A stretch of DNA of 64,000 nucleotides from Acetobacter estunensis (GTDB lineage: Bacteria; Pseudomonadota; Alphaproteobacteria; Acetobacterales; Acetobacteraceae), in NCBI RefSeq assembly GCF_011516945.1, contig NZ_WOTH01000009.1, positions 1-64,000 of the forward strand. Reading direction: 5' to 3'. Of the stretch, positions 1 to 64,000 are shown piece after piece. The notes beneath the pieces are model-generated. The model saw only the letters and a list, made by a program, of their open reading frames with translations. It was not told the DNA's origin and made no database searches. The stretch's first letter is position 1, and each line of letters starts with the position of its first letter. A program made the translations under genes and the position numbers.

Positions 1-69
1 CTCAATCAGAGGTTCCCAGATCGCCCATGTCTCGTCCGTAAAGGTGCCTGTTCTGTCTCCTTCTTCCAT
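1..69 (-). mobile_element. Insertion-sequence transposase, N-terminal fragment (runs off the left edge)
   Basis: Reading the minus strand from an ATG at 67-69 gives 23 residues beginning MEEGDRTGTFTDETWAIWEP. The 'FTDExWAxWEPLI' pattern is typical of the N-terminus of small IS5-group transposases common in acetic acid bacteria. The frame is open to the window edge, so only the 5' end is present. The element's outer end probably lies between 70 and about 120, but with the other end outside the window no terminal inverted repeat can be confirmed. The family call rests on a short match. Confidence 0.6.
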
Positions 70-361
70 CCCTACAATATGGGAAGAAATTCAAGATCTA
101 ACAGGCCCTAATTCTGGACCACACACCGCCAAGACATCGTTTCTATGCCGTGCACGATAGCGTTCGCTCACTTCATAAACGCACGGCGTCCGAACCGGGC
201 GAACTCATGCGGCAAGCAGCTCTGCATCTGCGGCGTGCCCGGTATACTGCCCCAGATCCTTCATGATCATCGCGACCGGTTTCCATCAAAAAAAGGCCCG
301 GATGCTGAGCAGAATCCGGGCCTTTTCTTTTCAGATCAGATAAAATCAGGATCGGGAGCCG
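70..361. other. Intergenic stretch between IS fragment and exbD
   Basis: No convincing gene. A reading frame at 145-384 on plus has no ribosome binding site, reads through the terminator at 288-326 and overlaps the end of exbD. It is judged spurious. The part from 70 to about 120 probably belongs to the insertion sequence. Confidence 0.6.
288..326 (-). terminator. Rho-independent terminator of the tonB-exb operon
   Basis: A perfect 9-bp stem, GGCCCGGAT (295-303) with ATCCGGGCC (314-322), has a 10-nt loop and is flanked by seven A and four T. Read on minus it is a stem followed by a seven-T tail, 36 bp after the exbD stop. It could act in both directions. Confidence 0.85.
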
Positions 362-787
362 CTACTCCTCCCCTCCCCCGATAATCCCAAGCTTTGTGAT
401 GCCCAACCGCTGGGCGTCGGCCAGTACATGAGCAACGGTCTTATAATCTGCAAGACGGTTCGGGCTTATGTGCATTTCCGGCTGCTCCGGCTGAGCAACG
501 GCTTCCTGCAGACGGCTCTGGAGTTCAGCCTCACTTACAACAGGTGCACCGTTCCAGGTAATCGTGTTGTCGAAATCAATCCCAAGTGTGACGGTCTGTG
601 GATCCGGCGTGGTTTGTGGCGGTGGGTCACCCTGCGGAAGATTGAGCGAAACAGAGTGCGTCTGAAGCGGAATAGTAATGATGAGCATGATCAGCAGCAC
701 CAGCATCACGTCGATCAGCGGCGTGGTGTTGATATCGACAATGCCCTCATCCTCAGTGATGCTGTCAGAACCGACATTCATACCCAT
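362..787 (-). CDS. exbD: ExbD/TolR-family biopolymer transport protein (second copy)
   Basis: ExbD forms, with ExbB, the inner-membrane proton channel that energises TonB. This 141-residue form has a short cytoplasmic N-terminus, the family motif 'DINTTPLIDVMLVLLI' including the membrane Asp needed for proton flow, one transmembrane helix and a periplasmic domain. The start at 787 is chosen because GAGGAG lies 7 nt upstream. A longer frame to 820 lacks such a site. It is the last gene of a four-gene minus-strand operon and follows another, clearly different exbD by 36 bp. Confidence 0.9.
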   Translation of the reverse strand: MGMNVGSDSITEDEGIVDINTTPLIDVMLVLLIMLIITIPLQTHSVSLNLPQGDPPPQTTPDPQTVTLGIDFDNTITWNGAPVVSEAELQSRLQEAVAQPEQPEMHISPNRLADYKTVAHVLADAQRLGITKLGIIGGGEE

Positions 788-823
788 GAGCGGTCTCCTC
801 TCGGGCCAATGAAGAGCCATGCT

Positions 824-1249
824 TCAGTTTGCATGGGGCTGCTCCGTGATGAAGTCCACGCGCGTCACACCCGCTTCCTGACAGGCTGCAATCAGCTTCC
901 CTACCGGCTCATAGCGGGCACTTGCATCGCCACGGATCATGATCTGGGGCTGCGGCTGCTGACGTGCGGCCTTGTCCAGCCGCGCCATCAGATCTGCATG
1001 GTCACGCAGCGGCGTCTGATCCCACCATGTCTGTCCATCCGCCGTCACCGCGAGGGTGACGTTGCCCGGCAATACTTTGCTGGGCTGGTTGGTGTCTTTG
1101 GGCAGACTTACTTTCACCGTGTGGGTCGCCACAGGGATAGTGATGAGAAAGATGATGAGCAGCACAAGCATGACGTCAACGAGAGGCGTCGTGTTGATGG
1201 CGGAGATGACCTCATCATCATCTCCGCTCCCGCTGATGGAGATTGCCAT
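824..1249 (-). CDS. exbD: ExbD/TolR-family biopolymer transport protein (first copy)
   Basis: This 141-residue ExbD/TolR protein has the motif 'AINTTPLVDVMLVLLIIF', one N-terminal membrane helix and a periplasmic C-terminal domain. It starts 2 nt after the exbB stop, so the two are probably translationally coupled. It shares the membrane motif with the next exbD but the periplasmic domains have diverged: one has a WWDQTPLRDHADL stretch and the other ITWNGAPVVSEAEL. A heteromeric ExbB/ExbD/ExbD' complex is likely, but a separate role for each copy is inference. Confidence 0.9.
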   Translation of the reverse strand: MAISISGSGDDDEVISAINTTPLVDVMLVLLIIFLITIPVATHTVKVSLPKDTNQPSKVLPGNVTLAVTADGQTWWDQTPLRDHADLMARLDKAARQQPQPQIMIRGDASARYEPVGKLIAACQEAGVTRVDFITEQPHAN

Positions 1250-1251
1250 GA

Positions 1252-2259
1252 TCAGGCCACCCGGGCTGAAGCGGTCGCTGTGGTGGGCGAACGATCGGGC
1301 CGCACGACAATCGTCTCACGCGTGGTACCGTGTCGGAAACCACCGATCAGAATCGACTGCACATCCGCAGCAAAATTACGCACCCGCTCAAGGGCATTCT
1401 TGTTGCGGCGAACCAGCAGGTTGTAACCCAGCACGGCAGGAACGGCAGTGCCCAGACCAATCGCCGTCATGATGAGCGACTCACCCACAGGCCCCGCCAC
1501 CTTGTCGATGGACGCCTGCCCCGCGATGCCGATGGCTGTAAGTGCATGGTAAATACCCCAGACCGTGCCGAACAGCCCTACGAATGGCGAGGTCGAACCA
1601 ACCGTTCCGAGGAAGGCCAGACCACTCTGAAGGTTACTCTGCACCGTATCGACAGATCGCTGGATCTGGGCAGACGTCCAGTCGGAAAGATCGATTGAAT
1701 CCTGCATCGTTCCTTCATGATGCTCTGCCGCCGTGATGGCGGTCTCGGCCACGTAACGGAACGGCGAAGTCGTCTTGAGTGCCGCCGCTCCTTCCTGAAG
1801 TGTCCGGTGTGACCAGAAATTCTTCGCAGCCGCCTTGGCCGAGGACAGAAGACGTGCCTGTTCGACGAATTTCGTAATGATGATGTACCACGACCCAATG
1901 GACATCAGCAGCATGATGATCAGAACGCCACGGGCAATGATATCGCCATTCGCCCAGAGCGCACTCAGCCCATAAGGATTGTCCACCGATTTCTCAGTCA
2001 CCACCGGAGATGGAGCGGCAGGCGCAGCATCCGATGCCGCACTTACGGAAGGCGCCACAGCTACCGGAGCCTGAGACGGCGATGAAGAAGGTGCAGGCGT
2101 GCCGTCAGCGGCGGCATTCTGTGCCACCGACGAAATTGCAGGTGCCGCAGCATCCTGCGCGAAAGCAGCGATGGGTGCTGAGGAAGCAAGCAGCCCCACG
2201 AGCAGCGGGACGGCAAAACCACCAAAGCGCGAGCGGTGCGACAGGGGTGTCATTGGCAT
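1252..2259 (-). CDS. exbB: MotA/TolQ/ExbB proton channel family protein with long periplasmic leader
   Basis: ExbB is the multi-spanning partner of ExbD in the TonB motor. A hydrophobic leader ending 'APIAAFAQ' (about residues 15-36) is followed by a low-complexity Ala/Pro/Ser stretch, a membrane segment near 'ARGVLIIMLLMSIGSWYIIITKF', and the conserved ExbB region 'GTVWGIYHALTAIG' and 'GESLIMTAIGLGTAVPAVLGYN'. The total of about 335 residues is longer than E. coli ExbB because of the leader, a form common in Alphaproteobacteria. The start at 2259 puts AGGA 6 nt upstream. The ATG at 2265 is too close to that site. Confidence 0.9.
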   Translation of the reverse strand: MPMTPLSHRSRFGGFAVPLLVGLLASSAPIAAFAQDAAAPAISSVAQNAAADGTPAPSSSPSQAPVAVAPSVSAASDAAPAAPSPVVTEKSVDNPYGLSALWANGDIIARGVLIIMLLMSIGSWYIIITKFVEQARLLSSAKAAAKNFWSHRTLQEGAAALKTTSPFRYVAETAITAAEHHEGTMQDSIDLSDWTSAQIQRSVDTVQSNLQSGLAFLGTVGSTSPFVGLFGTVWGIYHALTAIGIAGQASIDKVAGPVGESLIMTAIGLGTAVPAVLGYNLLVRRNKNALERVRNFAADVQSILIGGFRHGTTRETIVVRPDRSPTTATASARVA

Positions 2260-2313
2260 TTCCATTCCTGTGTCTTGTGATCAACGAATAGTAAAATCGG
2301 GAACGTCGGAGAC

Positions 2314-2982
2314 TCATTCATTCAGGCTGAATGAAATCGTGTAGGTGTGGTGAAACTCTTTGACAGGCACACCATTTGCCGTGGCCGGCACGTAACGGGC
2401 CTTGCGCACGTAATCGAGTGCAGCACGGGCAAAGTCCTGCCCTCCGGTAATGCTCGTCGCCTTACAGTTGCTGGTCTCGCCGGTAGGCTCCACATCGCAC
2501 ACGACGGAAACACGCCCCTCCCGCCCTTCGTCCTGGGCTTCATCGGGATATTCCAGCGCCACGTGGTTCACAGGGCGCGAGCCCGCGACATGATCGGGCA
2601 CGGCTGGACCCGGTGGCGCTGATGACGTCGGCGCGGGTGTCGCTGCCACATGCGGCGAAGGCACAACCGGTTTGAGCGGCTTTGTATGCGTCACGTGCCG
2701 AACGACCGGCTTGGGCGGCTGTAGCACCTTGATCTTTGGTGGAGGAATATAGGGCGGTGGTGGTGCGGTCAGCTGCGGAGGCGGTGGTGGAGGCGGCGGA
2801 GGCGGGGGCGGCTTGACCGGCCGGATCACCACAGCCTGCATGGGCACGTGCTGAACAGGAGCCGGCTGCTTGTCCACCCAGGTCGCATAAATCCCTCCCA
2901 GCACGAGAAAGATGAACGAGACCCCGCCAACGCCAACGGCCTGCTTTACCGGACTGCGCTGCTCCTGCGCGTAATCGAACAT
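2314..2982 (-). CDS. tonB: TonB energy transducer
   Basis: TonB links the ExbB/ExbD motor to outer-membrane receptors. Seen here are a short cytoplasmic N-terminus, one membrane helix ('VGGVSFIFLVLGGIYATWV'), a Pro/Lys-rich periplasmic spacer with an uninterrupted run of 12 prolines, and a C-terminal TonB domain ('EYPDEAQDEGREGRVSVVC' through 'YVPATANGVPVKEFHHTYTI'). At 222 residues it is of normal length. The start at 2982 has GGGAG about 10 nt upstream. An upstream ATG at 3006 has none. It is first in the tonB-exbB-exbD-exbD operon. Confidence 0.92.
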   Translation of the reverse strand: MFDYAQEQRSPVKQAVGVGGVSFIFLVLGGIYATWVDKQPAPVQHVPMQAVVIRPVKPPPPPPPPPPPPQLTAPPPPYIPPPKIKVLQPPKPVVRHVTHTKPLKPVVPSPHVAATPAPTSSAPPGPAVPDHVAGSRPVNHVALEYPDEAQDEGREGRVSVVCDVEPTGETSNCKATSITGGQDFARAALDYVRKARYVPATANGVPVKEFHHTYTISFSLNE

Positions 2983-3181
2983 GCAAGACAACTCCCAGAC
3001 AGCCATGTAGTGGCGCGAGAGCCATGCTTCGGATGGTGGGGAAATCCATTTCCATTTTGAAAACGTGAATTCCGAAGAATGGCCCGTTCTGAAAGTGTAT
3101 GCGAAAAACCCTCTTATGAAATCGGAGTTATATTCAACCGTCAGTCAATGCTCGCCAATGGATCGATGTTGTCGCGGACGT

Positions 3182-3222
3182 AAAAAAGCCTTGGCCGGAA
3201 ATTATCTTTCCAGACCAAGGCT
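3182..3222 (-). terminator. Terminator of the acyl-CoA-dehydrogenase-like gene
   Basis: On minus, AGCCTTGG and CCAAGGCT form an 8-bp stem around a roughly 20-nt loop, followed by six T. It lies just downstream of the gene ending at 3258 and separates it from tonB. Confidence 0.75.
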
Positions 3223-3257
3223 CCCTATCGACGTACAATCGCTTTTATCGCAGCCGT

Positions 3258-4418
3258 TTACCGCACGGCTTCAAAAGCCGATCGTCCCGCACCTTCAAGC
3301 ACCGCATCCGCCTGCGGGGTATGGATACGCCCGCACAGGACATTTCGATAATGCCGCTCCAGAGGATTGTTCTGACTAAGACCCGGATTTCCCGTGACTT
3401 CCACAGCCCGGGCAACGGAGGCAATGGCATTTTCGGTCACTAGGCGCTTGATCTGCCCGGCCTCTACCAGAGTAATGGTTCCGTCCTCTACCTTCGTCAA
3501 CGCACGGTCCAGCAATGCTTCATTGGTGAGAAGCAATCCGTCTATCTCCCCCAGAACGGCGTGAAAACGCGGCAATGTGGACAGAGGACGCCCAAGCGCC
3601 GTAGGGACACGCCCTTCGAGAAATCCAACCAGCCATTCCCGAGCCGCGCGCGCAACCGCGTCGTAGAGAGCGGGCACAACAACCGTATGCCATGTGGCGA
3701 GTGCCGGGGTTTCCGGATTGCTCCGGCTGTCATGGAAATTGATGAGATATCGCTCAGGAATTTCAACATCCTCAAAGACGATGGTGTCGCTGCCGGTCGC
3801 TCTCATCCCGAGTTGATGCCAGCTTTTCTCGATCCGGACACCGGGAGAATTGAGCGGCACAAGAATCTGCCCGATCCGCGGCACATCCTCCTCAGTGGCA
3901 CCCCATACAACACCCCAATGCAGCGCTGAGGAACCGGTCGAAAAGATCTTCCGACCGGACAGCAGCCAACGCCCGCCTTCCCGACGCACCCGTGTCGCCG
4001 GAATCCCGCCACGCGCTGGCGTGCCAAGTTCTGGCTCCACCCGCAAAGCGTTGACGAGAGCGCCTGACCGGACAATGGAATCAAGCACCTCTCCGCGCAC
4101 ATCGTCGGGCCATGTGGCAGACGCCACGATGCCAGCCGTCTGAAGATACTGCATGGCCAGAATCAAAGCTGTGGAGGGATCGCCCAGCGCCACACGCGCC
4201 ACGATTTTCGCGATCTGACGCAGAGTAATCCCACCGCCACCTCTGTTGCGAGGCACCGCCAGAGAAAGAAACCCAGCTTTTCGCAAATCTTCCAGATTAT
4301 CAAAACCGATTTCACCGCGCCGGTCATGTTCCGCCGCACGAAGAGCAAACTGCCGCACAAGGTCATCCGGCACTTCTGTCTCGGTCTGCGTGGGTTCGAC
4401 AATCCGTGATCCGTCCAT
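3258..4418 (-). CDS. Acyl-CoA-dehydrogenase-like flavoprotein (SfnB/DszC-type, sulfur acquisition)
   Basis: This 386-residue protein has the acyl-CoA dehydrogenase fold: an N-terminal helical domain ('LRKAGFLSLAVPRNRGGGG'), a middle domain ('GRKIFSTGSSALHWGVVWG', 'WHQLGMRATGSDTIVFEDVEIP') and a C-terminal helical domain. Flavin monooxygenases of this fold such as DszC and SfnB act in desulfurisation. That role is inferred here because the next gene encodes a sulfonate-type binding protein 20 bp upstream on the same strand. The usual acyl-CoA dehydrogenase catalytic Glu could not be placed with confidence. Ordinary acyl-CoA oxidation is the alternative. Confidence 0.75.
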   Translation of the reverse strand: MDGSRIVEPTQTETEVPDDLVRQFALRAAEHDRRGEIGFDNLEDLRKAGFLSLAVPRNRGGGGITLRQIAKIVARVALGDPSTALILAMQYLQTAGIVASATWPDDVRGEVLDSIVRSGALVNALRVEPELGTPARGGIPATRVRREGGRWLLSGRKIFSTGSSALHWGVVWGATEEDVPRIGQILVPLNSPGVRIEKSWHQLGMRATGSDTIVFEDVEIPERYLINFHDSRSNPETPALATWHTVVVPALYDAVARAAREWLVGFLEGRVPTALGRPLSTLPRFHAVLGEIDGLLLTNEALLDRALTKVEDGTITLVEAGQIKRLVTENAIASVARAVEVTGNPGLSQNNPLERHYRNVLCGRIHTPQADAVLEGAGRSAFEAVR

Positions 4419-4438
4419 GATAAACTATCCGTTTTCCG

Positions 4439-5437
4439 TCAGGGTGATGTCAGATTCTGTTCGAATGCCTCATCGAAAGCGCCCGACCGCGTGAGGAAAC
4501 CGGCGGATCGGTAGGCATCGGCAACAGTCGCTTCATCCCTGATAACATCAGGCGTCACCGGTGCGGGCGTGGCAATAAGTTTTTCCGCCACAGACACAGC
4601 CACATCTTCCGGGATTCCGGTCTGCCGGGCAAGAATGCGGGCATATTCCGCCTGATGCTGAGTGCCCCATGCATAGGCAGCTGTAATCCGGCGATAGAAA
4701 TCAGCCAGCAGCACACGCTTGCTGACCAGCGCCTCCGTATTGGCCACAAAGAAGCTGTTGTTCGGCATCAGACCGGCCGCATCCACTACGACGTGTCCAT
4801 GTCCGGACACGACAGCAAGAGACACATAAGGTTCCCACGTGGACCACGCCTCCACACGCTGTGTATCCAGCGCCGCCTTTGCCTGAGCAGGCAGAAGAAA
4901 AACGATCTTGGGTGCCGGAGCGGGAATGGCTCCTGTTGCCAGCAGGCGCAGCAGAAGCAAATGACCTATGGAGCCTCGACCTGTGGCAATCCGCTTGCCC
5001 GACAACTGCGCTGCATTGGTGATGGAAGAGCCTTCCGGCGCAATCACGGCCGTGGCTTTGCCTCCTCCACGCGGCGGAATCAGCCACGCCGCCTTGATGG
5101 GCAATCCTGCTCCCCAGGCAAAAATGAACGGACCGTCTCCGGCGATACCTGTATCTACCGCTCTGGCTCCCAGCGCCTGCAACAACGGCGCCGCCGCCTC
5201 GAACTCCACCCAGCGAATGCGATAGGGCAAGCCCTTATCCACCCCGGCCGCCTGCAGCAGGGCTTTCTGCTGTCCCTTCTGATCCGCGACAATCAGTTCG
5301 TCTTGCGCCCGGGCGGACATCCCCGAAAGCACCCCAGCCGCAAGGGCAAGAACGCATGACAGGAGGCGGAAGCGGCCCAACACGAGGCGCAAAATCGGTG
5401 AAGCATGTTTCATCATCGGAAAACCATCACCAGACAT
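4439..5437 (-). CDS. ABC transporter periplasmic binding protein, sulfonate/taurine type (SsuA-like)
   Basis: A signal peptide ('LLSCVLALAAGVLSGMSARAQ') precedes a type-2 periplasmic binding fold resembling SsuA: 'ELIVADQKGQQKALLQAAG', 'GDGPFIFAWGAG', 'LSGKRIATGRGSIGHLLLLR', 'VEAWSTWEPYVSLA'. It should deliver an aliphatic sulfonate or a related anion to the permease encoded divergently at 5554. The longest frame begins with TTG at 5449; ATG at 5437 is preferred and ATG at 5416 is also possible. None has a strong ribosome binding site. It is divergent from the rest of the importer across an AT-rich gap. Confidence 0.85.
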   Translation of the reverse strand: MSGDGFPMMKHASPILRLVLGRFRLLSCVLALAAGVLSGMSARAQDELIVADQKGQQKALLQAAGVDKGLPYRIRWVEFEAAAPLLQALGARAVDTGIAGDGPFIFAWGAGLPIKAAWLIPPRGGGKATAVIAPEGSSITNAAQLSGKRIATGRGSIGHLLLLRLLATGAIPAPAPKIVFLLPAQAKAALDTQRVEAWSTWEPYVSLAVVSGHGHVVVDAAGLMPNNSFFVANTEALVSKRVLLADFYRRITAAYAWGTQHQAEYARILARQTGIPEDVAVSVAEKLIATPAPVTPDVIRDEATVADAYRSAGFLTRSGAFDEAFEQNLTSP

Positions 5438-5449
5438 CGCAGAGTTCAA

Positions 5450-5553
5450 TCAAATCACGCCAACATGTGACATGAATATAATTCACACTATATAAAAATG
5501 TAAATATGAAAGGATGTGTCCTGAAAATACGCACAGCGTGGAGTCACGAGGTC
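5450..5553. promoter_or_regulatory. Divergent promoter region of the sulfonate-type locus
   Basis: This is an AT-rich gap between divergently transcribed halves of one locus, with stretches such as TATAATTCACAC and ACTATATAAAAATG. It is the natural place for back-to-back promoters and a shared operator. No known regulator site can be named. Confidence 0.5.
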
Positions 5554-6432
5554 ATGTCCGGCGCAACCCTGCACAACACATCCCCCGCCGCACCCCGGTT
5601 CGACGTGCCGTCAGGCACTGCCTTCTCTTCCTCCTCGCGGAGAAAGTGGGTCAATAAGCTGCAACTGCAGAACCTTGCCCGCTATCTTTCTCCTCTGCTG
5701 ATGATCCTGTGCTGGCAGACCGCATGCTCTACAGGGCTGCTGTCCACCCGACTTGTTGCGTCACCCCTTCAAATTCTCAGGACAGGCTGGACGCTGGTTC
5801 AAGACGGCACCCTCTCGACCAATATGGGCGTGTCGCTTCTGCGCGCGGTCGCAGGCCTGTCCCTCGCCCTATTGGTTGGAACCAGCCTCGCGCTGATTTC
5901 AGGGCTTTCCCAGCTTGGCGAAAACATCGTGGACGCCCCACTTCAGATCTTCCGCACGCTGCCGGTTCTTGCTCTCGTGCCGCTGTTCATTCTCTGGTTT
6001 GGCATCGGGGAAACCCCCAAAATCCTGCTCGTGGCGCTGGGCTCCACGTTTCCGATCTATCTCAATCTTCACAAGGGCATTCGTTCGATTGACCCAAAAC
6101 TGCTGGAAATGACCCGCACCCTGCGCCTGTCGCGCAGCCAGACTATCCGCGATGTGATCCTTCCCGGAGCATTACCCGATCTGTTGGTCGGCATCCGTTT
6201 TGCGGTCGGCATATCATGGCTGATGCTGGTTGTGGCCGAACAGGTCAACGCCGACAGTGGCATCGGACACATGATGATGGACGCACAGGATTTCCTGCGC
6301 ACCGATATCATTTTCGTCGGATTTGCAATCTATGGGCTTCTGGGACTGATCTCGGATCAGGTCGTGCGCATATTGGAACGAAAAGCCCTCGTCTGGCGTC
6401 CTCAGCATCTTAAAACAACAGCGAGCGCATGA
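5554..6432 (+). CDS. ABC transporter permease, sulfonate/taurine/nitrate type (SsuC-like)
   Basis: This 292-residue binding-protein-dependent permease has about six membrane helices and the cytoplasmic coupling loop near 'LRLSRSQTIRDVILPGALPDLLVGIRF' (EAA-type motif), followed by 'GISWLMLVVAEQVNADSGIGHMM', characteristic of SsuC/TauC. The start at 5554 has GAGG and GGAG a few bases upstream. The frame is open to 5506 without a site. The stop overlaps the ATPase start by 4 nt, so the two are translationally coupled. Confidence 0.9.
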   Translation: MSGATLHNTSPAAPRFDVPSGTAFSSSSRRKWVNKLQLQNLARYLSPLLMILCWQTACSTGLLSTRLVASPLQILRTGWTLVQDGTLSTNMGVSLLRAVAGLSLALLVGTSLALISGLSQLGENIVDAPLQIFRTLPVLALVPLFILWFGIGETPKILLVALGSTFPIYLNLHKGIRSIDPKLLEMTRTLRLSRSQTIRDVILPGALPDLLVGIRFAVGISWLMLVVAEQVNADSGIGHMMMDAQDFLRTDIIFVGFAIYGLLGLISDQVVRILERKALVWRPQHLKTTASA

Positions 6433-7166
6433 TGAATCAGATATCTCCCCTGATCGCCGCTCCCGCCGTCACTCAACCCGCTGTCAGTGTGCGCGGCCTG
6501 AGCCGCCGTTTTGGAAACGGTCCGCGCGTGCTCAATCAGTTGAATCTGGATATTGCTCAAGGCGAGTTCGTCGCCCTTCTCGGCCGCAGCGGTTCGGGTA
6601 AATCGACGTTGCTTCGAACTCTGTCGGGCCTCGACCCTGTCACGGAAGGGCATATTTCCTGCCCGCAGGAAATCTCCGTGGTGTTTCAGGAAAGCCGGCT
6701 CCTGCCATGGAAAAAAGTCTGGCAGAATGTGACGTTGGGCCGCAACGATACACCACGAGATCAGGCACGCCATGTTCTGGAAGAAGTGGGACTTGCCCAT
6801 CGCATTGATGCCTGGCCCCTGACCCTATCCGGCGGGGAAGCCCAACGCGCTGCACTGGCGCGGGCGCTCATACGGGAGCCGAAATTCCTGATGCTGGATG
6901 AACCCTTTGCAGCACTCGACGCGCTGACGCGCCTGCGTATGCAGGATCTCGTGTCAGCCCTGTGGCAACGACACAAAAGTGCCGTGCTTTTGGTGACTCA
7001 CGACGTGGATGAAGCGCTCTTACTGGCGGATCGCGCCGTAGTTCTGGAAGCTGGGCGTATCCGGGCTGAGTTGCCGATCCCTCTTCCCCGTCCGCGTCGG
7101 CACGCCGATCCTGTTTTTGTGCGCTTGCGTGCTACGCTGCTGGAACATCTGGGCGTGCATGAATAG
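6429..7166 (+). CDS. ABC transporter ATP-binding protein, sulfonate/taurine type (SsuB-like)
   Basis: This 245-residue nucleotide-binding subunit has Walker A 'GRSGSGKST', Q-loop 'VVFQESRLLPW', signature 'LSGGEAQR', Walker B 'FLMLDEPFAALD' and switch His in 'LLVTHDVDEAL'. The Q-loop form 'FQExRLLPW' is typical of the SsuB/TauB/NrtD group. It overlaps the permease by 4 nt and completes an importer with the binding protein at 4439-5437. Confidence 0.92.
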   Translation: MMNQISPLIAAPAVTQPAVSVRGLSRRFGNGPRVLNQLNLDIAQGEFVALLGRSGSGKSTLLRTLSGLDPVTEGHISCPQEISVVFQESRLLPWKKVWQNVTLGRNDTPRDQARHVLEEVGLAHRIDAWPLTLSGGEAQRAALARALIREPKFLMLDEPFAALDALTRLRMQDLVSALWQRHKSAVLLVTHDVDEALLLADRAVVLEAGRIRAELPIPLPRPRRHADPVFVRLRATLLEHLGVHE

Positions 7167-7182
7167 CAGCACACTCAGATTC

Positions 7183-7285
7183 TATAATGTTGTGACGGGA
7201 TAGACACCACGATCACTGCCTTACCACGAAGTGGATGAACAACAATACTTAATAAATAGCATCGTTTACGATTCACAACATTATA
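7183..7285. repeat. 13-bp perfect inverted repeat around the gap before the monooxygenase gene
   Basis: TATAATGTTGTGA at 7183-7195 is exactly complementary to TCACAACATTATA at 7273-7285, with 77 nt between. The arms contain TATAAT-like and TTGTGA elements. The pair sits between the ATPase stop (7166) and the monooxygenase start. It could be a two-site operator or the footprint of a lost mobile element. Confidence 0.8.
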
Positions 7286-7346
7286 CATGACCATTCCTCT
7301 CGTGATTTTATCTGAAAAATCCATAACATCTACTCATCAAGAGATT

Positions 7347-8489
7347 ATGTGGTCAGAGAAAATGCCTGTCGAATTCATCGGATATGTCAGCGCGCGTGAG
7401 CAGACGGAAATCGTCGGACCCTTTGGTCCAGCCGTCGATCCCGTCTATATCGAATCTTCTGCTCTGCTGCATGAACGCGGTGATTTCGACCGTGTGCTGG
7501 TGGCTTTCCATTCCAATTCACCCGACAGCCTGCTCGTGGCCCAGCACGCAGCGTCCGTCACCACACGGCTGGGTCTGCTGATTGCGCATCGACCGGGTTT
7601 TGCTTCCCCCACATTGGCCGCCAGACAATTCGCCACGCTGGACAATCTGACCAACGGGCGCGTGGCCATGCATGTCATCACAGGTGGCAATGATCTCGAA
7701 CTGCAAGCCGATGGCGATCACCTGACCAAAGCCGAGCGCTACGCCCGAGCGGCCGAATACATCCGCATCGTTCGACGGGAATGGGAAAGCAGCACTCCCT
7801 TCGATCACACGGATAAATTCTATCGCTTACATGGCGCGAACTCGGCCATCTTGCCGCACAAATCGGGCAGTATTCCCATTTATTTCGGTGGAGCCTCGGA
7901 AGAGGCTATTGCTGTCACCGCAGAGCAGGCGGACGGATACGCTCTGTGGGGCGAACCTCTTGATGAGGCCGCACAACTGGTCCACCGCGTTCGCACAGCC
8001 GCCGGAAAACAGGGACGCACTCTACGCTTTTCCATTTCCTTTCGGCCCATCATCGCAGATACGGAAAAACAGGCATGGGAACGGGCCGCTGACATTGAAG
8101 CCACGCTCAGGGCACGTCAGGAGCATGAGCGCGAAAAAGGCGGTATCGCCCTTGATCGTCCCGGCACACGCCCCACTCCTGAAACACTTCCCACAAACGA
8201 AGGGTCTCGACGTCTTCAGGCGATTTCATCCCGTGGCACACGCCATGACGAGCGACTGTGGACAGGCGTGGCTCAGGCGACCGGCGGGCGCTGGAACTCG
8301 ACATCACTCGTTGGGACACCCGATCAGGTCGCGGAAAGTCTTCTGCGCTACTACCGTCTTGGCATCGAGACTTTCCTTATCCGGGGTTTCGATCCGATCG
8401 CGGACACGGTTCTCTACGGCCGTGAACTGATCCCACGTGTAAAAGCGCTTGTCGCACAAGAAGAACGCTGTAGCGCCTCCGTCGCCTGA
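7347..8489 (+). CDS. LLM-class FMNH2-dependent monooxygenase, alkanesulfonate monooxygenase-like (SsuD-like)
   Basis: The protein is a bacterial luciferase-like TIM barrel of about 380 residues, the SsuD length. Landmarks include 'VEFIGYVSAREQTE' at the start, 'RLGLLIAHRPGFASPTLAARQFATLDNLTNGR', 'VITGGND', 'HTDKFYRLHGA', 'IPIYFGGASEEAI', 'WGEPLDEA' and 'SLVGTPDQVAESLLRYY'. SsuD enzymes use reduced FMN and oxygen to release sulfite from sulfonates. No flavin reductase gene (SsuE type) lies nearby, so reduced flavin must come from elsewhere. The start is uncertain: 7347 is preferred, 7362 and 7287 are possible. Confidence 0.85.
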   Translation: MWSEKMPVEFIGYVSAREQTEIVGPFGPAVDPVYIESSALLHERGDFDRVLVAFHSNSPDSLLVAQHAASVTTRLGLLIAHRPGFASPTLAARQFATLDNLTNGRVAMHVITGGNDLELQADGDHLTKAERYARAAEYIRIVRREWESSTPFDHTDKFYRLHGANSAILPHKSGSIPIYFGGASEEAIAVTAEQADGYALWGEPLDEAAQLVHRVRTAAGKQGRTLRFSISFRPIIADTEKQAWERAADIEATLRARQEHEREKGGIALDRPGTRPTPETLPTNEGSRRLQAISSRGTRHDERLWTGVAQATGGRWNSTSLVGTPDQVAESLLRYYRLGIETFLIRGFDPIADTVLYGRELIPRVKALVAQEERCSASVA

Positions 8490-8535
8490 GATTCTGCTTT
8501 TTCAATATTTTCGTTTCTTCTTGCCCGGAAATCCA

Positions 8536-10701
8536 ATGATCATGATCCGCACCGGGCTGCGCGCCCTTCTGCTCGCCCCTCTTCCCGGCCTTGCCACGGC
8601 GTATGCCGCAACGCCTCATGCCACGTCGTCTACGGCTGCTGCTCTACCCCACCCAAAAACACATCAACAAAAAGCTCATGCGCCGGTTCAGGGTGGCAAC
8701 GAGACCGTTTCCATCCGGGTGGGCCGCAACGCACCGCGTCTTGCTCGTCATGTGCCGCTGGGTGCATTCGGTAACCGTTCCGAATTCGACACACCTTTTT
8801 CCGTCAGTTCCGTCTCCGCCGCCCGCATTGAGGCCATGCAGGCAAACGATATCAACGACGTCATGCGCTATGAGCCGGGTGTGCAGGCCAATTCCAATGG
8901 AGGGGCCACCGCGTCTGGCTCAAGCGTGCGCGTGCGCGGTCTCAATCTTGACTGGACGAATGGCTACAAGATCGACGGTCTTGCCATTCCTTATTGGTAT
9001 ATCGATCTGCCGGTCGCGAATTTCGACACGATTCAGGTCTTCAAGGGGGCATCCGCCTTCATGTACGGCTTCGGCTCGCCGGGCGGCGTGCTGGACTATC
9101 GCCTCAAGGCGCCTTTGGAAAATCGCAAACTGACACTGGAAGCCGGATATCGTTCGGATTCAATCTTTCGACAGATGCTTGATGTCGGCGGCTCGCTGGA
9201 CAAGGATCATCGGGTGCAGACGCGCCTCGTTTTCGCAAGCGAAGTCGGCGATCAGTACAACAAGGGTTTTCTGCGCAATTTTTCGACATCCTTCACCACC
9301 AATGTGCGTATCACCGACAAACTGCACTGGCATTTCAATACGTTTTACCTGAACACTCTTCAGAAAGGTCTGGTGAACGGCATTCGTGTCGCCAGTGGCG
9401 TGGGCACGGTTCAACCCATCAGTGGACGCACTGCGTTCGGTGCGCAGGGTTCATGGAAAACCAACGACATGAAGCGCTTCAGCACTGGATTTGACTGGGA
9501 GTTTGCAAAAAACTGGAACGCAAGCCTGACCTATGGCTATACGCATCTGGATGAGCGGTTTCCTTCCAGCATGCTGACATTCACAAGCACTGGCGGCAAT
9601 TACATGAGCCAGCCTTTCCAGATGACCCGTGTCCTGACCTACCATCAGGTCGATTTCATGACACAGGGACATTTCGATACAGGCCCGTTGCGCCACGATG
9701 TCGTCATCGGTGTAACGTGGCTCCGACAGATCTTCGATGCGGACGCCAGTTCCGGTGCGGCCTCCGAATACGAATACGGCAATGTGCATTTCAACCGCCC
9801 GTCCCTGACGAGTGCGTCACACTATAATCCACGTATGTATCGCTACATCGATTACCAGCAGGTCGCCCCGTTCTGGAGCGATACCATGACATGGAGAAAA
9901 TGGTCCCTCATGGCCGGGGCTCGCTACACCAATTACATGGAAAACGATTACGCAACGACCGGGGCCCGCACGGCAGCCCATCGGAACAATCCCGTCACCC
10001 CGGTTGTTTCACTGAGCTACAAGCTCAAACCATGGATCAACACCTATTTCAGCTGGGTGCAAGCCATGCAGGCGGGTGGTCAAGCCACTGCCGGCACTGC
10101 CAATTACATGCAGGTCTTCAGCCCCATGCGCAGCGACCAGTATGAACTGGGCGTGAAGGTCCAGCGTAAGACGTTCAGCGGCACGCTCGCGCTCTTTCGC
10201 ATGGACACAGGCGCCGCCTACACCAATGCCCAGAACTATTACGTGCAGGACGGAACATCACGCTATCAGGGTGTGGAAGCTGCGGCTTCGTGGCTCGTGA
10301 CGAAAGACCTGAATATCAACGCAAGCCTGGCTTATCTGGACGCACGTTATGTAAAGGCTGCTGTGGGCTATGCCGGTCACCGGATTGAAGCCGTCGCTCC
10401 TTTTCAGGCGGCCCTGAACGCCGATTACCGCGTTCCCACTGTCAAGGGACTGAGTGTCAATGCGGGCTTCAACTATCTTTCCCGCAGTTGGCTGGATGCC
10501 GCCAACACCATCCGGCTTCCGTCCTACATCGTGGGCAATATCGGCGCGACCTACATCATGCGCGTAAGCGACCACACACTGACATTCCGCGCTGCCGTAG
10601 AAAACATCGGCGGTGTGCGCTACTGGCTCAGCCGTGGCGACAGTCTTTTGTTCGCCGGCGCGCCCCGCACCGTCACGCTCAGCACCCGCTTCGATCTGTA
10701 A
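8536..10701 (+). CDS. TonB-dependent outer-membrane receptor
   Basis: This 721-residue receptor has a signal peptide ('LLLAPLPGLATAYA'), a TonB-box-like 'ETVSIRV' after the leader, a plug domain ('EFDTPFSVSSVSAARIEAMQANDINDV', 'GSSVRVRGLNLDWTNGYKIDGL', 'VFKGASAFMYGFGSPGGVLDY') and a C-terminal barrel ending 'TVTLSTRFDL' with the terminal Phe-x-Leu signature. The start at 8536 has GGAA upstream and lies 46 bp after the monooxygenase stop, in the same direction. The plug resembles ferric-siderophore receptors, but the neighbours suggest an organosulfur ligand. Both readings are inference. Confidence 0.92.
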   Translation: MIMIRTGLRALLLAPLPGLATAYAATPHATSSTAAALPHPKTHQQKAHAPVQGGNETVSIRVGRNAPRLARHVPLGAFGNRSEFDTPFSVSSVSAARIEAMQANDINDVMRYEPGVQANSNGGATASGSSVRVRGLNLDWTNGYKIDGLAIPYWYIDLPVANFDTIQVFKGASAFMYGFGSPGGVLDYRLKAPLENRKLTLEAGYRSDSIFRQMLDVGGSLDKDHRVQTRLVFASEVGDQYNKGFLRNFSTSFTTNVRITDKLHWHFNTFYLNTLQKGLVNGIRVASGVGTVQPISGRTAFGAQGSWKTNDMKRFSTGFDWEFAKNWNASLTYGYTHLDERFPSSMLTFTSTGGNYMSQPFQMTRVLTYHQVDFMTQGHFDTGPLRHDVVIGVTWLRQIFDADASSGAASEYEYGNVHFNRPSLTSASHYNPRMYRYIDYQQVAPFWSDTMTWRKWSLMAGARYTNYMENDYATTGARTAAHRNNPVTPVVSLSYKLKPWINTYFSWVQAMQAGGQATAGTANYMQVFSPMRSDQYELGVKVQRKTFSGTLALFRMDTGAAYTNAQNYYVQDGTSRYQGVEAAASWLVTKDLNINASLAYLDARYVKAAVGYAGHRIEAVAPFQAALNADYRVPTVKGLSVNAGFNYLSRSWLDAANTIRLPSYIVGNIGATYIMRVSDHTLTFRAAVENIGGVRYWLSRGDSLLFAGAPRTVTLSTRFDL

Positions 10702-10732
10702 CGTGCCCCGGCCCTCTCGCCGGAGGTGAAAC

Positions 10733-10759
10733 ATGGCTGTGCCATCCCTTCATTTCTGA
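10733..10759 (+). other. Possible 8-codon leader ORF with strong ribosome binding site
   Basis: GGAGGTGAAAC directly precedes ATG GCT GTG CCA TCC CTT CAT TTC TGA. The site is stronger than those of the flanking genes, and the ORF lies in the 186-bp gap between the receptor and the yellow-like gene. It may be chance or a translated leader. Confidence 0.25.
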
Positions 10760-10887
10760 CAAAACGGCCCACCAACGTGCATACGCTGCAACGGTGCCGC
10801 GCAAAGCGTTCGTCCGGCGATATGTGGCCGCCTGCCGTCTTTCCCGTTATGGCTGATCCGAACAGTCAGGCCGCTGAGGATCCTCGC

Positions 10888-12051
10888 ATGTCGGAAAACC
10901 GCTTTCATAAACCCTGTCTTCCCTTCTGGATGAAAGCCGGACTTCTGGCGGCCTCATGCCTTCTTTCCACCACCCCGGCCGCCCATGCTGCCGACAGCGT
11001 CGATCATGGCGCCGCACCTTCCGGCAATGTCACGGTCGTTGCCCGTTTCGCTCACGCGCAACCTTCCGGCATTGCCCGCCTGCCCGACGGGCGCGTCGTG
11101 TTGTCCTTCCCCACCAGCGCACAGGCACATCCGGGTCCGGTCCTCGCCGTGTGGCATGGCGACACAAAACTGACGGCCTTTCCCGACGCCAATGCACAGA
11201 AAGACCTGATCTCTCCGCTCGGTATGACAGTGGACGGTCATGGACGGCTGTGGGTCATCGATGAAGGATCTGTCGCCGGGCAGACGACACCGCAGACACC
11301 CGCCATCGTGCTGATTGATCCGGTCGCCAATCGCATCGTGCGCCGTTTTGCACTCGCCGCTCCGGTGGTGCGTGCGGACAGTCACATCAATGATCTGCGC
11401 GTGGACCTGACACATGGCACGGAAGGAACGGTCTTCATTTCCGATTCCTCCCAAACGGTGCATCCGGCCATCATCGTACTCGACATCGCCTCCGGACAGG
11501 CACGACGACTGCTGGCCGATGACCGCAGCGTCAGCGCCGCACCCGGCCATGTCATGGAAGTGGACGGTAAACTGTTTCGCTACGATCCGGACCATCCCGC
11601 CATGCCGCAGGGCGGCATAAACGGGATCGGGCTGAGCCGCGATTCCACGCGTCTGTTCTGGTCGCCCTTCTCCTCACGCCGTCTCTACAGCGCGCCCACC
11701 GCCGTGCTGGCCGATCCGGATGTGAAGCCCGCTGATCTCGCGCAAGCCGTGCATGACGAAGGCGAAGTCGGTGTCGTGGACGGTATCTTTACTGCGACCG
11801 ACGGCAGTTTCTACATGGCGGACGAAGAACGGCATGGCATCACCCGTCGTGCGCCAGATGGCGCGCTCACCCTGGTCGCGCACGATCCCCGTCTGATCGC
11901 GCCCGACAGCATCGCTCCGGATGGCACCAGTGGCCTGCTGATGACGGTAGGTCAGTGGGCGCGTCTGCCCGCTTTTCACAACGGACGCGACATGCAGGAA
12001 CGGCCCTACATTCTTGTGCGGATCACTCAAAAAAAATTAATTAAAATATAA
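10888..12051 (+). CDS. Secreted yellow/major-royal-jelly-family beta-propeller protein
   Basis: A signal peptide ('MKAGLLAASCLLSTTPAAHA') is followed by a six-bladed propeller of the MRJP/yellow type: 'QPSGIARLPDGRVVLSFP', 'SPLGMTVDGHGRLWVIDEG', 'DLRVDLTHGTEGTVFISDSS', 'GINGIGLSRDSTRLFWSPFSSRRLYSAPT', 'GTFTATDGSFYMADEERHGI'-like blade. Such proteins are frequent in acetic acid bacteria and their substrate is unknown. The start at 10888 has AGGA 7 nt upstream; the longer frame to 10726 lacks support. The last seven or so residues (QKKLIKI) are AT-rich, unlike the rest, and end where the foreign segment begins. The original C-terminus may have been replaced. Confidence 0.85.
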   Translation: MSENRFHKPCLPFWMKAGLLAASCLLSTTPAAHAADSVDHGAAPSGNVTVVARFAHAQPSGIARLPDGRVVLSFPTSAQAHPGPVLAVWHGDTKLTAFPDANAQKDLISPLGMTVDGHGRLWVIDEGSVAGQTTPQTPAIVLIDPVANRIVRRFALAAPVVRADSHINDLRVDLTHGTEGTVFISDSSQTVHPAIIVLDIASGQARRLLADDRSVSAAPGHVMEVDGKLFRYDPDHPAMPQGGINGIGLSRDSTRLFWSPFSSRRLYSAPTAVLADPDVKPADLAQAVHDEGEVGVVDGIFTATDGSFYMADEERHGITRRAPDGALTLVAHDPRLIAPDSIAPDGTSGLLMTVGQWARLPAFHNGRDMQERPYILVRITQKKLIKI

Positions 12052-13486
12052 TTTTTTTCTTCAGATTTGACAAACCTAACGCTTTTTGAATTTGACCATT
12101 CAAATTCATGCCTGCTCGATAATCGCTAGGAGTCTTAGGGATAGTAATATTCATCAATCCCCCATAATCTTCATCCGCCTCCATAACAATATGATTTTTA
12201 TTGGACTTCTTAATATAACCATGTCGTAAAAGGAAATCAGAAACTCTCACTGAAAGATTTTCATTATCAGAGGTCGAATTTTTTATTTCATCTAGGATTT
12301 TCTTTAATCCTTTGGATTTACCTTTATACGCAGATATACGGGAAAAAATATATCTCGATCGACTATCCAAATCAGAAATAGCATTATCAGACTTACATAT
12401 ATCTGAAATATACTTTAATCTGTCAATTATTTCTCCATCATACAACTCTTGTATATTTTGAAATGGAAATATCTTTTCATGCACTTCATTTTTTCTCTCT
12501 TGTATATATTCATTTGAATTCGATCTTTTTTCATCTTCTAATTGCAGTATTTTTTCACGAAGAGTCTTGATTTCCTCTTCATAAAATACTTTCTCATTAA
12601 TGTCGTCTGATTGCATACGTGATCGTAAAACACACTCCTGTAAATCAGCCCAATCCCATCCTTCTGACGGCAATTGATTTCTAATTTTTTTAGAAAAATT
12701 GCATATAGATTCAAATAATTTTCTAGGATTCTGCTCACCTCTATTTATATAAAATATTTTTATCACTTCTCCACTTGGTAAAACCACGGCCACATCACCT
12801 CTTGCAACCTGCAATCTTTCCTTTCCTTCATTTGCTATCACAGAAAACTCTCTATTAGGTTCTACCACTATATGTGCGATACCTCCTAAATCAAAAGCCA
12901 TACGTTCTATCACAGAACGCTTCCAAAACCACCGTTCACTATTAACTGAAGATATATAAACAACAGGGAGACAAGAAGTTACGCCGCCAGAAAACAATAG
13001 TCTTGCTTTATCTACATCCTCATTTCCATTACACAACCATATTGGCTGATCTTGAACTTGAAAAAAATTATCATTCCCACCCCAATTCATCTTCAATATA
13101 TTTTCTAGGAAATAAGGCTTTTTTGGAAATTCTATTTTTGTCCCAATTTTTTGTGCGATACATGTACTTCTGAAGCGCAAAAGGTTCGGCTGAGATGGCA
13201 GCAAAGCTTGCTTATACACTACTTCCGTTCGCCAAATCCGCTCATCATTATCTGGAAAATTATGTCTAAAACCTATTCCATTCAAAAATCCGTCTTTCTT
13301 CACCTCCCTAATTTGCAACTCCTCTCCATTTTCTCCAATAATGTCTCCACAATCCTTATAAATATCTACAATTCTATTTTCTTGTAAAATGCAACTATTT
13401 TTATTTCCACTTAACCACAAAACCATTTGCTCTACAAACTCTTCTTCAGTGATTGTTTTTACAGGAATTTCTGTCGCAAAAAACAT
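12041..13486 (-). CDS. AT-rich orphan protein with possible HicA-like C-terminal domain (function unknown)
   Basis: This 481-residue protein is strongly AT-rich and Lys/Asn/Ile-rich, unlike every neighbour, and I do not recognise it as a named family. It has no signal peptide or membrane segment. Residues 173-209 ('LPVVYISS...GGIAHIVVEP') form a hydrophobic beta-rich core, and 300-340 are a probable coiled coil ('EEEIKTLREKILQLEDEKR'). Residues 412-475 resemble the HicA mRNA-interferase fold: a helix ending 'FLLRHGYIKKSNKNHIV' (His432 at the catalytic position), then 'NITIP' and 'MNLNGQIQKALGLS'. AGGGG lies 6 nt before the start, 18 bp after the trhO stop on the same strand. The HicA resemblance is by eye. 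Confidence 0.75.
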   Translation of the reverse strand: MFFATEIPVKTITEEEFVEQMVLWLSGNKNSCILQENRIVDIYKDCGDIIGENGEELQIREVKKDGFLNGIGFRHNFPDNDERIWRTEVVYKQALLPSQPNLLRFRSTCIAQKIGTKIEFPKKPYFLENILKMNWGGNDNFFQVQDQPIWLCNGNEDVDKARLLFSGGVTSCLPVVYISSVNSERWFWKRSVIERMAFDLGGIAHIVVEPNREFSVIANEGKERLQVARGDVAVVLPSGEVIKIFYINRGEQNPRKLFESICNFSKKIRNQLPSEGWDWADLQECVLRSRMQSDDINEKVFYEEEIKTLREKILQLEDEKRSNSNEYIQERKNEVHEKIFPFQNIQELYDGEIIDRLKYISDICKSDNAISDLDSRSRYIFSRISAYKGKSKGLKKILDEIKNSTSDNENLSVRVSDFLLRHGYIKKSNKNHIVMEADEDYGGLMNITIPKTPSDYRAGMNLNGQIQKALGLSNLKKKIIF

Positions 13487-13504
13487 TTTTTGCCCCTTTA
13501 AAAC

Positions 13505-14425
13505 TTAAGATATAGTTTTGTTTTGTTTCATCTGCTGCTCGCGCGCGGCGTAGCGCTGGCGCTGCGTGTCCGTGCGTTCGTCATGACAGGCGGAACAGCT
13601 CACGCCTTCTTCATAAAGCGGCGAGCGTTTGTCCTCTTCGCTGATCGGACGGCGGCAGGCGTGGCAGAGATCGTACTGCCCCTGCTTCAGGCCGTGCGTC
13701 ACCGTCACTCTCTTGTCAAAGACGAAACACTCTCCATCCCACAGACTTTCAGCCTCGGGGATGGTCTCCAGATAATTCAGGATACCGCCGCGCAGATGAT
13801 AGACTGCGTCCACGCCTTCCTTCTTCGCCAGTGCCGTTGATTTCTCGCAGCGGATGCCGCCTGTGCAGAACATCGCCACCTTGGGCATGCGGCCCTGCGC
13901 AGCCAGTTCGTCACGACGCTTGCGAAACCACTCCGGAAACTCCCGGAACGTAGCGATATCGGGATCGACCGCACCACGAAACGTCCCCACCGCCACCTCG
14001 TAATCGTTGCGGGTGTCGATCACGAGCGTATCCGGGTCCGAAATCAGCTCATTCCACGCCGAAGGCTCGACATAGGTGCCCACCACCGCGCGGGGATCGA
14101 TATCCGGCTCCCCCATGGTGACGATCTCACGCTTGAGCCGCACTTTCATGCGCCCGAACGGCATCTCGGCGGCGCGGGATTCGCGCACGCCCAGATCGGC
14201 GCATCCCGGCAAAGCACGGATATGCGTCAGCACCTGCTCCATAGCTTCATCGCTTCCGGCGATGGTGCCGTTGATGCCTTCATGCGCCAGCAGAAGCGTG
14301 CCCTTCACACCGAGCGAACAACACAGCTTCGCCAACGGCTGACGCAGCGCCTCGTGGTTGGCAAAAGGAGTGAAACGATAAAGCGCCACCACTCTCACGG
14401 GCAGCAGAGTGTCGTCGGTCATCAT
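13505..14425 (-). CDS. trhO: tRNA uridine(34) hydroxylase (rhodanese family)
   Basis: TrhO (YceA) hydroxylates U34 in tRNAs on the way to 5-(carboxy)methoxyuridine. This 306-residue protein has the N-terminal ferredoxin-like domain ('[18 protein letters not shown]', '[10 protein letters not shown]'), the rhodanese domain with active Cys187 in '[14 protein letters not shown]', and a C-terminal pair of CxxC motifs ('CHAC', 'CSAC'). It starts inside the end of the upstream ABC ATPase gene (4-nt overlap). The last residues (KQNKTIS) are AT-rich and abut the foreign orphan gene, suggesting the 3' end was rebuilt at the insertion junction. Confidence 0.93.
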
Positions 14426-15258
14426 AGTTCCATGGCTTTTTCATAGGCAGCGAGGACATCGGCCGCCGGACCGTCCATCCGCACCGCGCCCCCTTCCAGC
14501 CAGATCACGCGGGTGCACCACTCCGCCAGCACTGGCAAGGAATGAGACGTCAGCACAAGGATATCCGCTCCCTTCACTACACCCGCAAGCCGTGCCCGCG
14601 CCTTGTCCTGAAAGGCGGCATCGCCCGCCATGAACCACTCGTCCATCAGCAGGATCTGGGGAGCGATAGCAGTGGCCAGACCGAACCCCAGCCGGACGGT
14701 CATACCCGAGGAATAAAGCCGTACAGGCAGATCCATGAATTCGCCCAGTCCGGCAAACGCCTCCACATCCGCTTCCAGCGCACGCAACTGCGCCGGACGC
14801 AACGCCTTGTGCTGGGCGTGCAGGGCGATGTTCTCGCGCCCCGTCAATTCCGGGTTCATGCCGGAATTGGGGTTGATGAGCGTCTCGACCGTGCCATGGA
14901 CAGTCACCATGCCCGGCATCGCGACGTAGATTCCGCCCAGCACGCGCAGCAGGGTCGTCTTGCCAGCGCCATTATGCCCCACCAGCCCCACACGTTCCCC
15001 GCTGTCCATGGACAGCGACAGATCGTTGAGCGCCCGCACATGCAGCACACCCGCGGCGTCGTGAATCTCGCCTCCGGTGCGATGACCGGACGCCTGCGTC
15101 TCAAGCGGTTTCTTCAACCTCCGCAGCAGGGTCTTTTTCAGCGAGCGCGAGCCGCCATGAAAGATTGGGAAATCCAGCGTCAGATGGGAGAGCCGGATAA
15201 AAGGCTTTTCCTCATCCTGCGCGCCCCTGACTGGCAAAATATCGGTCATCGTGCCCAT
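14422..15258 (-). CDS. ABC exporter ATP-binding protein, capsule/O-antigen type (KpsT/Wzt-like)
   Basis: This 278-residue ATPase has Walker A 'GHNGAGKTT', the family's '[12 protein letters not shown]', signature '[11 protein letters not shown]', Walker B 'ILLMDEW' and switch His in 'LTSHSLPVL'. 'YSSGM' in place of LSGGQ is typical of polysaccharide and teichoic-acid exporters. The extended N-terminus before Walker A also fits that group. It starts 6 bp after the permease stop and overlaps trhO by 4 nt. No Wzt-like carbohydrate-binding C-terminal domain is present. Confidence 0.9.
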
Positions 15259-15264
15259 ACGCCC

Positions 15265-16188
15265 CTACAGCCAGAACGCCAGCCGAGGCCGCGACCGCGA
15301 GAAGACGAAGAAACCCGCCGCCCAGAGCAAACCGCTCAACCCGAGCGCCACACTCCAGATGAGCAGTGAGGGCATATGACCCGTCAACGGCGCCCGCACG
15401 ATTTCAAGCAGTGAATAGAACGGATTGAAGATCAGCCACCACCCGCGCTCACCAAGCTGGCTGGCGTTCCATATGATTGGCGTGACGTAGAACGCCACCT
15501 GCACCGCACTGCTCACGATCGGCGGTATATCGCGGTACCGCGCGGCAATGGACCCGAGCAGCAGGCAGAACGCGAACGCATTGATGCCCCACACCAGCAG
15601 GCCCGGCAGAGCCAGAAACGCCACAGGGCCGGGCAACAGCCCGAAGATCAGATAGACCCCGATCGGCACGATAATGTTGTAGCCGAACGTCACGCCGTTG
15701 CGCACCATCACCCGCAGCGCCTGAAGCGAGAACGGCAGGCGCGTGGCCCGGATGGAGGACGCCGCGCTGATGAAGCACATGCAGGCTTCCTGCGTGATGG
15801 ACGCGATGCCCACCTGCCACAGGATCATGGAGATGGAGAGATAGGGCAGGTAGTCGCGCAGCACGAGATGGAACAACTGGCCATAAATGCCCCCCATCGC
15901 GCCGATCATGATGGCCGTGCCCAGCGTGAGCCATAGCGGACCGAACGTGGAGCCACGGAACTGCAACCGGATATCGAGCAACCCCAGCGAGACCGCCAGT
16001 CGCCACAGATGCAGCCCTTCCGCGATGTCTTCGAGCGCCAGCACTACCCGACGGCGGGGCAGCGCGCGCAGACGACGCACCATGGGCGGAACCGTCTGCA
16101 CGCGCACAGGCGCCAGCAGCACATCGGAGGATGAGCCGCCGTCCTTATCCTGTGAGGCCACGGGTGGCTGACCGGAAGGGATGTTCAT
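15265..16188 (-). CDS. ABC-2 type exporter permease, polysaccharide type
   Basis: This 307-residue permease of the KpsM/Wzm/TagG type has about six membrane helices after a 60-residue cytoplasmic start ('LGLLDIRLQFRGSTFGPLWLTLG' is the conserved 'R.k.s.lGplWl' entry). The C-terminal part reads 'YVTPIIWNASQL', 'NPFYSLLEIVRAPLTG'. Start ATG at 16188 has GAAGG close upstream. The longer frame to 16566 has no support and would cross the divergent promoter region. It pairs with the ATPase downstream. No glycosyltransferase cluster adjoins, so the exported glycan is unknown. Confidence 0.88.
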   Translation of the reverse strand: MNIPSGQPPVASQDKDGGSSSDVLLAPVRVQTVPPMVRRLRALPRRRVVLALEDIAEGLHLWRLAVSLGLLDIRLQFRGSTFGPLWLTLGTAIMIGAMGGIYGQLFHLVLRDYLPYLSISMILWQVGIASITQEACMCFISAASSIRATRLPFSLQALRVMVRNGVTFGYNIIVPIGVYLIFGLLPGPVAFLALPGLLVWGINAFAFCLLLGSIAARYRDIPPIVSSAVQVAFYVTPIIWNASQLGERGWWLIFNPFYSLLEIVRAPLTGHMPSLLIWSVALGLSGLLWAAGFFVFSRSRPRLAFWL

Positions 16189-16414
16189 GGGCCTTCGCGT
16201 AGCCCATCCGGACAGCCCGCGGCAACTGTGCATCCCTCTCCGTTCAGTGACGTAGGGAGCGTCGCCTCTGCCACGTTCGGGCCACAATCGCGTCACAGAT
16301 TTGCAGCCATGAACCGCAGCGTCTGCAACGACGCCCGGAGAATCCAGACAAACCACGTGCAATCGACAGCAACGGGCAGTATTCCTGTCACCGGAATCAG
16401 AGACGAGAGCGGAG

Positions 16415-17818
16415 ATGCAGACCTTGCGGACGGGACGGACCCACACCACCATCTTGCCGAAGGCCTCTCGCCCCCCCGCCGTCTCACGGAACCTCAAGGT
16501 TCCCGTCGTCCTTGGCCTCTTGGCCCTTCTGTCGGCCTGCGCCAGCCAGAATCCCGCCTCCGACATGCAGATTTCAGTGGCTCAGGAAGAGGCCCGTTAC
16601 CGCGCTCAGGCCAAATCCTATTACGCGCCACCCGGCGGCTCAGACGATCCGTGGGGGCCCTACATCACCGAAGCTTCACAACGCTTCGACATCCCCGAGT
16701 TATGGATTCGCAGTGTGATCCAGCGTGAATCGGGCGGTCAGCTTTACCATCATGGCCAGCTTGTGACGTCCGCGCCCGGCGCCATGGGGCTGATGCAGTT
16801 GATGCCGCCCACCTACGACACCATGCGGTCCCAGTACAATCTCGGCAGCGATCCCTACGATCCGCACAACAACATTCTGGCCGGCACCGCCTATATCCGG
16901 CAGATGTACGACATTTACGGCTCCCCCGGCTTCCTCGCGGCCTACAATGCCGGTCCGGGACGACTGGAAGAGTTTCTCGGCCATAACCGCACGCTCCCGC
17001 GCGAGACACGCAACTATGTCGCCGCCATCGGACGCGAGATCATTGGCACTTATCCCGCCAGTCGCTCTCAGGCCGATCTGCTCGTAGCCAGCCACACCTC
17101 CACCAGCAGCCCGGCCTACGCCTATGCCGCGGCGGCCATGCCCTCTTCCACGGCAGCGTCCGTACGCAACGCATGGACCCATCGGATCAATGGCGCGGAA
17201 CGACCGGTGGAAGTGGCGGAAGCGCAGGCCTCTACGGATGAAGACACCACCCCCGTCAACGAGGCAGCGCCTGCCTATACCCAGACGCTCCCCGCAGTGT
17301 CGCATAATGCTGTGGAATCGCCGCAATCCGTCAGCGCGGCCTGGCAGCAACGCCTGCAGGCGGAGGGGGTTTCTTCTTCCGAGAGCAGCGACAACACCGC
17401 AGCGGCAGCCACCACCGCTTCCGCTCCTGTGGTCGTTCATTCGGTGGACGCAGCACTCCCCTCATCGAGAGTCGCCAGTCCGCGCTTTGCGCTGGTGTCC
17501 CCCGCGAGCGCGTCCTCCTCACGTCTGCCCGCCCGCGAGACGACACGCTCTGTCGGACTGGTCGGAAGCGCGCGAAACTGGGCCATTCAGGTGGGGGCGT
17601 TCAGTTCTCCGGCCATGGCGCAGGCGGCGGCCACTCATGCCCGCACGCGCGCTTCCGGTGATCTCGCCGGAGCCCACGCCCAGATTGCTGGCGTCCATGC
17701 GCCCCATGGCCAACTCTATCGCGCGCGCCTGACAGGATTGTCACGCAATGAAGCCGTGGACGCCTGTCGGCGACTGAGCGCTGGTCCCTGCGTCGTCGTC
17801 TCCCCTGAAGGCACCTGA
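16415..17818 (+). CDS. Lipoprotein lytic transglycosylase with C-terminal SPOR domain
   Basis: The N-terminus ends in a lipobox ('GLLALLSAC'), so the product is probably a lipoprotein. An SLT domain follows, with catalytic Glu105 in 'VIQRESGG', then 'GAMGLMQLMPPTYD', 'DPHNNILAGTAYIRQM' and 'LAAYNAGPGRLEE'. A long Ala/Ser-rich linker leads to a SPOR domain ('NWAIQVGAFSSPAMAQAAATHA' to 'PCVVVSPE') that binds denuded septal peptidoglycan. It cleaves murein glycan strands. It is divergent from the ABC exporter across 226 bp and followed 2 bp later by the peroxiredoxin gene. Confidence 0.9.
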   Translation: MQTLRTGRTHTTILPKASRPPAVSRNLKVPVVLGLLALLSACASQNPASDMQISVAQEEARYRAQAKSYYAPPGGSDDPWGPYITEASQRFDIPELWIRSVIQRESGGQLYHHGQLVTSAPGAMGLMQLMPPTYDTMRSQYNLGSDPYDPHNNILAGTAYIRQMYDIYGSPGFLAAYNAGPGRLEEFLGHNRTLPRETRNYVAAIGREIIGTYPASRSQADLLVASHTSTSSPAYAYAAAAMPSSTAASVRNAWTHRINGAERPVEVAEAQASTDEDTTPVNEAAPAYTQTLPAVSHNAVESPQSVSAAWQQRLQAEGVSSSESSDNTAAAATTASAPVVVHSVDAALPSSRVASPRFALVSPASASSSRLPARETTRSVGLVGSARNWAIQVGAFSSPAMAQAAATHARTRASGDLAGAHAQIAGVHAPHGQLYRARLTGLSRNEAVDACRRLSAGPCVVVSPEGT

Positions 17819-17820
17819 AC

Positions 17821-18363
17821 ATGCGAAAGCGATTTGTCGCAGCGACCCTGCTGACAGCGGGGCTCGGGTTGTCCTCCGCGCAGGCTGCCCTCCCCGTGGG
17901 ACGTTCCGCGCCAGCTTTCACGCTTCCGGCCAGCGTTGCGGGCCATGCCTTCACGTTTTCACTGAAGGATGCGCTGCGTAAAGGGCCGGTGGTGGTGTAT
18001 TTCTATCCCGCCGCCTTCACCCCCGGCTGCACCATCGAAGCCCATGATTTCGCAGACGCCATGGACCGCTTTCACGCGCTTGGCGCAACGGTCATTGGCG
18101 TCTCCATGGATGACCTCGCAACGGTCACACGGTTCTCCATCAGCGCCTGCCGAAGTCGCTTTGCCGTAGCCGCCGACACAACCGGCGCCATCGCCTCGCG
18201 TTACGACGCACGCAAGACATCCGATCAACATGCCCAGCGCGTTTCCTATGTGATCGCTCCTGATGGACGGATTCTTTCCGCTCATCAGGACCGGGCACCG
18301 GACAGCCACATCGAAACCGCTCTGGCCACACTCGAAAAATGGAAGGCCCATTCGGGTCACTGA
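17821..18363 (+). CDS. Exported peroxiredoxin (BCP/AhpC-TSA type)
   Basis: This 180-residue thioredoxin-fold peroxidase has a signal peptide ('FVAATLLTAGLGLSSAQAA'), the segment 'VVVYFYPAAFTPGCTIEA' with peroxidatic Cys70, 'ATVIGVSMDD' and 'RVSYVIAPDGRI'. Cys110 in 'ISACRSRF' could be a resolving cysteine. An exported form would reduce peroxides in the periplasm. It starts 2 bp after the transglycosylase stop, probably in one operon. Confidence 0.88.
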   Translation: MRKRFVAATLLTAGLGLSSAQAALPVGRSAPAFTLPASVAGHAFTFSLKDALRKGPVVVYFYPAAFTPGCTIEAHDFADAMDRFHALGATVIGVSMDDLATVTRFSISACRSRFAVAADTTGAIASRYDARKTSDQHAQRVSYVIAPDGRILSAHQDRAPDSHIETALATLEKWKAHSGH

Positions 18364-18406
18364 TCCCGAGGCGGTTCTATCCTGAGCGCACACCCGTGGT
18401 TCGGCG

Positions 18407-18937
18407 TCAGTCTGTCTTTGCGGCGCTCTTCATGGCGGCAATGGCGCGAAGAAAGTGGCGATCGGTCTTACGCTCCACGGACGCTTTCAGCCATTCCAGT
18501 TCCATGACTGCCGCAAGTCTGTGCCCTTCCGGCGTTTCGACGGCTCTCTCCCCGTCCTCTCCATCCGGTTCGATGTATCCCCAACCGACCAGATCCGCGC
18601 GGATTTTCTCACGGTCGTAATCATAACCTTCGTTCAGGATCGTCTTGAGCCGATGCACGACAGAGGCCAGTGCAATCAGATCGCGGGCATGACGCTGCAC
18701 GCCCACCTCATGCTCGGCCTCCACGGCAGTCTTGATGGCGTTTAGGGCCTGATCTTCCCGCACAAGTGGCATGATCGCATAGCCCAGCGACCGGTAGCGC
18801 TCCGGGTCCGTCGCATCCACCCAGCCTTCCCCGGATGTGGGCTGCACCAGCCACGCCACGGCACGAAACGTTATCTGCCCGGGAGATGTGACGGTTGAGG
18901 CAGGCTGTTCGGAGGTCTTTGAATCTTCGGACGTCAT
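18407..18937 (-). CDS. Conserved-looking hypothetical protein
   Basis: This soluble 176-residue protein has no recognised family. The N-terminal 20 residues are Ser/Thr-rich. The remainder is helical and charged, with 'RAVAWLVQPTSGEGWVDATDPERYRSLG' and 'HRLKTILNEGYDYDREKIRADLVGWGYIEP'. Codon usage and GC content match the neighbours, which supports a real gene. It lies convergent to the peroxiredoxin gene and 178 bp downstream of hemW on the same strand. Confidence 0.65.
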   Translation of the reverse strand: MTSEDSKTSEQPASTVTSPGQITFRAVAWLVQPTSGEGWVDATDPERYRSLGYAIMPLVREDQALNAIKTAVEAEHEVGVQRHARDLIALASVVHRLKTILNEGYDYDREKIRADLVGWGYIEPDGEDGERAVETPEGHRLAAVMELEWLKASVERKTDRHFLRAIAAMKSAAKTD

Positions 18938-19115
18938 GACGGGCTAAACGACTGTCCTCCTGCAACGGGGCACGCGCCAGATGCACCCACGACGCCCAGA
19001 AGCCGTCCTGCGTGTCTTCGGGTGAAGCGCGTCTCTTTCCTGATAAAGCATTCGGGCGTACAGGCAATGCAGACGTGCATCATTGATCTTTCATTGATGA
19101 TGTCACCACCCGCCT

Positions 19116-20318
19116 TCACAGCACCAGACGCGGCAGGATGGCTTCGAGCCGCACCCGCCCGCTGGCTGTGGCGCGTAGTCCGCCCTCCGGCAATACGGCA
19201 AGATACTCTTCGTCCAGACAGGCCGCGAGCACATCCCGGTCCACGGCCTCTTCCAATGACAGCCCCACGCGAGCGGCAAAATGCGCGGCGTCCACGCCAC
19301 TCTCCAGCCGCAGCCCCATCAGCAGCATCTCGCGGGCGCGATCCTCACGGCTAAGGGCTTCCGCTGACACCTGCCCTGTTCCTGTCGCCTCCACACGCTC
19401 GGCCCATGGTTCGGGCGCACGGTGTCGGCGCGTGGCCCACAACTCTCCCCCCAGCGTCAGGCGTCCATGCGCGCCGGGACCGATGCCCAGATAATCATCG
19501 TAATGCCAGTAAGCGAGATTGTGCCGACTTTCCGCACCCGGCCGTGCGTAGTTGGACACCTCATAGGCCGCGAGCCCATGTCGGGCCGTGACATCGCCGG
19601 TTTCCTCGTAGAGCGCCGCAGCGTGGTCTTCATCGGGTATGACGATCTTGCCCTGCCGCGCCAATCCCTCGAAACGTGTCCCCGGCTCAATGGTAAGTTG
19701 ATAGAGCGACACATGATCCGCCACCAGCGTAAGGGCCTGATCCAGTTCCGCCCGCCAGTCCGCCAGTGACTGACCGGGACGGGCGTAAATCAGATCGAAT
19801 GTCACGCGGGGAAAAAGCCCGCGCGCCATTTCCAGAGCACTCACGGCCTGCGCGGCGGAATGCTCACGCCCCAGGATCTTCAGCGCATCATCACGGAGCG
19901 ACTGAATACCCAGAGAAACACGATTGACTCCCGCATCCCGGAAGCCGCGCAAACGATCGATTTCCACGCTCGTCGGGTTGGCCTCCAGCGTGATCTCGAT
20001 GTCGTCTGTTGTCGTAAAAAGCCGTCGGGCATCCGCGATCAGCGCTCCCACTCCTTCGGGGGGCATGAGCGAAGGCGTCCCGCCCCCGAAAAAAATGGAC
20101 GTCAGGCGGCGGCGACCGAGCCGCTCCGCCTCATGCGCCAGTTCGCGCCGAAGAGCCGCGACGAACCGCTCGGCGGGAATACGCTCCCGCACATGGCTGT
20201 TGAAGTCGCAATAAGGACACTTGGCCAGACAGAACGGCCAGTGAATATAGAGCGCAAATGCCTCACCGCGCTGGGATGGCGCCGATAAGGCATTGAGGGC
20301 GACAGGAGAGAGCGTCAC
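19116..20318 (-). CDS. hemW: Radical SAM heme chaperone HemW (coproporphyrinogen III oxidase-like)
   Basis: This 400-residue radical SAM protein has the cluster motif 'CLAKCPYC' (Cys30, Cys34, Cys37) within the HemW N-terminus 'ALYIHWPFC', then 'TSIFFGGGTPSLM', 'VNRVSLGIQSL' and a C-terminal HemW domain ('YEVSNYARPGAESRHNLAYW'). HemW binds heme and passes it to target proteins; it is not the HemN enzyme despite the older name. It begins 4 bp after the kup stop, so they are likely co-transcribed. Confidence 0.92.
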   Translation of the reverse strand: MTLSPVALNALSAPSQRGEAFALYIHWPFCLAKCPYCDFNSHVRERIPAERFVAALRRELAHEAERLGRRRLTSIFFGGGTPSLMPPEGVGALIADARRLFTTTDDIEITLEANPTSVEIDRLRGFRDAGVNRVSLGIQSLRDDALKILGREHSAAQAVSALEMARGLFPRVTFDLIYARPGQSLADWRAELDQALTLVADHVSLYQLTIEPGTRFEGLARQGKIVIPDEDHAAALYEETGDVTARHGLAAYEVSNYARPGAESRHNLAYWHYDDYLGIGPGAHGRLTLGGELWATRRHRAPEPWAERVEATGTGQVSAEALSREDRAREMLLMGLRLESGVDAAHFAARVGLSLEEAVDRDVLAACLDEEYLAVLPEGGLRATASGRVRLEAILPRLVL

Positions 20319-20322
20319 GCCG

Positions 20323-22311
20323 TCAGATGGCGACCTTCACGCCCAGCTCGACCACGCGGTCCATCGGAATACGGAAGAACTCCGTGGCTGGGGAGGCGTT
20401 GCGCGCCATGAACATGAACAGAGCGAATCTCCAGCGCGACATCTTGGTCACAGACGAGCGCGTGAGCAGTTCGCGTGAGATGAAGTAGGACGCCTGCAAC
20501 GGATCGAAGTCCACACCGTTGGCCTTCAGGTCTTCCAGCGCGCGCGGGATGTTTGGCGTCTCCATAAAGCCGTAACGCAGGATCACGCGGTAGATGTCAT
20601 GCGCCAGTTCCTCGACAGCAACACGATGCCCACGATCCGCCTCCGGCTGATCCAGCGTTTCCACCGTCACGAACAGGACATGATCGTGCAGGATCTTGTT
20701 GTGCTTGAGATTATGCAGCAGGCACGGCGGCACGAAATCCGGCGTGGCGGTGAGGAACACTGCCATGCCCGGCACACGGATGGTACGCGACTGCGGAAGG
20801 CGGGCAATGAACGACCCCATCGGCAGGCTGTCCTGCCCCTGACGGGCTACGATCAGGCTGCGGCCACGCTTCCATGTCGTCATCATCAGCGTCAGCACGC
20901 AGCCGAGCATCAGCGGCACCCAGCCACCATCGGGGATCTTGAGCGCGTTGGCGGAAAAGAACGTCAGATCAACCAGCGCCAGCGGCACGAAGGTCGCATA
21001 GACCGCGCGGGCCGCCCATTTGAAATGCCCCCGGAACACGACGAAGCACAGCGCGTCCGTGCACAGGAAGGTGCCTGTCACGGCAATACCGTAGGCCGCC
21101 GCCAAGGCATCCGAACTGCGGAAAGCCAGAACGAGCAGGATGGACCCCACCATGAGGAAACGGTTGAACCCCGGCAGATAGATCTGTCCTTCCTCTTCCG
21201 CGTTCGTGTGCACGATCCGCATCCGTGGCAGGTAGCCAAGCTGGATGAGTTGGCGACACACCTGAAAGCCGCCTGAGATGCCCGCCTGACTGGCGATCAC
21301 GGTGGCGAACGTCGCAAGGATCACCAGCGGGATCTGCATCGATTTCGAGGCCATCATGAAGAACGGATTGGCCAGCGCATCCGGGTGAGACATCACCAGC
21401 GCGCCTTGGCCGAAATAGTTCAGCACCAGCATGGGCAGCACGAAGAACAGCCACGCATAGCGAATGGGCTGACGCCCGAAATGTCCCATGTCGGCGTACA
21501 GCGCCTCGGCACCGGTGACGCACAGCACTACAGAGCCGAGCGCCAGAAAGGACAGCGCTCCATGGTGAATGATGAACAGGATGGCATAAAGCGGCGAAAT
21601 AGCGAGCAGAACGCCCGGATGATGGAGTATCTGGACCAGCCCCATCATGCCCAGGGAGCCGAACCACAACAGCATCACCGGCCCGAAGATGGCACCGACC
21701 TTGCCTGTGCCCACCCACTGCACGCTGAACAGTCCGATCAGCACGGCTATGGCGATCGGGATCACGAAGTCCCGCGCACCCGGCACACTGATTTCCACAC
21801 CTTCAATGGCCGACAACACCGAAATGGCGGGGGTAATCACACCGTCACCGAAGAACAGACAGGCGCCCGCGATGCCGGTCAGGCCGAGCGCCAGCCGTAC
21901 ACGGTTGTTGGCTGTCACACGCTGAGCCAATGACGCCAGCGCAAGAATGCCACCCTCTCCGTTGTGGTCGGCCCGCATGACGAGCAGGACGTATTTGAAC
22001 GTCACCACCACGATCAGGGTCCAGAAGATCAGGCTTTCGATGCCCATGACTTCCGCGTTCTGGACCGCGTGATGACCCGAGACGATCTCGATCGTGGAGC
22101 GCAGTGCGTAGAGCGGACTGGTGCCAATGTCGCCATAGACCACACCCAGAACGCCCAGAAGCGCGGCAAAGCCGACCGGCGGAGCCGCGTGTTGCGGCTG
22201 GTCCGCTCCGAACTCAGCGCTCCACGCTCCCGCCTTCTTCGCCGGTTCCTGCCCGTTCGAAGGTGGCGAAGGGACCGCGTGGTTGTCCGGCGGTGTCGCG
22301 CTTGCAGTCAT
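20323..22311 (-). CDS. kup: Low-affinity potassium transporter Kup
   Basis: Kup is a K+:H+ symporter of the KUP/HAK family. The 662-residue protein has the family start '[22 protein letters not shown]', about 12 helices including '[15 protein letters not shown]', '[13 protein letters not shown]' and '[16 protein letters not shown]', and the soluble C-terminus. ATG at 22311 is preferred over a GTG at 22344. The hemW gene follows 4 bp after its stop. Confidence 0.95.
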
Positions 22312-22401
22312 ATTCCGAGTCACACTCCCTCGCACGGTATGCACACATGCCCCGACCGTGCCTGCGGGTCTCTCAATGTCCGGCTGACTTACCGGCCCCG
22401 G

Positions 22402-23103
22402 TCAGTTCGCCGCAAGTCCTGCGGGTCGGCCTCCGAAGATGGCCGTTCCCACTCGCACCAGTGTTGCGCCCTGCGCAATGGCCTGTGGAAAATCCGCCGA
22501 CATGCCCATGGACCGCACGGCAAGCCCATGTTCATCGGCAAGCTGACGCAGAAACTGAAAATGCGGAACAGGGTCTTGGCCTGCGGGCGGGATACACATC
22601 AGACCGCGCAGCCTGTCGCCGAAGCGTGTCCGGTTCGCCCGGATGAAAGCCTCCGCCTCTTCACGCGGAACGCCGAATTTCTGCGGCTCATCCCCCGTGT
22701 TCACCTCGATCAGAAGATCGGGCAGACGCCCTTCCTGATCGGCCGCCTTCGCCAGCGCGTCCGACAGAGAGGGCCGGTCGAGGCTCTCGATCATGTCCGC
22801 GATACGCACGGCCTCCCGCGCCTTGTTGGTCTGGAGACCACCGATGAGATGCAGCTTCAGATCGGGCCATGCCTTACGCAGCGCCGGAAACTTCGCTGCG
22901 GCTTCCTGCACGCGGTTCTCGCCAAAGACGCGCTGTCCCGCCTGCAACGCAGCCTCGACCGCGCTTTGCGGATGGAATTTGGAGACGGCCACCAGCGTCA
23001 CATCCGCCGGATCACGTCCGGCTTCACGCGCCGCCTGCTCTATGCGAACCCGCACACCGGCGAGTGCCGAAGCCACGTCATGCTGGGAAGATGCGATATC
23101 CAT
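22402..23103 (-). CDS. Pyridoxal phosphate homeostasis protein (YggS/PROSC)
   Basis: This 233-residue PLP-binding TIM-barrel protein has 'VTLVAVSKFHP', whose Lys forms the Schiff base with PLP, 'FGENRVQEAAAKF', 'LHLIGGLQTNKAR' and 'LSMGMSADFPQAI'-type C-terminal motif ('VRSMGMSADFPQAIAQGATLVRVGTAIFG'). It buffers PLP and affects amino acid metabolism. The start at 23103 gives the standard length; the longer frame to 23253 would overlap the glycosyltransferase gene. Confidence 0.93.
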   Translation of the reverse strand: MDIASSQHDVASALAGVRVRIEQAAREAGRDPADVTLVAVSKFHPQSAVEAALQAGQRVFGENRVQEAAAKFPALRKAWPDLKLHLIGGLQTNKAREAVRIADMIESLDRPSLSDALAKAADQEGRLPDLLIEVNTGDEPQKFGVPREEAEAFIRANRTRFGDRLRGLMCIPPAGQDPVPHFQFLRQLADEHGLAVRSMGMSADFPQAIAQGATLVRVGTAIFGGRPAGLAAN

Positions 23104-23215
23104 GATGGCACAAAATGCCGCACGCAAGCGAAGGGTCAAGAGGGCGCGTACGAGCAGCAGACAATCATCCTCTTTTTCAGGAAACCAGGTGACGAGAGAT
23201 GTCCGGATACAACAT

Positions 23216-24217
23216 TCACCCGATCCCTCGCCCTTCCAGCATCCCGAATGCACAGTAGTGGTAAAAGGCGGACATGTCTGAGGCCGCCACGTCTGCGTGC
23301 AACGCCATATAGGCCTGAGCGTCGAATGGCCGTGAACGTGTGACCTGACCGTCCACGACCTCCACCAGTTCCACGAGGTCGAGCGGTCGTTCAGGCTCCA
23401 TAGGGGCCAGCGTACCGAAGAACGCGTTGCACACTCCCAACGCCCCGAAATGGTTCACCACGCCCGGAAAACGCAGAAACACGCCATTGGCGAAACGCGC
23501 GAGATAGTCTTCTTCCGTCATGAAGAAGTAATCGATCAGGTGCATCCCCGCGCCCACGAAACTCTTCAAGGCCTTCTTGTCCGTGACGTCCACGCGGTCG
23601 CGCAGTTTACGCGCCGCATGTTCCACAAGCATGGGAAACGGCTTGTTGTGCATGTGAAGATAGGCAAGCGTCGTCTCCACGAAGCCTTCCGCCACGCGCG
23701 ACGTGATGGCGTGATAGCCCAGATCCACCTCTCCCACAGTGCCGCGCGCAACAAACTTCTTGGGGAAATCCATCGGGAGAAATCCACCCGCCACACCCGG
23801 CACATTCGCCGGATTGAAGCGTATCTGCATGGCGCGCTGTTCCCCGATCAATGCGTCGAGAGTCGCGTGAATGGCCCCTCGCGCGCAGCTCAATCCGCCA
23901 GCGGTATAGGTCGCGAGAAACTCGTCACAATCCACGGGAAGGGCGAAGTCATAATCCTCCTCCGTGTCCCAGTGTTCGATGATCTGGCGGACGTACTGGC
24001 CCTTGGCCTCAAAATCCATGGTGCGGCCAAGACCCCGCACAACCTGTGCACCCGCGCGGGCGTAGCGGTCGAGCGTGGCAAGCACATCCGGCTCAATGGA
24101 GCCATTATCCAGAACCACGAGGTTCTCAAAACCGAACAGATGCCCGTAATGGCGGAACCACGGCTCCAGCAGCAGCGTCTCGTCACGCTGCATCATCACG
24201 CATTTCACTCGCGCCAT
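23216..24217 (-). CDS. Family 2-like glycosyltransferase
   Basis: This 333-residue protein begins '[24 protein letters not shown]', the usual start of the Glyco_tranf_2_4 group, with '[13 protein letters not shown]' and a metal-binding acidic motif in '[10 protein letters not shown]'. It probably transfers a sugar from a nucleotide sugar onto a surface glycan. The C-terminus ('[16 protein letters not shown]') resembles a short repeat seen at the end of such proteins. Acceptor and donor cannot be told. It is divergent from hisG. Confidence 0.78.
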
Positions 24218-24390
24218 GGCGCCCTCGCTTCAGTCTCTCGCGTTTGCGCGCACCCTACGCCGCCGCGTGCCGCCTGCCCACCGGCCACACCGTTTTGGCG
24301 CTCCCTGCGCAGTATGGTAAGGCGGCAGCGAACATCATGAAGCCGTCGCGGACCGCTGATTCCCACGTCCCGACCGCCCCGGAGTGTTGG

Positions 24391-25128
24391 ATGACTGTCG
24401 AGCGGAACCCGGCCCCTGTAGCACCCTCCCCCGTCTGTGCCGGAACCCCGCATCACGGCGGAGCGACGGATGGCAAGCTGATTCTTGCCCTGCCCAAGGG
24501 TCGTATTCTCAAGAGCGCCAAACCGCTTCTGGCGCGCGCGGGAATCGTTCCGTCCTCCGACTGCCTCGATGAAAGCAGCCGCCGTCTGCGCTTCGACACC
24601 AACAATCCCGATCTCGACGTCGTGCGTGTGCGCTCGTTCGACGTGGCCACTTTCGTGGCGCAGGGAGGAGCGCAGCTCGGCATCTGTGGCGCAGACGTTA
24701 TGATGGAGTTCGATTACCCCGAACTTTACGCCCCGCTCGATCTCGGGATCGGCGGTTGCCGCGTTTCGGTCGCAAGCCCTGATGGCGATGACGATGCCCA
24801 TGACTGGAGCCGTCACTCCTGCATCCGCGTCGCCACCAAATATCCCAACATCACCCGTCGTCACTTCGCGGAACGCGGCATCAACGCCGATATCGTGCAT
24901 CTGCATGGCGCGATGGAACTGGCCCCGATGCTCGGCCTTTCGCGCCTGATCGTGGATCTGGTGGACACCGGCTCCACCCTGCGCGCCAATGGCCTGCACG
25001 AAGTGGAAACCATCATGCAGATCACGAGCCGACTGGTGGTCAACCGTACCGCGCTGAAGACACGCCCGAAAGAAATCGCCGCCCTCATCGCCCGCTTCCG
25101 CGACGCTCTCCTGCCCGTCGCCGCCTGA
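24391..25128 (+). CDS. hisG: ATP phosphoribosyltransferase, catalytic subunit
   Basis: HisG makes phosphoribosyl-ATP, the first step of histidine synthesis. Motifs are '[12 protein letters not shown]', '[20 protein letters not shown]', '[14 protein letters not shown]' and '[16 protein letters not shown]'. It stops soon after that, without the C-terminal regulatory domain, so it is the short form that needs HisZ, which is not in this window. ATG at 24391 is chosen because GGAG lies 6 nt upstream. The frame is open far upstream without support. About 25 residues precede the conserved part, longer than usual. Confidence 0.93.
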
Positions 25129-25185
25129 ATGCCCGCATCCATGAGGCGCATGCCGAACACGGATGCCAGACCAGAGAGGACAGCC

Positions 25186-26478
25186 ATGAAACGTCTGGAC
25201 AGCCGCACGCCGGAGTTCGAGGCCGGCTTTACCGCCCTACTCGCAGACCGCGAGACCGAAAGCGGACGGGTGGACGCCCCGGTCGCCGCCATTCTTGAAG
25301 CCGTCCGCACGCGGGGTGATGAGGCCATCTGCGAGTTTACCGCCCGCTTCGACCGCATGAAACTGACACCTGACCGGCTCGCCATCCCGGCCGCCGAAGT
25401 GGACGCCGCCATTGCACAGGTGCCCCGCGACCAACTCGATGCGCTGGAAGTCGCAGCCACCCGCATTGAGGCCTTTCATCGCGCCCAACTCCCCACGGAC
25501 ATGGAATTCACCGACGCAGACGGCGTGACGCTCGGTCAACGCTGGACCTCTCTCGATGCCGTGGGGCTGTACGTACCGGGCGGCAAGGCGGCCTACCCCT
25601 CCTCAGTGCTGATGAACGCCATTCCCGCCCATGTCGCGGGCGTGGAGCGGCTGGCCATGTGTGTGCCGACACCCGATGGCGTCCTCAACCCACTGGTGCT
25701 TGCGGCCGCCCGTCGCGCAGGTGTGACCGAAATCTACCGCATCGGCGGCGCGCAGGCCGTAGGTGCTATGGCCTATGGCACAAAGACGATCCGTCCGGTG
25801 GACCGCATCGTCGGTCCCGGCAATGCCTATGTGGCGGAAGCCAAGCGGCAGGTATTCGGTCGCGTGGGGATCGACAGCATCGCAGGGCCGTCCGAAGTGG
25901 TGGTGGTGGCCGACGCCAACAACGACCCGCGACTCGTGGCCCTCGATCTGCTTGCGCAGGCCGAGCACGATGAACTGGCGCAGGCCATTCTCATCACCAA
26001 TGACGCCTCCTTTGCCGATCGTGTGGCCGAAGCCGTCGCCTGCGAACTGGAGACGCTGACACGCCGGGTCATTGCCTCAGCAAGCTGGCGTGATTTCGGT
26101 GCGATCATCCTCGTTCCCGACTGGGACGAGGCGGCGCGTCTGGTGGACCGCATAGCCCCGGAACATCTGGAACTGATGGTGGACGACCCACGCGCCCTCT
26201 TTGCCAAGACAAAGCACGCGGGCGCGGTCTTCCTTGGGCGGTTCTGCCCCGAAGCCGTGGGAGATTATATCGGCGGCCCGAACCATGTGCTGCCGACATC
26301 GCGCACGGCGCGGTTCGCCTCGGGTCTGTCTGTTTATGATTTTCTCAAGCGCACGACGTTCATCGCCGCCGATAAAACCGCACTGGAACGCATCGGTCCC
26401 GCAGGCGTCACACTCGCTCAGGCCGAAGGGCTGGAGGCCCATGCGCTCAGCATTTCGGCCCGGCTGGACAAACGCTGA
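25186..26478 (+). CDS. hisD: Histidinol dehydrogenase
   Basis: HisD oxidises histidinol to histidine in two NAD-dependent steps. The 430-residue protein has 'GLYVPGGKAAYPSSVLM', 'VDRIVGPGNAYVAEAKR', 'IAGPSEVVVVAD', 'LLAQAEHDELAQAIL' and the C-terminal 'PEHLELM' and 'GDYIGGPNHVLPTSRTARF' carrying zinc and catalytic His residues. The start at 25186 has AGAGGA 5 nt upstream; the open frame begins at 25129. It follows hisG by 57 bp. Confidence 0.95.
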   Translation: MKRLDSRTPEFEAGFTALLADRETESGRVDAPVAAILEAVRTRGDEAICEFTARFDRMKLTPDRLAIPAAEVDAAIAQVPRDQLDALEVAATRIEAFHRAQLPTDMEFTDADGVTLGQRWTSLDAVGLYVPGGKAAYPSSVLMNAIPAHVAGVERLAMCVPTPDGVLNPLVLAAARRAGVTEIYRIGGAQAVGAMAYGTKTIRPVDRIVGPGNAYVAEAKRQVFGRVGIDSIAGPSEVVVVADANNDPRLVALDLLAQAEHDELAQAILITNDASFADRVAEAVACELETLTRRVIASASWRDFGAIILVPDWDEAARLVDRIAPEHLELMVDDPRALFAKTKHAGAVFLGRFCPEAVGDYIGGPNHVLPTSRTARFASGLSVYDFLKRTTFIAADKTALERIGPAGVTLAQAEGLEAHALSISARLDKR

Positions 26479-26586
26479 GGCCCAGCCACGCAACCTAAAC
26501 TTGACCGCGGCCCCGTGCCGCGGCCATAACCCCGACCTTGCATTTCCCCAGATGGGACAGGAAACACAGAATGAGTGGAAGCCAGA

Positions 26587-26805
26587 ATGTCTAAAGAGGA
26601 CATGATCGAGTTCAGCGGAACCGTCACGGAGCTGCTGCCCAACGCCATGTTCCGCGTCAAGCTCGACAACGAGCACATGATCCTTGCCCACACGAGCGGA
26701 AAGATGCGCAAGAACCGCATCCGCGTGCTGGCCGGTGACCGTGTGAGCGTAGAGATGACGCCTTATGACCTGACGAAAGGTCGCATCACCTTCCGCTTCA
26801 AGTAA
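26587..26805 (+). CDS. infA: Translation initiation factor IF-1
   Basis: This 72-residue S1-like OB-fold protein has the IF-1 sequence '[20 protein letters not shown]', '[23 protein letters not shown]' and the ending 'GRITFRFK'. It binds the 30S A site at initiation. The start at 26587 has GGAA upstream; the frame is open to 26575. The order hisD-infA-maf-RNase E/G-yacG is a conserved alphaproteobacterial arrangement. Confidence 0.97.
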
Positions 26806-26811
26806 GCCTGC

Positions 26812-27450
26812 GTGACGGGAACACCCGCTCACCCGGGGACAGAGTCGAGTCGCGCGCGCCCTGCGCTCGTGCTCGCCTCCGCGTCTCCCCGCCGTCTGGC
26901 TCTGCTCGCCCAGATCGGACTGACGCCTGATCGCATCGACGCCCCCGACATCGATGAAACGCCCGCACCGCGTGAATTGCCGCGTCCCTATGCCGAGCGT
27001 CTCGCCTGCGCCAAGGCCGAGATCGTCGCCACGCGCACATCCGATCCCGCACTCATTCTCGGAGCCGATACCGTTGTGGCGCTCGGGCGGCGCATCCTTC
27101 CCAAAGCCACCGACCGCGCAACAGCGGAACGCTGCCTCCGCCTGCTTTCAGGTCGTCGTCACACCGTCATCACGGCAGTGGCCGTTCGTCCGTCCGCCGC
27201 ATGGCCGGACGGACGATGTGGGCTGCGCGTGGTCGAGACCGCTGTTGCGTTCTCACGCCTGACCGATACCCAGATCACAGCCCTGCTGGACGGCGGTGAT
27301 TGGGAAGGCAAGGCGGGCGGCTACGCGCTGCAGGGACAGGCCGCCGCCTGCATCCGCTTCGTGTCCGGCAGCCCCTCTGCCGTTATCGGCCTGCCCCTGT
27401 TTGAGACAGCTCAGCTTTTGCGCGGTCAGAAAGGGGCATGGTTACCGTGA
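26812..27450 (+). CDS. maf: Maf-like nucleotide pyrophosphatase
   Basis: Maf proteins hydrolyse nucleoside triphosphates, often modified ones, to monophosphates. This 212-residue member has the loop 'LASASPRRLALLAQIG', 'LGADTVVALGRRILPK', 'RRHTVITAVAV' and 'GGYALQGQAAACIRFVSGSPSAVIGLPL'. It starts with GTG 6 bp after infA and its 3' end overlaps the RNase E/G gene by 13 nt. The subclass (YhdE or YceF) is not settled. Confidence 0.9.
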   Translation: MTGTPAHPGTESSRARPALVLASASPRRLALLAQIGLTPDRIDAPDIDETPAPRELPRPYAERLACAKAEIVATRTSDPALILGADTVVALGRRILPKATDRATAERCLRLLSGRRHTVITAVAVRPSAAWPDGRCGLRVVETAVAFSRLTDTQITALLDGGDWEGKAGGYALQGQAAACIRFVSGSPSAVIGLPLFETAQLLRGQKGAWLP

Positions 27451-28562
27451 CAGATGCCGCCCTACGGGTGGCCTGCTCACCAGGACTGGCCCGGATTGCC
27501 GTTTTCGAAAACGGCACCCTGAAAGATTTTGGCCTGTGGACACCGGGAAAACCGGATCTGCTGGGTGCCGTTTTTCGAGGCCGCGTCGGTAAACTAGCCC
27601 CCACTCTTGGCGGCGCGTTCATCTCGCTTCCCGGTTTTGACAGCGATGGCTTCCTGCCCCTGAAAGAACATCACCCTTCACTGTGCGAAGGTGAGGCCGT
27701 CACCGTGTGCGTGACGCGCGCGCCCATGGGAAACAAAGGGCCACGCCTCAGTCTTGTCCCCGATACGCCTGCGGCCTCTCCGGGACTCCTGAAACCCGGT
27801 CCTTCGGCTCTGGAAGAAATGGCACAGCGCTGGACGGGTGACATTCTGATCGACACGCCGGCTTTTGCTGCCCGTGTACCAAGCCGCTTACGGGAACGTG
27901 TCCGCATCGTCCCGCAAGCATGGGATGAGGACATTGCGGACGCCGTAGAAGCCCTGAGCGTTCCCGATGTCTCCCTGCCCGGCGGCATGACCGCCACCAT
28001 CACGCCCACGCCTGCGCTGGTGGCCATCGACATGGACAGCGGTACGGCAGCAAACGCCTCGCTCCCGAAGCAGACGGCGCAGTTCGCTCTCAACCGTGAC
28101 GCCCTGCCTGAGATCGTGCGCCAGGTTGTTCTGCGCAATCTTTCGGGCGCGATCCTGATCGACCCGGCCGGCCTGTCCACCCGCAAACGACAGGCGCTCC
28201 GCGATTGCGTAGACAGTGCGCTGGAATCCGACCCTCTTCGTGCGCGATGTCTCGGCATCACGGCGCTTGGTCTGATTGAAATCGTGCGTGCCCGCACTCG
28301 CGCCCCGCTGCACGAAGAATTGGCCAGCCCGCACGGACGCGCTTTGGCTGCCCTGCGGGAAGTCGCTGCACACTGCGCGGGTCAATCCGGGCTGCGCCCC
28401 GTGCTGAAAACCGGCACAACACTTGCTCGAGCGCTGGAAGAGGACCCGCTGGCGGTGAACGACGTCACTGTATGGTGTGAACATCCGCTGACGATCGTCA
28501 GCGATCCTTCGCTGCCACCGCTGTCATGGAACCTTGTCGAAGGACGATCCGCACGTGACTGA
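27438..28562 (+). CDS. Compact RNase E/G-family endoribonuclease
   Basis: This 374-residue protein carries an S1-like start ('GAVFRGRVGKLAPTLGGAFISLPG') and the DNase-I-like catalytic region with 'ALVAIDMDSGTA' (Asp198) and 'SGAILIDPAGL' (Asp242), corresponding to the two catalytic aspartates of RNase E/G. It ends 'VEGR' plus a few residues. It is much shorter than E. coli RNase G (about 490). I see no CPxC zinc link, which holds RNase E dimers together. It may therefore differ in oligomeric state. Its 5' end overlaps maf and its 3' end overlaps yacG. Confidence 0.82.
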   Translation: MVTVTDAALRVACSPGLARIAVFENGTLKDFGLWTPGKPDLLGAVFRGRVGKLAPTLGGAFISLPGFDSDGFLPLKEHHPSLCEGEAVTVCVTRAPMGNKGPRLSLVPDTPAASPGLLKPGPSALEEMAQRWTGDILIDTPAFAARVPSRLRERVRIVPQAWDEDIADAVEALSVPDVSLPGGMTATITPTPALVAIDMDSGTAANASLPKQTAQFALNRDALPEIVRQVVLRNLSGAILIDPAGLSTRKRQALRDCVDSALESDPLRARCLGITALGLIEIVRARTRAPLHEELASPHGRALAALREVAAHCAGQSGLRPVLKTGTTLARALEEDPLAVNDVTVWCEHPLTIVSDPSLPPLSWNLVEGRSARD

Positions 28563-28740
28563 ACAGACCCGTTGCCCCATCTGTGGCAAGCCGAGCGCGC
28601 CCGCTTTTCGCCCCTTTTGCTCACGACGCTGCGCCGACGTGGATCTGGGACGCTGGTTTTCCGGTGATTACCGCGTGCCGGAACCGATTGCTGAGGAAGA
28701 AGGCGAAAAATCTCGCGATGATGACGATCTGCTGTCTTGA
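28555..28740 (+). CDS. yacG: DNA gyrase inhibitor YacG (zinc finger)
   Basis: This 61-residue protein has the zinc motif 'CPICGKP...FRPFCSRRCADVDLGRWFSGDYRVP' (four Cys), the full YacG signature, and an acidic tail. YacG binds GyrB and inhibits gyrase in E. coli. GTG at 28555 is preferred, with AAGGA about 10 nt upstream; TTG at 28534 would add seven residues. It overlaps the RNase gene by 8 nt. Confidence 0.9.
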   Translation: MTEQTRCPICGKPSAPAFRPFCSRRCADVDLGRWFSGDYRVPEPIAEEEGEKSRDDDDLLS

Positions 28741-28806
28741 TCTTCGTCGCCTGTCGGGTTAAACGCCTTTCCATGCCTGACGGGGACACGTTCCCTTCAG
28801 CACGGT

Positions 28807-28882
28807 GCCCAAGTAGCTCAGTTGGTAGAGCATGCGACTGAAAATCGCAGTGTCACTGGTTCGATCCCGGTCTTGGGCACCA
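28807..28882 (+). tRNA. tRNA-Phe (anticodon GAA)
   Basis: This 76-nt cloverleaf has acceptor GCCCAAG/CTTGGGC, D arm GCTCAGTTGGTAGAGC, anticodon loop CTGAAAA with GAA, T arm ACTGG-TTCGATC-CCGGT and an encoded CCA end. It closes the hisG-yacG block and marks the left limit of an AT-rich segment. Confidence 0.97.
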
Positions 28883-29160
28883 CTCTAGCTAATGCGTCTG
28901 GAAAACTGGTTTCCAGATGTCCAGCCTAAGTCTCAGACAATCAATTCATGATCTCCTTAGCCTTAAATATATTTAAGGGGAAAATCTCACTCGTCGATAG
29001 TAGACCAAGCTCAGAAATCAATAAAATTGAAATCTTTCAAACCATTTTCGTTTCAAAAAAAATACTAATTTATTAATAATATTTCATTATATTTGGAGTG
29101 CATTTTTTCTTAGCTTACACAGAGCAATATTCATTTCTAAAAATATTGATTGTAGCCCTC
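28883..29160. other. AT-rich gap after tRNA-Phe
   Basis: GC content falls sharply within about 80 bp of the tRNA. The gap holds an 8-bp inverted repeat TCTGGAAA/TTTCCAGA just after the tRNA, which could be a transcript end, and the palindrome listed separately. No copy of the tRNA 3' end was seen further right that would mark an integration site. Confidence 0.6.
28961..28978. repeat. 18-bp perfect palindrome
   Basis: CCTTAAATATATTTAAGG reads identically on both strands. It lies 183-200 bp before the start of the AT-rich membrane protein gene and could be an operator for a dimeric regulator. Confidence 0.8.
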
Positions 29161-29883
29161 ATGAGCAATGCAAAAAAACCTTGTAAATCTGTAGAATGTG
29201 ACGACATTACAAAAATATTGATTGACGCTGTGAAAGGAAGATTAATTACAAGAGGCGGAATGTCGCTTGGAAAGAAAAGATCATTTTGCTTATTTTCTGG
29301 TCTCATATTTGTTGGAGGGGCACTTGCCGCCGCCATATTCTTTGACCCACGGTGGACGCCCCTTAGTAGCGAAAATATTGCGCTTTATTTAGGAAAAATA
29401 CGCGTTGCCATTTTTGTCATTTATCTTTTCGGCTTATTCTTGGTATTTGGCAGTCAAATTTCTTTTCGTGGCCCATTAGCATCTATTACAGAAAATACCC
29501 TCCCTTCGATTGAAAATGGCGTAATACTTTATAACAAATTGAGTGGATTTAATGAAAATGACCTTGAATATGCTGTCTTTCTTTTTCGGCAGCATTTAGG
29601 AGTGGAGGGAAAAGGACCAAAAGCATTTTTGGGCATTTTTTCTAGAATAGGCTCCGTAGTCCCATTAATCTCCTCTCTTTTCCCGATAATAAATTTATTC
29701 AATGGCGGATATCGATCTGGAATATTTTCTATATTCTGCGTTTTATTCTTTGTTATTTCGATTTTAGCGATCTTATGGAATGCCGCAGTGTCTCGGGGCG
29801 AGCGAATAGCTGACATTGCCGATTATGTCATTGCGCATGCGTATGAAGATGATAGCTCTTCAGCGGAAAGTTCTGATAAATAA
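29161..29883 (+). CDS. AT-rich orphan membrane protein of unknown function
   Basis: I do not recognise a family. The 240-residue product has a polar N-terminus with 'DITKILIDAVKGRLI', then four likely membrane segments: 'FCLFSGLIFVGGALAAAIFF', 'VAIFVIYLFGLFLVFG', 'GSVVPLISSLFPIINLF' and 'IFSIFCVLFFVISILAILW'. A soluble stretch of about 60 residues lies between the second and third. The tail is Ser/Glu/Asp-rich. Base composition is far from the neighbours, pointing to transfer. ATG at 29161 is chosen; the frame opens with GTG at 29098, where GGAG is too close to serve it. Confidence 0.65.
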   Translation: MSNAKKPCKSVECDDITKILIDAVKGRLITRGGMSLGKKRSFCLFSGLIFVGGALAAAIFFDPRWTPLSSENIALYLGKIRVAIFVIYLFGLFLVFGSQISFRGPLASITENTLPSIENGVILYNKLSGFNENDLEYAVFLFRQHLGVEGKGPKAFLGIFSRIGSVVPLISSLFPIINLFNGGYRSGIFSIFCVLFFVISILAILWNAAVSRGERIADIADYVIAHAYEDDSSSAESSDK

Positions 29884-30065
29884 ATCGCCCCAAGCCCAGT
29901 GACGCTTACTGAGAGTTCTTGAGGATTTTTCTCGCTCAAGATCTCATTTATCTTCACGGATATTCCGAGACCACATTTTTCGTGATGCGCCACACCGTTT
30001 TAAAGACGCAGGTCACACACAGGCATCCAAGGCTGTCCAGACATTGGTGCCAAAAGCGTTCTTTA

Positions 30066-30440
30066 CTACATAGCCAACGCCCGAAACCGTGCAAACTCAG
30101 GCTGCCCGCTGAACAGAAACAGCATGTAGTAATCAAGATAATGCCGCCGGTTCCGCGCTACTTTCGTATAGAACGGATACACATCATACGGCCCAAGTAA
30201 ATCCGGCGGGCGCGGATCACTCTCCAGAATACATTTCGCACGAAACAGCGGCACATAGGTTGCCGCACTGTCGTCGTCGCGCCTGCGGACATGAAAAAGA
30301 TTCCTGCGAAAATTCTTCAACTTGTCCGGCAGGACAAAGACAATTCCCTTCTCGATGAACGGTCGGGGAAATGTCTCGGGACGCATGTAACGCACACTGT
30401 CCGGCATGTCGCAGAAATACGGGTGATCCAGAACGATCAC
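30066..30440 (-). CDS. Hypothetical protein downstream of gyrB
   Basis: This 124-residue Arg/Phe/Tyr-rich protein ('HPYFCDMPDSVRYMRPETFPRPFIEKGIVFVLP', 'DLLGPYDVYPFYTKVARNRRHYLDYYMLFLFSG') belongs to no family I recognise. A GTG start at 30440 has GGAG 6 nt upstream, which argues for a real gene. It lies 69 bp after the gyrB stop on the same strand and could be co-transcribed. It has no clear membrane helix or signal peptide. Confidence 0.6.
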   Translation of the reverse strand: MIVLDHPYFCDMPDSVRYMRPETFPRPFIEKGIVFVLPDKLKNFRRNLFHVRRRDDDSAATYVPLFRAKCILESDPRPPDLLGPYDVYPFYTKVARNRRHYLDYYMLFLFSGQPEFARFRALAM

Positions 30441-30509
30441 GAAGACACTCCGGCTATAGGCAGACCGCCTCCCACCGCACCTGAAAAGATACGGCGGAAG
30501 ACATGATCC

Positions 30510-32996
<2,487 letters not shown>

Positions 32997-33084
32997 TTAT
33001 AGCCGCTCGGAAGGCTGCGGACCAGCAGACACAGCCCATAGTTGCCGGATGAAACGGAACTTTCGCTCTCGTTACGCGTGGACA

Positions 33085-34221
33085 TCACTCCTCCTTCAGC
33101 CGTCCATCTTCCAGATGCACGAAAGCCGCCCGGTTCTCCAAAGGTGCAAACGGCTCACGATCCGTACCTGTGAGCAGAACGGGTGTTGAAAAATCGAGCA
33201 ATGTTTCCAGCAACGCTTCACGACGGCGCGTATCCAGATGCACCAGCGGTTCATCCAGCAACAGCATGGGCGGCACGTGCCCGCCCGCCCCCATAAGCCG
33301 GGCATGCGCAAGAATGATTCCGATCAGCAGGGTTTTCTGCTGTCCCGTGCTTGCTTCCGCCGCGTTGCGAGCCGTCTCACGGTCATGCAGGGCAAAATCG
33401 GTGCGATTGGCGCCCAGTGTCGCCAGCCCACGCGCACGATCCAGCGCTCGGTTCGCGCGCAACTGCTGACGCAGCCAGTCTTCCACAGCAAGAGCAGGCT
33501 CTTCCTCCAGCCGTTGCGCGATAGCGCAGACCAGCGAGAGTTCAGCGGATGGAAACGCCCCACGTGGATCGGCGCCCGTCCTGTTGAGCTGCGCCACCAG
33601 ATCGCGCCGTGCCGCCACCACCGCGACACCATGCCGGGCCATCGCGTCTTCAATGGCCGCCAGCCATATGTCATCCACCTGCCCCACACCCAGCATCTTG
33701 TTCCGCTGGGCTGTGGCGCGTTCGCAGGCGGCAAGCTCGCGCGCGTGATGCGGCGTCATGGAAACCACCAGCCGATCGAGGAATCGCCGCCGACCGCTCG
33801 TGCTTTCCCCGAACAACCGGTCCATCTGGGGCGTGAGCCATACGGCCGAAAGATACTCCGCTATCGCCCCGCGCCCGCGCAGGGCCACCCCGTCAAGCAG
33901 GAACCGCCGCGCACCGCCATCGCGTCCCGCTTCCATACCGGTGGCCACTTCGAAAGAACCATTCGTGTCGCTGAATTTTGCGGTAACACCCCAACCGCCC
34001 GCACTTGCAGGCGTCCCATCCGGTGCACGCAGGGGAAGATCGGCATTCCGCGCGCCCCGCAGCCCGCGACCGGGGACGAGAAGAGACAGTCCCTCAAGGA
34101 GGTTGGTTTTGCCGCTGCCGTTATCACCGGTGAGGACAATGGGTGAGCGCGAGGGCTCCCACACCAAACGGGTGTAGTTGCGAAAATCCGTAAGAATGAG
34201 GCGCTGAAGTCGCGTCATCAT
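33085..34221 (-). CDS. recF: DNA replication and repair protein RecF
   Basis: This 378-residue SMC-like ATPase has Walker A 'LTGDNGSGKTNLLEGLSLL', the signature region 'ASTGQQKTLLIGIILA' and Walker B 'PPMLLLDEPLVHLD'. RecF helps load RecA at single-strand gaps with RecO and RecR. It begins 34 bp after the dnaN stop. The ATG pair at 34221/34218 leaves the exact start open by one codon. Confidence 0.96.
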   Translation of the reverse strand: MMTRLQRLILTDFRNYTRLVWEPSRSPIVLTGDNGSGKTNLLEGLSLLVPGRGLRGARNADLPLRAPDGTPASAGGWGVTAKFSDTNGSFEVATGMEAGRDGGARRFLLDGVALRGRGAIAEYLSAVWLTPQMDRLFGESTSGRRRFLDRLVVSMTPHHARELAACERATAQRNKMLGVGQVDDIWLAAIEDAMARHGVAVVAARRDLVAQLNRTGADPRGAFPSAELSLVCAIAQRLEEEPALAVEDWLRQQLRANRALDRARGLATLGANRTDFALHDRETARNAAEASTGQQKTLLIGIILAHARLMGAGGHVPPMLLLDEPLVHLDTRRREALLETLLDFSTPVLLTGTDREPFAPLENRAAFVHLEDGRLKEE

Positions 34222-34255
34222 GAGGGCCGGGACAACCGCCCCGGCCTGCGCGATC

Positions 34256-35380
34256 TCAGACGCGCATCGGCATCAGGACATAGAGCGCAGACGGGCTGTC
34301 CACGTCCCGCACAATGGTGGGCGCGGAGCTGTCGGCAAAGACGAACTCCACTTCCTTGGCGACCTGATCGGTGATGTCGTTGAGATAACGCGCCTGAAAG
34401 CCGATCTCCATGTCGTCACCGTCATAGGTCACGCGGTTATCGTCGAGTTCTTCCTTCGCGGTCCCCTGATCCGAACTGGAGGCTGACAGCACCAGCAGAT
34501 CACGGGAAAGGGCAAGCTTGACCGGACGCGAGCGCTCCTGACTGATGGCCGCCACACGTGCCACGGCATCGGAGAAATCCTTCTTGCCGACGCGCAGGGT
34601 GCGATCGTTTCCTGCCGGAATGACGCGCTGGTATTCAGGGAACGTGCCGTCGATCAGCTTGGAGGTGAGCGTGATGGACCCGACCGTAAACTGGATGCGT
34701 GTGTCCGATACGGCCACCTCCACTTCTTCAGGCGCCTCATCAAGCAGCTTGCGCACCTCGCCCACGGTCTTGCGTGGGATGATCACACCCGGCATCCCCG
34801 CAGCACCCGCCGGCAATTCGGTTTCCACACGCGCAAGACGATGACCATCGGTCGCAACCGCGCGCAGCAGGCCGCCAGCGTCACCTTCCGCGACATGCAT
34901 GTAAATGCCGTTGAGGTAATAGCGCGTCTCTTCCGTGGAAATGGCAAAGCGCGAGCGGTCGATCAATGATTTCAGCACAGCGCTGTTGAGGCGGAACTGA
35001 TGCGGCAGATCGCCCGCGATCATCGAAGGAAAATCGTCCACCGAGAGCGCGTTCAGTCGGGTTGTGTAACGCCCGGCCCTGAGGTCGAGCTGCGCGTCTG
35101 CCCCCGGATGGCTCAGCTCCACTTCCACCCCGTCGGGCAGTTTGCGCACGATTTCATAAAGCACGGCCGCAGGTGCCGTAGCGGCGCCCGGCGTATCGAT
35201 CGTAGCGGGCACTTCCTCGACAATGGCGATTTCCATGTCGGTGGCCGTGAGCGACAGACGACCGTTGCTCGTGTCGATGAGCACATTGGCGAGGATGGGG
35301 ATGGTGTTCCGCTTCTCGGCAACGCTCTGAATGTGCGCGAGAGCCTTGAGCAGCGTGGCGCGATCGGCCGTGAACTTCAT
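34256..35380 (-). CDS. dnaN: DNA polymerase III beta sliding clamp
   Basis: This 374-residue three-domain clamp has 'MKFTADRATLLKALAHIQSVAEKRNTIPILANVL' as its typical start and ends 'SALYVLMPMRV', the usual C-terminus. The start at 35380 matches the family; the frame extends to 35416. AAGGA lies about 10 nt upstream. It lies between dnaA and recF. Confidence 0.97.
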   Translation of the reverse strand: MKFTADRATLLKALAHIQSVAEKRNTIPILANVLIDTSNGRLSLTATDMEIAIVEEVPATIDTPGAATAPAAVLYEIVRKLPDGVEVELSHPGADAQLDLRAGRYTTRLNALSVDDFPSMIAGDLPHQFRLNSAVLKSLIDRSRFAISTEETRYYLNGIYMHVAEGDAGGLLRAVATDGHRLARVETELPAGAAGMPGVIIPRKTVGEVRKLLDEAPEEVEVAVSDTRIQFTVGSITLTSKLIDGTFPEYQRVIPAGNDRTLRVGKKDFSDAVARVAAISQERSRPVKLALSRDLLVLSASSSDQGTAKEELDDNRVTYDGDDMEIGFQARYLNDITDQVAKEVEFVFADSSAPTIVRDVDSPSALYVLMPMRV

Positions 35381-35513
35381 CGACACCTGTTCCTTCGTGG
35401 GGTGCATTCTGCGCACCGTGCGGACGCCATATGCGCCCCTGAAATCGGGTGTTGCAGTTTAGGGAAGCGGGAGTCGCGCGACAAGGGCCGCGCCATGATT
35501 TCGCCCGTTTTCC

Positions 35514-36977
35514 TCAGCTTTCCAGCATCCGGCGCAGAAGCTCCACATCCTCGGCAAAAGCCCCATCCCGCTCCATCAGTTCCTGCACACGCGAGACGGC
35601 GTGCATGACGGTAGTGTGGTCGCGGTTGCCGAATTTGCGTCCAATTTCGGGAAGGGAGCGGCTGGTCAACTGCTTGGCCAGATACATCGCAACCTGCCGA
35701 GGCCGGGCCACGGCACGAGCGCGGCGGGCCGAGGACATATCCGTCAGACGGATGTTCCAGTGTTCGGCAACCTTGCGCTGGATTTCCTCAATCGTCACGC
35801 GGCGATCATGCGCCTTGAGAATGTCGTGAAGGACGTCCTGCGTGGACTCCAGCGTGATGGGGCGCCCGAACAGATTGGCATGCGCGATCAGGCGATTGAG
35901 CGCGCCCTCCAGTTCACGAACATTGGAGGTGATCTTGTGAGCGAGGAACTCCAGCACCTTGCCCGGCACGTGCACGCCCGACGCCGTGGCCTTCGCTTCC
36001 AGAATGGAGATGCGCAGCTCGAATGTCGTGGCGTGAATATCGGCCACCATGCCGCAACCAAGGCGGGTGCGCAGACGATCTTCAAGCCCAGAGAGATCGG
36101 AAGGCGACTTGTCCGCCGACACCACGATCTGACGTCCCGCATCCACAAGGGCATTGAACGTGTGGAAGAACTCTTCCTGCGTGTTGTCTTTGCCAATGAG
36201 GAACTGAAGATCGTCGATCATCAGGACATCCACGGAACGCAGATGGTCTTTAAACTCCACGGTGGACTGAGAACGGATGGCGGCGATGAAGCGATACATG
36301 AACTTTTCGGCGGACATATAGGCCACCGAAATACCGCCATTGCGCATCAACTCCGCACCGATCGCGTGCATCAAATGCGTCTTGCCGAGCCCGACGCCAC
36401 CGTAGAGGAACAGCGGGTTGAAACCGACGCTGGACGGTTTCTCAGCCACACGCCGCGCGCAGGCATAGGCAAATTCATTGGGCTTGCCGACAACGAAGGT
36501 GTCAAAGGTAAAGCGCGGGTCCAGTGGCACGGCCAGATCGGAACGCATGTCGCTGGCGCGATCGGAAACAGGAGCCGCGGCTGGCTCTGGCACCGGAGCA
36601 CTCTCTGAAGGTTCAGCGGCAATCGGCGCTGCCGGTCTCTCTCCCGGCCGCATGACCTGAAGCTCCACGCGACGAATGGCCGGGATTTCCTGATTCCACA
36701 GCGTGTTGAGGCGATCGCCATACTGTGTGCGCACCCAGTCACGCAGAAAGCGCGTGGGAAGCAGCAGCGTCACCTCATCTTCTTCAACCGGCCCAAGAAC
36801 GATCTGCTGGAGCCAGGTGCGATATTCAACGTCACCCACCTCTGTCCGCATCCGCTCGGCAATGCGCGCCCAGGCATCCGCAAGCAGACCGTTGCCGCCA
36901 GATGAAACCGGGGCAATCGGTTCAGCTGCGGCGCGGGCGGAACCTGCTGACATTTCGGAGGAAGGTGGCACCGGCAT
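35514..36977 (-). CDS. dnaA: Chromosomal replication initiator DnaA
   Basis: This protein of about 487 residues has the N-terminal DnaB-contact domain ('ADAWARIAERMRTEVGDVEYRTWLQQI'), a Pro/Ala linker, the AAA+ domain with Walker A 'YGGVGLGKTHL' and Walker B 'VLMIDDLQFL', and the C-terminal DNA-binding domain with 'GNRDHTTVMHAVSRV'. Start 36977 is chosen because AGGAA lies 4-5 nt upstream. Further in-frame ATGs lie up to 37040. Confidence 0.97.
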   Translation of the reverse strand: MPVPPSSEMSAGSARAAAEPIAPVSSGGNGLLADAWARIAERMRTEVGDVEYRTWLQQIVLGPVEEDEVTLLLPTRFLRDWVRTQYGDRLNTLWNQEIPAIRRVELQVMRPGERPAAPIAAEPSESAPVPEPAAAPVSDRASDMRSDLAVPLDPRFTFDTFVVGKPNEFAYACARRVAEKPSSVGFNPLFLYGGVGLGKTHLMHAIGAELMRNGGISVAYMSAEKFMYRFIAAIRSQSTVEFKDHLRSVDVLMIDDLQFLIGKDNTQEEFFHTFNALVDAGRQIVVSADKSPSDLSGLEDRLRTRLGCGMVADIHATTFELRISILEAKATASGVHVPGKVLEFLAHKITSNVRELEGALNRLIAHANLFGRPITLESTQDVLHDILKAHDRRVTIEEIQRKVAEHWNIRLTDMSSARRARAVARPRQVAMYLAKQLTSRSLPEIGRKFGNRDHTTVMHAVSRVQELMERDGAFAEDVELLRRMLES

Positions 36978-37368
36978 CGATTTCCTGCAGATTCGCGCTC
37001 CCATCTTCATGCCCATGGAAACGCAGCGCGCCTCCCGCATGAATCAGGAACATCCAGTTCCATAAACACACGCCCGAACGCCGCGTTGCGGCATCCAAAC
37101 GCTCTCGCCTCATTCCAACGCAGTTACTTGCCGCACCGGAATTCCGGGCGGAACACTCCTGACAGCCGCGAAACGCGCACAGGAGTCGTCAGGGACGATG
37201 GTAACTCACGCTAATAGGGCCGGCAGGGGAACTCAACGATTTTCCCCGAACACAGGCACGTTGGGAGACGGCATCTCTTCCCACCCTGTGAACACGTAAA
37301 TGCCCGCTCTCCGCAAGGAGACACGGGCATTCACCAGTTCTACCTTCTGGACCGTATACGGACGACCC
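36978..37368. other. dnaA upstream region with clustered inverted repeats
   Basis: This 391-bp stretch holds no gene. It contains CCGGAATTCCGG, a perfect 12-bp palindrome at 37136-37147, and ACTCCTG (37155-37161) paired with CAGGAGT (37180-37186), nested with CCTGAC/GTCAGG. The rpsT terminator is at its right end. No good DnaA box (TTATCCACA) was seen, so calling it the replication origin is not supported. It must carry the dnaA promoter. Confidence 0.5.
37299..37331 (-). terminator. Hairpin after rpsT
   Basis: AATGCCCG and CGGGCATT form an 8-bp outer stem, with an inner TCTCC/GGAGA stem and a small loop. It lies 38 bp after the rpsT stop. No long T tract follows, so it may act weakly or with Rho. 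Confidence 0.6.
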
Positions 37369-37638
37369 TCAGGCCGCCGCAAGCGCCTTAATGCGGGCCG
37401 ACAGACGGGAAATCTTACGAGCGACCGTGTTGCTGTGCATCACGCCCTTGGTGGCTGCGCGCTGGATTTCCGGCTGAGCCAGCTTCAGGGCCGCATTCGC
37501 CTCGTCCTTGTTGCCGCTCGCAATGGCGGTCTCGACCTTCTTGATGAAGGTGCGCACGCGGGACTTGCGTGCCGTGTTGCGAGCAGTACGACGCTCCGTC
37601 TGACGGATGCGCTTACGGGCAGATGCGATGTTCGCCAT
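37369..37638 (-). CDS. rpsT: 30S ribosomal protein S20
   Basis: This 89-residue very basic helical protein has the S20 sequence '[21 protein letters not shown]', '[14 protein letters not shown]' and '[22 protein letters not shown]'. It binds 16S rRNA early in 30S assembly. It lies alone between the dnaA upstream region and mutM and has its own hairpin terminator. Confidence 0.98.
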
Positions 37639-37738
37639 GTTTCTGTGTCTGATCCAGCAAGAAGGTCAATGTGAGTGGGGATGCACAGCCGCACCCGCCA
37701 AATGAGGTGGCCTCTCTAAGCCACACGCCACCCACACG

Positions 37739-38662
37739 TCAAGCAGACTTCACTTTGACGGCCTTCCGACCGGTCTTTCCCGTAGGAGCCGTGTCTTTAT
37801 TCACGGATTCCGCCTGAAGACGTGGACAGAAGAAAGTGGAGCGGCCTGACTGCGTGATGCGCCGGATTCCCGGACAAACGGGCCCATCTGCCTCCAACCC
37901 GCAGTCAGGGCAAGACTGCCCCTCGCGCCCATAAACCCGCCATGCGTGCTGAAAATAACCCAACTCGCCATCCGGCTGAACATAGTCACGCAGACTCGAA
38001 CCGCCGGCCGCAATAGCCTCCCCCAGCACAGCACGGACAGCCGCCACAAGCCGGTCGCAGGCTACGCGGTCCAGCAGAGCACTCGGGGTCGCAGGATGGA
38101 TACGCGCACGGTAGAGCGCTTCGCACACATATATATTACCCAAGCCCGCCACGATGCGCTGATCCAGCAACGCCATCTTGATGGGCGTCCCGCGCCCCGC
38201 CAGCGCCGATGCAAGAAAGGCACCCGTGAAAGCCGCCTCCAGCGGTTCAGGCCCCATACTCCCCAGCAGGGAATGACGGTCTTCGCCTGCGGTCGGCACG
38301 ATATCCAACGCGCCGAACCGCCGGGGATCCACCAGCCCAAAGCGCTTCCCGCCTCGCGTGGTGAACGCCACATGCTCATGTGGCACCGCTACATCTTCCG
38401 CAGAGCCGCCCTCCCCAAGATTGACGCGGCCTGACATTCCCAAGTGCAGCAGGACAGACTGACCACCCGAAAGACGCATCAGAATGTATTTTCCACGCCG
38501 ACGAAAACTCTCAATGCGTTTGCCCGCAAGCCGATCGGCAAGACCGACAGGCATGGGCCAGCGCAGATCGGGCCGGCGCACGGAAGCGGTGGCGATTACG
38601 TCACCTTCAAGAGCGGCTTTCATGCCGCGCATCACGGTTTCGACTTCAGGGAGTTCTGGCAT
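37739..38662 (-). CDS. mutM: Formamidopyrimidine-DNA glycosylase with altered zinc finger
   Basis: This bifunctional 8-oxoguanine glycosylase/AP lyase has the catalytic N-terminus '[17 protein letters not shown]' (Pro1 after Met removal, Glu2), '[10 protein letters not shown]', 'LLHLGMSG' and '[15 protein letters not shown]'. The C-terminal zinc finger is odd: Cys251, Cys254 and Cys279 are present, but the fourth position of the usual 'FCPxCQ' is Leu282 ('FCPRLQ'). An extra Cys263 lies in an enlarged loop. A Lys-rich tail of about 23 residues follows. The start at 38662 is fixed by the catalytic N-terminus. Confidence 0.93.
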
Positions 38663-38690
38663 GACGGCAAAGAGGCTATAGAGTGTGCCC

Positions 38691-39485
38691 ATGACCGACA
38701 ATGCCTCTCCCGACCTGCATGCCCCCGCCCCACCGGACGACCTGAGTGGTGCTGACACCACCGATTTCGGCTACCGCGCCGTCCCGCGCGAGGAGAAGAA
38801 GCCCCTCGTACGCGCCGTGTTCGACAGCGTGGCGAATCGCTATGACGTAATGAACGATCTGATGTCGCTGGGCGTCCATCGTGTCTGGAAGCGCATCTTC
38901 AATGCCGAACTCGCCCCCCAGCCCGGTCTGAAACTGCTCGATCTCGCGGGCGGGACAGGTGACGTGACCTTCGGGTGGCTCGCCGGTGGCGGTGGGCCAG
39001 CCATCATGACCGACATCAACGTCAACATGCTCTCGGTAGGCCGCGACCGCGCCATCTCTCGTGGGTTTGTCTCGGACCTGTCCTTCTGTGTGGTGGACGC
39101 GGAGCAGATTCCCCTTCCCGACCGCTGTATGGACCGCGTGACCATCTCGTTCGGCCTGCGCAACTGCACCGACAAGATGGCCGTGCTCCGCGAGGCAAGG
39201 CGTGTGCTCAAGCCGGGCGGGCGCTTCCTCTGTCTCGAATTTTCCCGTGTGCAGGTCGCGGCTCTCGCCCCGATCTATGACGCATGGTCCTTCAAGGTTC
39301 TGCCCGCCATGGGCACGTTCGTCGCCAAGGACCGTGAGAGTTACCAGTATCTGGCCGAGAGCATCCGCATGTTCCCCGATCAGGAAACGCTCGCGGATAT
39401 GTTCCGCGAGGCCGGCTTCACGCAGGTGCGTTACACCTCTCTCTCAGGGGGAATCGCGGCCATCCATTCCGGCTGGAGACTCTGA
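38691..39485 (+). CDS. ubiE: Ubiquinone/menaquinone biosynthesis C-methyltransferase
   Basis: This 264-residue SAM-dependent methyltransferase has '[25 protein letters not shown]', motif I '[13 protein letters not shown]', and '[37 protein letters not shown]', the full UbiE signature. It methylates the benzoquinol ring in ubiquinone synthesis, consistent with the Q-dependent oxidative metabolism of acetic acid bacteria. Its start lies 28 bp from the divergent mutM start, so the promoters overlap. GTG at 38685 is an alternative start. coaBC follows after 3 bp. Confidence 0.96.
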
Positions 39486-39488
39486 ACC

Positions 39489-40895
39489 ATGGCCGCTGCC
39501 GCACCGGATGACACCGTGACCGCCCTGCGTGGGCGCGTGCTTCTGATCGTCGGCGGCGGCATTGCTGCTTACAAGATACTCGAACTCGTGCGGCTGCTCA
39601 CGGCGGCCCATATCGATGTGCGCTGCGTGCTCACAAAAGCCGGCGCCGAATTCGTAACGCCGCTCTCGCTTCAGGCTTTGAGCGGCCATCCGGTGCATCA
39701 GGATCTGTTTTCCCTGACCGACGAGCAGGAGATGGGCCATATTGCCCTGTCCCGCTCGGCTGATCTGCTGGTCGTGGCCCCGGCCACCGCCGACCTTCTG
39801 GCCAAGATGACGGTGGGGCTGGCCAACGATCTGGCGTCCACCCTCCTGCTGGCCACCGACACCCCTGTCCTCGCAGCGCCTGCCATGAACGTGCGCATGT
39901 GGGAACACCCCGCCACACGTGCCAACGTGGCCACGCTGAAAGCGCGAGAAGTCGAGTTCGTCGGACCGGATGAAGGGATGATGGCCTGCGGGGAATATGG
40001 ATTCGGACGGCTGGTGGAGCCGCCGGTGCTGCGCGATGCCATCCTTGCGCGGCTCAACATCGCATCGCCCACGTCCGGTTCAGCAGAACCGCACGCATCC
40101 TCGACCATGACCTGCCCTCGAACAGAAACCGGCTCGTCCTGCGACATCGTCCCCGGCGGGACTGTCGTGCGCTCCTCCGTGGAAACGGTGGACGGCACGA
40201 CGCTGTGGAAGCCGCTTCTTGGCCGTCACGCTCTCGTCACGGCCGGTCCGACGCATGAACCGATCGACCCGGTGCGCTATCTCGGCAACCGCTCTTCCGG
40301 CCTTCAGGGGTACGCCATTGCGGAGGCATTGGCCGCTCTGGGAGCGCGCGTCACACTTGTCAGCGGTCCCACCAATCTTCTGGCTCCTGCGGGCGTGACG
40401 CTTCGGCGCGTGGAAACGGCTCTGGAAATGGAGCAGGCCGTGCGGGATGCGCTTCCCGCCGATATTGCCGTCTGCGCCGCGGCTGTGGCGGACTGGCGGG
40501 TGACGAACGCCGTCACGTCCAAGATCAAGAAAAGCGCGGACGCCATGCCGCCTTCGCTGCATCTTGTTCCCAACCCGGACATTCTCGCGGCCCTCTCCGC
40601 GCCCGGCCCACACAGACCTTCTCTTGTGGTGGGTTTCGCCGCCGAGACGGACGATGTGGAAGCCAACGCCATCGCCAAACGCAAACGCAAGGGCTGCGAC
40701 TGGATCGTGGCCAATGACGTATCGGTCGGCACGAACGTGATGGGCGGCACGGAGAACACCGTGCTTCTCATCACATCCGATGGCGTGGAACACTGGCCCC
40801 GCATGACCAAGACCGATCTTGCCCTCAGGCTGGCGCGGCGCATCGCGCGCCGTTTCGGTGCACCCGCCCTTTCTGCCGATGGAGACATGAACTGA
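39489..40895 (+). CDS. coaBC: Bifunctional phosphopantothenoylcysteine decarboxylase/phosphopantothenate-cysteine ligase
   Basis: The N-terminal half is the FMN-dependent CoaC ('[21 protein letters not shown]', active His in '[26 protein letters not shown]', '[13 protein letters not shown]', '[13 protein letters not shown]' with its active Cys). The C-terminal half is the CTP-dependent ligase CoaB ('[24 protein letters not shown]', 'AAAVADWRV'). A linker of about 45 variable residues joins them, making 468 in all. It carries out two steps of coenzyme A synthesis. Confidence 0.96.
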
Positions 40896-40938
40896 TGCCG
40901 TCTTTCGGCTCTTCCCTCATTCCGGCCGCCCACTCCGT

Positions 40939-41403
40939 ATGAGCGCGCAAAACATCCGCGTGGCCGTCCAACGTCTGCCCCATGCCCACGATCTTCCTCT
41001 GCCGACCTATGCCACGACAGGCGCGGCGGGCATGGATTTCGTGGCCGCCGTGGACGCACCCGTGACCATTCTGCCCGGTGGACGCGCACTGATCCCGACG
41101 GGGCTGTGCATCGCCCTCCCACCCGGTTTCGAATTGCAACTGCGTCCGCGCTCGGGGCTGGCGCTCAAGCATGGCATCACCCTGCCCAATGCTCCCGGCA
41201 CCATTGACGAAGATTATCGCGGCGAGATCGGCGTGATCGTAATGAACGCCGGACAGGAGCGCTTTACCGTGGAGCGCGGCATGCGCATCGCTCAGGGCGT
41301 GCTCGCCCCCGTTTTCCGTGCGACATGGGACGAGACGGACAATCTCGACGCAACAGCGCGCGGCGCAGGCGGCTTTGGCAGCACCGGCACACAAACGCCC
41401 TGA
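40939..41403 (+). CDS. dut: Deoxyuridine 5'-triphosphate nucleotidohydrolase
   Basis: The five dUTPase motifs are in order: '[11 protein letters not shown]', '[12 protein letters not shown]', '[16 protein letters not shown]', '[14 protein letters not shown]' and the C-terminal 'GAGGFGSTG' that closes over the substrate. At 154 residues it is the normal trimeric form. It converts dUTP to dUMP, limiting uracil in DNA. It lies 43 bp after coaBC. Confidence 0.97.
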
Positions 41404-41464
41404 ACGGACACCTCCGCACGGAGCATCAGGAGATGAGTGAAACAGCCCGAAAGCAGCGACCGGC

Positions 41465-43225
41465 ATGACCGACGATGGTTATTCCGCCGAAGCTGAACCT
41501 CCACACTCACCGCGCACCCGCGACCGGCTCGCCATGGCGGCCTGCCTGTCCGGGATTCTGATCGCCATCGGCGCCTTTACCGCCCGGATGGACACCCTTC
41601 CGGCTCATCCTTTTTCCCTCCACGCGGATGATCCTTCGCTCCCGGCCATGCTGGAGGCCGTCGGCATAACCGGCCTACGGATCGTCGGGTGCCTGATCCT
41701 TGCATTTGGCTTCTCGCTCGGCAGCCTTGCCCTCACCACAGGCAGCACTTTCCGCCGTCATACCGCACTTCGTGCGCTCGACATGCTTAGCTTTGTGCCG
41801 GTTTGCGGGCTTGCGGCCCTAGGCGTTCCGCTTGTCTTTGGGCCGTCCCTCCTGCCTTTCGATGCACGGATGGCGGGCGAACTGCTCATCGATGGCGTAG
41901 GCGCCGCAGCCCTCGCCTTTCCCGTGGCCTCCGCCGTGCTGCGCGCACGCGATACGCTGCCGATTCCTCTCATGATGGTCACACAGGGATTCAGGCTGCG
42001 CGCGTGGCCTTCATTCTGGCGGCTTCATGTTCCTTTCGTCATGCCGGCCCTTGCACACGCCACCGTCCGCGCCATGCCACAGACATGGACCGGACTTGTA
42101 CTGGCGGAAATGGTGGTGGAGTTTCATGCGCTCCCGGTGGCACAGGGACTGGGCGCACAGGCCGCCGCCGCGATGGAGCATGAGGACATCGCACGTCTGA
42201 GCGTCCTCATTGGCCTGACAGCCGTGCTTGTGGGGCTGATCGACCACCTGTTGATCCGGCCTTTCCGTCGCTGGTCTGGCCGTTTCGAGGAACATGGCCG
42301 CAGCACCGAAGCGGGCCTTATACGCCTCCTCAAGCGCCTTGCTCCAACCCGTCTCCTTCTCGAAGGGCTGACACACCTTATGGAAGCCGCTGGCACCCTG
42401 CCGCTGGGCGCACGTCCGGTGGCGCACAAGCTAAGCCTTTCCCGCAACCTGCCCGTGCTGGAATCGGTGCCGTGGATAGCGGGGCTGTGCGGATTGGCCC
42501 TTGCGCTGTTCATTGGCCCGTCTTTTCACGTGCTGAAAACGATTGGCGTCATCCTCACAGCGTGCCTTGCAAGTGTAGTGGCCCTTGTAGCGTTGCTCGC
42601 CCTGAACTCGCTGGTCTGGCTGCCTCTCTCTTTCTGGCTGGCGGGCCGGTCGAAAAAAATCGCGACGCCTCTTCTGGCCGCTGCGCGCTTTCTTATCCTT
42701 TTTCCTGTCTTTCTGCTGTTTCCTCCCATCATGACGGCCGCAGGCCCATTCTCCGGTCTTGTCCCGTTCCTGTTCTTCGGCTTTCCATCGATCCTGCTTC
42801 TCCGCCTGAGCGAGAGCGCACGCCTGTTTCCCCGTTCTTTTCTCGATGTCATGCGGGTTTATCGTATCCCCTCCCGCCTGAGATGGATGCGGATCATCCT
42901 GCCGGGTCTTCGCCCGGCATGGATCGTGGGATGCCGTCGGGCCTCCTTCTGGATGTGGAACGCCTCCATCGCAGCGGCCGTGACGGTGTGGGGCGAGCGC
43001 ACGTTTGACGGAGGCTTCGGGATCGGCAGTCAGGTCGCCACGGCGCTAAGGGACGAAGACCCGCTTGCCGGAACCTGCGCTCTGGCCGCCATCACCTTTC
43101 TTGCCGTGCTGTGCGATGAAGGATTACGCCGCACACCGGGACCGGGCTTGGCATTCCAGCCCGATGAAGACACCAGCCAGCGTACACAGGCGTCTGTGAA
43201 CGACCTGCCGCCAGCCGCTCTCTGA
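41465..43225 (+). CDS. Tandem-domain ABC transporter permease (sulfonate/nitrate-type), no ATPase nearby
   Basis: This 586-residue protein has about 12 membrane helices in two homologous halves. Each half carries a degenerate EAA-type loop: 'MMVTQGFRLRAWPSFWRLHVPFVMPALAHATV' and 'VMRVYRIPSRLRWMRIILPGLRPAWIVGCRRASFWMW'. Both resemble SsuC/TauC-type permeases. In other Alphaproteobacteria such fused permeases sit beside an ATPase, but none is encoded here: dut precedes and map follows. It may use an ATPase encoded elsewhere or have lost transport. The start at 41465 is the first ATG and has no strong site. Confidence 0.75.
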   Translation: MTDDGYSAEAEPPHSPRTRDRLAMAACLSGILIAIGAFTARMDTLPAHPFSLHADDPSLPAMLEAVGITGLRIVGCLILAFGFSLGSLALTTGSTFRRHTALRALDMLSFVPVCGLAALGVPLVFGPSLLPFDARMAGELLIDGVGAAALAFPVASAVLRARDTLPIPLMMVTQGFRLRAWPSFWRLHVPFVMPALAHATVRAMPQTWTGLVLAEMVVEFHALPVAQGLGAQAAAAMEHEDIARLSVLIGLTAVLVGLIDHLLIRPFRRWSGRFEEHGRSTEAGLIRLLKRLAPTRLLLEGLTHLMEAAGTLPLGARPVAHKLSLSRNLPVLESVPWIAGLCGLALALFIGPSFHVLKTIGVILTACLASVVALVALLALNSLVWLPLSFWLAGRSKKIATPLLAAARFLILFPVFLLFPPIMTAAGPFSGLVPFLFFGFPSILLLRLSESARLFPRSFLDVMRVYRIPSRLRWMRIILPGLRPAWIVGCRRASFWMWNASIAAAVTVWGERTFDGGFGIGSQVATALRDEDPLAGTCALAAITFLAVLCDEGLRRTPGPGLAFQPDEDTSQRTQASVNDLPPAAL

Positions 43226-43304
43226 AAGGCCTCACTTCGCGTGTTGCACCTGCTCCTCAAAGGGGGCATGGTCCGCCCGTCTTTTCAAACCTTGGGGGAG
43301 CACC

Positions 43305-44108
43305 ATGGAGGGCAAGCCGTCACGCCGCGAGATCATCCTGCATGATGAGGCGGATTTCGCCGGATTGCGGGCCGCAGGCAAGCTGGCCGCCGAAACACTG
43401 GACATGATCACCGATCATGTCCGCATCGGTGTCACGACCGAGGAACTCAACACCCTCATCCACGACTTCACGCTGAAAAACGGCGCCACGCCAGCCACGC
43501 TGAATTACCGCGGCTATCCCAAATCGTGCTGCATCTCCATCAACCATGTGGTCTGTCACGGCATTCCGGGCGACCGCAAACTCGTGGACGGCGACATCCT
43601 CAATATCGATGTCACATCCATCCTCGATGGCTGGTACGGCGACAGCAGCCGGATGTACACGGTCGGCAAAACGCCCATCAAGGCACAGAAGCTGGTCGAT
43701 GTGACTTATGACGCCACGATGGCCGGCATTGCCGCCGTGCGTCCCGGCGCAACGCTGGGCGATATCGGTTACGCCATCCAGACACTGGCGGAAAAGAACC
43801 GCTTCGGCGTGGTGCGGGATTTCTGCGGACACGGCATCGGGCGCACCTTTCACGCGGCTCCCAACGTGCTGCATTACGGTCGTCCGGGCGAAGGGCTGAA
43901 GCTGGAAGCCGGGATGGTCTTCACCATCGAGCCGATGCTCAATATCGGCAAGCCGGATGTGAAAATCCTCGATGATGGCTGGACAGCCGTCACCCGCGAC
44001 CGCACGCTCTCGGCCCAGTTCGAGCACATGATCGGTGTGACGAAAGACGGCTGCGAAATCTTCACCCTCTCCCCGAAAGGCTACACCCGACCGCCTTACA
44101 AGGATTGA
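43305..44108 (+). CDS. map: Methionine aminopeptidase, type I
   Basis: This 267-residue metalloprotease removes N-terminal Met. Landmarks are 'NYRGYPKSCCISINHVVCHGIPGDR', the metal ligands in 'ILNIDVTSILDGWYGDSSRMY', 'FCGHGIGRTFHAAPNVLHYG', 'GMVFTIEPML' and 'SAQFEHMIGV'. GGGGGAG lies just before the ATG. ggt begins 4 bp after its stop. Confidence 0.96.
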   Translation: MEGKPSRREIILHDEADFAGLRAAGKLAAETLDMITDHVRIGVTTEELNTLIHDFTLKNGATPATLNYRGYPKSCCISINHVVCHGIPGDRKLVDGDILNIDVTSILDGWYGDSSRMYTVGKTPIKAQKLVDVTYDATMAGIAAVRPGATLGDIGYAIQTLAEKNRFGVVRDFCGHGIGRTFHAAPNVLHYGRPGEGLKLEAGMVFTIEPMLNIGKPDVKILDDGWTAVTRDRTLSAQFEHMIGVTKDGCEIFTLSPKGYTRPPYKD

Positions 44109-44112
44109 TGTC

Positions 44113-45969
44113 ATGAGCCTGCCCGTCCCCGCCTTCCCCACAAATCGTCCGCTTCTGCGAGTAGTGGCTTCATGGCTGGGCATCGGGGTTTTGGTTTGCG
44201 CCTCCGTGACCACCGGTTACGCGGCGCAGGCTCCGGTGGCAGGCGCGCCCGATCCTCTCGCTTATGAGGCTACACGCACGACGACATCGACAGTCGGCCC
44301 GGCATATGGTGCGCATGGAATGGTCGTGTCCGCGCAACATCTTGCCTCGGAAGTGGGCGCACGCATCCTTGCCAGCGGAGGCAACGCCGCCGACGCCGCT
44401 GTGGCCATGGGATATGCACTGGCCGTGGTCTATCCGGCGGCAGGCAATATCGGCGGCGGCGGCTTCATGGTTCTGCGGCCACCGCATGAAGATCCCCTCT
44501 TCATCAATTTCCGCGAGCGTGCACCACTTGCCGCCACACCCACCATGTTTCAGGACGCACAAGGCCATGTCCGATCCGGTGAATCCGTGCTGGGCTGGAA
44601 AGCGGTGGCGGTTCCGGGAACAGTGGCCGGACTGGACTATGTTCACGCACGATGGGGAAAACTCTCACGTCAGAAAGTGATGGAACCCGCCATCCGCCTT
44701 GCCCGCGAAGGTTTCCGTCTGGAAGAAGGCGACGTCGCACTGCTGCGGACAGCGGATACCGAGTTCAAAGCCGATCCGGTGCTGCGCCCTATTTTCACCC
44801 GACCGAACGGCGCCTCTCTTGAAGTGGGCGACCGGCTTGTGCAGCGTGATCTGGCCCATTCGCTGACCCTCATAGCCCGCCAAGGCCCGGATGCCTTTTA
44901 TCGTGGCGAGATTTCCCGACGCATCGTGGAGGCCAGCACACGGAACGACGGTCTGCTGAGTGCCGCCGATTTTTCCAGCTACCGCCCCACTGTTTCAGCC
45001 CCCCTGACCTGCTCTTACCGGGGCTATCGCATCGACACCGCACCACCACCCAGCGGAGGCGGCATCGCCCTGTGCGAGATGCTGGACATTCTCTCGGGCT
45101 ATGACCTGAAGGGCGAAGGTCTGCACAGTGCCATTGCCCTGCATCAGGAAATCGAGGCGATGCGTCACGCCTATTCCGACCGACGCGACTTGGGGGATCC
45201 AGCATTTGTGGCCAACCCCATCGCGCATCTGCTCGACGCGAACTACGCGGCGCAGGTCCGCAAGGCCATTCCCGTTGAACGGGCTATCGATTCATCCATG
45301 CTGACAGCAGGTGTGGCCGCGCCCGGCGCAGATGAGACCACCGCCGCTTCCGATCACGAGAAAAAAGAAACGACCCAGTTCTCGGTGATGGACCAGACCG
45401 GCTTTGCCATCTCCACCACCTACACACTCAACGGCTGGTTCGGCGCCCGCGTGATGGCGCCGGGCACCGGCATCCTGCTCAATGACGAGATGGACGATTT
45501 CTCAGTCAAACCCGGCAGTCCGAACATGTTCGGCATCGTCGGCAGCACGGCCAACGCCATAGCGCCACGCAAGACGCCCCTCTCCTCCATGACGCCCACG
45601 CTCCTCTCTCACGACGGCCATACGGTCATGGTGATCGGCAGTCCCGGTGGTTCACGCATCCCCACCATTGTCCTGTCGGTTGTGTCAGGCGTGATCGATT
45701 ACGGTCTGGACATCCAGCAGGCCATCGACCTGCCGCGCCTTCATGAACAGTGGATGCCTTCCATCGTGGAAATCGAACGTGGCGCGGTGAGCGCCAGTGT
45801 TGCGCGGACACTCGCTGATGAAGGCTACACTCTTACGGAACATGCGCCTTGGGGTATTCCTGAGGGCATTGTCACCGAAGAACTGATGCCGCATGTCGGG
45901 GGCGTGAAAAACGGGCTGTATGGAGGAGTGGATCGGCGGCATCCGGGTGGTGCCGCTGTGGGAGAGTGA
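44113..45969 (+). CDS. ggt: Gamma-glutamyltransferase (exported)
   Basis: This 618-residue precursor has an N-terminal hydrophobic signal ('LGIGVLVCASVTTGYAAQA'), the large-subunit motifs 'GGNAADAAVAMGYALAVVYPAAGNIGGGGFM' and 'INFRERAP', and the autocleavage site 'ETTQFSVMD' with nucleophile Thr420. The small subunit follows with 'TYTLNGWFG', 'LNDEMDDFS' and 'SSMTPTLL', then 'IGSPGGSRIP'. It splits glutathione and transfers the gamma-glutamyl group in the periplasm. A link to sulfur supply from glutathione is possible but not shown. Confidence 0.95.
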   Translation: MSLPVPAFPTNRPLLRVVASWLGIGVLVCASVTTGYAAQAPVAGAPDPLAYEATRTTTSTVGPAYGAHGMVVSAQHLASEVGARILASGGNAADAAVAMGYALAVVYPAAGNIGGGGFMVLRPPHEDPLFINFRERAPLAATPTMFQDAQGHVRSGESVLGWKAVAVPGTVAGLDYVHARWGKLSRQKVMEPAIRLAREGFRLEEGDVALLRTADTEFKADPVLRPIFTRPNGASLEVGDRLVQRDLAHSLTLIARQGPDAFYRGEISRRIVEASTRNDGLLSAADFSSYRPTVSAPLTCSYRGYRIDTAPPPSGGGIALCEMLDILSGYDLKGEGLHSAIALHQEIEAMRHAYSDRRDLGDPAFVANPIAHLLDANYAAQVRKAIPVERAIDSSMLTAGVAAPGADETTAASDHEKKETTQFSVMDQTGFAISTTYTLNGWFGARVMAPGTGILLNDEMDDFSVKPGSPNMFGIVGSTANAIAPRKTPLSSMTPTLLSHDGHTVMVIGSPGGSRIPTIVLSVVSGVIDYGLDIQQAIDLPRLHEQWMPSIVEIERGAVSASVARTLADEGYTLTEHAPWGIPEGIVTEELMPHVGGVKNGLYGGVDRRHPGGAAVGE

Positions 45970-46122
45970 AGCCGGAGAGATTTACAGTGCGACCGCTTTT
46001 GGGGAAGTAGAATGTCGGCTGTCAGGCATGATGGAAATAAACCCGACATGACTGAGAGACAGATTCCCCATTCGTAAACGCGTTACGTCCCGCGCTTGAT
46101 CCGGACCTATGAGACAGGATTT

Positions 46123-46806
46123 TTAATTATCGTCCAGTCCCGCCCGCTCCGTTTTCCAGATGTCCCAGTATAGGAAGACAAGGAAAGGGACTGGCCACAG
46201 GAACGGAAAGCTGCCGTGCAGGGCCAGACCCATGGTGGCCGCCATCACGCCCGCCAGAAAAGCAACCCAGGACAACAGCGGCAGAAAAATGCTTCCCGCC
46301 AGAGGACGAGCGATCCTGCCCACCGCAATCCATGACGCCATCCATTCCGCAATCCCCGATGCAGCTTTCAGCAGGTTTGTCGTCACGACGATCGTGGGCA
46401 TGGGTGTGCCGGAGAACTTCGCGATCGTCTCGCCCTGCACGGCCAGAAGGGCTGGAAGCACGAGAAATTCGCCCCAGTAACGCAGGGATGATCCATGAAC
46501 GGCCTGCGCCAGAACCATAAAGATCGTCATGACCATGACCCCGTAAGCCGGCGACCATAACAGTCGCATCAGGCCGGACAGGATGGCGGCAAGGAAAAAT
46601 ATGCCCAGCACACCGACCAGAAGCAGACCGTGCTGCCAGTTTCCGCTGATAAACAATGCACCCATATGCGTGGTATTGCCCGTCATACCGCCGGCAAAAA
46701 TGCCGCCCAGATCAACGAAACTCAGGGCATCGACATAGCCTGCGACAAGCCCGAGAATGAGAACCCGCCTAGCGGAAATCGAGACAGGAAGAAGGAAGGA
46801 CGGCAT
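46123..46806 (-). CDS. YoaK/DUF1275-family membrane protein
   Basis: This 227-residue protein has about six membrane helices, starting 'VLILGLVAGYVDALSFVDLGGIFAGGMTGNTTHMG', which is the DUF1275 signature. 'LVLPALLAVQGETIAKFSGTPMPTIVVTTNLLK' is also typical. The biochemical role of the family is unknown. The ATG at 46806 overlaps the antiporter stop by one base (TAATG), indicating coupled translation. The longer upstream frame is discarded. Confidence 0.85.
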   Translation of the reverse strand: MPSFLLPVSISARRVLILGLVAGYVDALSFVDLGGIFAGGMTGNTTHMGALFISGNWQHGLLLVGVLGIFFLAAILSGLMRLLWSPAYGVMVMTIFMVLAQAVHGSSLRYWGEFLVLPALLAVQGETIAKFSGTPMPTIVVTTNLLKAASGIAEWMASWIAVGRIARPLAGSIFLPLLSWVAFLAGVMAATMGLALHGSFPFLWPVPFLVFLYWDIWKTERAGLDDN

Positions 46807-48068
46807 TATTGCGGCTGGGATACGGATGACGGATAGAGCCTGCGAGCGACCCGTTCCATCGTCAGTCCCTGCACGATGATGGTGAACACCACCACGCCGT
46901 AACAGACGGGTAGCAACAGGTCGCGCAGGTCTCCGGGCGGCAGGCCAAGCGCCAGAGAAACCGAGATGCCGCCACGCAGCCCGCCCCATGTCAGGATGCC
47001 GAGGACACGCCCCCGCTCCCATTGCCGGAGATGAACCGGCAGGGTGGAAAACAGCACGCTCAATGCCCGCACGGCAATGGACAGCGGGATCACGGCAAGC
47101 GTCGCCAGCACTGTAAACAGATGCGGCGTGATCTCCAGTATTTCAAAGCCGATGAGCATGAACAGCAACACGTTCAGCACCTCGTCAATCAGGGTCCAGG
47201 CAATGTCGAGTTCCTTGCGGGACACTGCATCGAAAACGGAATGGCTATAACTTGTTCCGAAGCAGAGACCGGCCACGACGACGGCAATTGCGCCGGACAT
47301 GCCAAGGTGGTTGGCAATGCTGAATGTTCCGGTCGCCAGAGCCAGCGAGGTCAGCAGATCGATATGCGTATCCCGCTGCCCTTTGAGCACACGAAGCGCG
47401 ATCCATCCGGTTACGGCCCCAAGAAGACCACCACCGAGCGCTTCGCGGCAGAAGTTCATGGCAATCTCAGAAGCACCCACCCCCTGACTGTCTCCTGTCG
47501 CCAGCCCGATCGTTACACCGAAAATGACAACCCCCACCCCATCATTGAACAGACTCTCTCCCGCGAAAACAGCCTGAAGCGGTCCCGGTAGTCCCAGACG
47601 TTTCAGCATTCCCACGACCGAAACCGGATCTGTTGGTGCAAGAATGGCGCCAAGCACAATGCACCATGCAAACGGAACAGCATGGCCCAGAAGAGGGAAA
47701 AAGCCCCAAGCTGCGACCGCTAGAAAGGCCACGGCCAGAACGGTTCCCAGAATGGAGAGGGCGGTCACGGACATCAGCTTTGCGCGTAGATGGCCGACAT
47801 CCACCTGCATGGCCCCGGCAAACAGAAGCAGCGACAGGGCGCCGTTCAGAAGTGCCGCCGGCAGATTGATGGCGCCGAGCACGGATCGCGGGAGAGCCTG
47901 AAGATCATAGGCCGGAATCAGCGGATTCAGAATCATGACCAGCAGCGAAGTCAGCAATGAGACGATCAAAACACCAATCGTGACAGGAAGACGCAACGTA
48001 TGGTGGTTAAGAATGCTAAAACCTGCTGAAAGGGTCAGAAGCAGAGCAAGGAGGCTGATTGTATCCAT
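46806..48068 (-). CDS. Sodium/cation:proton antiporter, CPA1 (NhaP) family
   Basis: This 420-residue protein of about 12 helices has the CPA1 core 'LGAILAPTDPVSVVGMLKRLGLPGPLQAVFAGESLFNDGVGVVIF', whose 'ESLFNDG' Asp is the ion-binding residue, and 'GILTWGGLRGGISVSLALGLP'. It should exchange Na+ or K+ for protons and help keep cytoplasmic pH, relevant in an acid-producing organism. It shares an overlapping stop/start with the DUF1275 gene. Confidence 0.93.
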   Translation of the reverse strand: MDTISLLALLLTLSAGFSILNHHTLRLPVTIGVLIVSLLTSLLVMILNPLIPAYDLQALPRSVLGAINLPAALLNGALSLLLFAGAMQVDVGHLRAKLMSVTALSILGTVLAVAFLAVAAWGFFPLLGHAVPFAWCIVLGAILAPTDPVSVVGMLKRLGLPGPLQAVFAGESLFNDGVGVVIFGVTIGLATGDSQGVGASEIAMNFCREALGGGLLGAVTGWIALRVLKGQRDTHIDLLTSLALATGTFSIANHLGMSGAIAVVVAGLCFGTSYSHSVFDAVSRKELDIAWTLIDEVLNVLLFMLIGFEILEITPHLFTVLATLAVIPLSIAVRALSVLFSTLPVHLRQWERGRVLGILTWGGLRGGISVSLALGLPPGDLRDLLLPVCYGVVVFTIIVQGLTMERVARRLYPSSVSQPQ

Positions 48069-48152
48069 GGCCTCACCGCTGGCCGCTCTGGCTCCTTACG
48101 TCAAGGAAAACTGAGGGCGATAACTGCCCCCTCGCCTCCCTAATCTTAAAAC

Positions 48153-48184
48153 AAAAAAGTCCGGAGCATTTCTCCGGACTTTTG
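48153..48184 (-). terminator. Rho-independent terminator after yebC
   Basis: GTCCGGAG and CTCCGGAC pair perfectly around a 5-nt loop. On minus the stem is followed by six T. It lies 14 bp after the yebC stop. Its A-rich left flank also makes it usable from the plus strand. Confidence 0.85.
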
Positions 48185-48197
48185 TCGCAACCACCAC

Positions 48198-48947
48198 TCA
48201 GGCAGACAGAGCCGCCGCCACCTCTTCAGGGAGGTCGAAGTTGGCATACACATTCTGCACGTCGTCATTGTCTTCGAGCACATCGAGCAACTTGAGCACC
48301 GTGCGCCCCTTGTCCTCATCCAGCGCCACCGTGTTCTCGGGGCGCCAGTCCAGCTTGGCGCTCTCGGGTTCACCGAATTTGGTCTCAAGCGCATCGCGCA
48401 CAGCGAAGAAGGATTCCACCTCGCACGTCACTTCGTGGCTTTCTGCGGTGGACACCACATTGTCCGCACCGGCTTCGATGGCCGCTTCCAGCATCTCGTC
48501 TTCGGTTGCAACACTCGCCGGATAGGTAATGACGCCAAGGCGCTGGAACATGAAGGAGACGGAGTTGGTCTCGCCCAATGAACCGCTGTATTTCGAAAAC
48601 GCCGCGCGCACCTCAGCCGCAGTGCGGTTACGGTTGTCCGTCAGCGCTTCCACGATCACGGCCACGCCTGCCGGGCCATATCCCTCGTAGCGCACTTCCA
48701 CGTAGTCATCGCCGCCGCCCGCTCCCGTGGCCTTCTTGATAGCGCGCTCAACCGTGTCCTTGGGCATGTTGACTTCGCGGGCTGCGGAAATGGCCGCACG
48801 CAGGCGAGGATTGGTGGCCGGGTCAGGCAGACCGGAACGGGCCGCAACCGTAATCTCGCGAATGACCTTGGCGAACTGCTTCGCACGCTTGGCGTCCTGC
48901 GCGCCCTTGCGGTGCATGATGTTCTTGAATTGTGAATGGCCGGCCAT
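48198..48947 (-). CDS. yebC: YebC/PmpR-family protein
   Basis: This 249-residue TACO1-family protein starts '[25 protein letters not shown]' and contains '[16 protein letters not shown]', '[23 protein letters not shown]' and '[14 protein letters not shown]'. The family acts as a transcriptional regulator or, in recent work, in translation of difficult sequences. The start at 48947 has GGAGGG just upstream. The longer frame to 49046 is unsupported. Confidence 0.95.
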
Positions 48948-49121
48948 AGGGCCCTCCCCATCTGATGATCTTCGTATTTTCAGAAAAAGCAGGCGGACGC
49001 GCCGCTCCACGGACCGCACCCCCACGCCGTACAACAGCACGGGCAAGCAGCGCTCACCTTGGGAACGGACGCGCCTCAGCGCCCCGGAGGGTGTCCCGAC
49101 CGGTGGCCGGACCCAAAATGC

Positions 49122-51842
49122 TCAGACGGCACGGCCATGACAGTGCTTGTATTTCCGACCCGAGCCACACGGACACGGCCCATTACGGGGAGTCTCGCCC
49201 CAGGTGGACGGATCTTCCGGCAGAATAGCGCCGGCCCCGACGGGTTCAGCCGCAACACTCGCCGGTGTCTGATTGTAATGTGCCGGCTCGGAAGTATAGC
49301 CCTCCACCTGCGGATCAGGATGGAACTCACCGATCCCTTCAAGCGGACTGGGTTCCACGGGGGGAGCCACCTCGACACGCGCCAGAAATGTCACCACACG
49401 CTCGCGCATCTCATTGAGCATGAAGGTGAAAAGCTGGAACGCCTCGTGCTTGTACTCGTTCAGCGGATCTTTCTGGCCATAAGCCCGCAGGCCGATGCCC
49501 TGACGAAGCTGATCGAGAGCATGCAGATGCTCTTTCCACACGGAATCGAAGGTGGTCAGCAGAATCTGCTTTTCGATATAGCGCATGATGTCGGGGCCGA
49601 AATTGGCCGTCCGTACCGCCTGCGCCTGCGCTGCGGCATCTTCGATACGGGCCGCCACCTGCTCCCGGTCCATGCCGTCTTCCGCGGCCCATGCCTCGAT
49701 CGGAAGATCGAGATTGAGAACCCGCTGAACCTCGGCCTTCAGTTCGGTCGTCTGCCACTGCTCGGCAAACGCCTTTTCGGGAATAAAGCGGTCCACCAGC
49801 GAGTCGATGACATCCGCCCGTGCTTCGGCCACGATGGAGGACACATCATCGAGCATCATGAACTCACGGCGCTGGGCATACACCTCTTTGCGCTGGTCGT
49901 TCATGACATCGTCGTATTTGAGCGTGTTCTTGCGCATGTCGAAGTTTCGGGCTTCGACCTTTTTCTGCGCGCGCTCCAACGCCTTGTTCAGCCACGGATG
50001 AACGATCGCCTCACCGTCCTGCATGCCCATCTTCTGGAGCATGCCGGTCATTCGGTCGGAGCCGAAAATCCGCATCAGATCGTCCTGAAGCGACACAAAG
50101 AAACGCGAATTGCCCGGATCGCCCTGACGCCCCGCACGCCCACGCAACTGATTATCGATGCGGCGACTTTCATGCCGTTCCGTACCAATGACGTAGAGGC
50201 CACCGGCCTTTTTCACAATCGCCTGATTGCGCGCCACTTCATCGCGGATGGCCTGCTCGGCCGCATCGCGCTCGGTAGGATCGGTGATATGCGCCAGTTC
50301 CTGCTGGATGCGCATTTCCACGTTGCCACCGAGTTTGATGTCGGTGCCACGACCCGCCATGTTGGTCGCGATCGTGATCGCCCCGGGCGCACCTGCCTGC
50401 GCTACAATGGTCGCTTCCATTTCATGAAAACGCGCGTTGAGCACATTGTGGGGAATGCCACGCTGCTTGAGCATCGCTGAGAGCGCTTCGCTCTTTTCAA
50501 CGGATGTCGTGCCGACAAGGATGGGCTGCCCCCCCTTGTGCACCTCTTCCACCAACTTCCCTACCGCTGCGAATTTCTGCTGCTCGTCGAGATAGATCTC
50601 GTCATCCGTGTCCTTGCGGGCCACGGGCAGATTGGTGGGGATTTCCACCACGTCGAGCTTGTAGATCTCGGCAAATTCATCGGCTTCCGTCATGGCGGTG
50701 CCGGTCATGCCCGAGAGCTTGGGATAAAGACGGAAATAGTTCTGGAAGGTGATGGAAGCCAGCGTCTGGTTTTCCTGCTGGACCTCGACATGTTCCTTGG
50801 CTTCCAGCGCCTGATGCAGGCCGTCCGAATACCGGCGACCTTCCATCATGCGGCCGGTGAACTCATCGATGATGATGACCTTGCCATCCCGCACGATGTA
50901 ATCGACATCCCGCGCAAACAGCGAATGAGCACGCAGCGACTGCTGGACATGGTGCACGACCGCAACATTGTGCACGTCGTACAGGCCGCCTTCCTGCAAC
51001 ACACCGGCGGCATGAAGAAGCTCCTCGACCTTTTCCGAACCGGCTTCTGTGAGAATGACCGTGCGGAGCTTCTCGTCCTTTTCGAATGTGGCCGGATCGC
51101 GCACCAGTTCCGCCACCACGGCATCCACGCTGCGATAAAGATCGGAGCTGTCCTCGGCAGGACCGGAAATGATGAGCGGCGTGCGCGCCTCATCGATGAG
51201 GATCGAGTCCACCTCGTCCACGATGGCATGATTGAAGGGCCGCTGGACCATGTCTTCCAGCCGGTACTTCATGTTGTCGCGCAGATAATCGAAACCGAAT
51301 TCGTTGTTCGTGCCGTAGGTGATGTCACAGGCATAGGCTGCGCGGCGTGCGTCATCGGGCAGATTGGGCACGATCACGCCCGTCGTCAGACCGAGAAAGC
51401 TGTAAAGCCTGCTCATCTCATCGGCATCGCGGCGGGCGAGGTAGTCGTTTACGGTGACGACATGCACGCCCTTGCCAGTCAGCGCGTTGAGATAGACCGC
51501 AAGCGTGGCGACGAGCGTTTTGCCTTCACCGGTCCGCATTTCGGCAATCTTGCCAGCATGCAGCACCATGCCGCCGATAAGCTGCACATCGAAGTGACGC
51601 ATGCCCAGCACGCGCTTCGAGGCCTCGCGACATACGGCGAATGCTTCGGGCAGAAGCTGATCGAGCGTCTCACCCTTGGCCAGCCGCTCCCGGAACTCGA
51701 CCGTCTTGTGTGCAAGAGCCGCGTCATCCAGAGCCGCTATCTGCGGCTCCAGCGCATTAACTTCCGGGACACGACGCTGGAACCGCTTGAGAGAGCGGTC
51801 ATTGGAAGTGCCAAACAGTGCGCGGGCGAGCGAGGCGAACAT
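49122..51842 (-). CDS. secA: Protein translocase ATPase SecA
   Basis: This 906-residue preprotein motor has '[31 protein letters not shown]' (Walker A), '[14 protein letters not shown]', '[22 protein letters not shown]' (Walker B), the second ATPase half with '[10 protein letters not shown]' and '[10 protein letters not shown]', and the C-terminal zinc finger '[14 protein letters not shown]' for SecB binding. The start at 51842 has GGAAAGG upstream; the frame is open to 51992. It is divergent from the parvulin gene, and the two act at successive stages of protein export. Confidence 0.98.
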
Positions 51843-52105
51843 GAAGACCTTTCCGGAACGGCATGCGGTCCACATCCGCCTCTCCGCCACCGGACAGCCG
51901 GGGCACGAGGAAACGGGCGGGAACCGCTCGCATTGCGGCAATGAGATAAGGCCCGCACCGGCACGGGTCAACCAAGGGCTGACGTGAGGCATGCCTCACG
52001 TTCCGTCATCAAACGGTCATGGCCGCTGCCGTCCGGCCTGCCCTTGCGGGGGGCGGATGGGTCAGCCATGATGCAGCCCTTCTGTCCACACAGGGTATTT
52101 TTCGC

Positions 52106-53071
52106 ATGCGTTTTTCCAGCTCGGGTTCGGTCCTCGCGGCAGCAGCCCTGCTTGCCTCCACACTTCTGACGTCCACCGGCGCTCTTGCCGCGGACGCTCC
52201 GAAGACGACGCCCGCAGTCGGTGCAACGGCCGCAGCACAGGGCGGACCTGACGGCGGCGCTCCCCAGACCGATCCGAACGCGCTGGTGGCCACGGTCAAC
52301 GGCGAGAAGATTACACTGGGCGACATCCGCAAGGCCGCCACCAACATGCCGCCGCAGCTCCGCCAGTTGCCGCCGAACGTGATCTTCCCGATGCTGGTCA
52401 ACCAGGCGGTTGACCAGAAAGCCATCCAGATCGCGGCACGCAAGGACAATCTCCAGAACGATCCGGAGACCAAGGCCGCCATGGAAACCGCCGCCAACAC
52501 GGCGCTCCAGAACTCGTGGCTGTCCAAGCAGGTCATGCCGCAGCTGACCGATGCGGCGGTTCATGACTATTACGTGAAAAATTACGCCAACAAGCCGGCG
52601 GAGAAGGAAGTCCACGCCCGCCATATCCTCGTGAAGACCGAGGCCGAAGCCAACGACATCATCAAGCAGCTCAAGGGCGGTGCGGACTTCGGCACGCTGG
52701 CCGCGAAGCTCTCCACCGATAAGGGCAGCGCCCAGAACAACGGCGGCGATCTGGGCTGGTTCAAGAAGGGTGACATGGTTCCGGCCTTCTCGGATGCCGC
52801 GTTCGCCATGAAGCCGGGCACCTACAGCCAGACACCCGTGAAGAGCCAGTTCGGCTATCACGTCATTCAGGTGCTGGAAGACCGCACAGTGCCGGTCCCC
52901 AAGGAAGACGAGGTGAAGGACAAGATCCGCCAGAAGCTCGTGCAGGAAGACGTGCGGACGGCGGTGGAGAAAGCCACATCTGGCGTCAAGATCGTGCGCT
53001 ACGGTCCTGACGGCAAGGTGGTGCCCGACAACGCGCAGCCTGCCATCGCGGGCACGCCGAAAAAGAACTGA
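52106..53071 (+). CDS. Periplasmic parvulin-type peptidyl-prolyl isomerase
   Basis: This 321-residue protein has a signal peptide ('VLAAAALLASTLLTSTGALA'), an N-terminal SurA-like chaperone region ('LVATVNGEKITLGDIRKAATNMPPQLRQLP'), and a PpiC parvulin domain from 'EVHARHILVKTEAEANDIIKQLKGGADFGTLAAKLS' to 'KSQFGYHVIQVLEDR'. It should assist folding of exported proteins. The start at 52106 gives a clean signal peptide; the frame is open to 52019. It is followed by a terminator and then argJ. Confidence 0.92.
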   Translation: MRFSSSGSVLAAAALLASTLLTSTGALAADAPKTTPAVGATAAAQGGPDGGAPQTDPNALVATVNGEKITLGDIRKAATNMPPQLRQLPPNVIFPMLVNQAVDQKAIQIAARKDNLQNDPETKAAMETAANTALQNSWLSKQVMPQLTDAAVHDYYVKNYANKPAEKEVHARHILVKTEAEANDIIKQLKGGADFGTLAAKLSTDKGSAQNNGGDLGWFKKGDMVPAFSDAAFAMKPGTYSQTPVKSQFGYHVIQVLEDRTVPVPKEDEVKDKIRQKLVQEDVRTAVEKATSGVKIVRYGPDGKVVPDNAQPAIAGTPKKN

Positions 53072-53124
53072 CGCCAGCAGAGGCGGCGGCTGTAGCCTCC
53101 CCGCCTGTCTTTGGCTAGGATCGG

Positions 53125-53161
53125 AAAGGGGATGCCTCGTGGCGTCCCCTTTCTTCGTTTT
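53125..53161 (+). terminator. Rho-independent terminator after the parvulin gene
   Basis: AAAGGGGATGCC and GGCGTCCCCTTT pair with one G-T or mismatch position around a TCGT loop, followed by a T-rich TTCTTCGTTTT. Its presence rules out the upstream argJ start at 53139. Confidence 0.85.
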
Positions 53162-53186
53162 CCGCCCAGTCCAAGGTGCGTCGTCC

Positions 53187-54422
53187 ATGGCCCAACCGCT
53201 GCCCGTCTCCCCCCTCGCCTCTCCGCTGCCAGACCTCGGCACCGTGCCCGGCGTGCGCCTTGGCGCGGTTGCGGCGGGTATCCGCTACAAGGGACGCACC
53301 GACCTTGTGGTGGCCGAGTTCGATGCGGGCACCACGGTTGCAGGCGTCTTCACACAGTCCAAATGCCCCGGCGCCCCGGTGGACTGGTGCCGCGCCGCTC
53401 TCAAGGGCGGTGTCGCGCGCGCCCTGGTGGTCAATGCGGGCAACGCAAATGTTTTCACCGGACGCGCGGGGATTGCGACGTGCGAAAAAACAGCCGAAGT
53501 CGAAGCGCATCTTGCTGGGTGCGTGCCTTCTGAGGTGTTTCTTGCCTCCACCGGTGTGATCGGAGAAGTGCTTCCCGCCGAACGCATCACCGCAGCCCTT
53601 CCCGCCCTGCATGCCGCGCTGACGGAAGACGGCTGGGAAGCCGCCGCACGTGGCATCATGACGACGGACACCTTCCCCAAGGCCGCCGTGCGCAAGACCG
53701 AAATCGGCGGAGTGCCCGTCACCATTCAGGGCATTGCCAAAGGCAGCGGCATGATCGCGCCCGATATGGCGACGATGCTCTCTTTTGTCGCCACGGATGC
53801 AAAGCTGCCGTCCGCCGTGCTTCAAAGCCTGCTGTCGAAAGGCGTCGTCACCAGCTTCAACGCCATCACCGTGGATTCCGATACCTCCACCTCCGACATG
53901 GTGCTGCTCTTCGCCACGGGGCGGGCGGACAATCCCGCTGTTGCCAGTGCCGATGACACCGCCCTTTCCGCTTTCCGCGCGGCCCTCGACAGTCTTCTGC
54001 TTGAACTTGCCCTGATGGTGGTGCGTGACGGCGAAGGCGCCAGCAAACAGATCCGCATCAACGTGACCGGCGCGGTGTCCGATACCTCTGCCCGTACGGT
54101 GGCCCGCGCCATCGCGGACTCCCCGCTGGTAAAGACAGCGGTGGCCGGAGAAGACGCAAACTGGGGCCGCGTGGTCATGGCGGTCGGGAAATGCGGGGAA
54201 CCGGCCGATCGTGACCTTCTGACCGTGGCCATCGGCGGCGTCACCATCGCCCGCGAGGGAACGGTGGTGGAAGGCTATGACGAAACGCCAGTCGTGGCCC
54301 ACATGAAGGGCCGTGAAATTGAGATCGATGTGGATCTGGGTCTTGGCGAAGGTCACGCGACGATGTGGAGTTGTGACCTGACCCACGGCTATATTGACAT
54401 CAACGGATCCTACCGGAGCTGA
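53187..54422 (+). CDS. argJ: Bifunctional glutamate N-acetyltransferase/amino-acid acetyltransferase
   Basis: ArgJ recycles the acetyl group in arginine synthesis. This 411-residue precursor has 'GVRLGAVAAGIRYKGRTDLVV', 'NAGNANVFTG', 'GIAKGSGMIAPDMATMLSFVATDA' with the self-cleavage Thr in 'ATML', and the C-terminal 'YIDINGSYRS'. Start 53187 has AAGG upstream and lies outside the preceding terminator. Whether it also makes acetylglutamate from acetyl-CoA cannot be told by eye. Confidence 0.95.
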   Translation: MAQPLPVSPLASPLPDLGTVPGVRLGAVAAGIRYKGRTDLVVAEFDAGTTVAGVFTQSKCPGAPVDWCRAALKGGVARALVVNAGNANVFTGRAGIATCEKTAEVEAHLAGCVPSEVFLASTGVIGEVLPAERITAALPALHAALTEDGWEAAARGIMTTDTFPKAAVRKTEIGGVPVTIQGIAKGSGMIAPDMATMLSFVATDAKLPSAVLQSLLSKGVVTSFNAITVDSDTSTSDMVLLFATGRADNPAVASADDTALSAFRAALDSLLLELALMVVRDGEGASKQIRINVTGAVSDTSARTVARAIADSPLVKTAVAGEDANWGRVVMAVGKCGEPADRDLLTVAIGGVTIAREGTVVEGYDETPVVAHMKGREIEIDVDLGLGEGHATMWSCDLTHGYIDINGSYRS

Positions 54423-54430
54423 GGCGCACT

Positions 54431-55024
54431 ATGTCGGACAGGATTCCTCCCGGGTGGGGCAATGACAGCAACGCCTTTGTCCCACCTTCAGGCGACAGTC
54501 GCGTACTGGCCTATGGAGGCTTCTGGATCCGCACGGCTGCCGCCCTGCTTGATTCGTTCATTCTGAGCGTCACCAGCCTGCTCTCAGGCATTTTCACGCT
54601 GCCCACCGTTCACATCGAACACTGGCAGGGCGACACGCCCTCCTATCAAGTGGCCTATCGCAGCACGGACTTTATCGGACAGGGCTTTTCCTGGCCCATG
54701 CCGCAGTTCGAAGTGCACGATTACGGGCAGTATCTCCTGCTGTTCCAACTACTCTATTTCATTGTGCTGGAAGCCTCCCCCCTGCGCGGCACACTGGGCA
54801 AGCGGGTTCTGGGGTTGCGGGCGAGCGATATGGAAGGGCAGCGCATTTCCCTGCTGCGCTCGCTCATCCGTACGCTGGTCAAGACCTTCATCTCCTTTCC
54901 CATGCTGATGATCGGCGTGCTGATGGTGGCTTTCACGCCCCGCAAACAGGGCCTGCACGACATCGTGGCGGGCACCCTTGTCCTGCGTAGCGAACGTGTT
55001 GCCCGACTTGACGGACAGGGCTGA
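54431..55024 (+). CDS. RDD-family membrane protein
   Basis: This 197-residue protein has the RDD pattern: 'YGGFWIRTAAALLDSFILSV' with Arg and Asp in the first helix, a long loop, a second helix 'LLLFQLLYFIVLEASP', 'GTLGKRVLGLRA', and a third helix before 'RKQGLHDIVAGTLVL'. The function of the family is poorly known; some members affect ion exchange. It begins 8 bp after argJ and is probably in the same transcript. Confidence 0.85.
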   Translation: MSDRIPPGWGNDSNAFVPPSGDSRVLAYGGFWIRTAAALLDSFILSVTSLLSGIFTLPTVHIEHWQGDTPSYQVAYRSTDFIGQGFSWPMPQFEVHDYGQYLLLFQLLYFIVLEASPLRGTLGKRVLGLRASDMEGQRISLLRSLIRTLVKTFISFPMLMIGVLMVAFTPRKQGLHDIVAGTLVLRSERVARLDGQG

Positions 55025-55166
55025 CTCGCGTCCTTCTCATGCAACCCAGACGTGTCCTGTGCGTCCGGGTGCGAATGTGCAGCCTTACGCCGGGTGAGCT
55101 TGATCCCGGCGGGGAAACACTCTTACGCGACTGAGACTGATTTATTTGCTGGAGGTGAAAAGCGGT

Positions 55167-57761
55167 ATGCTGTGGAGCAACGGGGAATACCTGTCACCAT
55201 CGCAGGAAACGGGACGACGCCCACGGTGGTCCGCATCGGTCTTTCTCATTCTGGCATGGCTGCTTGCAGCGATCGGCGCGTGGCCATTTGCAAGCACCGC
55301 ACACGCCGCTGACACGAAGGCTGCCGCCTCGTCCGCAAGCACGCTCACCCCTCAGGAAGCGCAGCAACTTCTTGGCGTTCTGAACGACCCGGCCAAACGT
55401 CAGCAGTTCACCCAGACCCTTTCCCTCATGGCGAAAGGCGTCCAGCAGACAGCGGCTCCTGCTTCCAAAACCGCCGCCGGTCAGCCTGCGGTTGTATCTC
55501 CCAACGCCGTGGCGCTTCACAGCGATCTGACGTCCGAGTTGTCCTCCGTGAAGGGCAACCTACGCGGTTATGTGGACAATTTCCTCGGTCTCTTCACGGA
55601 TCTGCGGACAGTAGGCACCTGGTTCCGCTCCGAAGTCTCAACCCCTGCGACACGCGCGCTGCTTGTCGGAACATTCTGGCGGGCCGGACTGGTCATTCTC
55701 GTGGCCCTTGTCGTGGAGTGGGCCACGACTCTGGCCATGCGCAAGCCTCTGACCAATGTGAAGGCCAAGGCCGAGAGCCGGGAACGCGCACAGGAGAACA
55801 TGGCGACATCCGCCCCCCCTTCGGCGGATGAAAAGGCTCTCGCAACAGACGAGAACAATCAGCAGGCTGACGCGAAAGCCGTCGCGGACGCCAAGGCCGA
55901 AGGGGCCGCCAAGGACGAGATCGAGGCTCTCCAGACCCGGGCTGGCGATCAACGGCGTCAGACCGAGACGCTGCGTTTCCTTGCCCGCGTGCCCTATGCC
56001 CTCATGCATCTGGGCCTCAAACTCCTGCCTATTGGCGTGTTCCTTGGTGTGGCCTTCGGTGGTTCAGCCATCGCGACCGACACCACACAGGCCGAAACCG
56101 TCACGGAAACTCTGGCCGCAGCCTATGCCGCCGCGCGCTTCCTGTTCGTTCTCGTCGAGTCCGCGCTTGCTCCGCGTTCGCCGATGATCCGTCTGGTGCC
56201 GGTGAGCGACTCTACCGCGCGGATGCTTATCCGCTGGTGGAACGTTCTTGTGGCCGCGCCGTCTCTCGTGGTGTGTCTGTCCGTTCTGGGCGGTGAGTTC
56301 GATCTGTCGGACCGCGGCACTCAGGCCATGATCCGCGCCGTCGTGCTGGTCGAGCACATCATGATAGCGGTTTTCATCTGGCGTCTGCGCCCGATCGTGA
56401 AACGCACGCTGGACCCCAAGCGACAGGAGGTCCAGAGCAGCTTCTGGTCCTTCGTGCTGATGATCGCCCAGATCTGGTGGATCCCGGCACTGTTCCTCGA
56501 CGCTGCACTGTGGCTCGTCTGGGCGGCGCATCTGCGTGGCGGCTATGACTGGATTCTTCGGACAACGGTTCTCACAGTCGTCATCGTAACGGCTGCCCGC
56601 CTTCTGGCCGTTCTGGCCTATGGATGGCAGGACAAGCTGTTCCGTCTCGATCCCACGCTGGTGAAGAAGCATCCCGACATGCAGCAGCGCGCGGATCGCT
56701 ACTACCCGTTCGTACGCGGCCTGCTGACCGCCATCATCGCGTTTGCGAGTTTCATCGCGCTGACGGAATCATGGGGCATCCACACAGTTCATTTCTTCTT
56801 CGCAAGTCAGCTCGGCACCCGCCTGCTGACGGCCGCCATCACCATGGTCGTGGCAGTCTCGGTGGCGGCGATCCTGTGGGAAGTGATCAACGCGCAACTG
56901 AACAATCAGCTCTCGCATTTCTCTGCTTCCGGCCAATCCGCGCGCGCCACGCGCCTGAAGACAGTTCTGCCCATCATTCGCACAGTGCTGCTCACCGTGA
57001 TCATCATCATCGTGCTGGTGACGTCGCTGTCGCAGATCGGCATCAACGTGGCGCCGCTGCTCACAGGTGCGGGCATCATGGGTGCGGCCATCGCCTTCGG
57101 TTCGCAGAGCCTCGTGAAGGACTTCATCACGGGCTTCTTCATGCTCGTTGAAGATGCGATTCAGGTCGGAGACTGGGTAACGACGGGAGGCGTATCAGGC
57201 ACGGTCGAACATCTTTCGATCCGCACCGTGCGGGTGCGCGCAATCAACGGCGACCTGCACATCATTCCCTTCTCGTCCGTGACGTCCATTGCCAACACCG
57301 GCCGTGACTTCAACCAGATCATCGTCAATCAGGTGGTGGATCTGTCCGAAGACACGTCGCGGGTGGCGAAGATCATGGCCGATGCGGTCGATGAGATGCG
57401 CAAGGAAGACGAATTCAAGACCATCATCTACTCGGGCTACAATGATCTCGGTGTGGACAAGAGCGATTCGAACGGCGCGGTCATGGTCGGCTCGATCCGC
57501 ACGGCGGCGATGATGAAGTGGAAGGTGCAGCGCGAATTCTACCGGCGCATCGCCAACCGTTTCGCGAAGGCGGGCATCATGTTCTACACGCCCACCTCTT
57601 ACACCGCATCCGCGCCGGGCACGTCCCTTGCCATTTCCGGTGGACTGAAGGTGCCGGCAACAGCGGGCCAACCCGCCAACGAGGACAAGCCAAAGGCTGC
57701 GGCGGACAATGCGGACGCGCCAAAATCGCCTTCCGGAGACAGCAAGCATGACGGTGCGTGA
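55167..57761 (+). CDS. Large MscS-family mechanosensitive channel
   Basis: This protein of about 864 residues has a hydrophobic leader ('FLILAWLLAAIGAWPFASTAHA'), a periplasmic Ala/Gln-rich region, a charged stretch (210-270) that may be coiled coil, many membrane helices, and the MscS pore and beta domain 'TGAGIMGAAIAFGSQSLVKDFITGFFMLVEDAIQVGDWV' followed by 'RTVRVRAINGDLHIIPFSSV'. It resembles the YbdG/YnaI/MscK size class. ATG at 55167 has GGAGGT about 12 nt upstream; the frame opens with TTG at 55146. It should open under membrane tension to release solutes. Confidence 0.9.
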   Translation: MLWSNGEYLSPSQETGRRPRWSASVFLILAWLLAAIGAWPFASTAHAADTKAAASSASTLTPQEAQQLLGVLNDPAKRQQFTQTLSLMAKGVQQTAAPASKTAAGQPAVVSPNAVALHSDLTSELSSVKGNLRGYVDNFLGLFTDLRTVGTWFRSEVSTPATRALLVGTFWRAGLVILVALVVEWATTLAMRKPLTNVKAKAESRERAQENMATSAPPSADEKALATDENNQQADAKAVADAKAEGAAKDEIEALQTRAGDQRRQTETLRFLARVPYALMHLGLKLLPIGVFLGVAFGGSAIATDTTQAETVTETLAAAYAAARFLFVLVESALAPRSPMIRLVPVSDSTARMLIRWWNVLVAAPSLVVCLSVLGGEFDLSDRGTQAMIRAVVLVEHIMIAVFIWRLRPIVKRTLDPKRQEVQSSFWSFVLMIAQIWWIPALFLDAALWLVWAAHLRGGYDWILRTTVLTVVIVTAARLLAVLAYGWQDKLFRLDPTLVKKHPDMQQRADRYYPFVRGLLTAIIAFASFIALTESWGIHTVHFFFASQLGTRLLTAAITMVVAVSVAAILWEVINAQLNNQLSHFSASGQSARATRLKTVLPIIRTVLLTVIIIIVLVTSLSQIGINVAPLLTGAGIMGAAIAFGSQSLVKDFITGFFMLVEDAIQVGDWVTTGGVSGTVEHLSIRTVRVRAINGDLHIIPFSSVTSIANTGRDFNQIIVNQVVDLSEDTSRVAKIMADAVDEMRKEDEFKTIIYSGYNDLGVDKSDSNGAVMVGSIRTAAMMKWKVQREFYRRIANRFAKAGIMFYTPTSYTASAPGTSLAISGGLKVPATAGQPANEDKPKAAADNADAPKSPSGDSKHDGA

Positions 57762-58494
57762 AGAAAAACAGGCCCAGCCTGAACTGGATCGGATAGAGGC
57801 CGCCACTCGGGAAAACCATTTCGCGCGTATTCCGGCGGTGGAGATGCGTCCCCTTCTGGAAGCGTTCGGCATGTCGGACTGGGAGGGATTCGCTGCCAGT
57901 TGGGAACGGCTTGGTGTGGATCTCTACATGGCCGATGGCGGTCGCTACCGGCGGCGGCGCTACGCCACATTCGCGTTGGCGGAAGACGCCATCATTCGCA
58001 AAAAGCACCAGCCGCATTATCAGAGCCGTGACTACAACGCGCTCAATGGCGGGATCGAACGCTGGTTCGAGCCTGTGGAACGTGAAATCGGCGCGCATCC
58101 AGTCATGCACGCCGTGCTCTCGCTCATCCGCAGACTGGCCACCGATCTGACACCCATCGCCAGACGTCCCGAAGCCTGGCACGCGGAGGTGCATCAGTTC
58201 CGGATCGAAGCGCGGGACAATGAAGCCGGACAGCCCACGCCGGAGGGACTGCACCGTGACGGTGTTGACTGGGTGCTTGTCCTGATGGTTCGTCGTGAAA
58301 ACGTGGCGAGCGGTGAAACCACCATTCATGACCTTCAAGGCAATGAACTCGGCAGTTTCACACTGTCCTCACCGATGGACGCAGCGTTCGTGAACGACAA
58401 TCAGGTCTTTCACGGCGTAACGCCCATCCAGCCGGTGCGCCCGGATGCTCCGGCTTTCCGTGACGTCATGGTGGTCACGCTCCGTCATCAGTAA
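57748..58494 (+). CDS. 2-oxoglutarate-Fe(II) dioxygenase-family protein (PF10014-like)
   Basis: This 248-residue protein of the family that includes isoleucine hydroxylase has the iron-binding motif 'LHRDGVDWVLVLMV' (HxD) and the distal His in 'QVFHGVTPI', with 'HQFRIEA' before it and 'GNELGSFTLSSPMDAAFVND' between. It may hydroxylate a free amino acid. The substrate is unknown. Its ATG lies inside the end of the channel gene (14-nt overlap), with GGAG 9 nt upstream. Confidence 0.82.
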   Translation: MTVREEKQAQPELDRIEAATRENHFARIPAVEMRPLLEAFGMSDWEGFAASWERLGVDLYMADGGRYRRRRYATFALAEDAIIRKKHQPHYQSRDYNALNGGIERWFEPVEREIGAHPVMHAVLSLIRRLATDLTPIARRPEAWHAEVHQFRIEARDNEAGQPTPEGLHRDGVDWVLVLMVRRENVASGETTIHDLQGNELGSFTLSSPMDAAFVNDNQVFHGVTPIQPVRPDAPAFRDVMVVTLRHQ

Positions 58495-58513
58495 AGGACG
58501 GGAACTGCGTGGC

Positions 58514-58804
58514 TCAGTAAGGCCACGCTCCTGAATAATGGGCCGCGTGCCAGCCAATCGCGACCAGCAGGCCGACAAACGCCATCGCACCCACCATCTG
58601 AAACAGTTCCCTGAACGCGGGACCGTCCATCCGGTCAGCATCGGGCACGCCCACCACCGCACGCGCAGCCGGGGCTGGCTGGGCCGCTACCGGCGCAGAC
58701 GTCACGGTGTCTGCCCCTCCCTCCGTTCGCGGCTGGGTCGCAGCCTCCTGAACATGAGTCTGGTCATGCCCGTCATCGGACTGAGCGGTCGTGTGTTCAT
58801 CCAT
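58514..58804 (-). CDS. Small single-span membrane protein, hypothetical
   Basis: This 96-residue protein has an acidic, Thr/Ala/Pro-rich N-terminus and one C-terminal helix ('FQMVGAMAFVGLLVAIGW'), ending 'HAAHYSGAWPY'. ATG at 58804 has GGAG 6 nt upstream, so it is likely real although unrecognised. It is convergent with the dioxygenase gene and divergent from the receptor gene. Confidence 0.6.
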   Translation of the reverse strand: MDEHTTAQSDDGHDQTHVQEAATQPRTEGGADTVTSAPVAAQPAPAARAVVGVPDADRMDGPAFRELFQMVGAMAFVGLLVAIGWHAAHYSGAWPY

Positions 58805-58969
58805 TGCATTCTCCACATCGGGAACCATAGCACGGATATGGGGTGTGCCTGCCCTTTCAAACAGAGTTAACACGCCACGACTTAACCGAACGGTAATGGA
58901 GCCAGTGCGAGAAAGCGGTAATGGAGACCGTTATCTGTGCACCCTGCCCGCCGTCTTTTACAGCGTGAC

Positions 58970-61000
58970 ATGACCAGCCGCGACCAGCAGCGCAATGCGC
59001 GACACTGGCGCGGCTCACGTCTTTCTCTTCTCGTGTGCCTGCTGGGAATGGCAAAAACGGCCCATGCCCAAAGCATCGATTACAATTCATTCGAACAGCT
59101 TTTCGGCGAACCCGTGACCACCTCCGCTACGGGCAAGCCCCAGCGCGCGAGCGAATTGTCCACCGACACGCAGATCGTCACCAGCGAACAGATCGAACGC
59201 TCCGGCGCACAATCGATTCCCGAAGTGCTGCGCATGGTGGCGGGCGTAAATGTGCGGCGCTATTCCATGCTCGGCAGCAATGTGTCCATCCGGGGCAATG
59301 ACGCCGCAGGCGGCTCCCGCACTCTGGTGCTGATCGATGGACGACAGGTCTATCTCGACGGCTATAATTACACCGACTGGGGCGGCCTGCCCGTGTCGCT
59401 GCGCGACATCCGGCAGATCGAGGTCATTCGCGGACCGAATTCGGCCGTTTATGGATTCGATGCATCGGGAGGCGTGATCAACATCGTCACCCGTGACCCA
59501 CTGCATGAAAATCGCAGCTATGTGCATGTCGAAGGAGGAAGTCAGGAAGATTTCGGGGGCGAGTTTGTAGCGTCTCACAAATTTTCAGACGCCTTTGCCG
59601 CCAAACTGTCTCTCAACGGCGTCCGTTCCGACGAATATGCCGCACGCGGGCGCACGGACACCGTTCCGCGAACCTACGCCCTGAACGCCGCTCTTACCCT
59701 GCGCGGCCAGATTACCCCACGCACGGAATGGACTTTGACCGGAACCATCGACCGGGAGCAAAATCCCTTCTGGCTGGATTTAGGTACCTATGTGACCTCC
59801 AGTTCTCTTTCCAAAAGTCTGGAAGGGCGAATTGCTTCCGATACGTCATGGGGGCTTGTCGAATTTCGGGCCTACCAAAACTCGTTCAACAGCGACATCT
59901 CCAACACGATCGACGCGTTGAACATGAGTTTTCCCATCGCTTTCAGTTACAATCTGGAAACCACGGTGGCCCAGTTGTCCGACACCATTTCGCTGGACAG
60001 CCGCAATGACCTGAAGTTGGGTGTCGAGTACCGCTACACAACCCTCGACGACCAACATGCCGGCACGAAGCTGACGAGTGAATACGACATGCTCGCCGCC
60101 GGCTCGGCCACATGGGACTACCGGATACTGCCGCAACTCACCATGACGAACGCCGTACGACTGGACACTCTCTATGTGCCCTCTCTGCGCAGCTACACCG
60201 TGCCGGATCAGGCGGCCTCTCACGCTCACCACTACATCGAGCCGAGCTTTAATTCCCGCCTGCGCTACGATGCTGGCTCACTCGGAGTTTTTGGCGTCAA
60301 TGCCGCACGGGGAATCCAGCTTCCCGCACTTTTTGACTTTTCACCTGACACCGCCTTCGGTCCGGCACTGGCGATCAACAATCCTTCACTGGTGCCTTCC
60401 ACCACCATCAATGTCGGGATCAACTACTCGCATCCCATCGCAGCCATTGACGGTAGCCTGACGCTGGCCCTGTACGCGCAACGCACCACCAACATGCTGG
60501 GCACCCCTTTCGCCTCGAATTTCAGCTTCATTCCACCCACGACACTCACCATGGAGCCCCGCAATTACGGACGGGTGGACGATGCCGGCGGTGAAGCGCA
60601 CCTGAACGGCAAGACGGATTTCGGATTAAGCTGGGACTTGGCCTACGCCATGACCGCTGTTCGCGATATGGACAAAGCGTCCATGATCAATTTTCAACGT
60701 CAGACCCCGGTCAACAGCGTCATCGGCGGTTTTTCGTGGAAGATCGGACCGGTGGAACTCAGCGCTCACGCGCGCTGGCAGTCGCATTATCAGGATGTGG
60801 CCGCCAATTTCAGCACCTTCCAACTCGACAACGTAAAGATTCATGACTTCGTGACCGTGGATGCCCGCGCTGCGTGGAAAATCGATAAACGATTCACCCT
60901 GTCCCTGAGTGGCGAACAACTCGGCTCTTCCGCCCTGAAAGAAACATCGGGCTTACGTATCCAACGTCGTCTCATCGGCGGATTGACCGCTCACTTCTGA
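58970..61000 (+). CDS. TonB-dependent receptor (BtuB/CirA-like plug)
   Basis: This 676-residue outer-membrane receptor has a signal peptide ('LLVCLLGMAKTAHAQ'), a plug with 'VTTSATGKPQRASELSTDTQIVT', 'IPEVLRMVAGVNVRR', 'VSIRGNDAAGGSRTLVLIDGRQVYLDGY' and 'IEVIRGPNSAVYGFDASGGVINIVTRDP', and a barrel ending 'IQRRLIGGLTAHF' with terminal Phe. The ligand is unknown. The plug is of the type seen in cobalamin and catecholate receptors. ATG at 58970 has no strong site; GTG at 58937 is the alternative. Confidence 0.9.
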   Translation: MTSRDQQRNARHWRGSRLSLLVCLLGMAKTAHAQSIDYNSFEQLFGEPVTTSATGKPQRASELSTDTQIVTSEQIERSGAQSIPEVLRMVAGVNVRRYSMLGSNVSIRGNDAAGGSRTLVLIDGRQVYLDGYNYTDWGGLPVSLRDIRQIEVIRGPNSAVYGFDASGGVINIVTRDPLHENRSYVHVEGGSQEDFGGEFVASHKFSDAFAAKLSLNGVRSDEYAARGRTDTVPRTYALNAALTLRGQITPRTEWTLTGTIDREQNPFWLDLGTYVTSSSLSKSLEGRIASDTSWGLVEFRAYQNSFNSDISNTIDALNMSFPIAFSYNLETTVAQLSDTISLDSRNDLKLGVEYRYTTLDDQHAGTKLTSEYDMLAAGSATWDYRILPQLTMTNAVRLDTLYVPSLRSYTVPDQAASHAHHYIEPSFNSRLRYDAGSLGVFGVNAARGIQLPALFDFSPDTAFGPALAINNPSLVPSTTINVGINYSHPIAAIDGSLTLALYAQRTTNMLGTPFASNFSFIPPTTLTMEPRNYGRVDDAGGEAHLNGKTDFGLSWDLAYAMTAVRDMDKASMINFQRQTPVNSVIGGFSWKIGPVELSAHARWQSHYQDVAANFSTFQLDNVKIHDFVTVDARAAWKIDKRFTLSLSGEQLGSSALKETSGLRIQRRLIGGLTAHF

Positions 61001-61064
61001 TCGCGCTCCTGTTGCCCGCATCTGCTTTGACAGAACCACGGGCACCTCGCAGGAGCACCAGATC

Positions 61065-62312
61065 ATGGAACAACCCCTTCCCCTGCTTCTTGTTATCGGC
61101 AGCGTTAATATCGACATCACCGCACGCGGCGCGCACCTGCCGGCACCGGGCGAAACTGTGCACGCCCAGAGCTACACCATCGGACTTGGCGGCAAGGGAG
61201 CCAATCAGGCCGCCGCCGCTGCCCGACTGGGGAAAGGCGCGCATCATCGGGTGGTGCTTGCTGGACGCACGGGAGCAGATGACTTTGCCAAGCAGGCCCG
61301 CGATCATCTGGCCACTTTTCACATGGACCTCACAGCACTTGCGTCTGATCACCATCATCCGACAGGTCTTGCCCTGATCGGCGTGGATCAAGGCGGCGAG
61401 AACAGCATCACCGTGATTGGAGGCTCCAATATGGCGCTCGACCACACAGATGTGGATCGCCTCCAGCCCATGCTGGAACAGGCCCGCGTTGTGCTGCTCC
61501 AGTTGGAAATTCCTCTTGAGGTCGTGGAATACGCAGCAGGCTGCGCTCGTGCATCTGGCTGCAAAATCATTCTTGATCCCGCACCGGCCCCATCCCGGCC
61601 TCTCCCCTCGTCGCTTCTGTCTCTTGTCGACGTTCTCACGCCCAATGAAACGGAAACGCAGGCTCTCACAGGTCTTTATCCGCAGGATGAGGCGACCGCC
61701 GCACAGGCAGCACAAGAATTGATGCGGCAAGGCGCGCACGCCGTAACCATCAAAATGGGTGGACGGGGCGTGTGGTGGCAGACCCCCATGGCAGGAGGCT
61801 TCGTACCCGCCTTTGCTGTGTCCGCCATCGATACCGTCGCGGCTGGCGACTGCTTCAATGCGGGATTGGCTACGGGATTGATACAGGAACGCTCGTTACA
61901 GGACGCCACGCGCCTTGCCGCTGCCTGCGGGGCACTCGCTACCACAAAAGAGGGTGCCGCCGAGAGCGCGCCGGAATGGGAGGATGTTCTGAGATTGATA
62001 GAAAAAACGAATAACCAACATTCGACTTCCCTCTATCCCATGGACGGAACACTGAATAAACACTCGTGCCACTATGCGAAACAGCCGAGGATGAGTGCGA
62101 GTGTCGATGACGTGGGGCAACTTTCAGGCCGTCATCCAGCTTTCTGCCGGCCTCAATGTCGCGATTCTCAGTTTCGTGGACATCAGCCTGCCCGCCATCA
62201 AGGAACGCCGCCGGGTGTTCGCCAAAGCGCGGCAGGAGTTGGAAATCCACCGGCGCAATCCGCACAAACGGGCGCCAGAGCACAAGGAAAGCCATACGGA
62301 AGCGGTGAATGA
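61065..62312 (+). CDS. rbsK: Ribokinase-like PfkB sugar kinase with anomalous C-terminal extension
   Basis: The first 310 or so residues are a normal ribokinase: 'VIGSVNIDITARGAHLPAPGETV', 'GLGGKGANQAAAAARLG', 'VDVLTPNETE' and the catalytic 'DTVAAGDCFNAGLATGL'. AGGAG lies 8 nt before the ATG. The frame then continues for about 105 residues with no sense of a domain and overlaps the next gene by over 200 bp in another frame. A run of six A at 62002-62007 marks the change: one more A would give a stop within three codons and a normal length. The kinase core looks intact. Confidence 0.85.
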   Translation: MEQPLPLLLVIGSVNIDITARGAHLPAPGETVHAQSYTIGLGGKGANQAAAAARLGKGAHHRVVLAGRTGADDFAKQARDHLATFHMDLTALASDHHHPTGLALIGVDQGGENSITVIGGSNMALDHTDVDRLQPMLEQARVVLLQLEIPLEVVEYAAGCARASGCKIILDPAPAPSRPLPSSLLSLVDVLTPNETETQALTGLYPQDEATAAQAAQELMRQGAHAVTIKMGGRGVWWQTPMAGGFVPAFAVSAIDTVAAGDCFNAGLATGLIQERSLQDATRLAAACGALATTKEGAAESAPEWEDVLRLIEKTNNQHSTSLYPMDGTLNKHSCHYAKQPRMSASVDDVGQLSGRHPAFCRPQCRDSQFRGHQPARHQGTPPGVRQSAAGVGNPPAQSAQTGARAQGKPYGSGE

Positions 62313-62613
62313 AATGGACCGCGCCCTGTTCGATCTGTGGCGGGAAGCGGCGAACTTCGAAAGCATTGAAGACTCCCTGCTGCGCTCCACTGGCGTGTTC
62401 GGACTTTTCGGCGCGATCCTGAGCCTCGGGCTGCTGTGGTATTCAGGCTATCACTACGACGAAGTCATCCCGGTTCTGGGCACAGTGCTGTCATTGCTGT
62501 CTTTCGTGTCGCTGATCGGGGCGTTCCTGATCAACTTCTTCACAGCGTCCCGCGCCTCCAGCTTTGCCAAGCGGTGCAATACTCTGCGCGAGACCATGCG
62601 CACCAAACTGTAG
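62095..62613 (+). CDS. Small membrane protein, hypothetical
   Basis: This 172-residue protein has an N-terminal hydrophobic segment ('FQAVIQLSAGLNVAILSFVDISLP'), a charged middle region with 'RRRVFAKARQELEIHRRNPHKRA', and two C-terminal helices ('GVFGLFGAILSLGLLWYSGY', 'LLSFVSLIGAFLINFF'). No family is recognised. GTG at 62095 has GAGG close upstream; ATG at 62107 is an alternative. Its 5' half overlaps the ribokinase extension, which supports that extension being an artefact or mutation. Confidence 0.65.
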   Translation: MRVSMTWGNFQAVIQLSAGLNVAILSFVDISLPAIKERRRVFAKARQELEIHRRNPHKRAPEHKESHTEAVNEMDRALFDLWREAANFESIEDSLLRSTGVFGLFGAILSLGLLWYSGYHYDEVIPVLGTVLSLLSFVSLIGAFLINFFTASRASSFAKRCNTLRETMRTKL

Positions 62614-62619
62614 GGTTCG

Positions 62620-63672
62620 TCATACTTGCGGAGCGGAAAACACTTTCCGTAGCGCCTTGCCGCTTTCACGCAGAACCCGGCGCGCTTTCCACATGACGGG
62701 ATAAAACAGCAGGAAGCCATGCAGGGTGCCCGGCGCGCATGAATAGGTCACCGTGTTGCCCGCCTGCTGCAACCTGTCGGCATACATCGCAGCCTCATCA
62801 CGCAAAGGATCGCATTCGGCCGTCATGATCCAGGCGGGCGGAAGACCAGACAGATTCGTCTGTAAACCGGGCGCAAACCGCACATCGTCGGCATCTTCGA
62901 TGGACCGCGCGTATTGATGCCCATACCACTCCACCATCGCCATGCTCAGGAAGAATCCCTTGGCGAACAGTTGACGAGAACGCGTTTCCTCTGTCCCCAA
63001 TGTCGCGGGATAAAACAGAACCTGCATGCGAGGCGTGAGAATGGGACACGCCCCATCCTTGCTGTGGGCATCGCGGATTTTCTAGCTCATGACGGCCGCC
63101 AGCGTTCCACCTGCACTGTCTCCAGCAAGCGCCATCTGACCACCCCAACGCCATGCCTCTCCCGACAGCCAGCGCACCGCCTCCCAACAATCGTCCACAG
63201 CGGCGGGAAACTTATGTTCGGGCGCAAGGCTGTAATGAAAGGAGAGGACGGCGGCACCGGACGCTCGGGCAAGACGACAACAGATCCCGTGATGCGAGTT
63301 CAGCCCGCAATGCACGAAACCGCCGCCATGGAAGTAAAGAACCACGCCCTTTACCTTGCCGCGCGGAATATAAAGGCGAGCGGGCCGAAGTTCACGGGCG
63401 CCGGGCACCCGAATATCGAGTACACGTTTCAGCGGCAGCGATGAAAGTGCCATAGGGAAAGACGGTCGTCCGGCAAGCTTGCGCAGCCGTGCAAGATTCT
63501 CCGCGCGGACCGCTTCCGGTGGCTCCAGAGCCACAGGTTGACGTGCCAGCCTGCGCGCCTGAAGACGGAGCATCCAGCCAATCCAGAGCAGGAAAAGACG
63601 CGAAATGGCATCGGGCCGCACATTGTCTGCCCGCTTTGCGGAGCAGGCGGTCCGTCTTGTGAAAAGGGACAT
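62620..63672 (-). pseudogene. Alpha/beta hydrolase (HSL/acetyl-esterase type) with one in-frame amber codon
   Basis: The minus strand encodes a complete esterase except for a TAG at 63082-63084. Before it come the oxyanion motif 'YFHGGGF' and nucleophile 'GDSAGGTLAA'. After it, in the same frame, come 'MQVLFYPATLG', the Asp in 'AECDPLRDE' and the His in 'PGTLHGFL'. The interruption falls four residues after 'TLAAV', in a helix that normally continues. No frameshift is needed to join the halves. The start may be 63672 (ATG) or 63711 (GTG). A sequencing error or readthrough are alternatives to a true loss. Confidence 0.85.
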
Positions 63673-63762
63673 GATCCGCTGAGTCTCAGCCTCGGGCGAC
63701 AATATGTCCACCCGTCAGCATCCCACGCTTGACGGAACAGGCGTGCGCGCGCAGGTTCCGCC

Positions 63763-64000
<238 letters not shown>

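Follow-up and report, generated by a model that had tools for sequence, protein, structure and literature searches.

The AT-rich stretch that follows tRNA-Phe in Acetobacter estunensis (RefSeq assembly GCF_011516945.1, contig NZ_WOTH01000009.1) is probably the cargo that a hotspot of gene exchange at the 3' end of that tRNA carries at present. This reading is favoured because the tRNA and the genes of the flanks are conserved while the DNA between them is exchanged wholesale among close relatives, and because in one relative, G032, an integrase element occupies the same tRNA-Phe, delimited by 49 bp in which the 3' part of the tRNA is repeated. Here the window denotes the whole 64,000-nucleotide stretch of DNA that was analysed, and all positions are counted from its first base. 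The cargo carries one gene, orf261, which belongs to a protein family that is unnamed in the libraries searched.

The exchanged segment and its borders

Relative to G062, the nearest relative found, the window is collinear over 26225-28885 at 95.1% identity without gaps, and collinear again over 30075-46004 at 95.4%. Unbroken identity reaches 28882, the last base of tRNA-Phe, the alignment itself ends at 28885, and the right edge falls in the last codons of orf124 (Table 1). Between these edges G062 has 1136 bp of unrelated AT-rich DNA (GC 0.415) with a 180-codon ORF, and a search for the DNA of the segment in 6 nearby genomes gave no DNA-level match anywhere. An insert that starts at the 3' end of a tRNA and is absent from relatives is characteristic of tRNA islands, and both properties are found here. 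The composition changes at the same point, from a GC of about 0.62-0.65 to 0.34-0.40 directly after tRNA-Phe, and recovers to 0.57-0.61 in the composition windows starting at 30250 and 30500; the segment as a whole stands at 0.383 versus 0.599 for the entire window. The sharp drop noted in a preliminary description of this DNA is thus borne out, and so is its view of the stretch as an AT-rich island, with the correction that the island, placed there at 28883-29883, has its right end at 30074.

Table 1. Features of the tRNA-Phe locus, with positions in the window
Feature	Position	Strand	Remarks
tRNA-Phe (GAA)	28807..28882	+	ARAGORN; left border of the hotspot
Variable segment	28886..30074		1189 bp, GC 0.383; unrelated 1136 bp (GC 0.415) in G062
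Stem-loop	28894..28920	+	Directly after tRNA-Phe, within the swapped segment; RNA fold z -2.67
18-bp perfect palindrome CCTTAAATATATTTAAGG	28961..28978		One this long in 7 of 1000 segment shuffles
orf261, four-TM protein	29161..29883	+	240 aa from ATG 29161; 261 codons from GTG 29098
orf124	30066..30440	-	Faces the insert, right border; last codons differ across the junction at 30075

Across the 64 kb (base 106 onward) there are three breaks in the comparison with G062, at 12029-13526, 28886-30074 and 46005-48125. The first corresponds to only 58 bp in G062 and is a plain presence/absence insert; the likeness that had been drawn between it and the segment behind tRNA-Phe is only partly apt, the segment being replaced in G062 by other DNA. 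The third also lacks a counterpart in G062, where other DNA of about 2.2 kb takes its place; in the window it holds a putatively antiporter-like ORF of 420 codons and a second membrane ORF.

Of the ORFs in the segment, orf261 is the longest (29098-29883 on the forward strand when counted from the GTG), and the next-longest lying wholly inside the segment, of 95 codons, is on the opposite strand within orf261 itself. Translation probably starts at ATG 29161: the closest homologue begins at the corresponding position, and the upstream GTG fits less well. The GC of the gene by codon position (0.44/0.40/0.32) is unlike that of gyrB (0.66/0.44/0.71), which marks orf261 as foreign in composition. 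The protein has four hydrophobic segments, at residues 43-61, 82-100, 159-177 and 187-205, in agreement with the earlier account of a lone gene for a four-helix membrane protein.

Two smaller features lie between the tRNA and the gene. The perfect palindrome that had been pointed out ahead of the gene is present, and is mild evidence at most, given that the 64 kb contain five palindromes of at least 18 bp and that, when the AT-rich segment is shuffled 1000 times by mononucleotide, one this long arises in 7 of the shuffles. The stem-loop directly behind the tRNA folds better than expected (61-nt fold, z -2.67, with 1 of 200 shuffles folding equally well), the corresponding part of G062 shows no folding beyond that of its shuffles (z -0.72), and a search for a terminator-like site found none; the structure may possibly represent a 3' hairpin of tRNA-Phe.

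Signs of mobility were sought within the segment and at its ends. No integrase or other mobility gene is present in the segment, the tyrosine recombinase of G032 has no credible match in the window (best E 0.39), and the 13 integrase matches in the genome to which the window belongs are all on other contigs. Within 28883-30110 the longest exact match to the tRNA is 9 bp, and a far-end direct repeat of the 3' part of the tRNA, such as the 49-bp repeat of G032, was not found in the segment. The preliminary description, in stating that neither an integrase nor a duplicated tRNA end is visible, was therefore accurate, and its suggestion of a remnant or a small cargo at a tRNA integration site gains support from the replacement in G062 and from the integrase element of G032.

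Cargo turnover at tRNA-Phe and the origin of the segment

Comparison of the locus across the genus, which had been proposed as a check, revealed variable cargo at the same spot. tRNA-Phe was found in all 49 genomes searched (best match 91-100% identical), and orf124 was matched in 39 of the 49; the DNA downstream of the tRNA was examined over up to 1.5 kb in 30 genomes and over one longer stretch each in 20, 16 of these being 19-20 kb. Five genome pairs have an upstream identity of at least 93.5%, and in two of them, the genome of the window (G000) with G062 (94.3%) and G017 with G034 (94.0%), there is no downstream DNA in common until the right flank. The other three pairs (G020/G065, G005/G022 and G008/G033) keep their downstream DNA, so that exchange is not constant. 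Different and unrelated cargos lie between conserved flanks in G000 versus G062, and in G012/G034, G017/G027 and G032 versus each other. Their contents are diverse and include a 342-codon ORF in G012 and G034, a CdiI_N protein in G020, to which an ORF of G065 is near-identical, and CRISPR-like repeats with a period of 61 bp, presumably of type I-E from the look of the repeat, of which there are eight in G017 (L036 376-823) and two in G027 (L040 459-540). Tandem Repeats Finder returned no row over the G017 array, and its repeats were read from the sequence and counted. Partial integrase matches occur just behind tRNA-Phe in G016 (E 5.6e-7) and G036 (E 4.1e-6). A search of the literature on tRNA-Phe hotspots and Acetobacter islands found nothing on this locus.

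An integrase element is present at this tRNA in G032. A tyrosine recombinase of 419 codons (PF00589, 30.2 bits against a cut-off of 27.1) comes after tRNA-Phe, and about 14.5 kb beyond the tRNA there is an exact 49-bp repeat composed of the final 46 bp of the tRNA and 3 bp more. The element also carries a transposase, a DUF6876 protein and Abi_alpha (30.2 bits, cut-off 29). A 239-aa homologue of orf261, 35-37% identical and in opposite orientation, sits just past the repeat and so outside the repeat-bounded element, with moaC and then cytochrome b after it. In the G032 relatives G017, G012, G034 and G027 the order is tRNA-Phe, other DNA, then moaC and cytochrome b. In G017, contig C1 has orf124 with gyrB at about 6.7 kb and tRNA-Phe at 1,094 kb, and from this separation the tRNA-Phe/orf124 neighbourhood of the window (28882-30440) looks like a rearrangement junction.

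One way in which the hotspot could have acquired its present content is that orf261 arrived with an integrase element at tRNA-Phe and that the integrase and the far repeat were later lost. Integration at the tRNA followed by loss would account for the left edge, and G032 supplies a present-day example. By an alternative route, the cargo would have been copied in through recombination at the flanks. A purely recombinational origin, in which homologous exchange between the conserved flanks (to the left an RNase gene, a yacG-like gene and tRNA-Phe, to the right orf124 and gyrB) swapped the cargo and no integrase acted at this copy, is credible, with the balance somewhat against it. Recombination at the flanks accounts for the missing mobility genes, the segment having retained neither an integrase nor an att repeat, and horizontal-transfer hotspots between core genes that are free of mobile elements are described by Oliveira et al. 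(2017; PMC5635113). It sits less well with the identity to G062, which stays level as far as either edge and shows no import tract (one pair, a weak test), and with a left edge placed at the end of a tRNA where a relative has an integrase element.

It is unlikely that the ancestor shared by G000 and G032 already had orf261 next to tRNA-Phe and that the gene was lost or replaced elsewhere. Only two family genomes were found to have the gene, and both have it at tRNA-Phe, directly behind the tRNA in the window and directly behind its 3' repeat in G032, as such an ancestor would predict. The two copies are, however, in opposite orientation, their identity of 35-37% compares with 62% for the neighbouring RNase gene, their codon-position GC differs, and four relatives of G032 (G017, G012, G034 and G027) have other DNA at the site. 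The cargo of an exchange hotspot remains the preferred description of the segment.

The orf261 family and its possible role

The family is rare. At E 0.001, orf261 has a match in 2 of 49 genomes of the genus and in 2 of 397 drawn from the family, the window's own genome being counted in each case and G032 being the second family carrier; with 395 family genomes lacking a match and unrelated DNA at the site in G062, the gene is not a syntenic component of the family, which had been named as the outcome that would undo the reading as an island. Profile searches at E 0.01 gave matches in 4 of 385 genomes drawn from the class, of which G463 was kept besides the window, and in 6 of 398 drawn from the phylum (window included in both), of which G980 and G943 were kept. 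At E 0.001, 3 of 312 genomes drawn from the order of G980 matched, adding G1070 and G1092; of the 3 genomes in the order of G463 one matched, and the other two are without a homologue. Among plasmids there was a single distant match, in a Caballeronia record (E 2e-4), and searches of viral contigs, phages and named genome contigs reported no relatives. Left out of the family alignment were two weak matches (G597 and G722, E ~0.005) and three partial ones (G821, G877 and G822, E 9.8e-5 to 0.0025, one with in-frame stops).

In all, the searches by sequence and by profile connect orf261 with 7 other proteins, giving a family of eight. Leave-one-out profiles recover 8 of 8 members (E 2.5e-15 for the protein of the window), the best E among controls consisting of 200 shuffles and one reversal of each being 0.013; the scores of the L077 and L078 members are inflated, these two sequences being near-identical. 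All eight aligned members have four hydrophobic segments with a middle loop of 58-73 residues. Only 5 of the 8 carry a net positive charge in their N-terminal stretch, so that the membrane topology is not firm. The earlier statement that the protein has no recognised family is upheld by the library searches: Pfam and PADLOC gave orf261 no match up to E 1, NCBIfam gave one far below its cut-off (E 0.32), and PHROGs, searched with the window protein, gave nothing better than E 0.059. Across the family, Pfam at E 0.1 matched none of the 8 members, PADLOC none of 6 (orf261 at E 1 and, at E 0.1, the five homologues other than those of G1070 and G1092) and NCBIfam none of 3 above the cut-off. The structure prediction that had been recommended for the membrane protein was run with AlphaFold in single-sequence mode and gave no usable fold (pLDDT 52, pTM 0.29, too poor for a fold search), so that the function of orf261 draws no support from a fold; a search of solved structures for relatives returned nothing credible (best E 0.14).

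The homologue in G463 is, like orf261, a lone AT-rich gene (GC 0.324 in a stretch of 0.675). Elsewhere the enrichment in AT is mild, with GC values of 0.493 in G032 (adjoining moaC 0.556), 0.611 in 0.691 in G943, 0.546 in 0.598 in G980, 0.529 in 0.547 in Caballeronia and 0.558 in 0.589 in G1070. The neighbours of several homologues are of a kind associated with defence or conflict. In G980 the homologue begins 25 bp downstream of a HipA_C gene (ATG start assumed) and lies near PDC-M21A/B (E 2.5e-68 and 5.2e-90), a PADLOC defence candidate that a literature search did not find mentioned; in G943 it is 4 bp downstream of a gene with NYN and OST-HTH domains (GTG start assumed). A CHAT-domain gene is near the Caballeronia homologue, and in G1070 and G1092 the DNA adjoining the homologue is exchanged, one of them having a type IV restriction-like gene (E 7e-6). 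To these may be added the CdiI_N protein that G020 carries as cargo behind tRNA-Phe. These neighbour matches are raw co-occurrences from few genomes, several of them weak, and are to be read without a background rate. A 402-bp repeat in G980 (95.5%; L064 6369-6769 and 9051-9450) brackets the PDC-M21A/B block, the homologue following 62 bp beyond it in a layout like that of G032. In G1070 and G1092 the differing DNA beside the homologue lies at L077 8896-9437 and L078 8464-9389 and contains one small AT-rich ORF in either genome, the two stretches being 92-94% identical elsewhere.

Since several homologues stand near defence-like genes, orf261 may tentatively be regarded as a membrane-acting effector of phage defence or of a similar conflict system. 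The protein would be located in the inner membrane, both termini and the conserved loop of about 60-70 residues being cytosolic, and would disturb the membrane when triggered. A broader and more doubtful proposal is that the family comprises undescribed four-helix membrane defence effectors that are spreading through the Pseudomonadota, sometimes as the single gene of an AT-rich cargo and sometimes coupled to HipA or an NYN nuclease as a toxin-like partner. A relationship to MotA/ExbB had been suspected from topology and motif resemblance, and it is very improbable that orf261 is a MotA/ExbB/ZorA-like ion-driven protein with four helices and a cytosolic loop: topology alone speaks for it, and a profile-profile comparison against 20 MotA/ExbB proteins gave no support (probability 0.6%, score 19.0 versus 14.0 and 12.7 for reversed controls). 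As a rare family, carried as mobile cargo and found near defence-like genes, orf261 and its relatives are a concrete candidate for testing.

Comparison with known systems

Small helical membrane effectors are a recognised kind of component in abortive infection and other anti-phage systems. The orf261 protein resembles the membrane effectors of abortive infection in being small, multi-helical and accessory, with defence-like neighbours in several genomes. Unlike known anti-phage proteins, the family members tried have no match above cut-off in PADLOC, Pfam or NCBIfam (three members for the last).

The tRNA-Phe hotspot itself is an ordinary, known kind of thing, and its interest lies in showing cargo exchange at a tRNA cleanly and on a small scale. 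Within a single genus one can see swapped alleles, partial integrase matches and an integrase element that is intact, so that tRNA-Phe is here a good place to seek unknown accessory genes. With the hotspots of Oliveira et al. (2017; PMC5635113) the locus shares the turnover of small cargo between conserved flanks and, at the copy in the window, the lack of a mobility gene; it differs from what is set out there in that flank divergence is not raised in the one pair tested. Compared with the islands that tyrosine recombinases establish at tRNA 3' ends, the segment in the window is reduced, having neither integrase nor repeat and only one gene in about 1.2 kb. It resembles them in its left edge at the 3' end of a tRNA and in its AT-rich foreign DNA, and in G032 the same tRNA-Phe harbours an integrase element closed by an exact 49-bp repeat.
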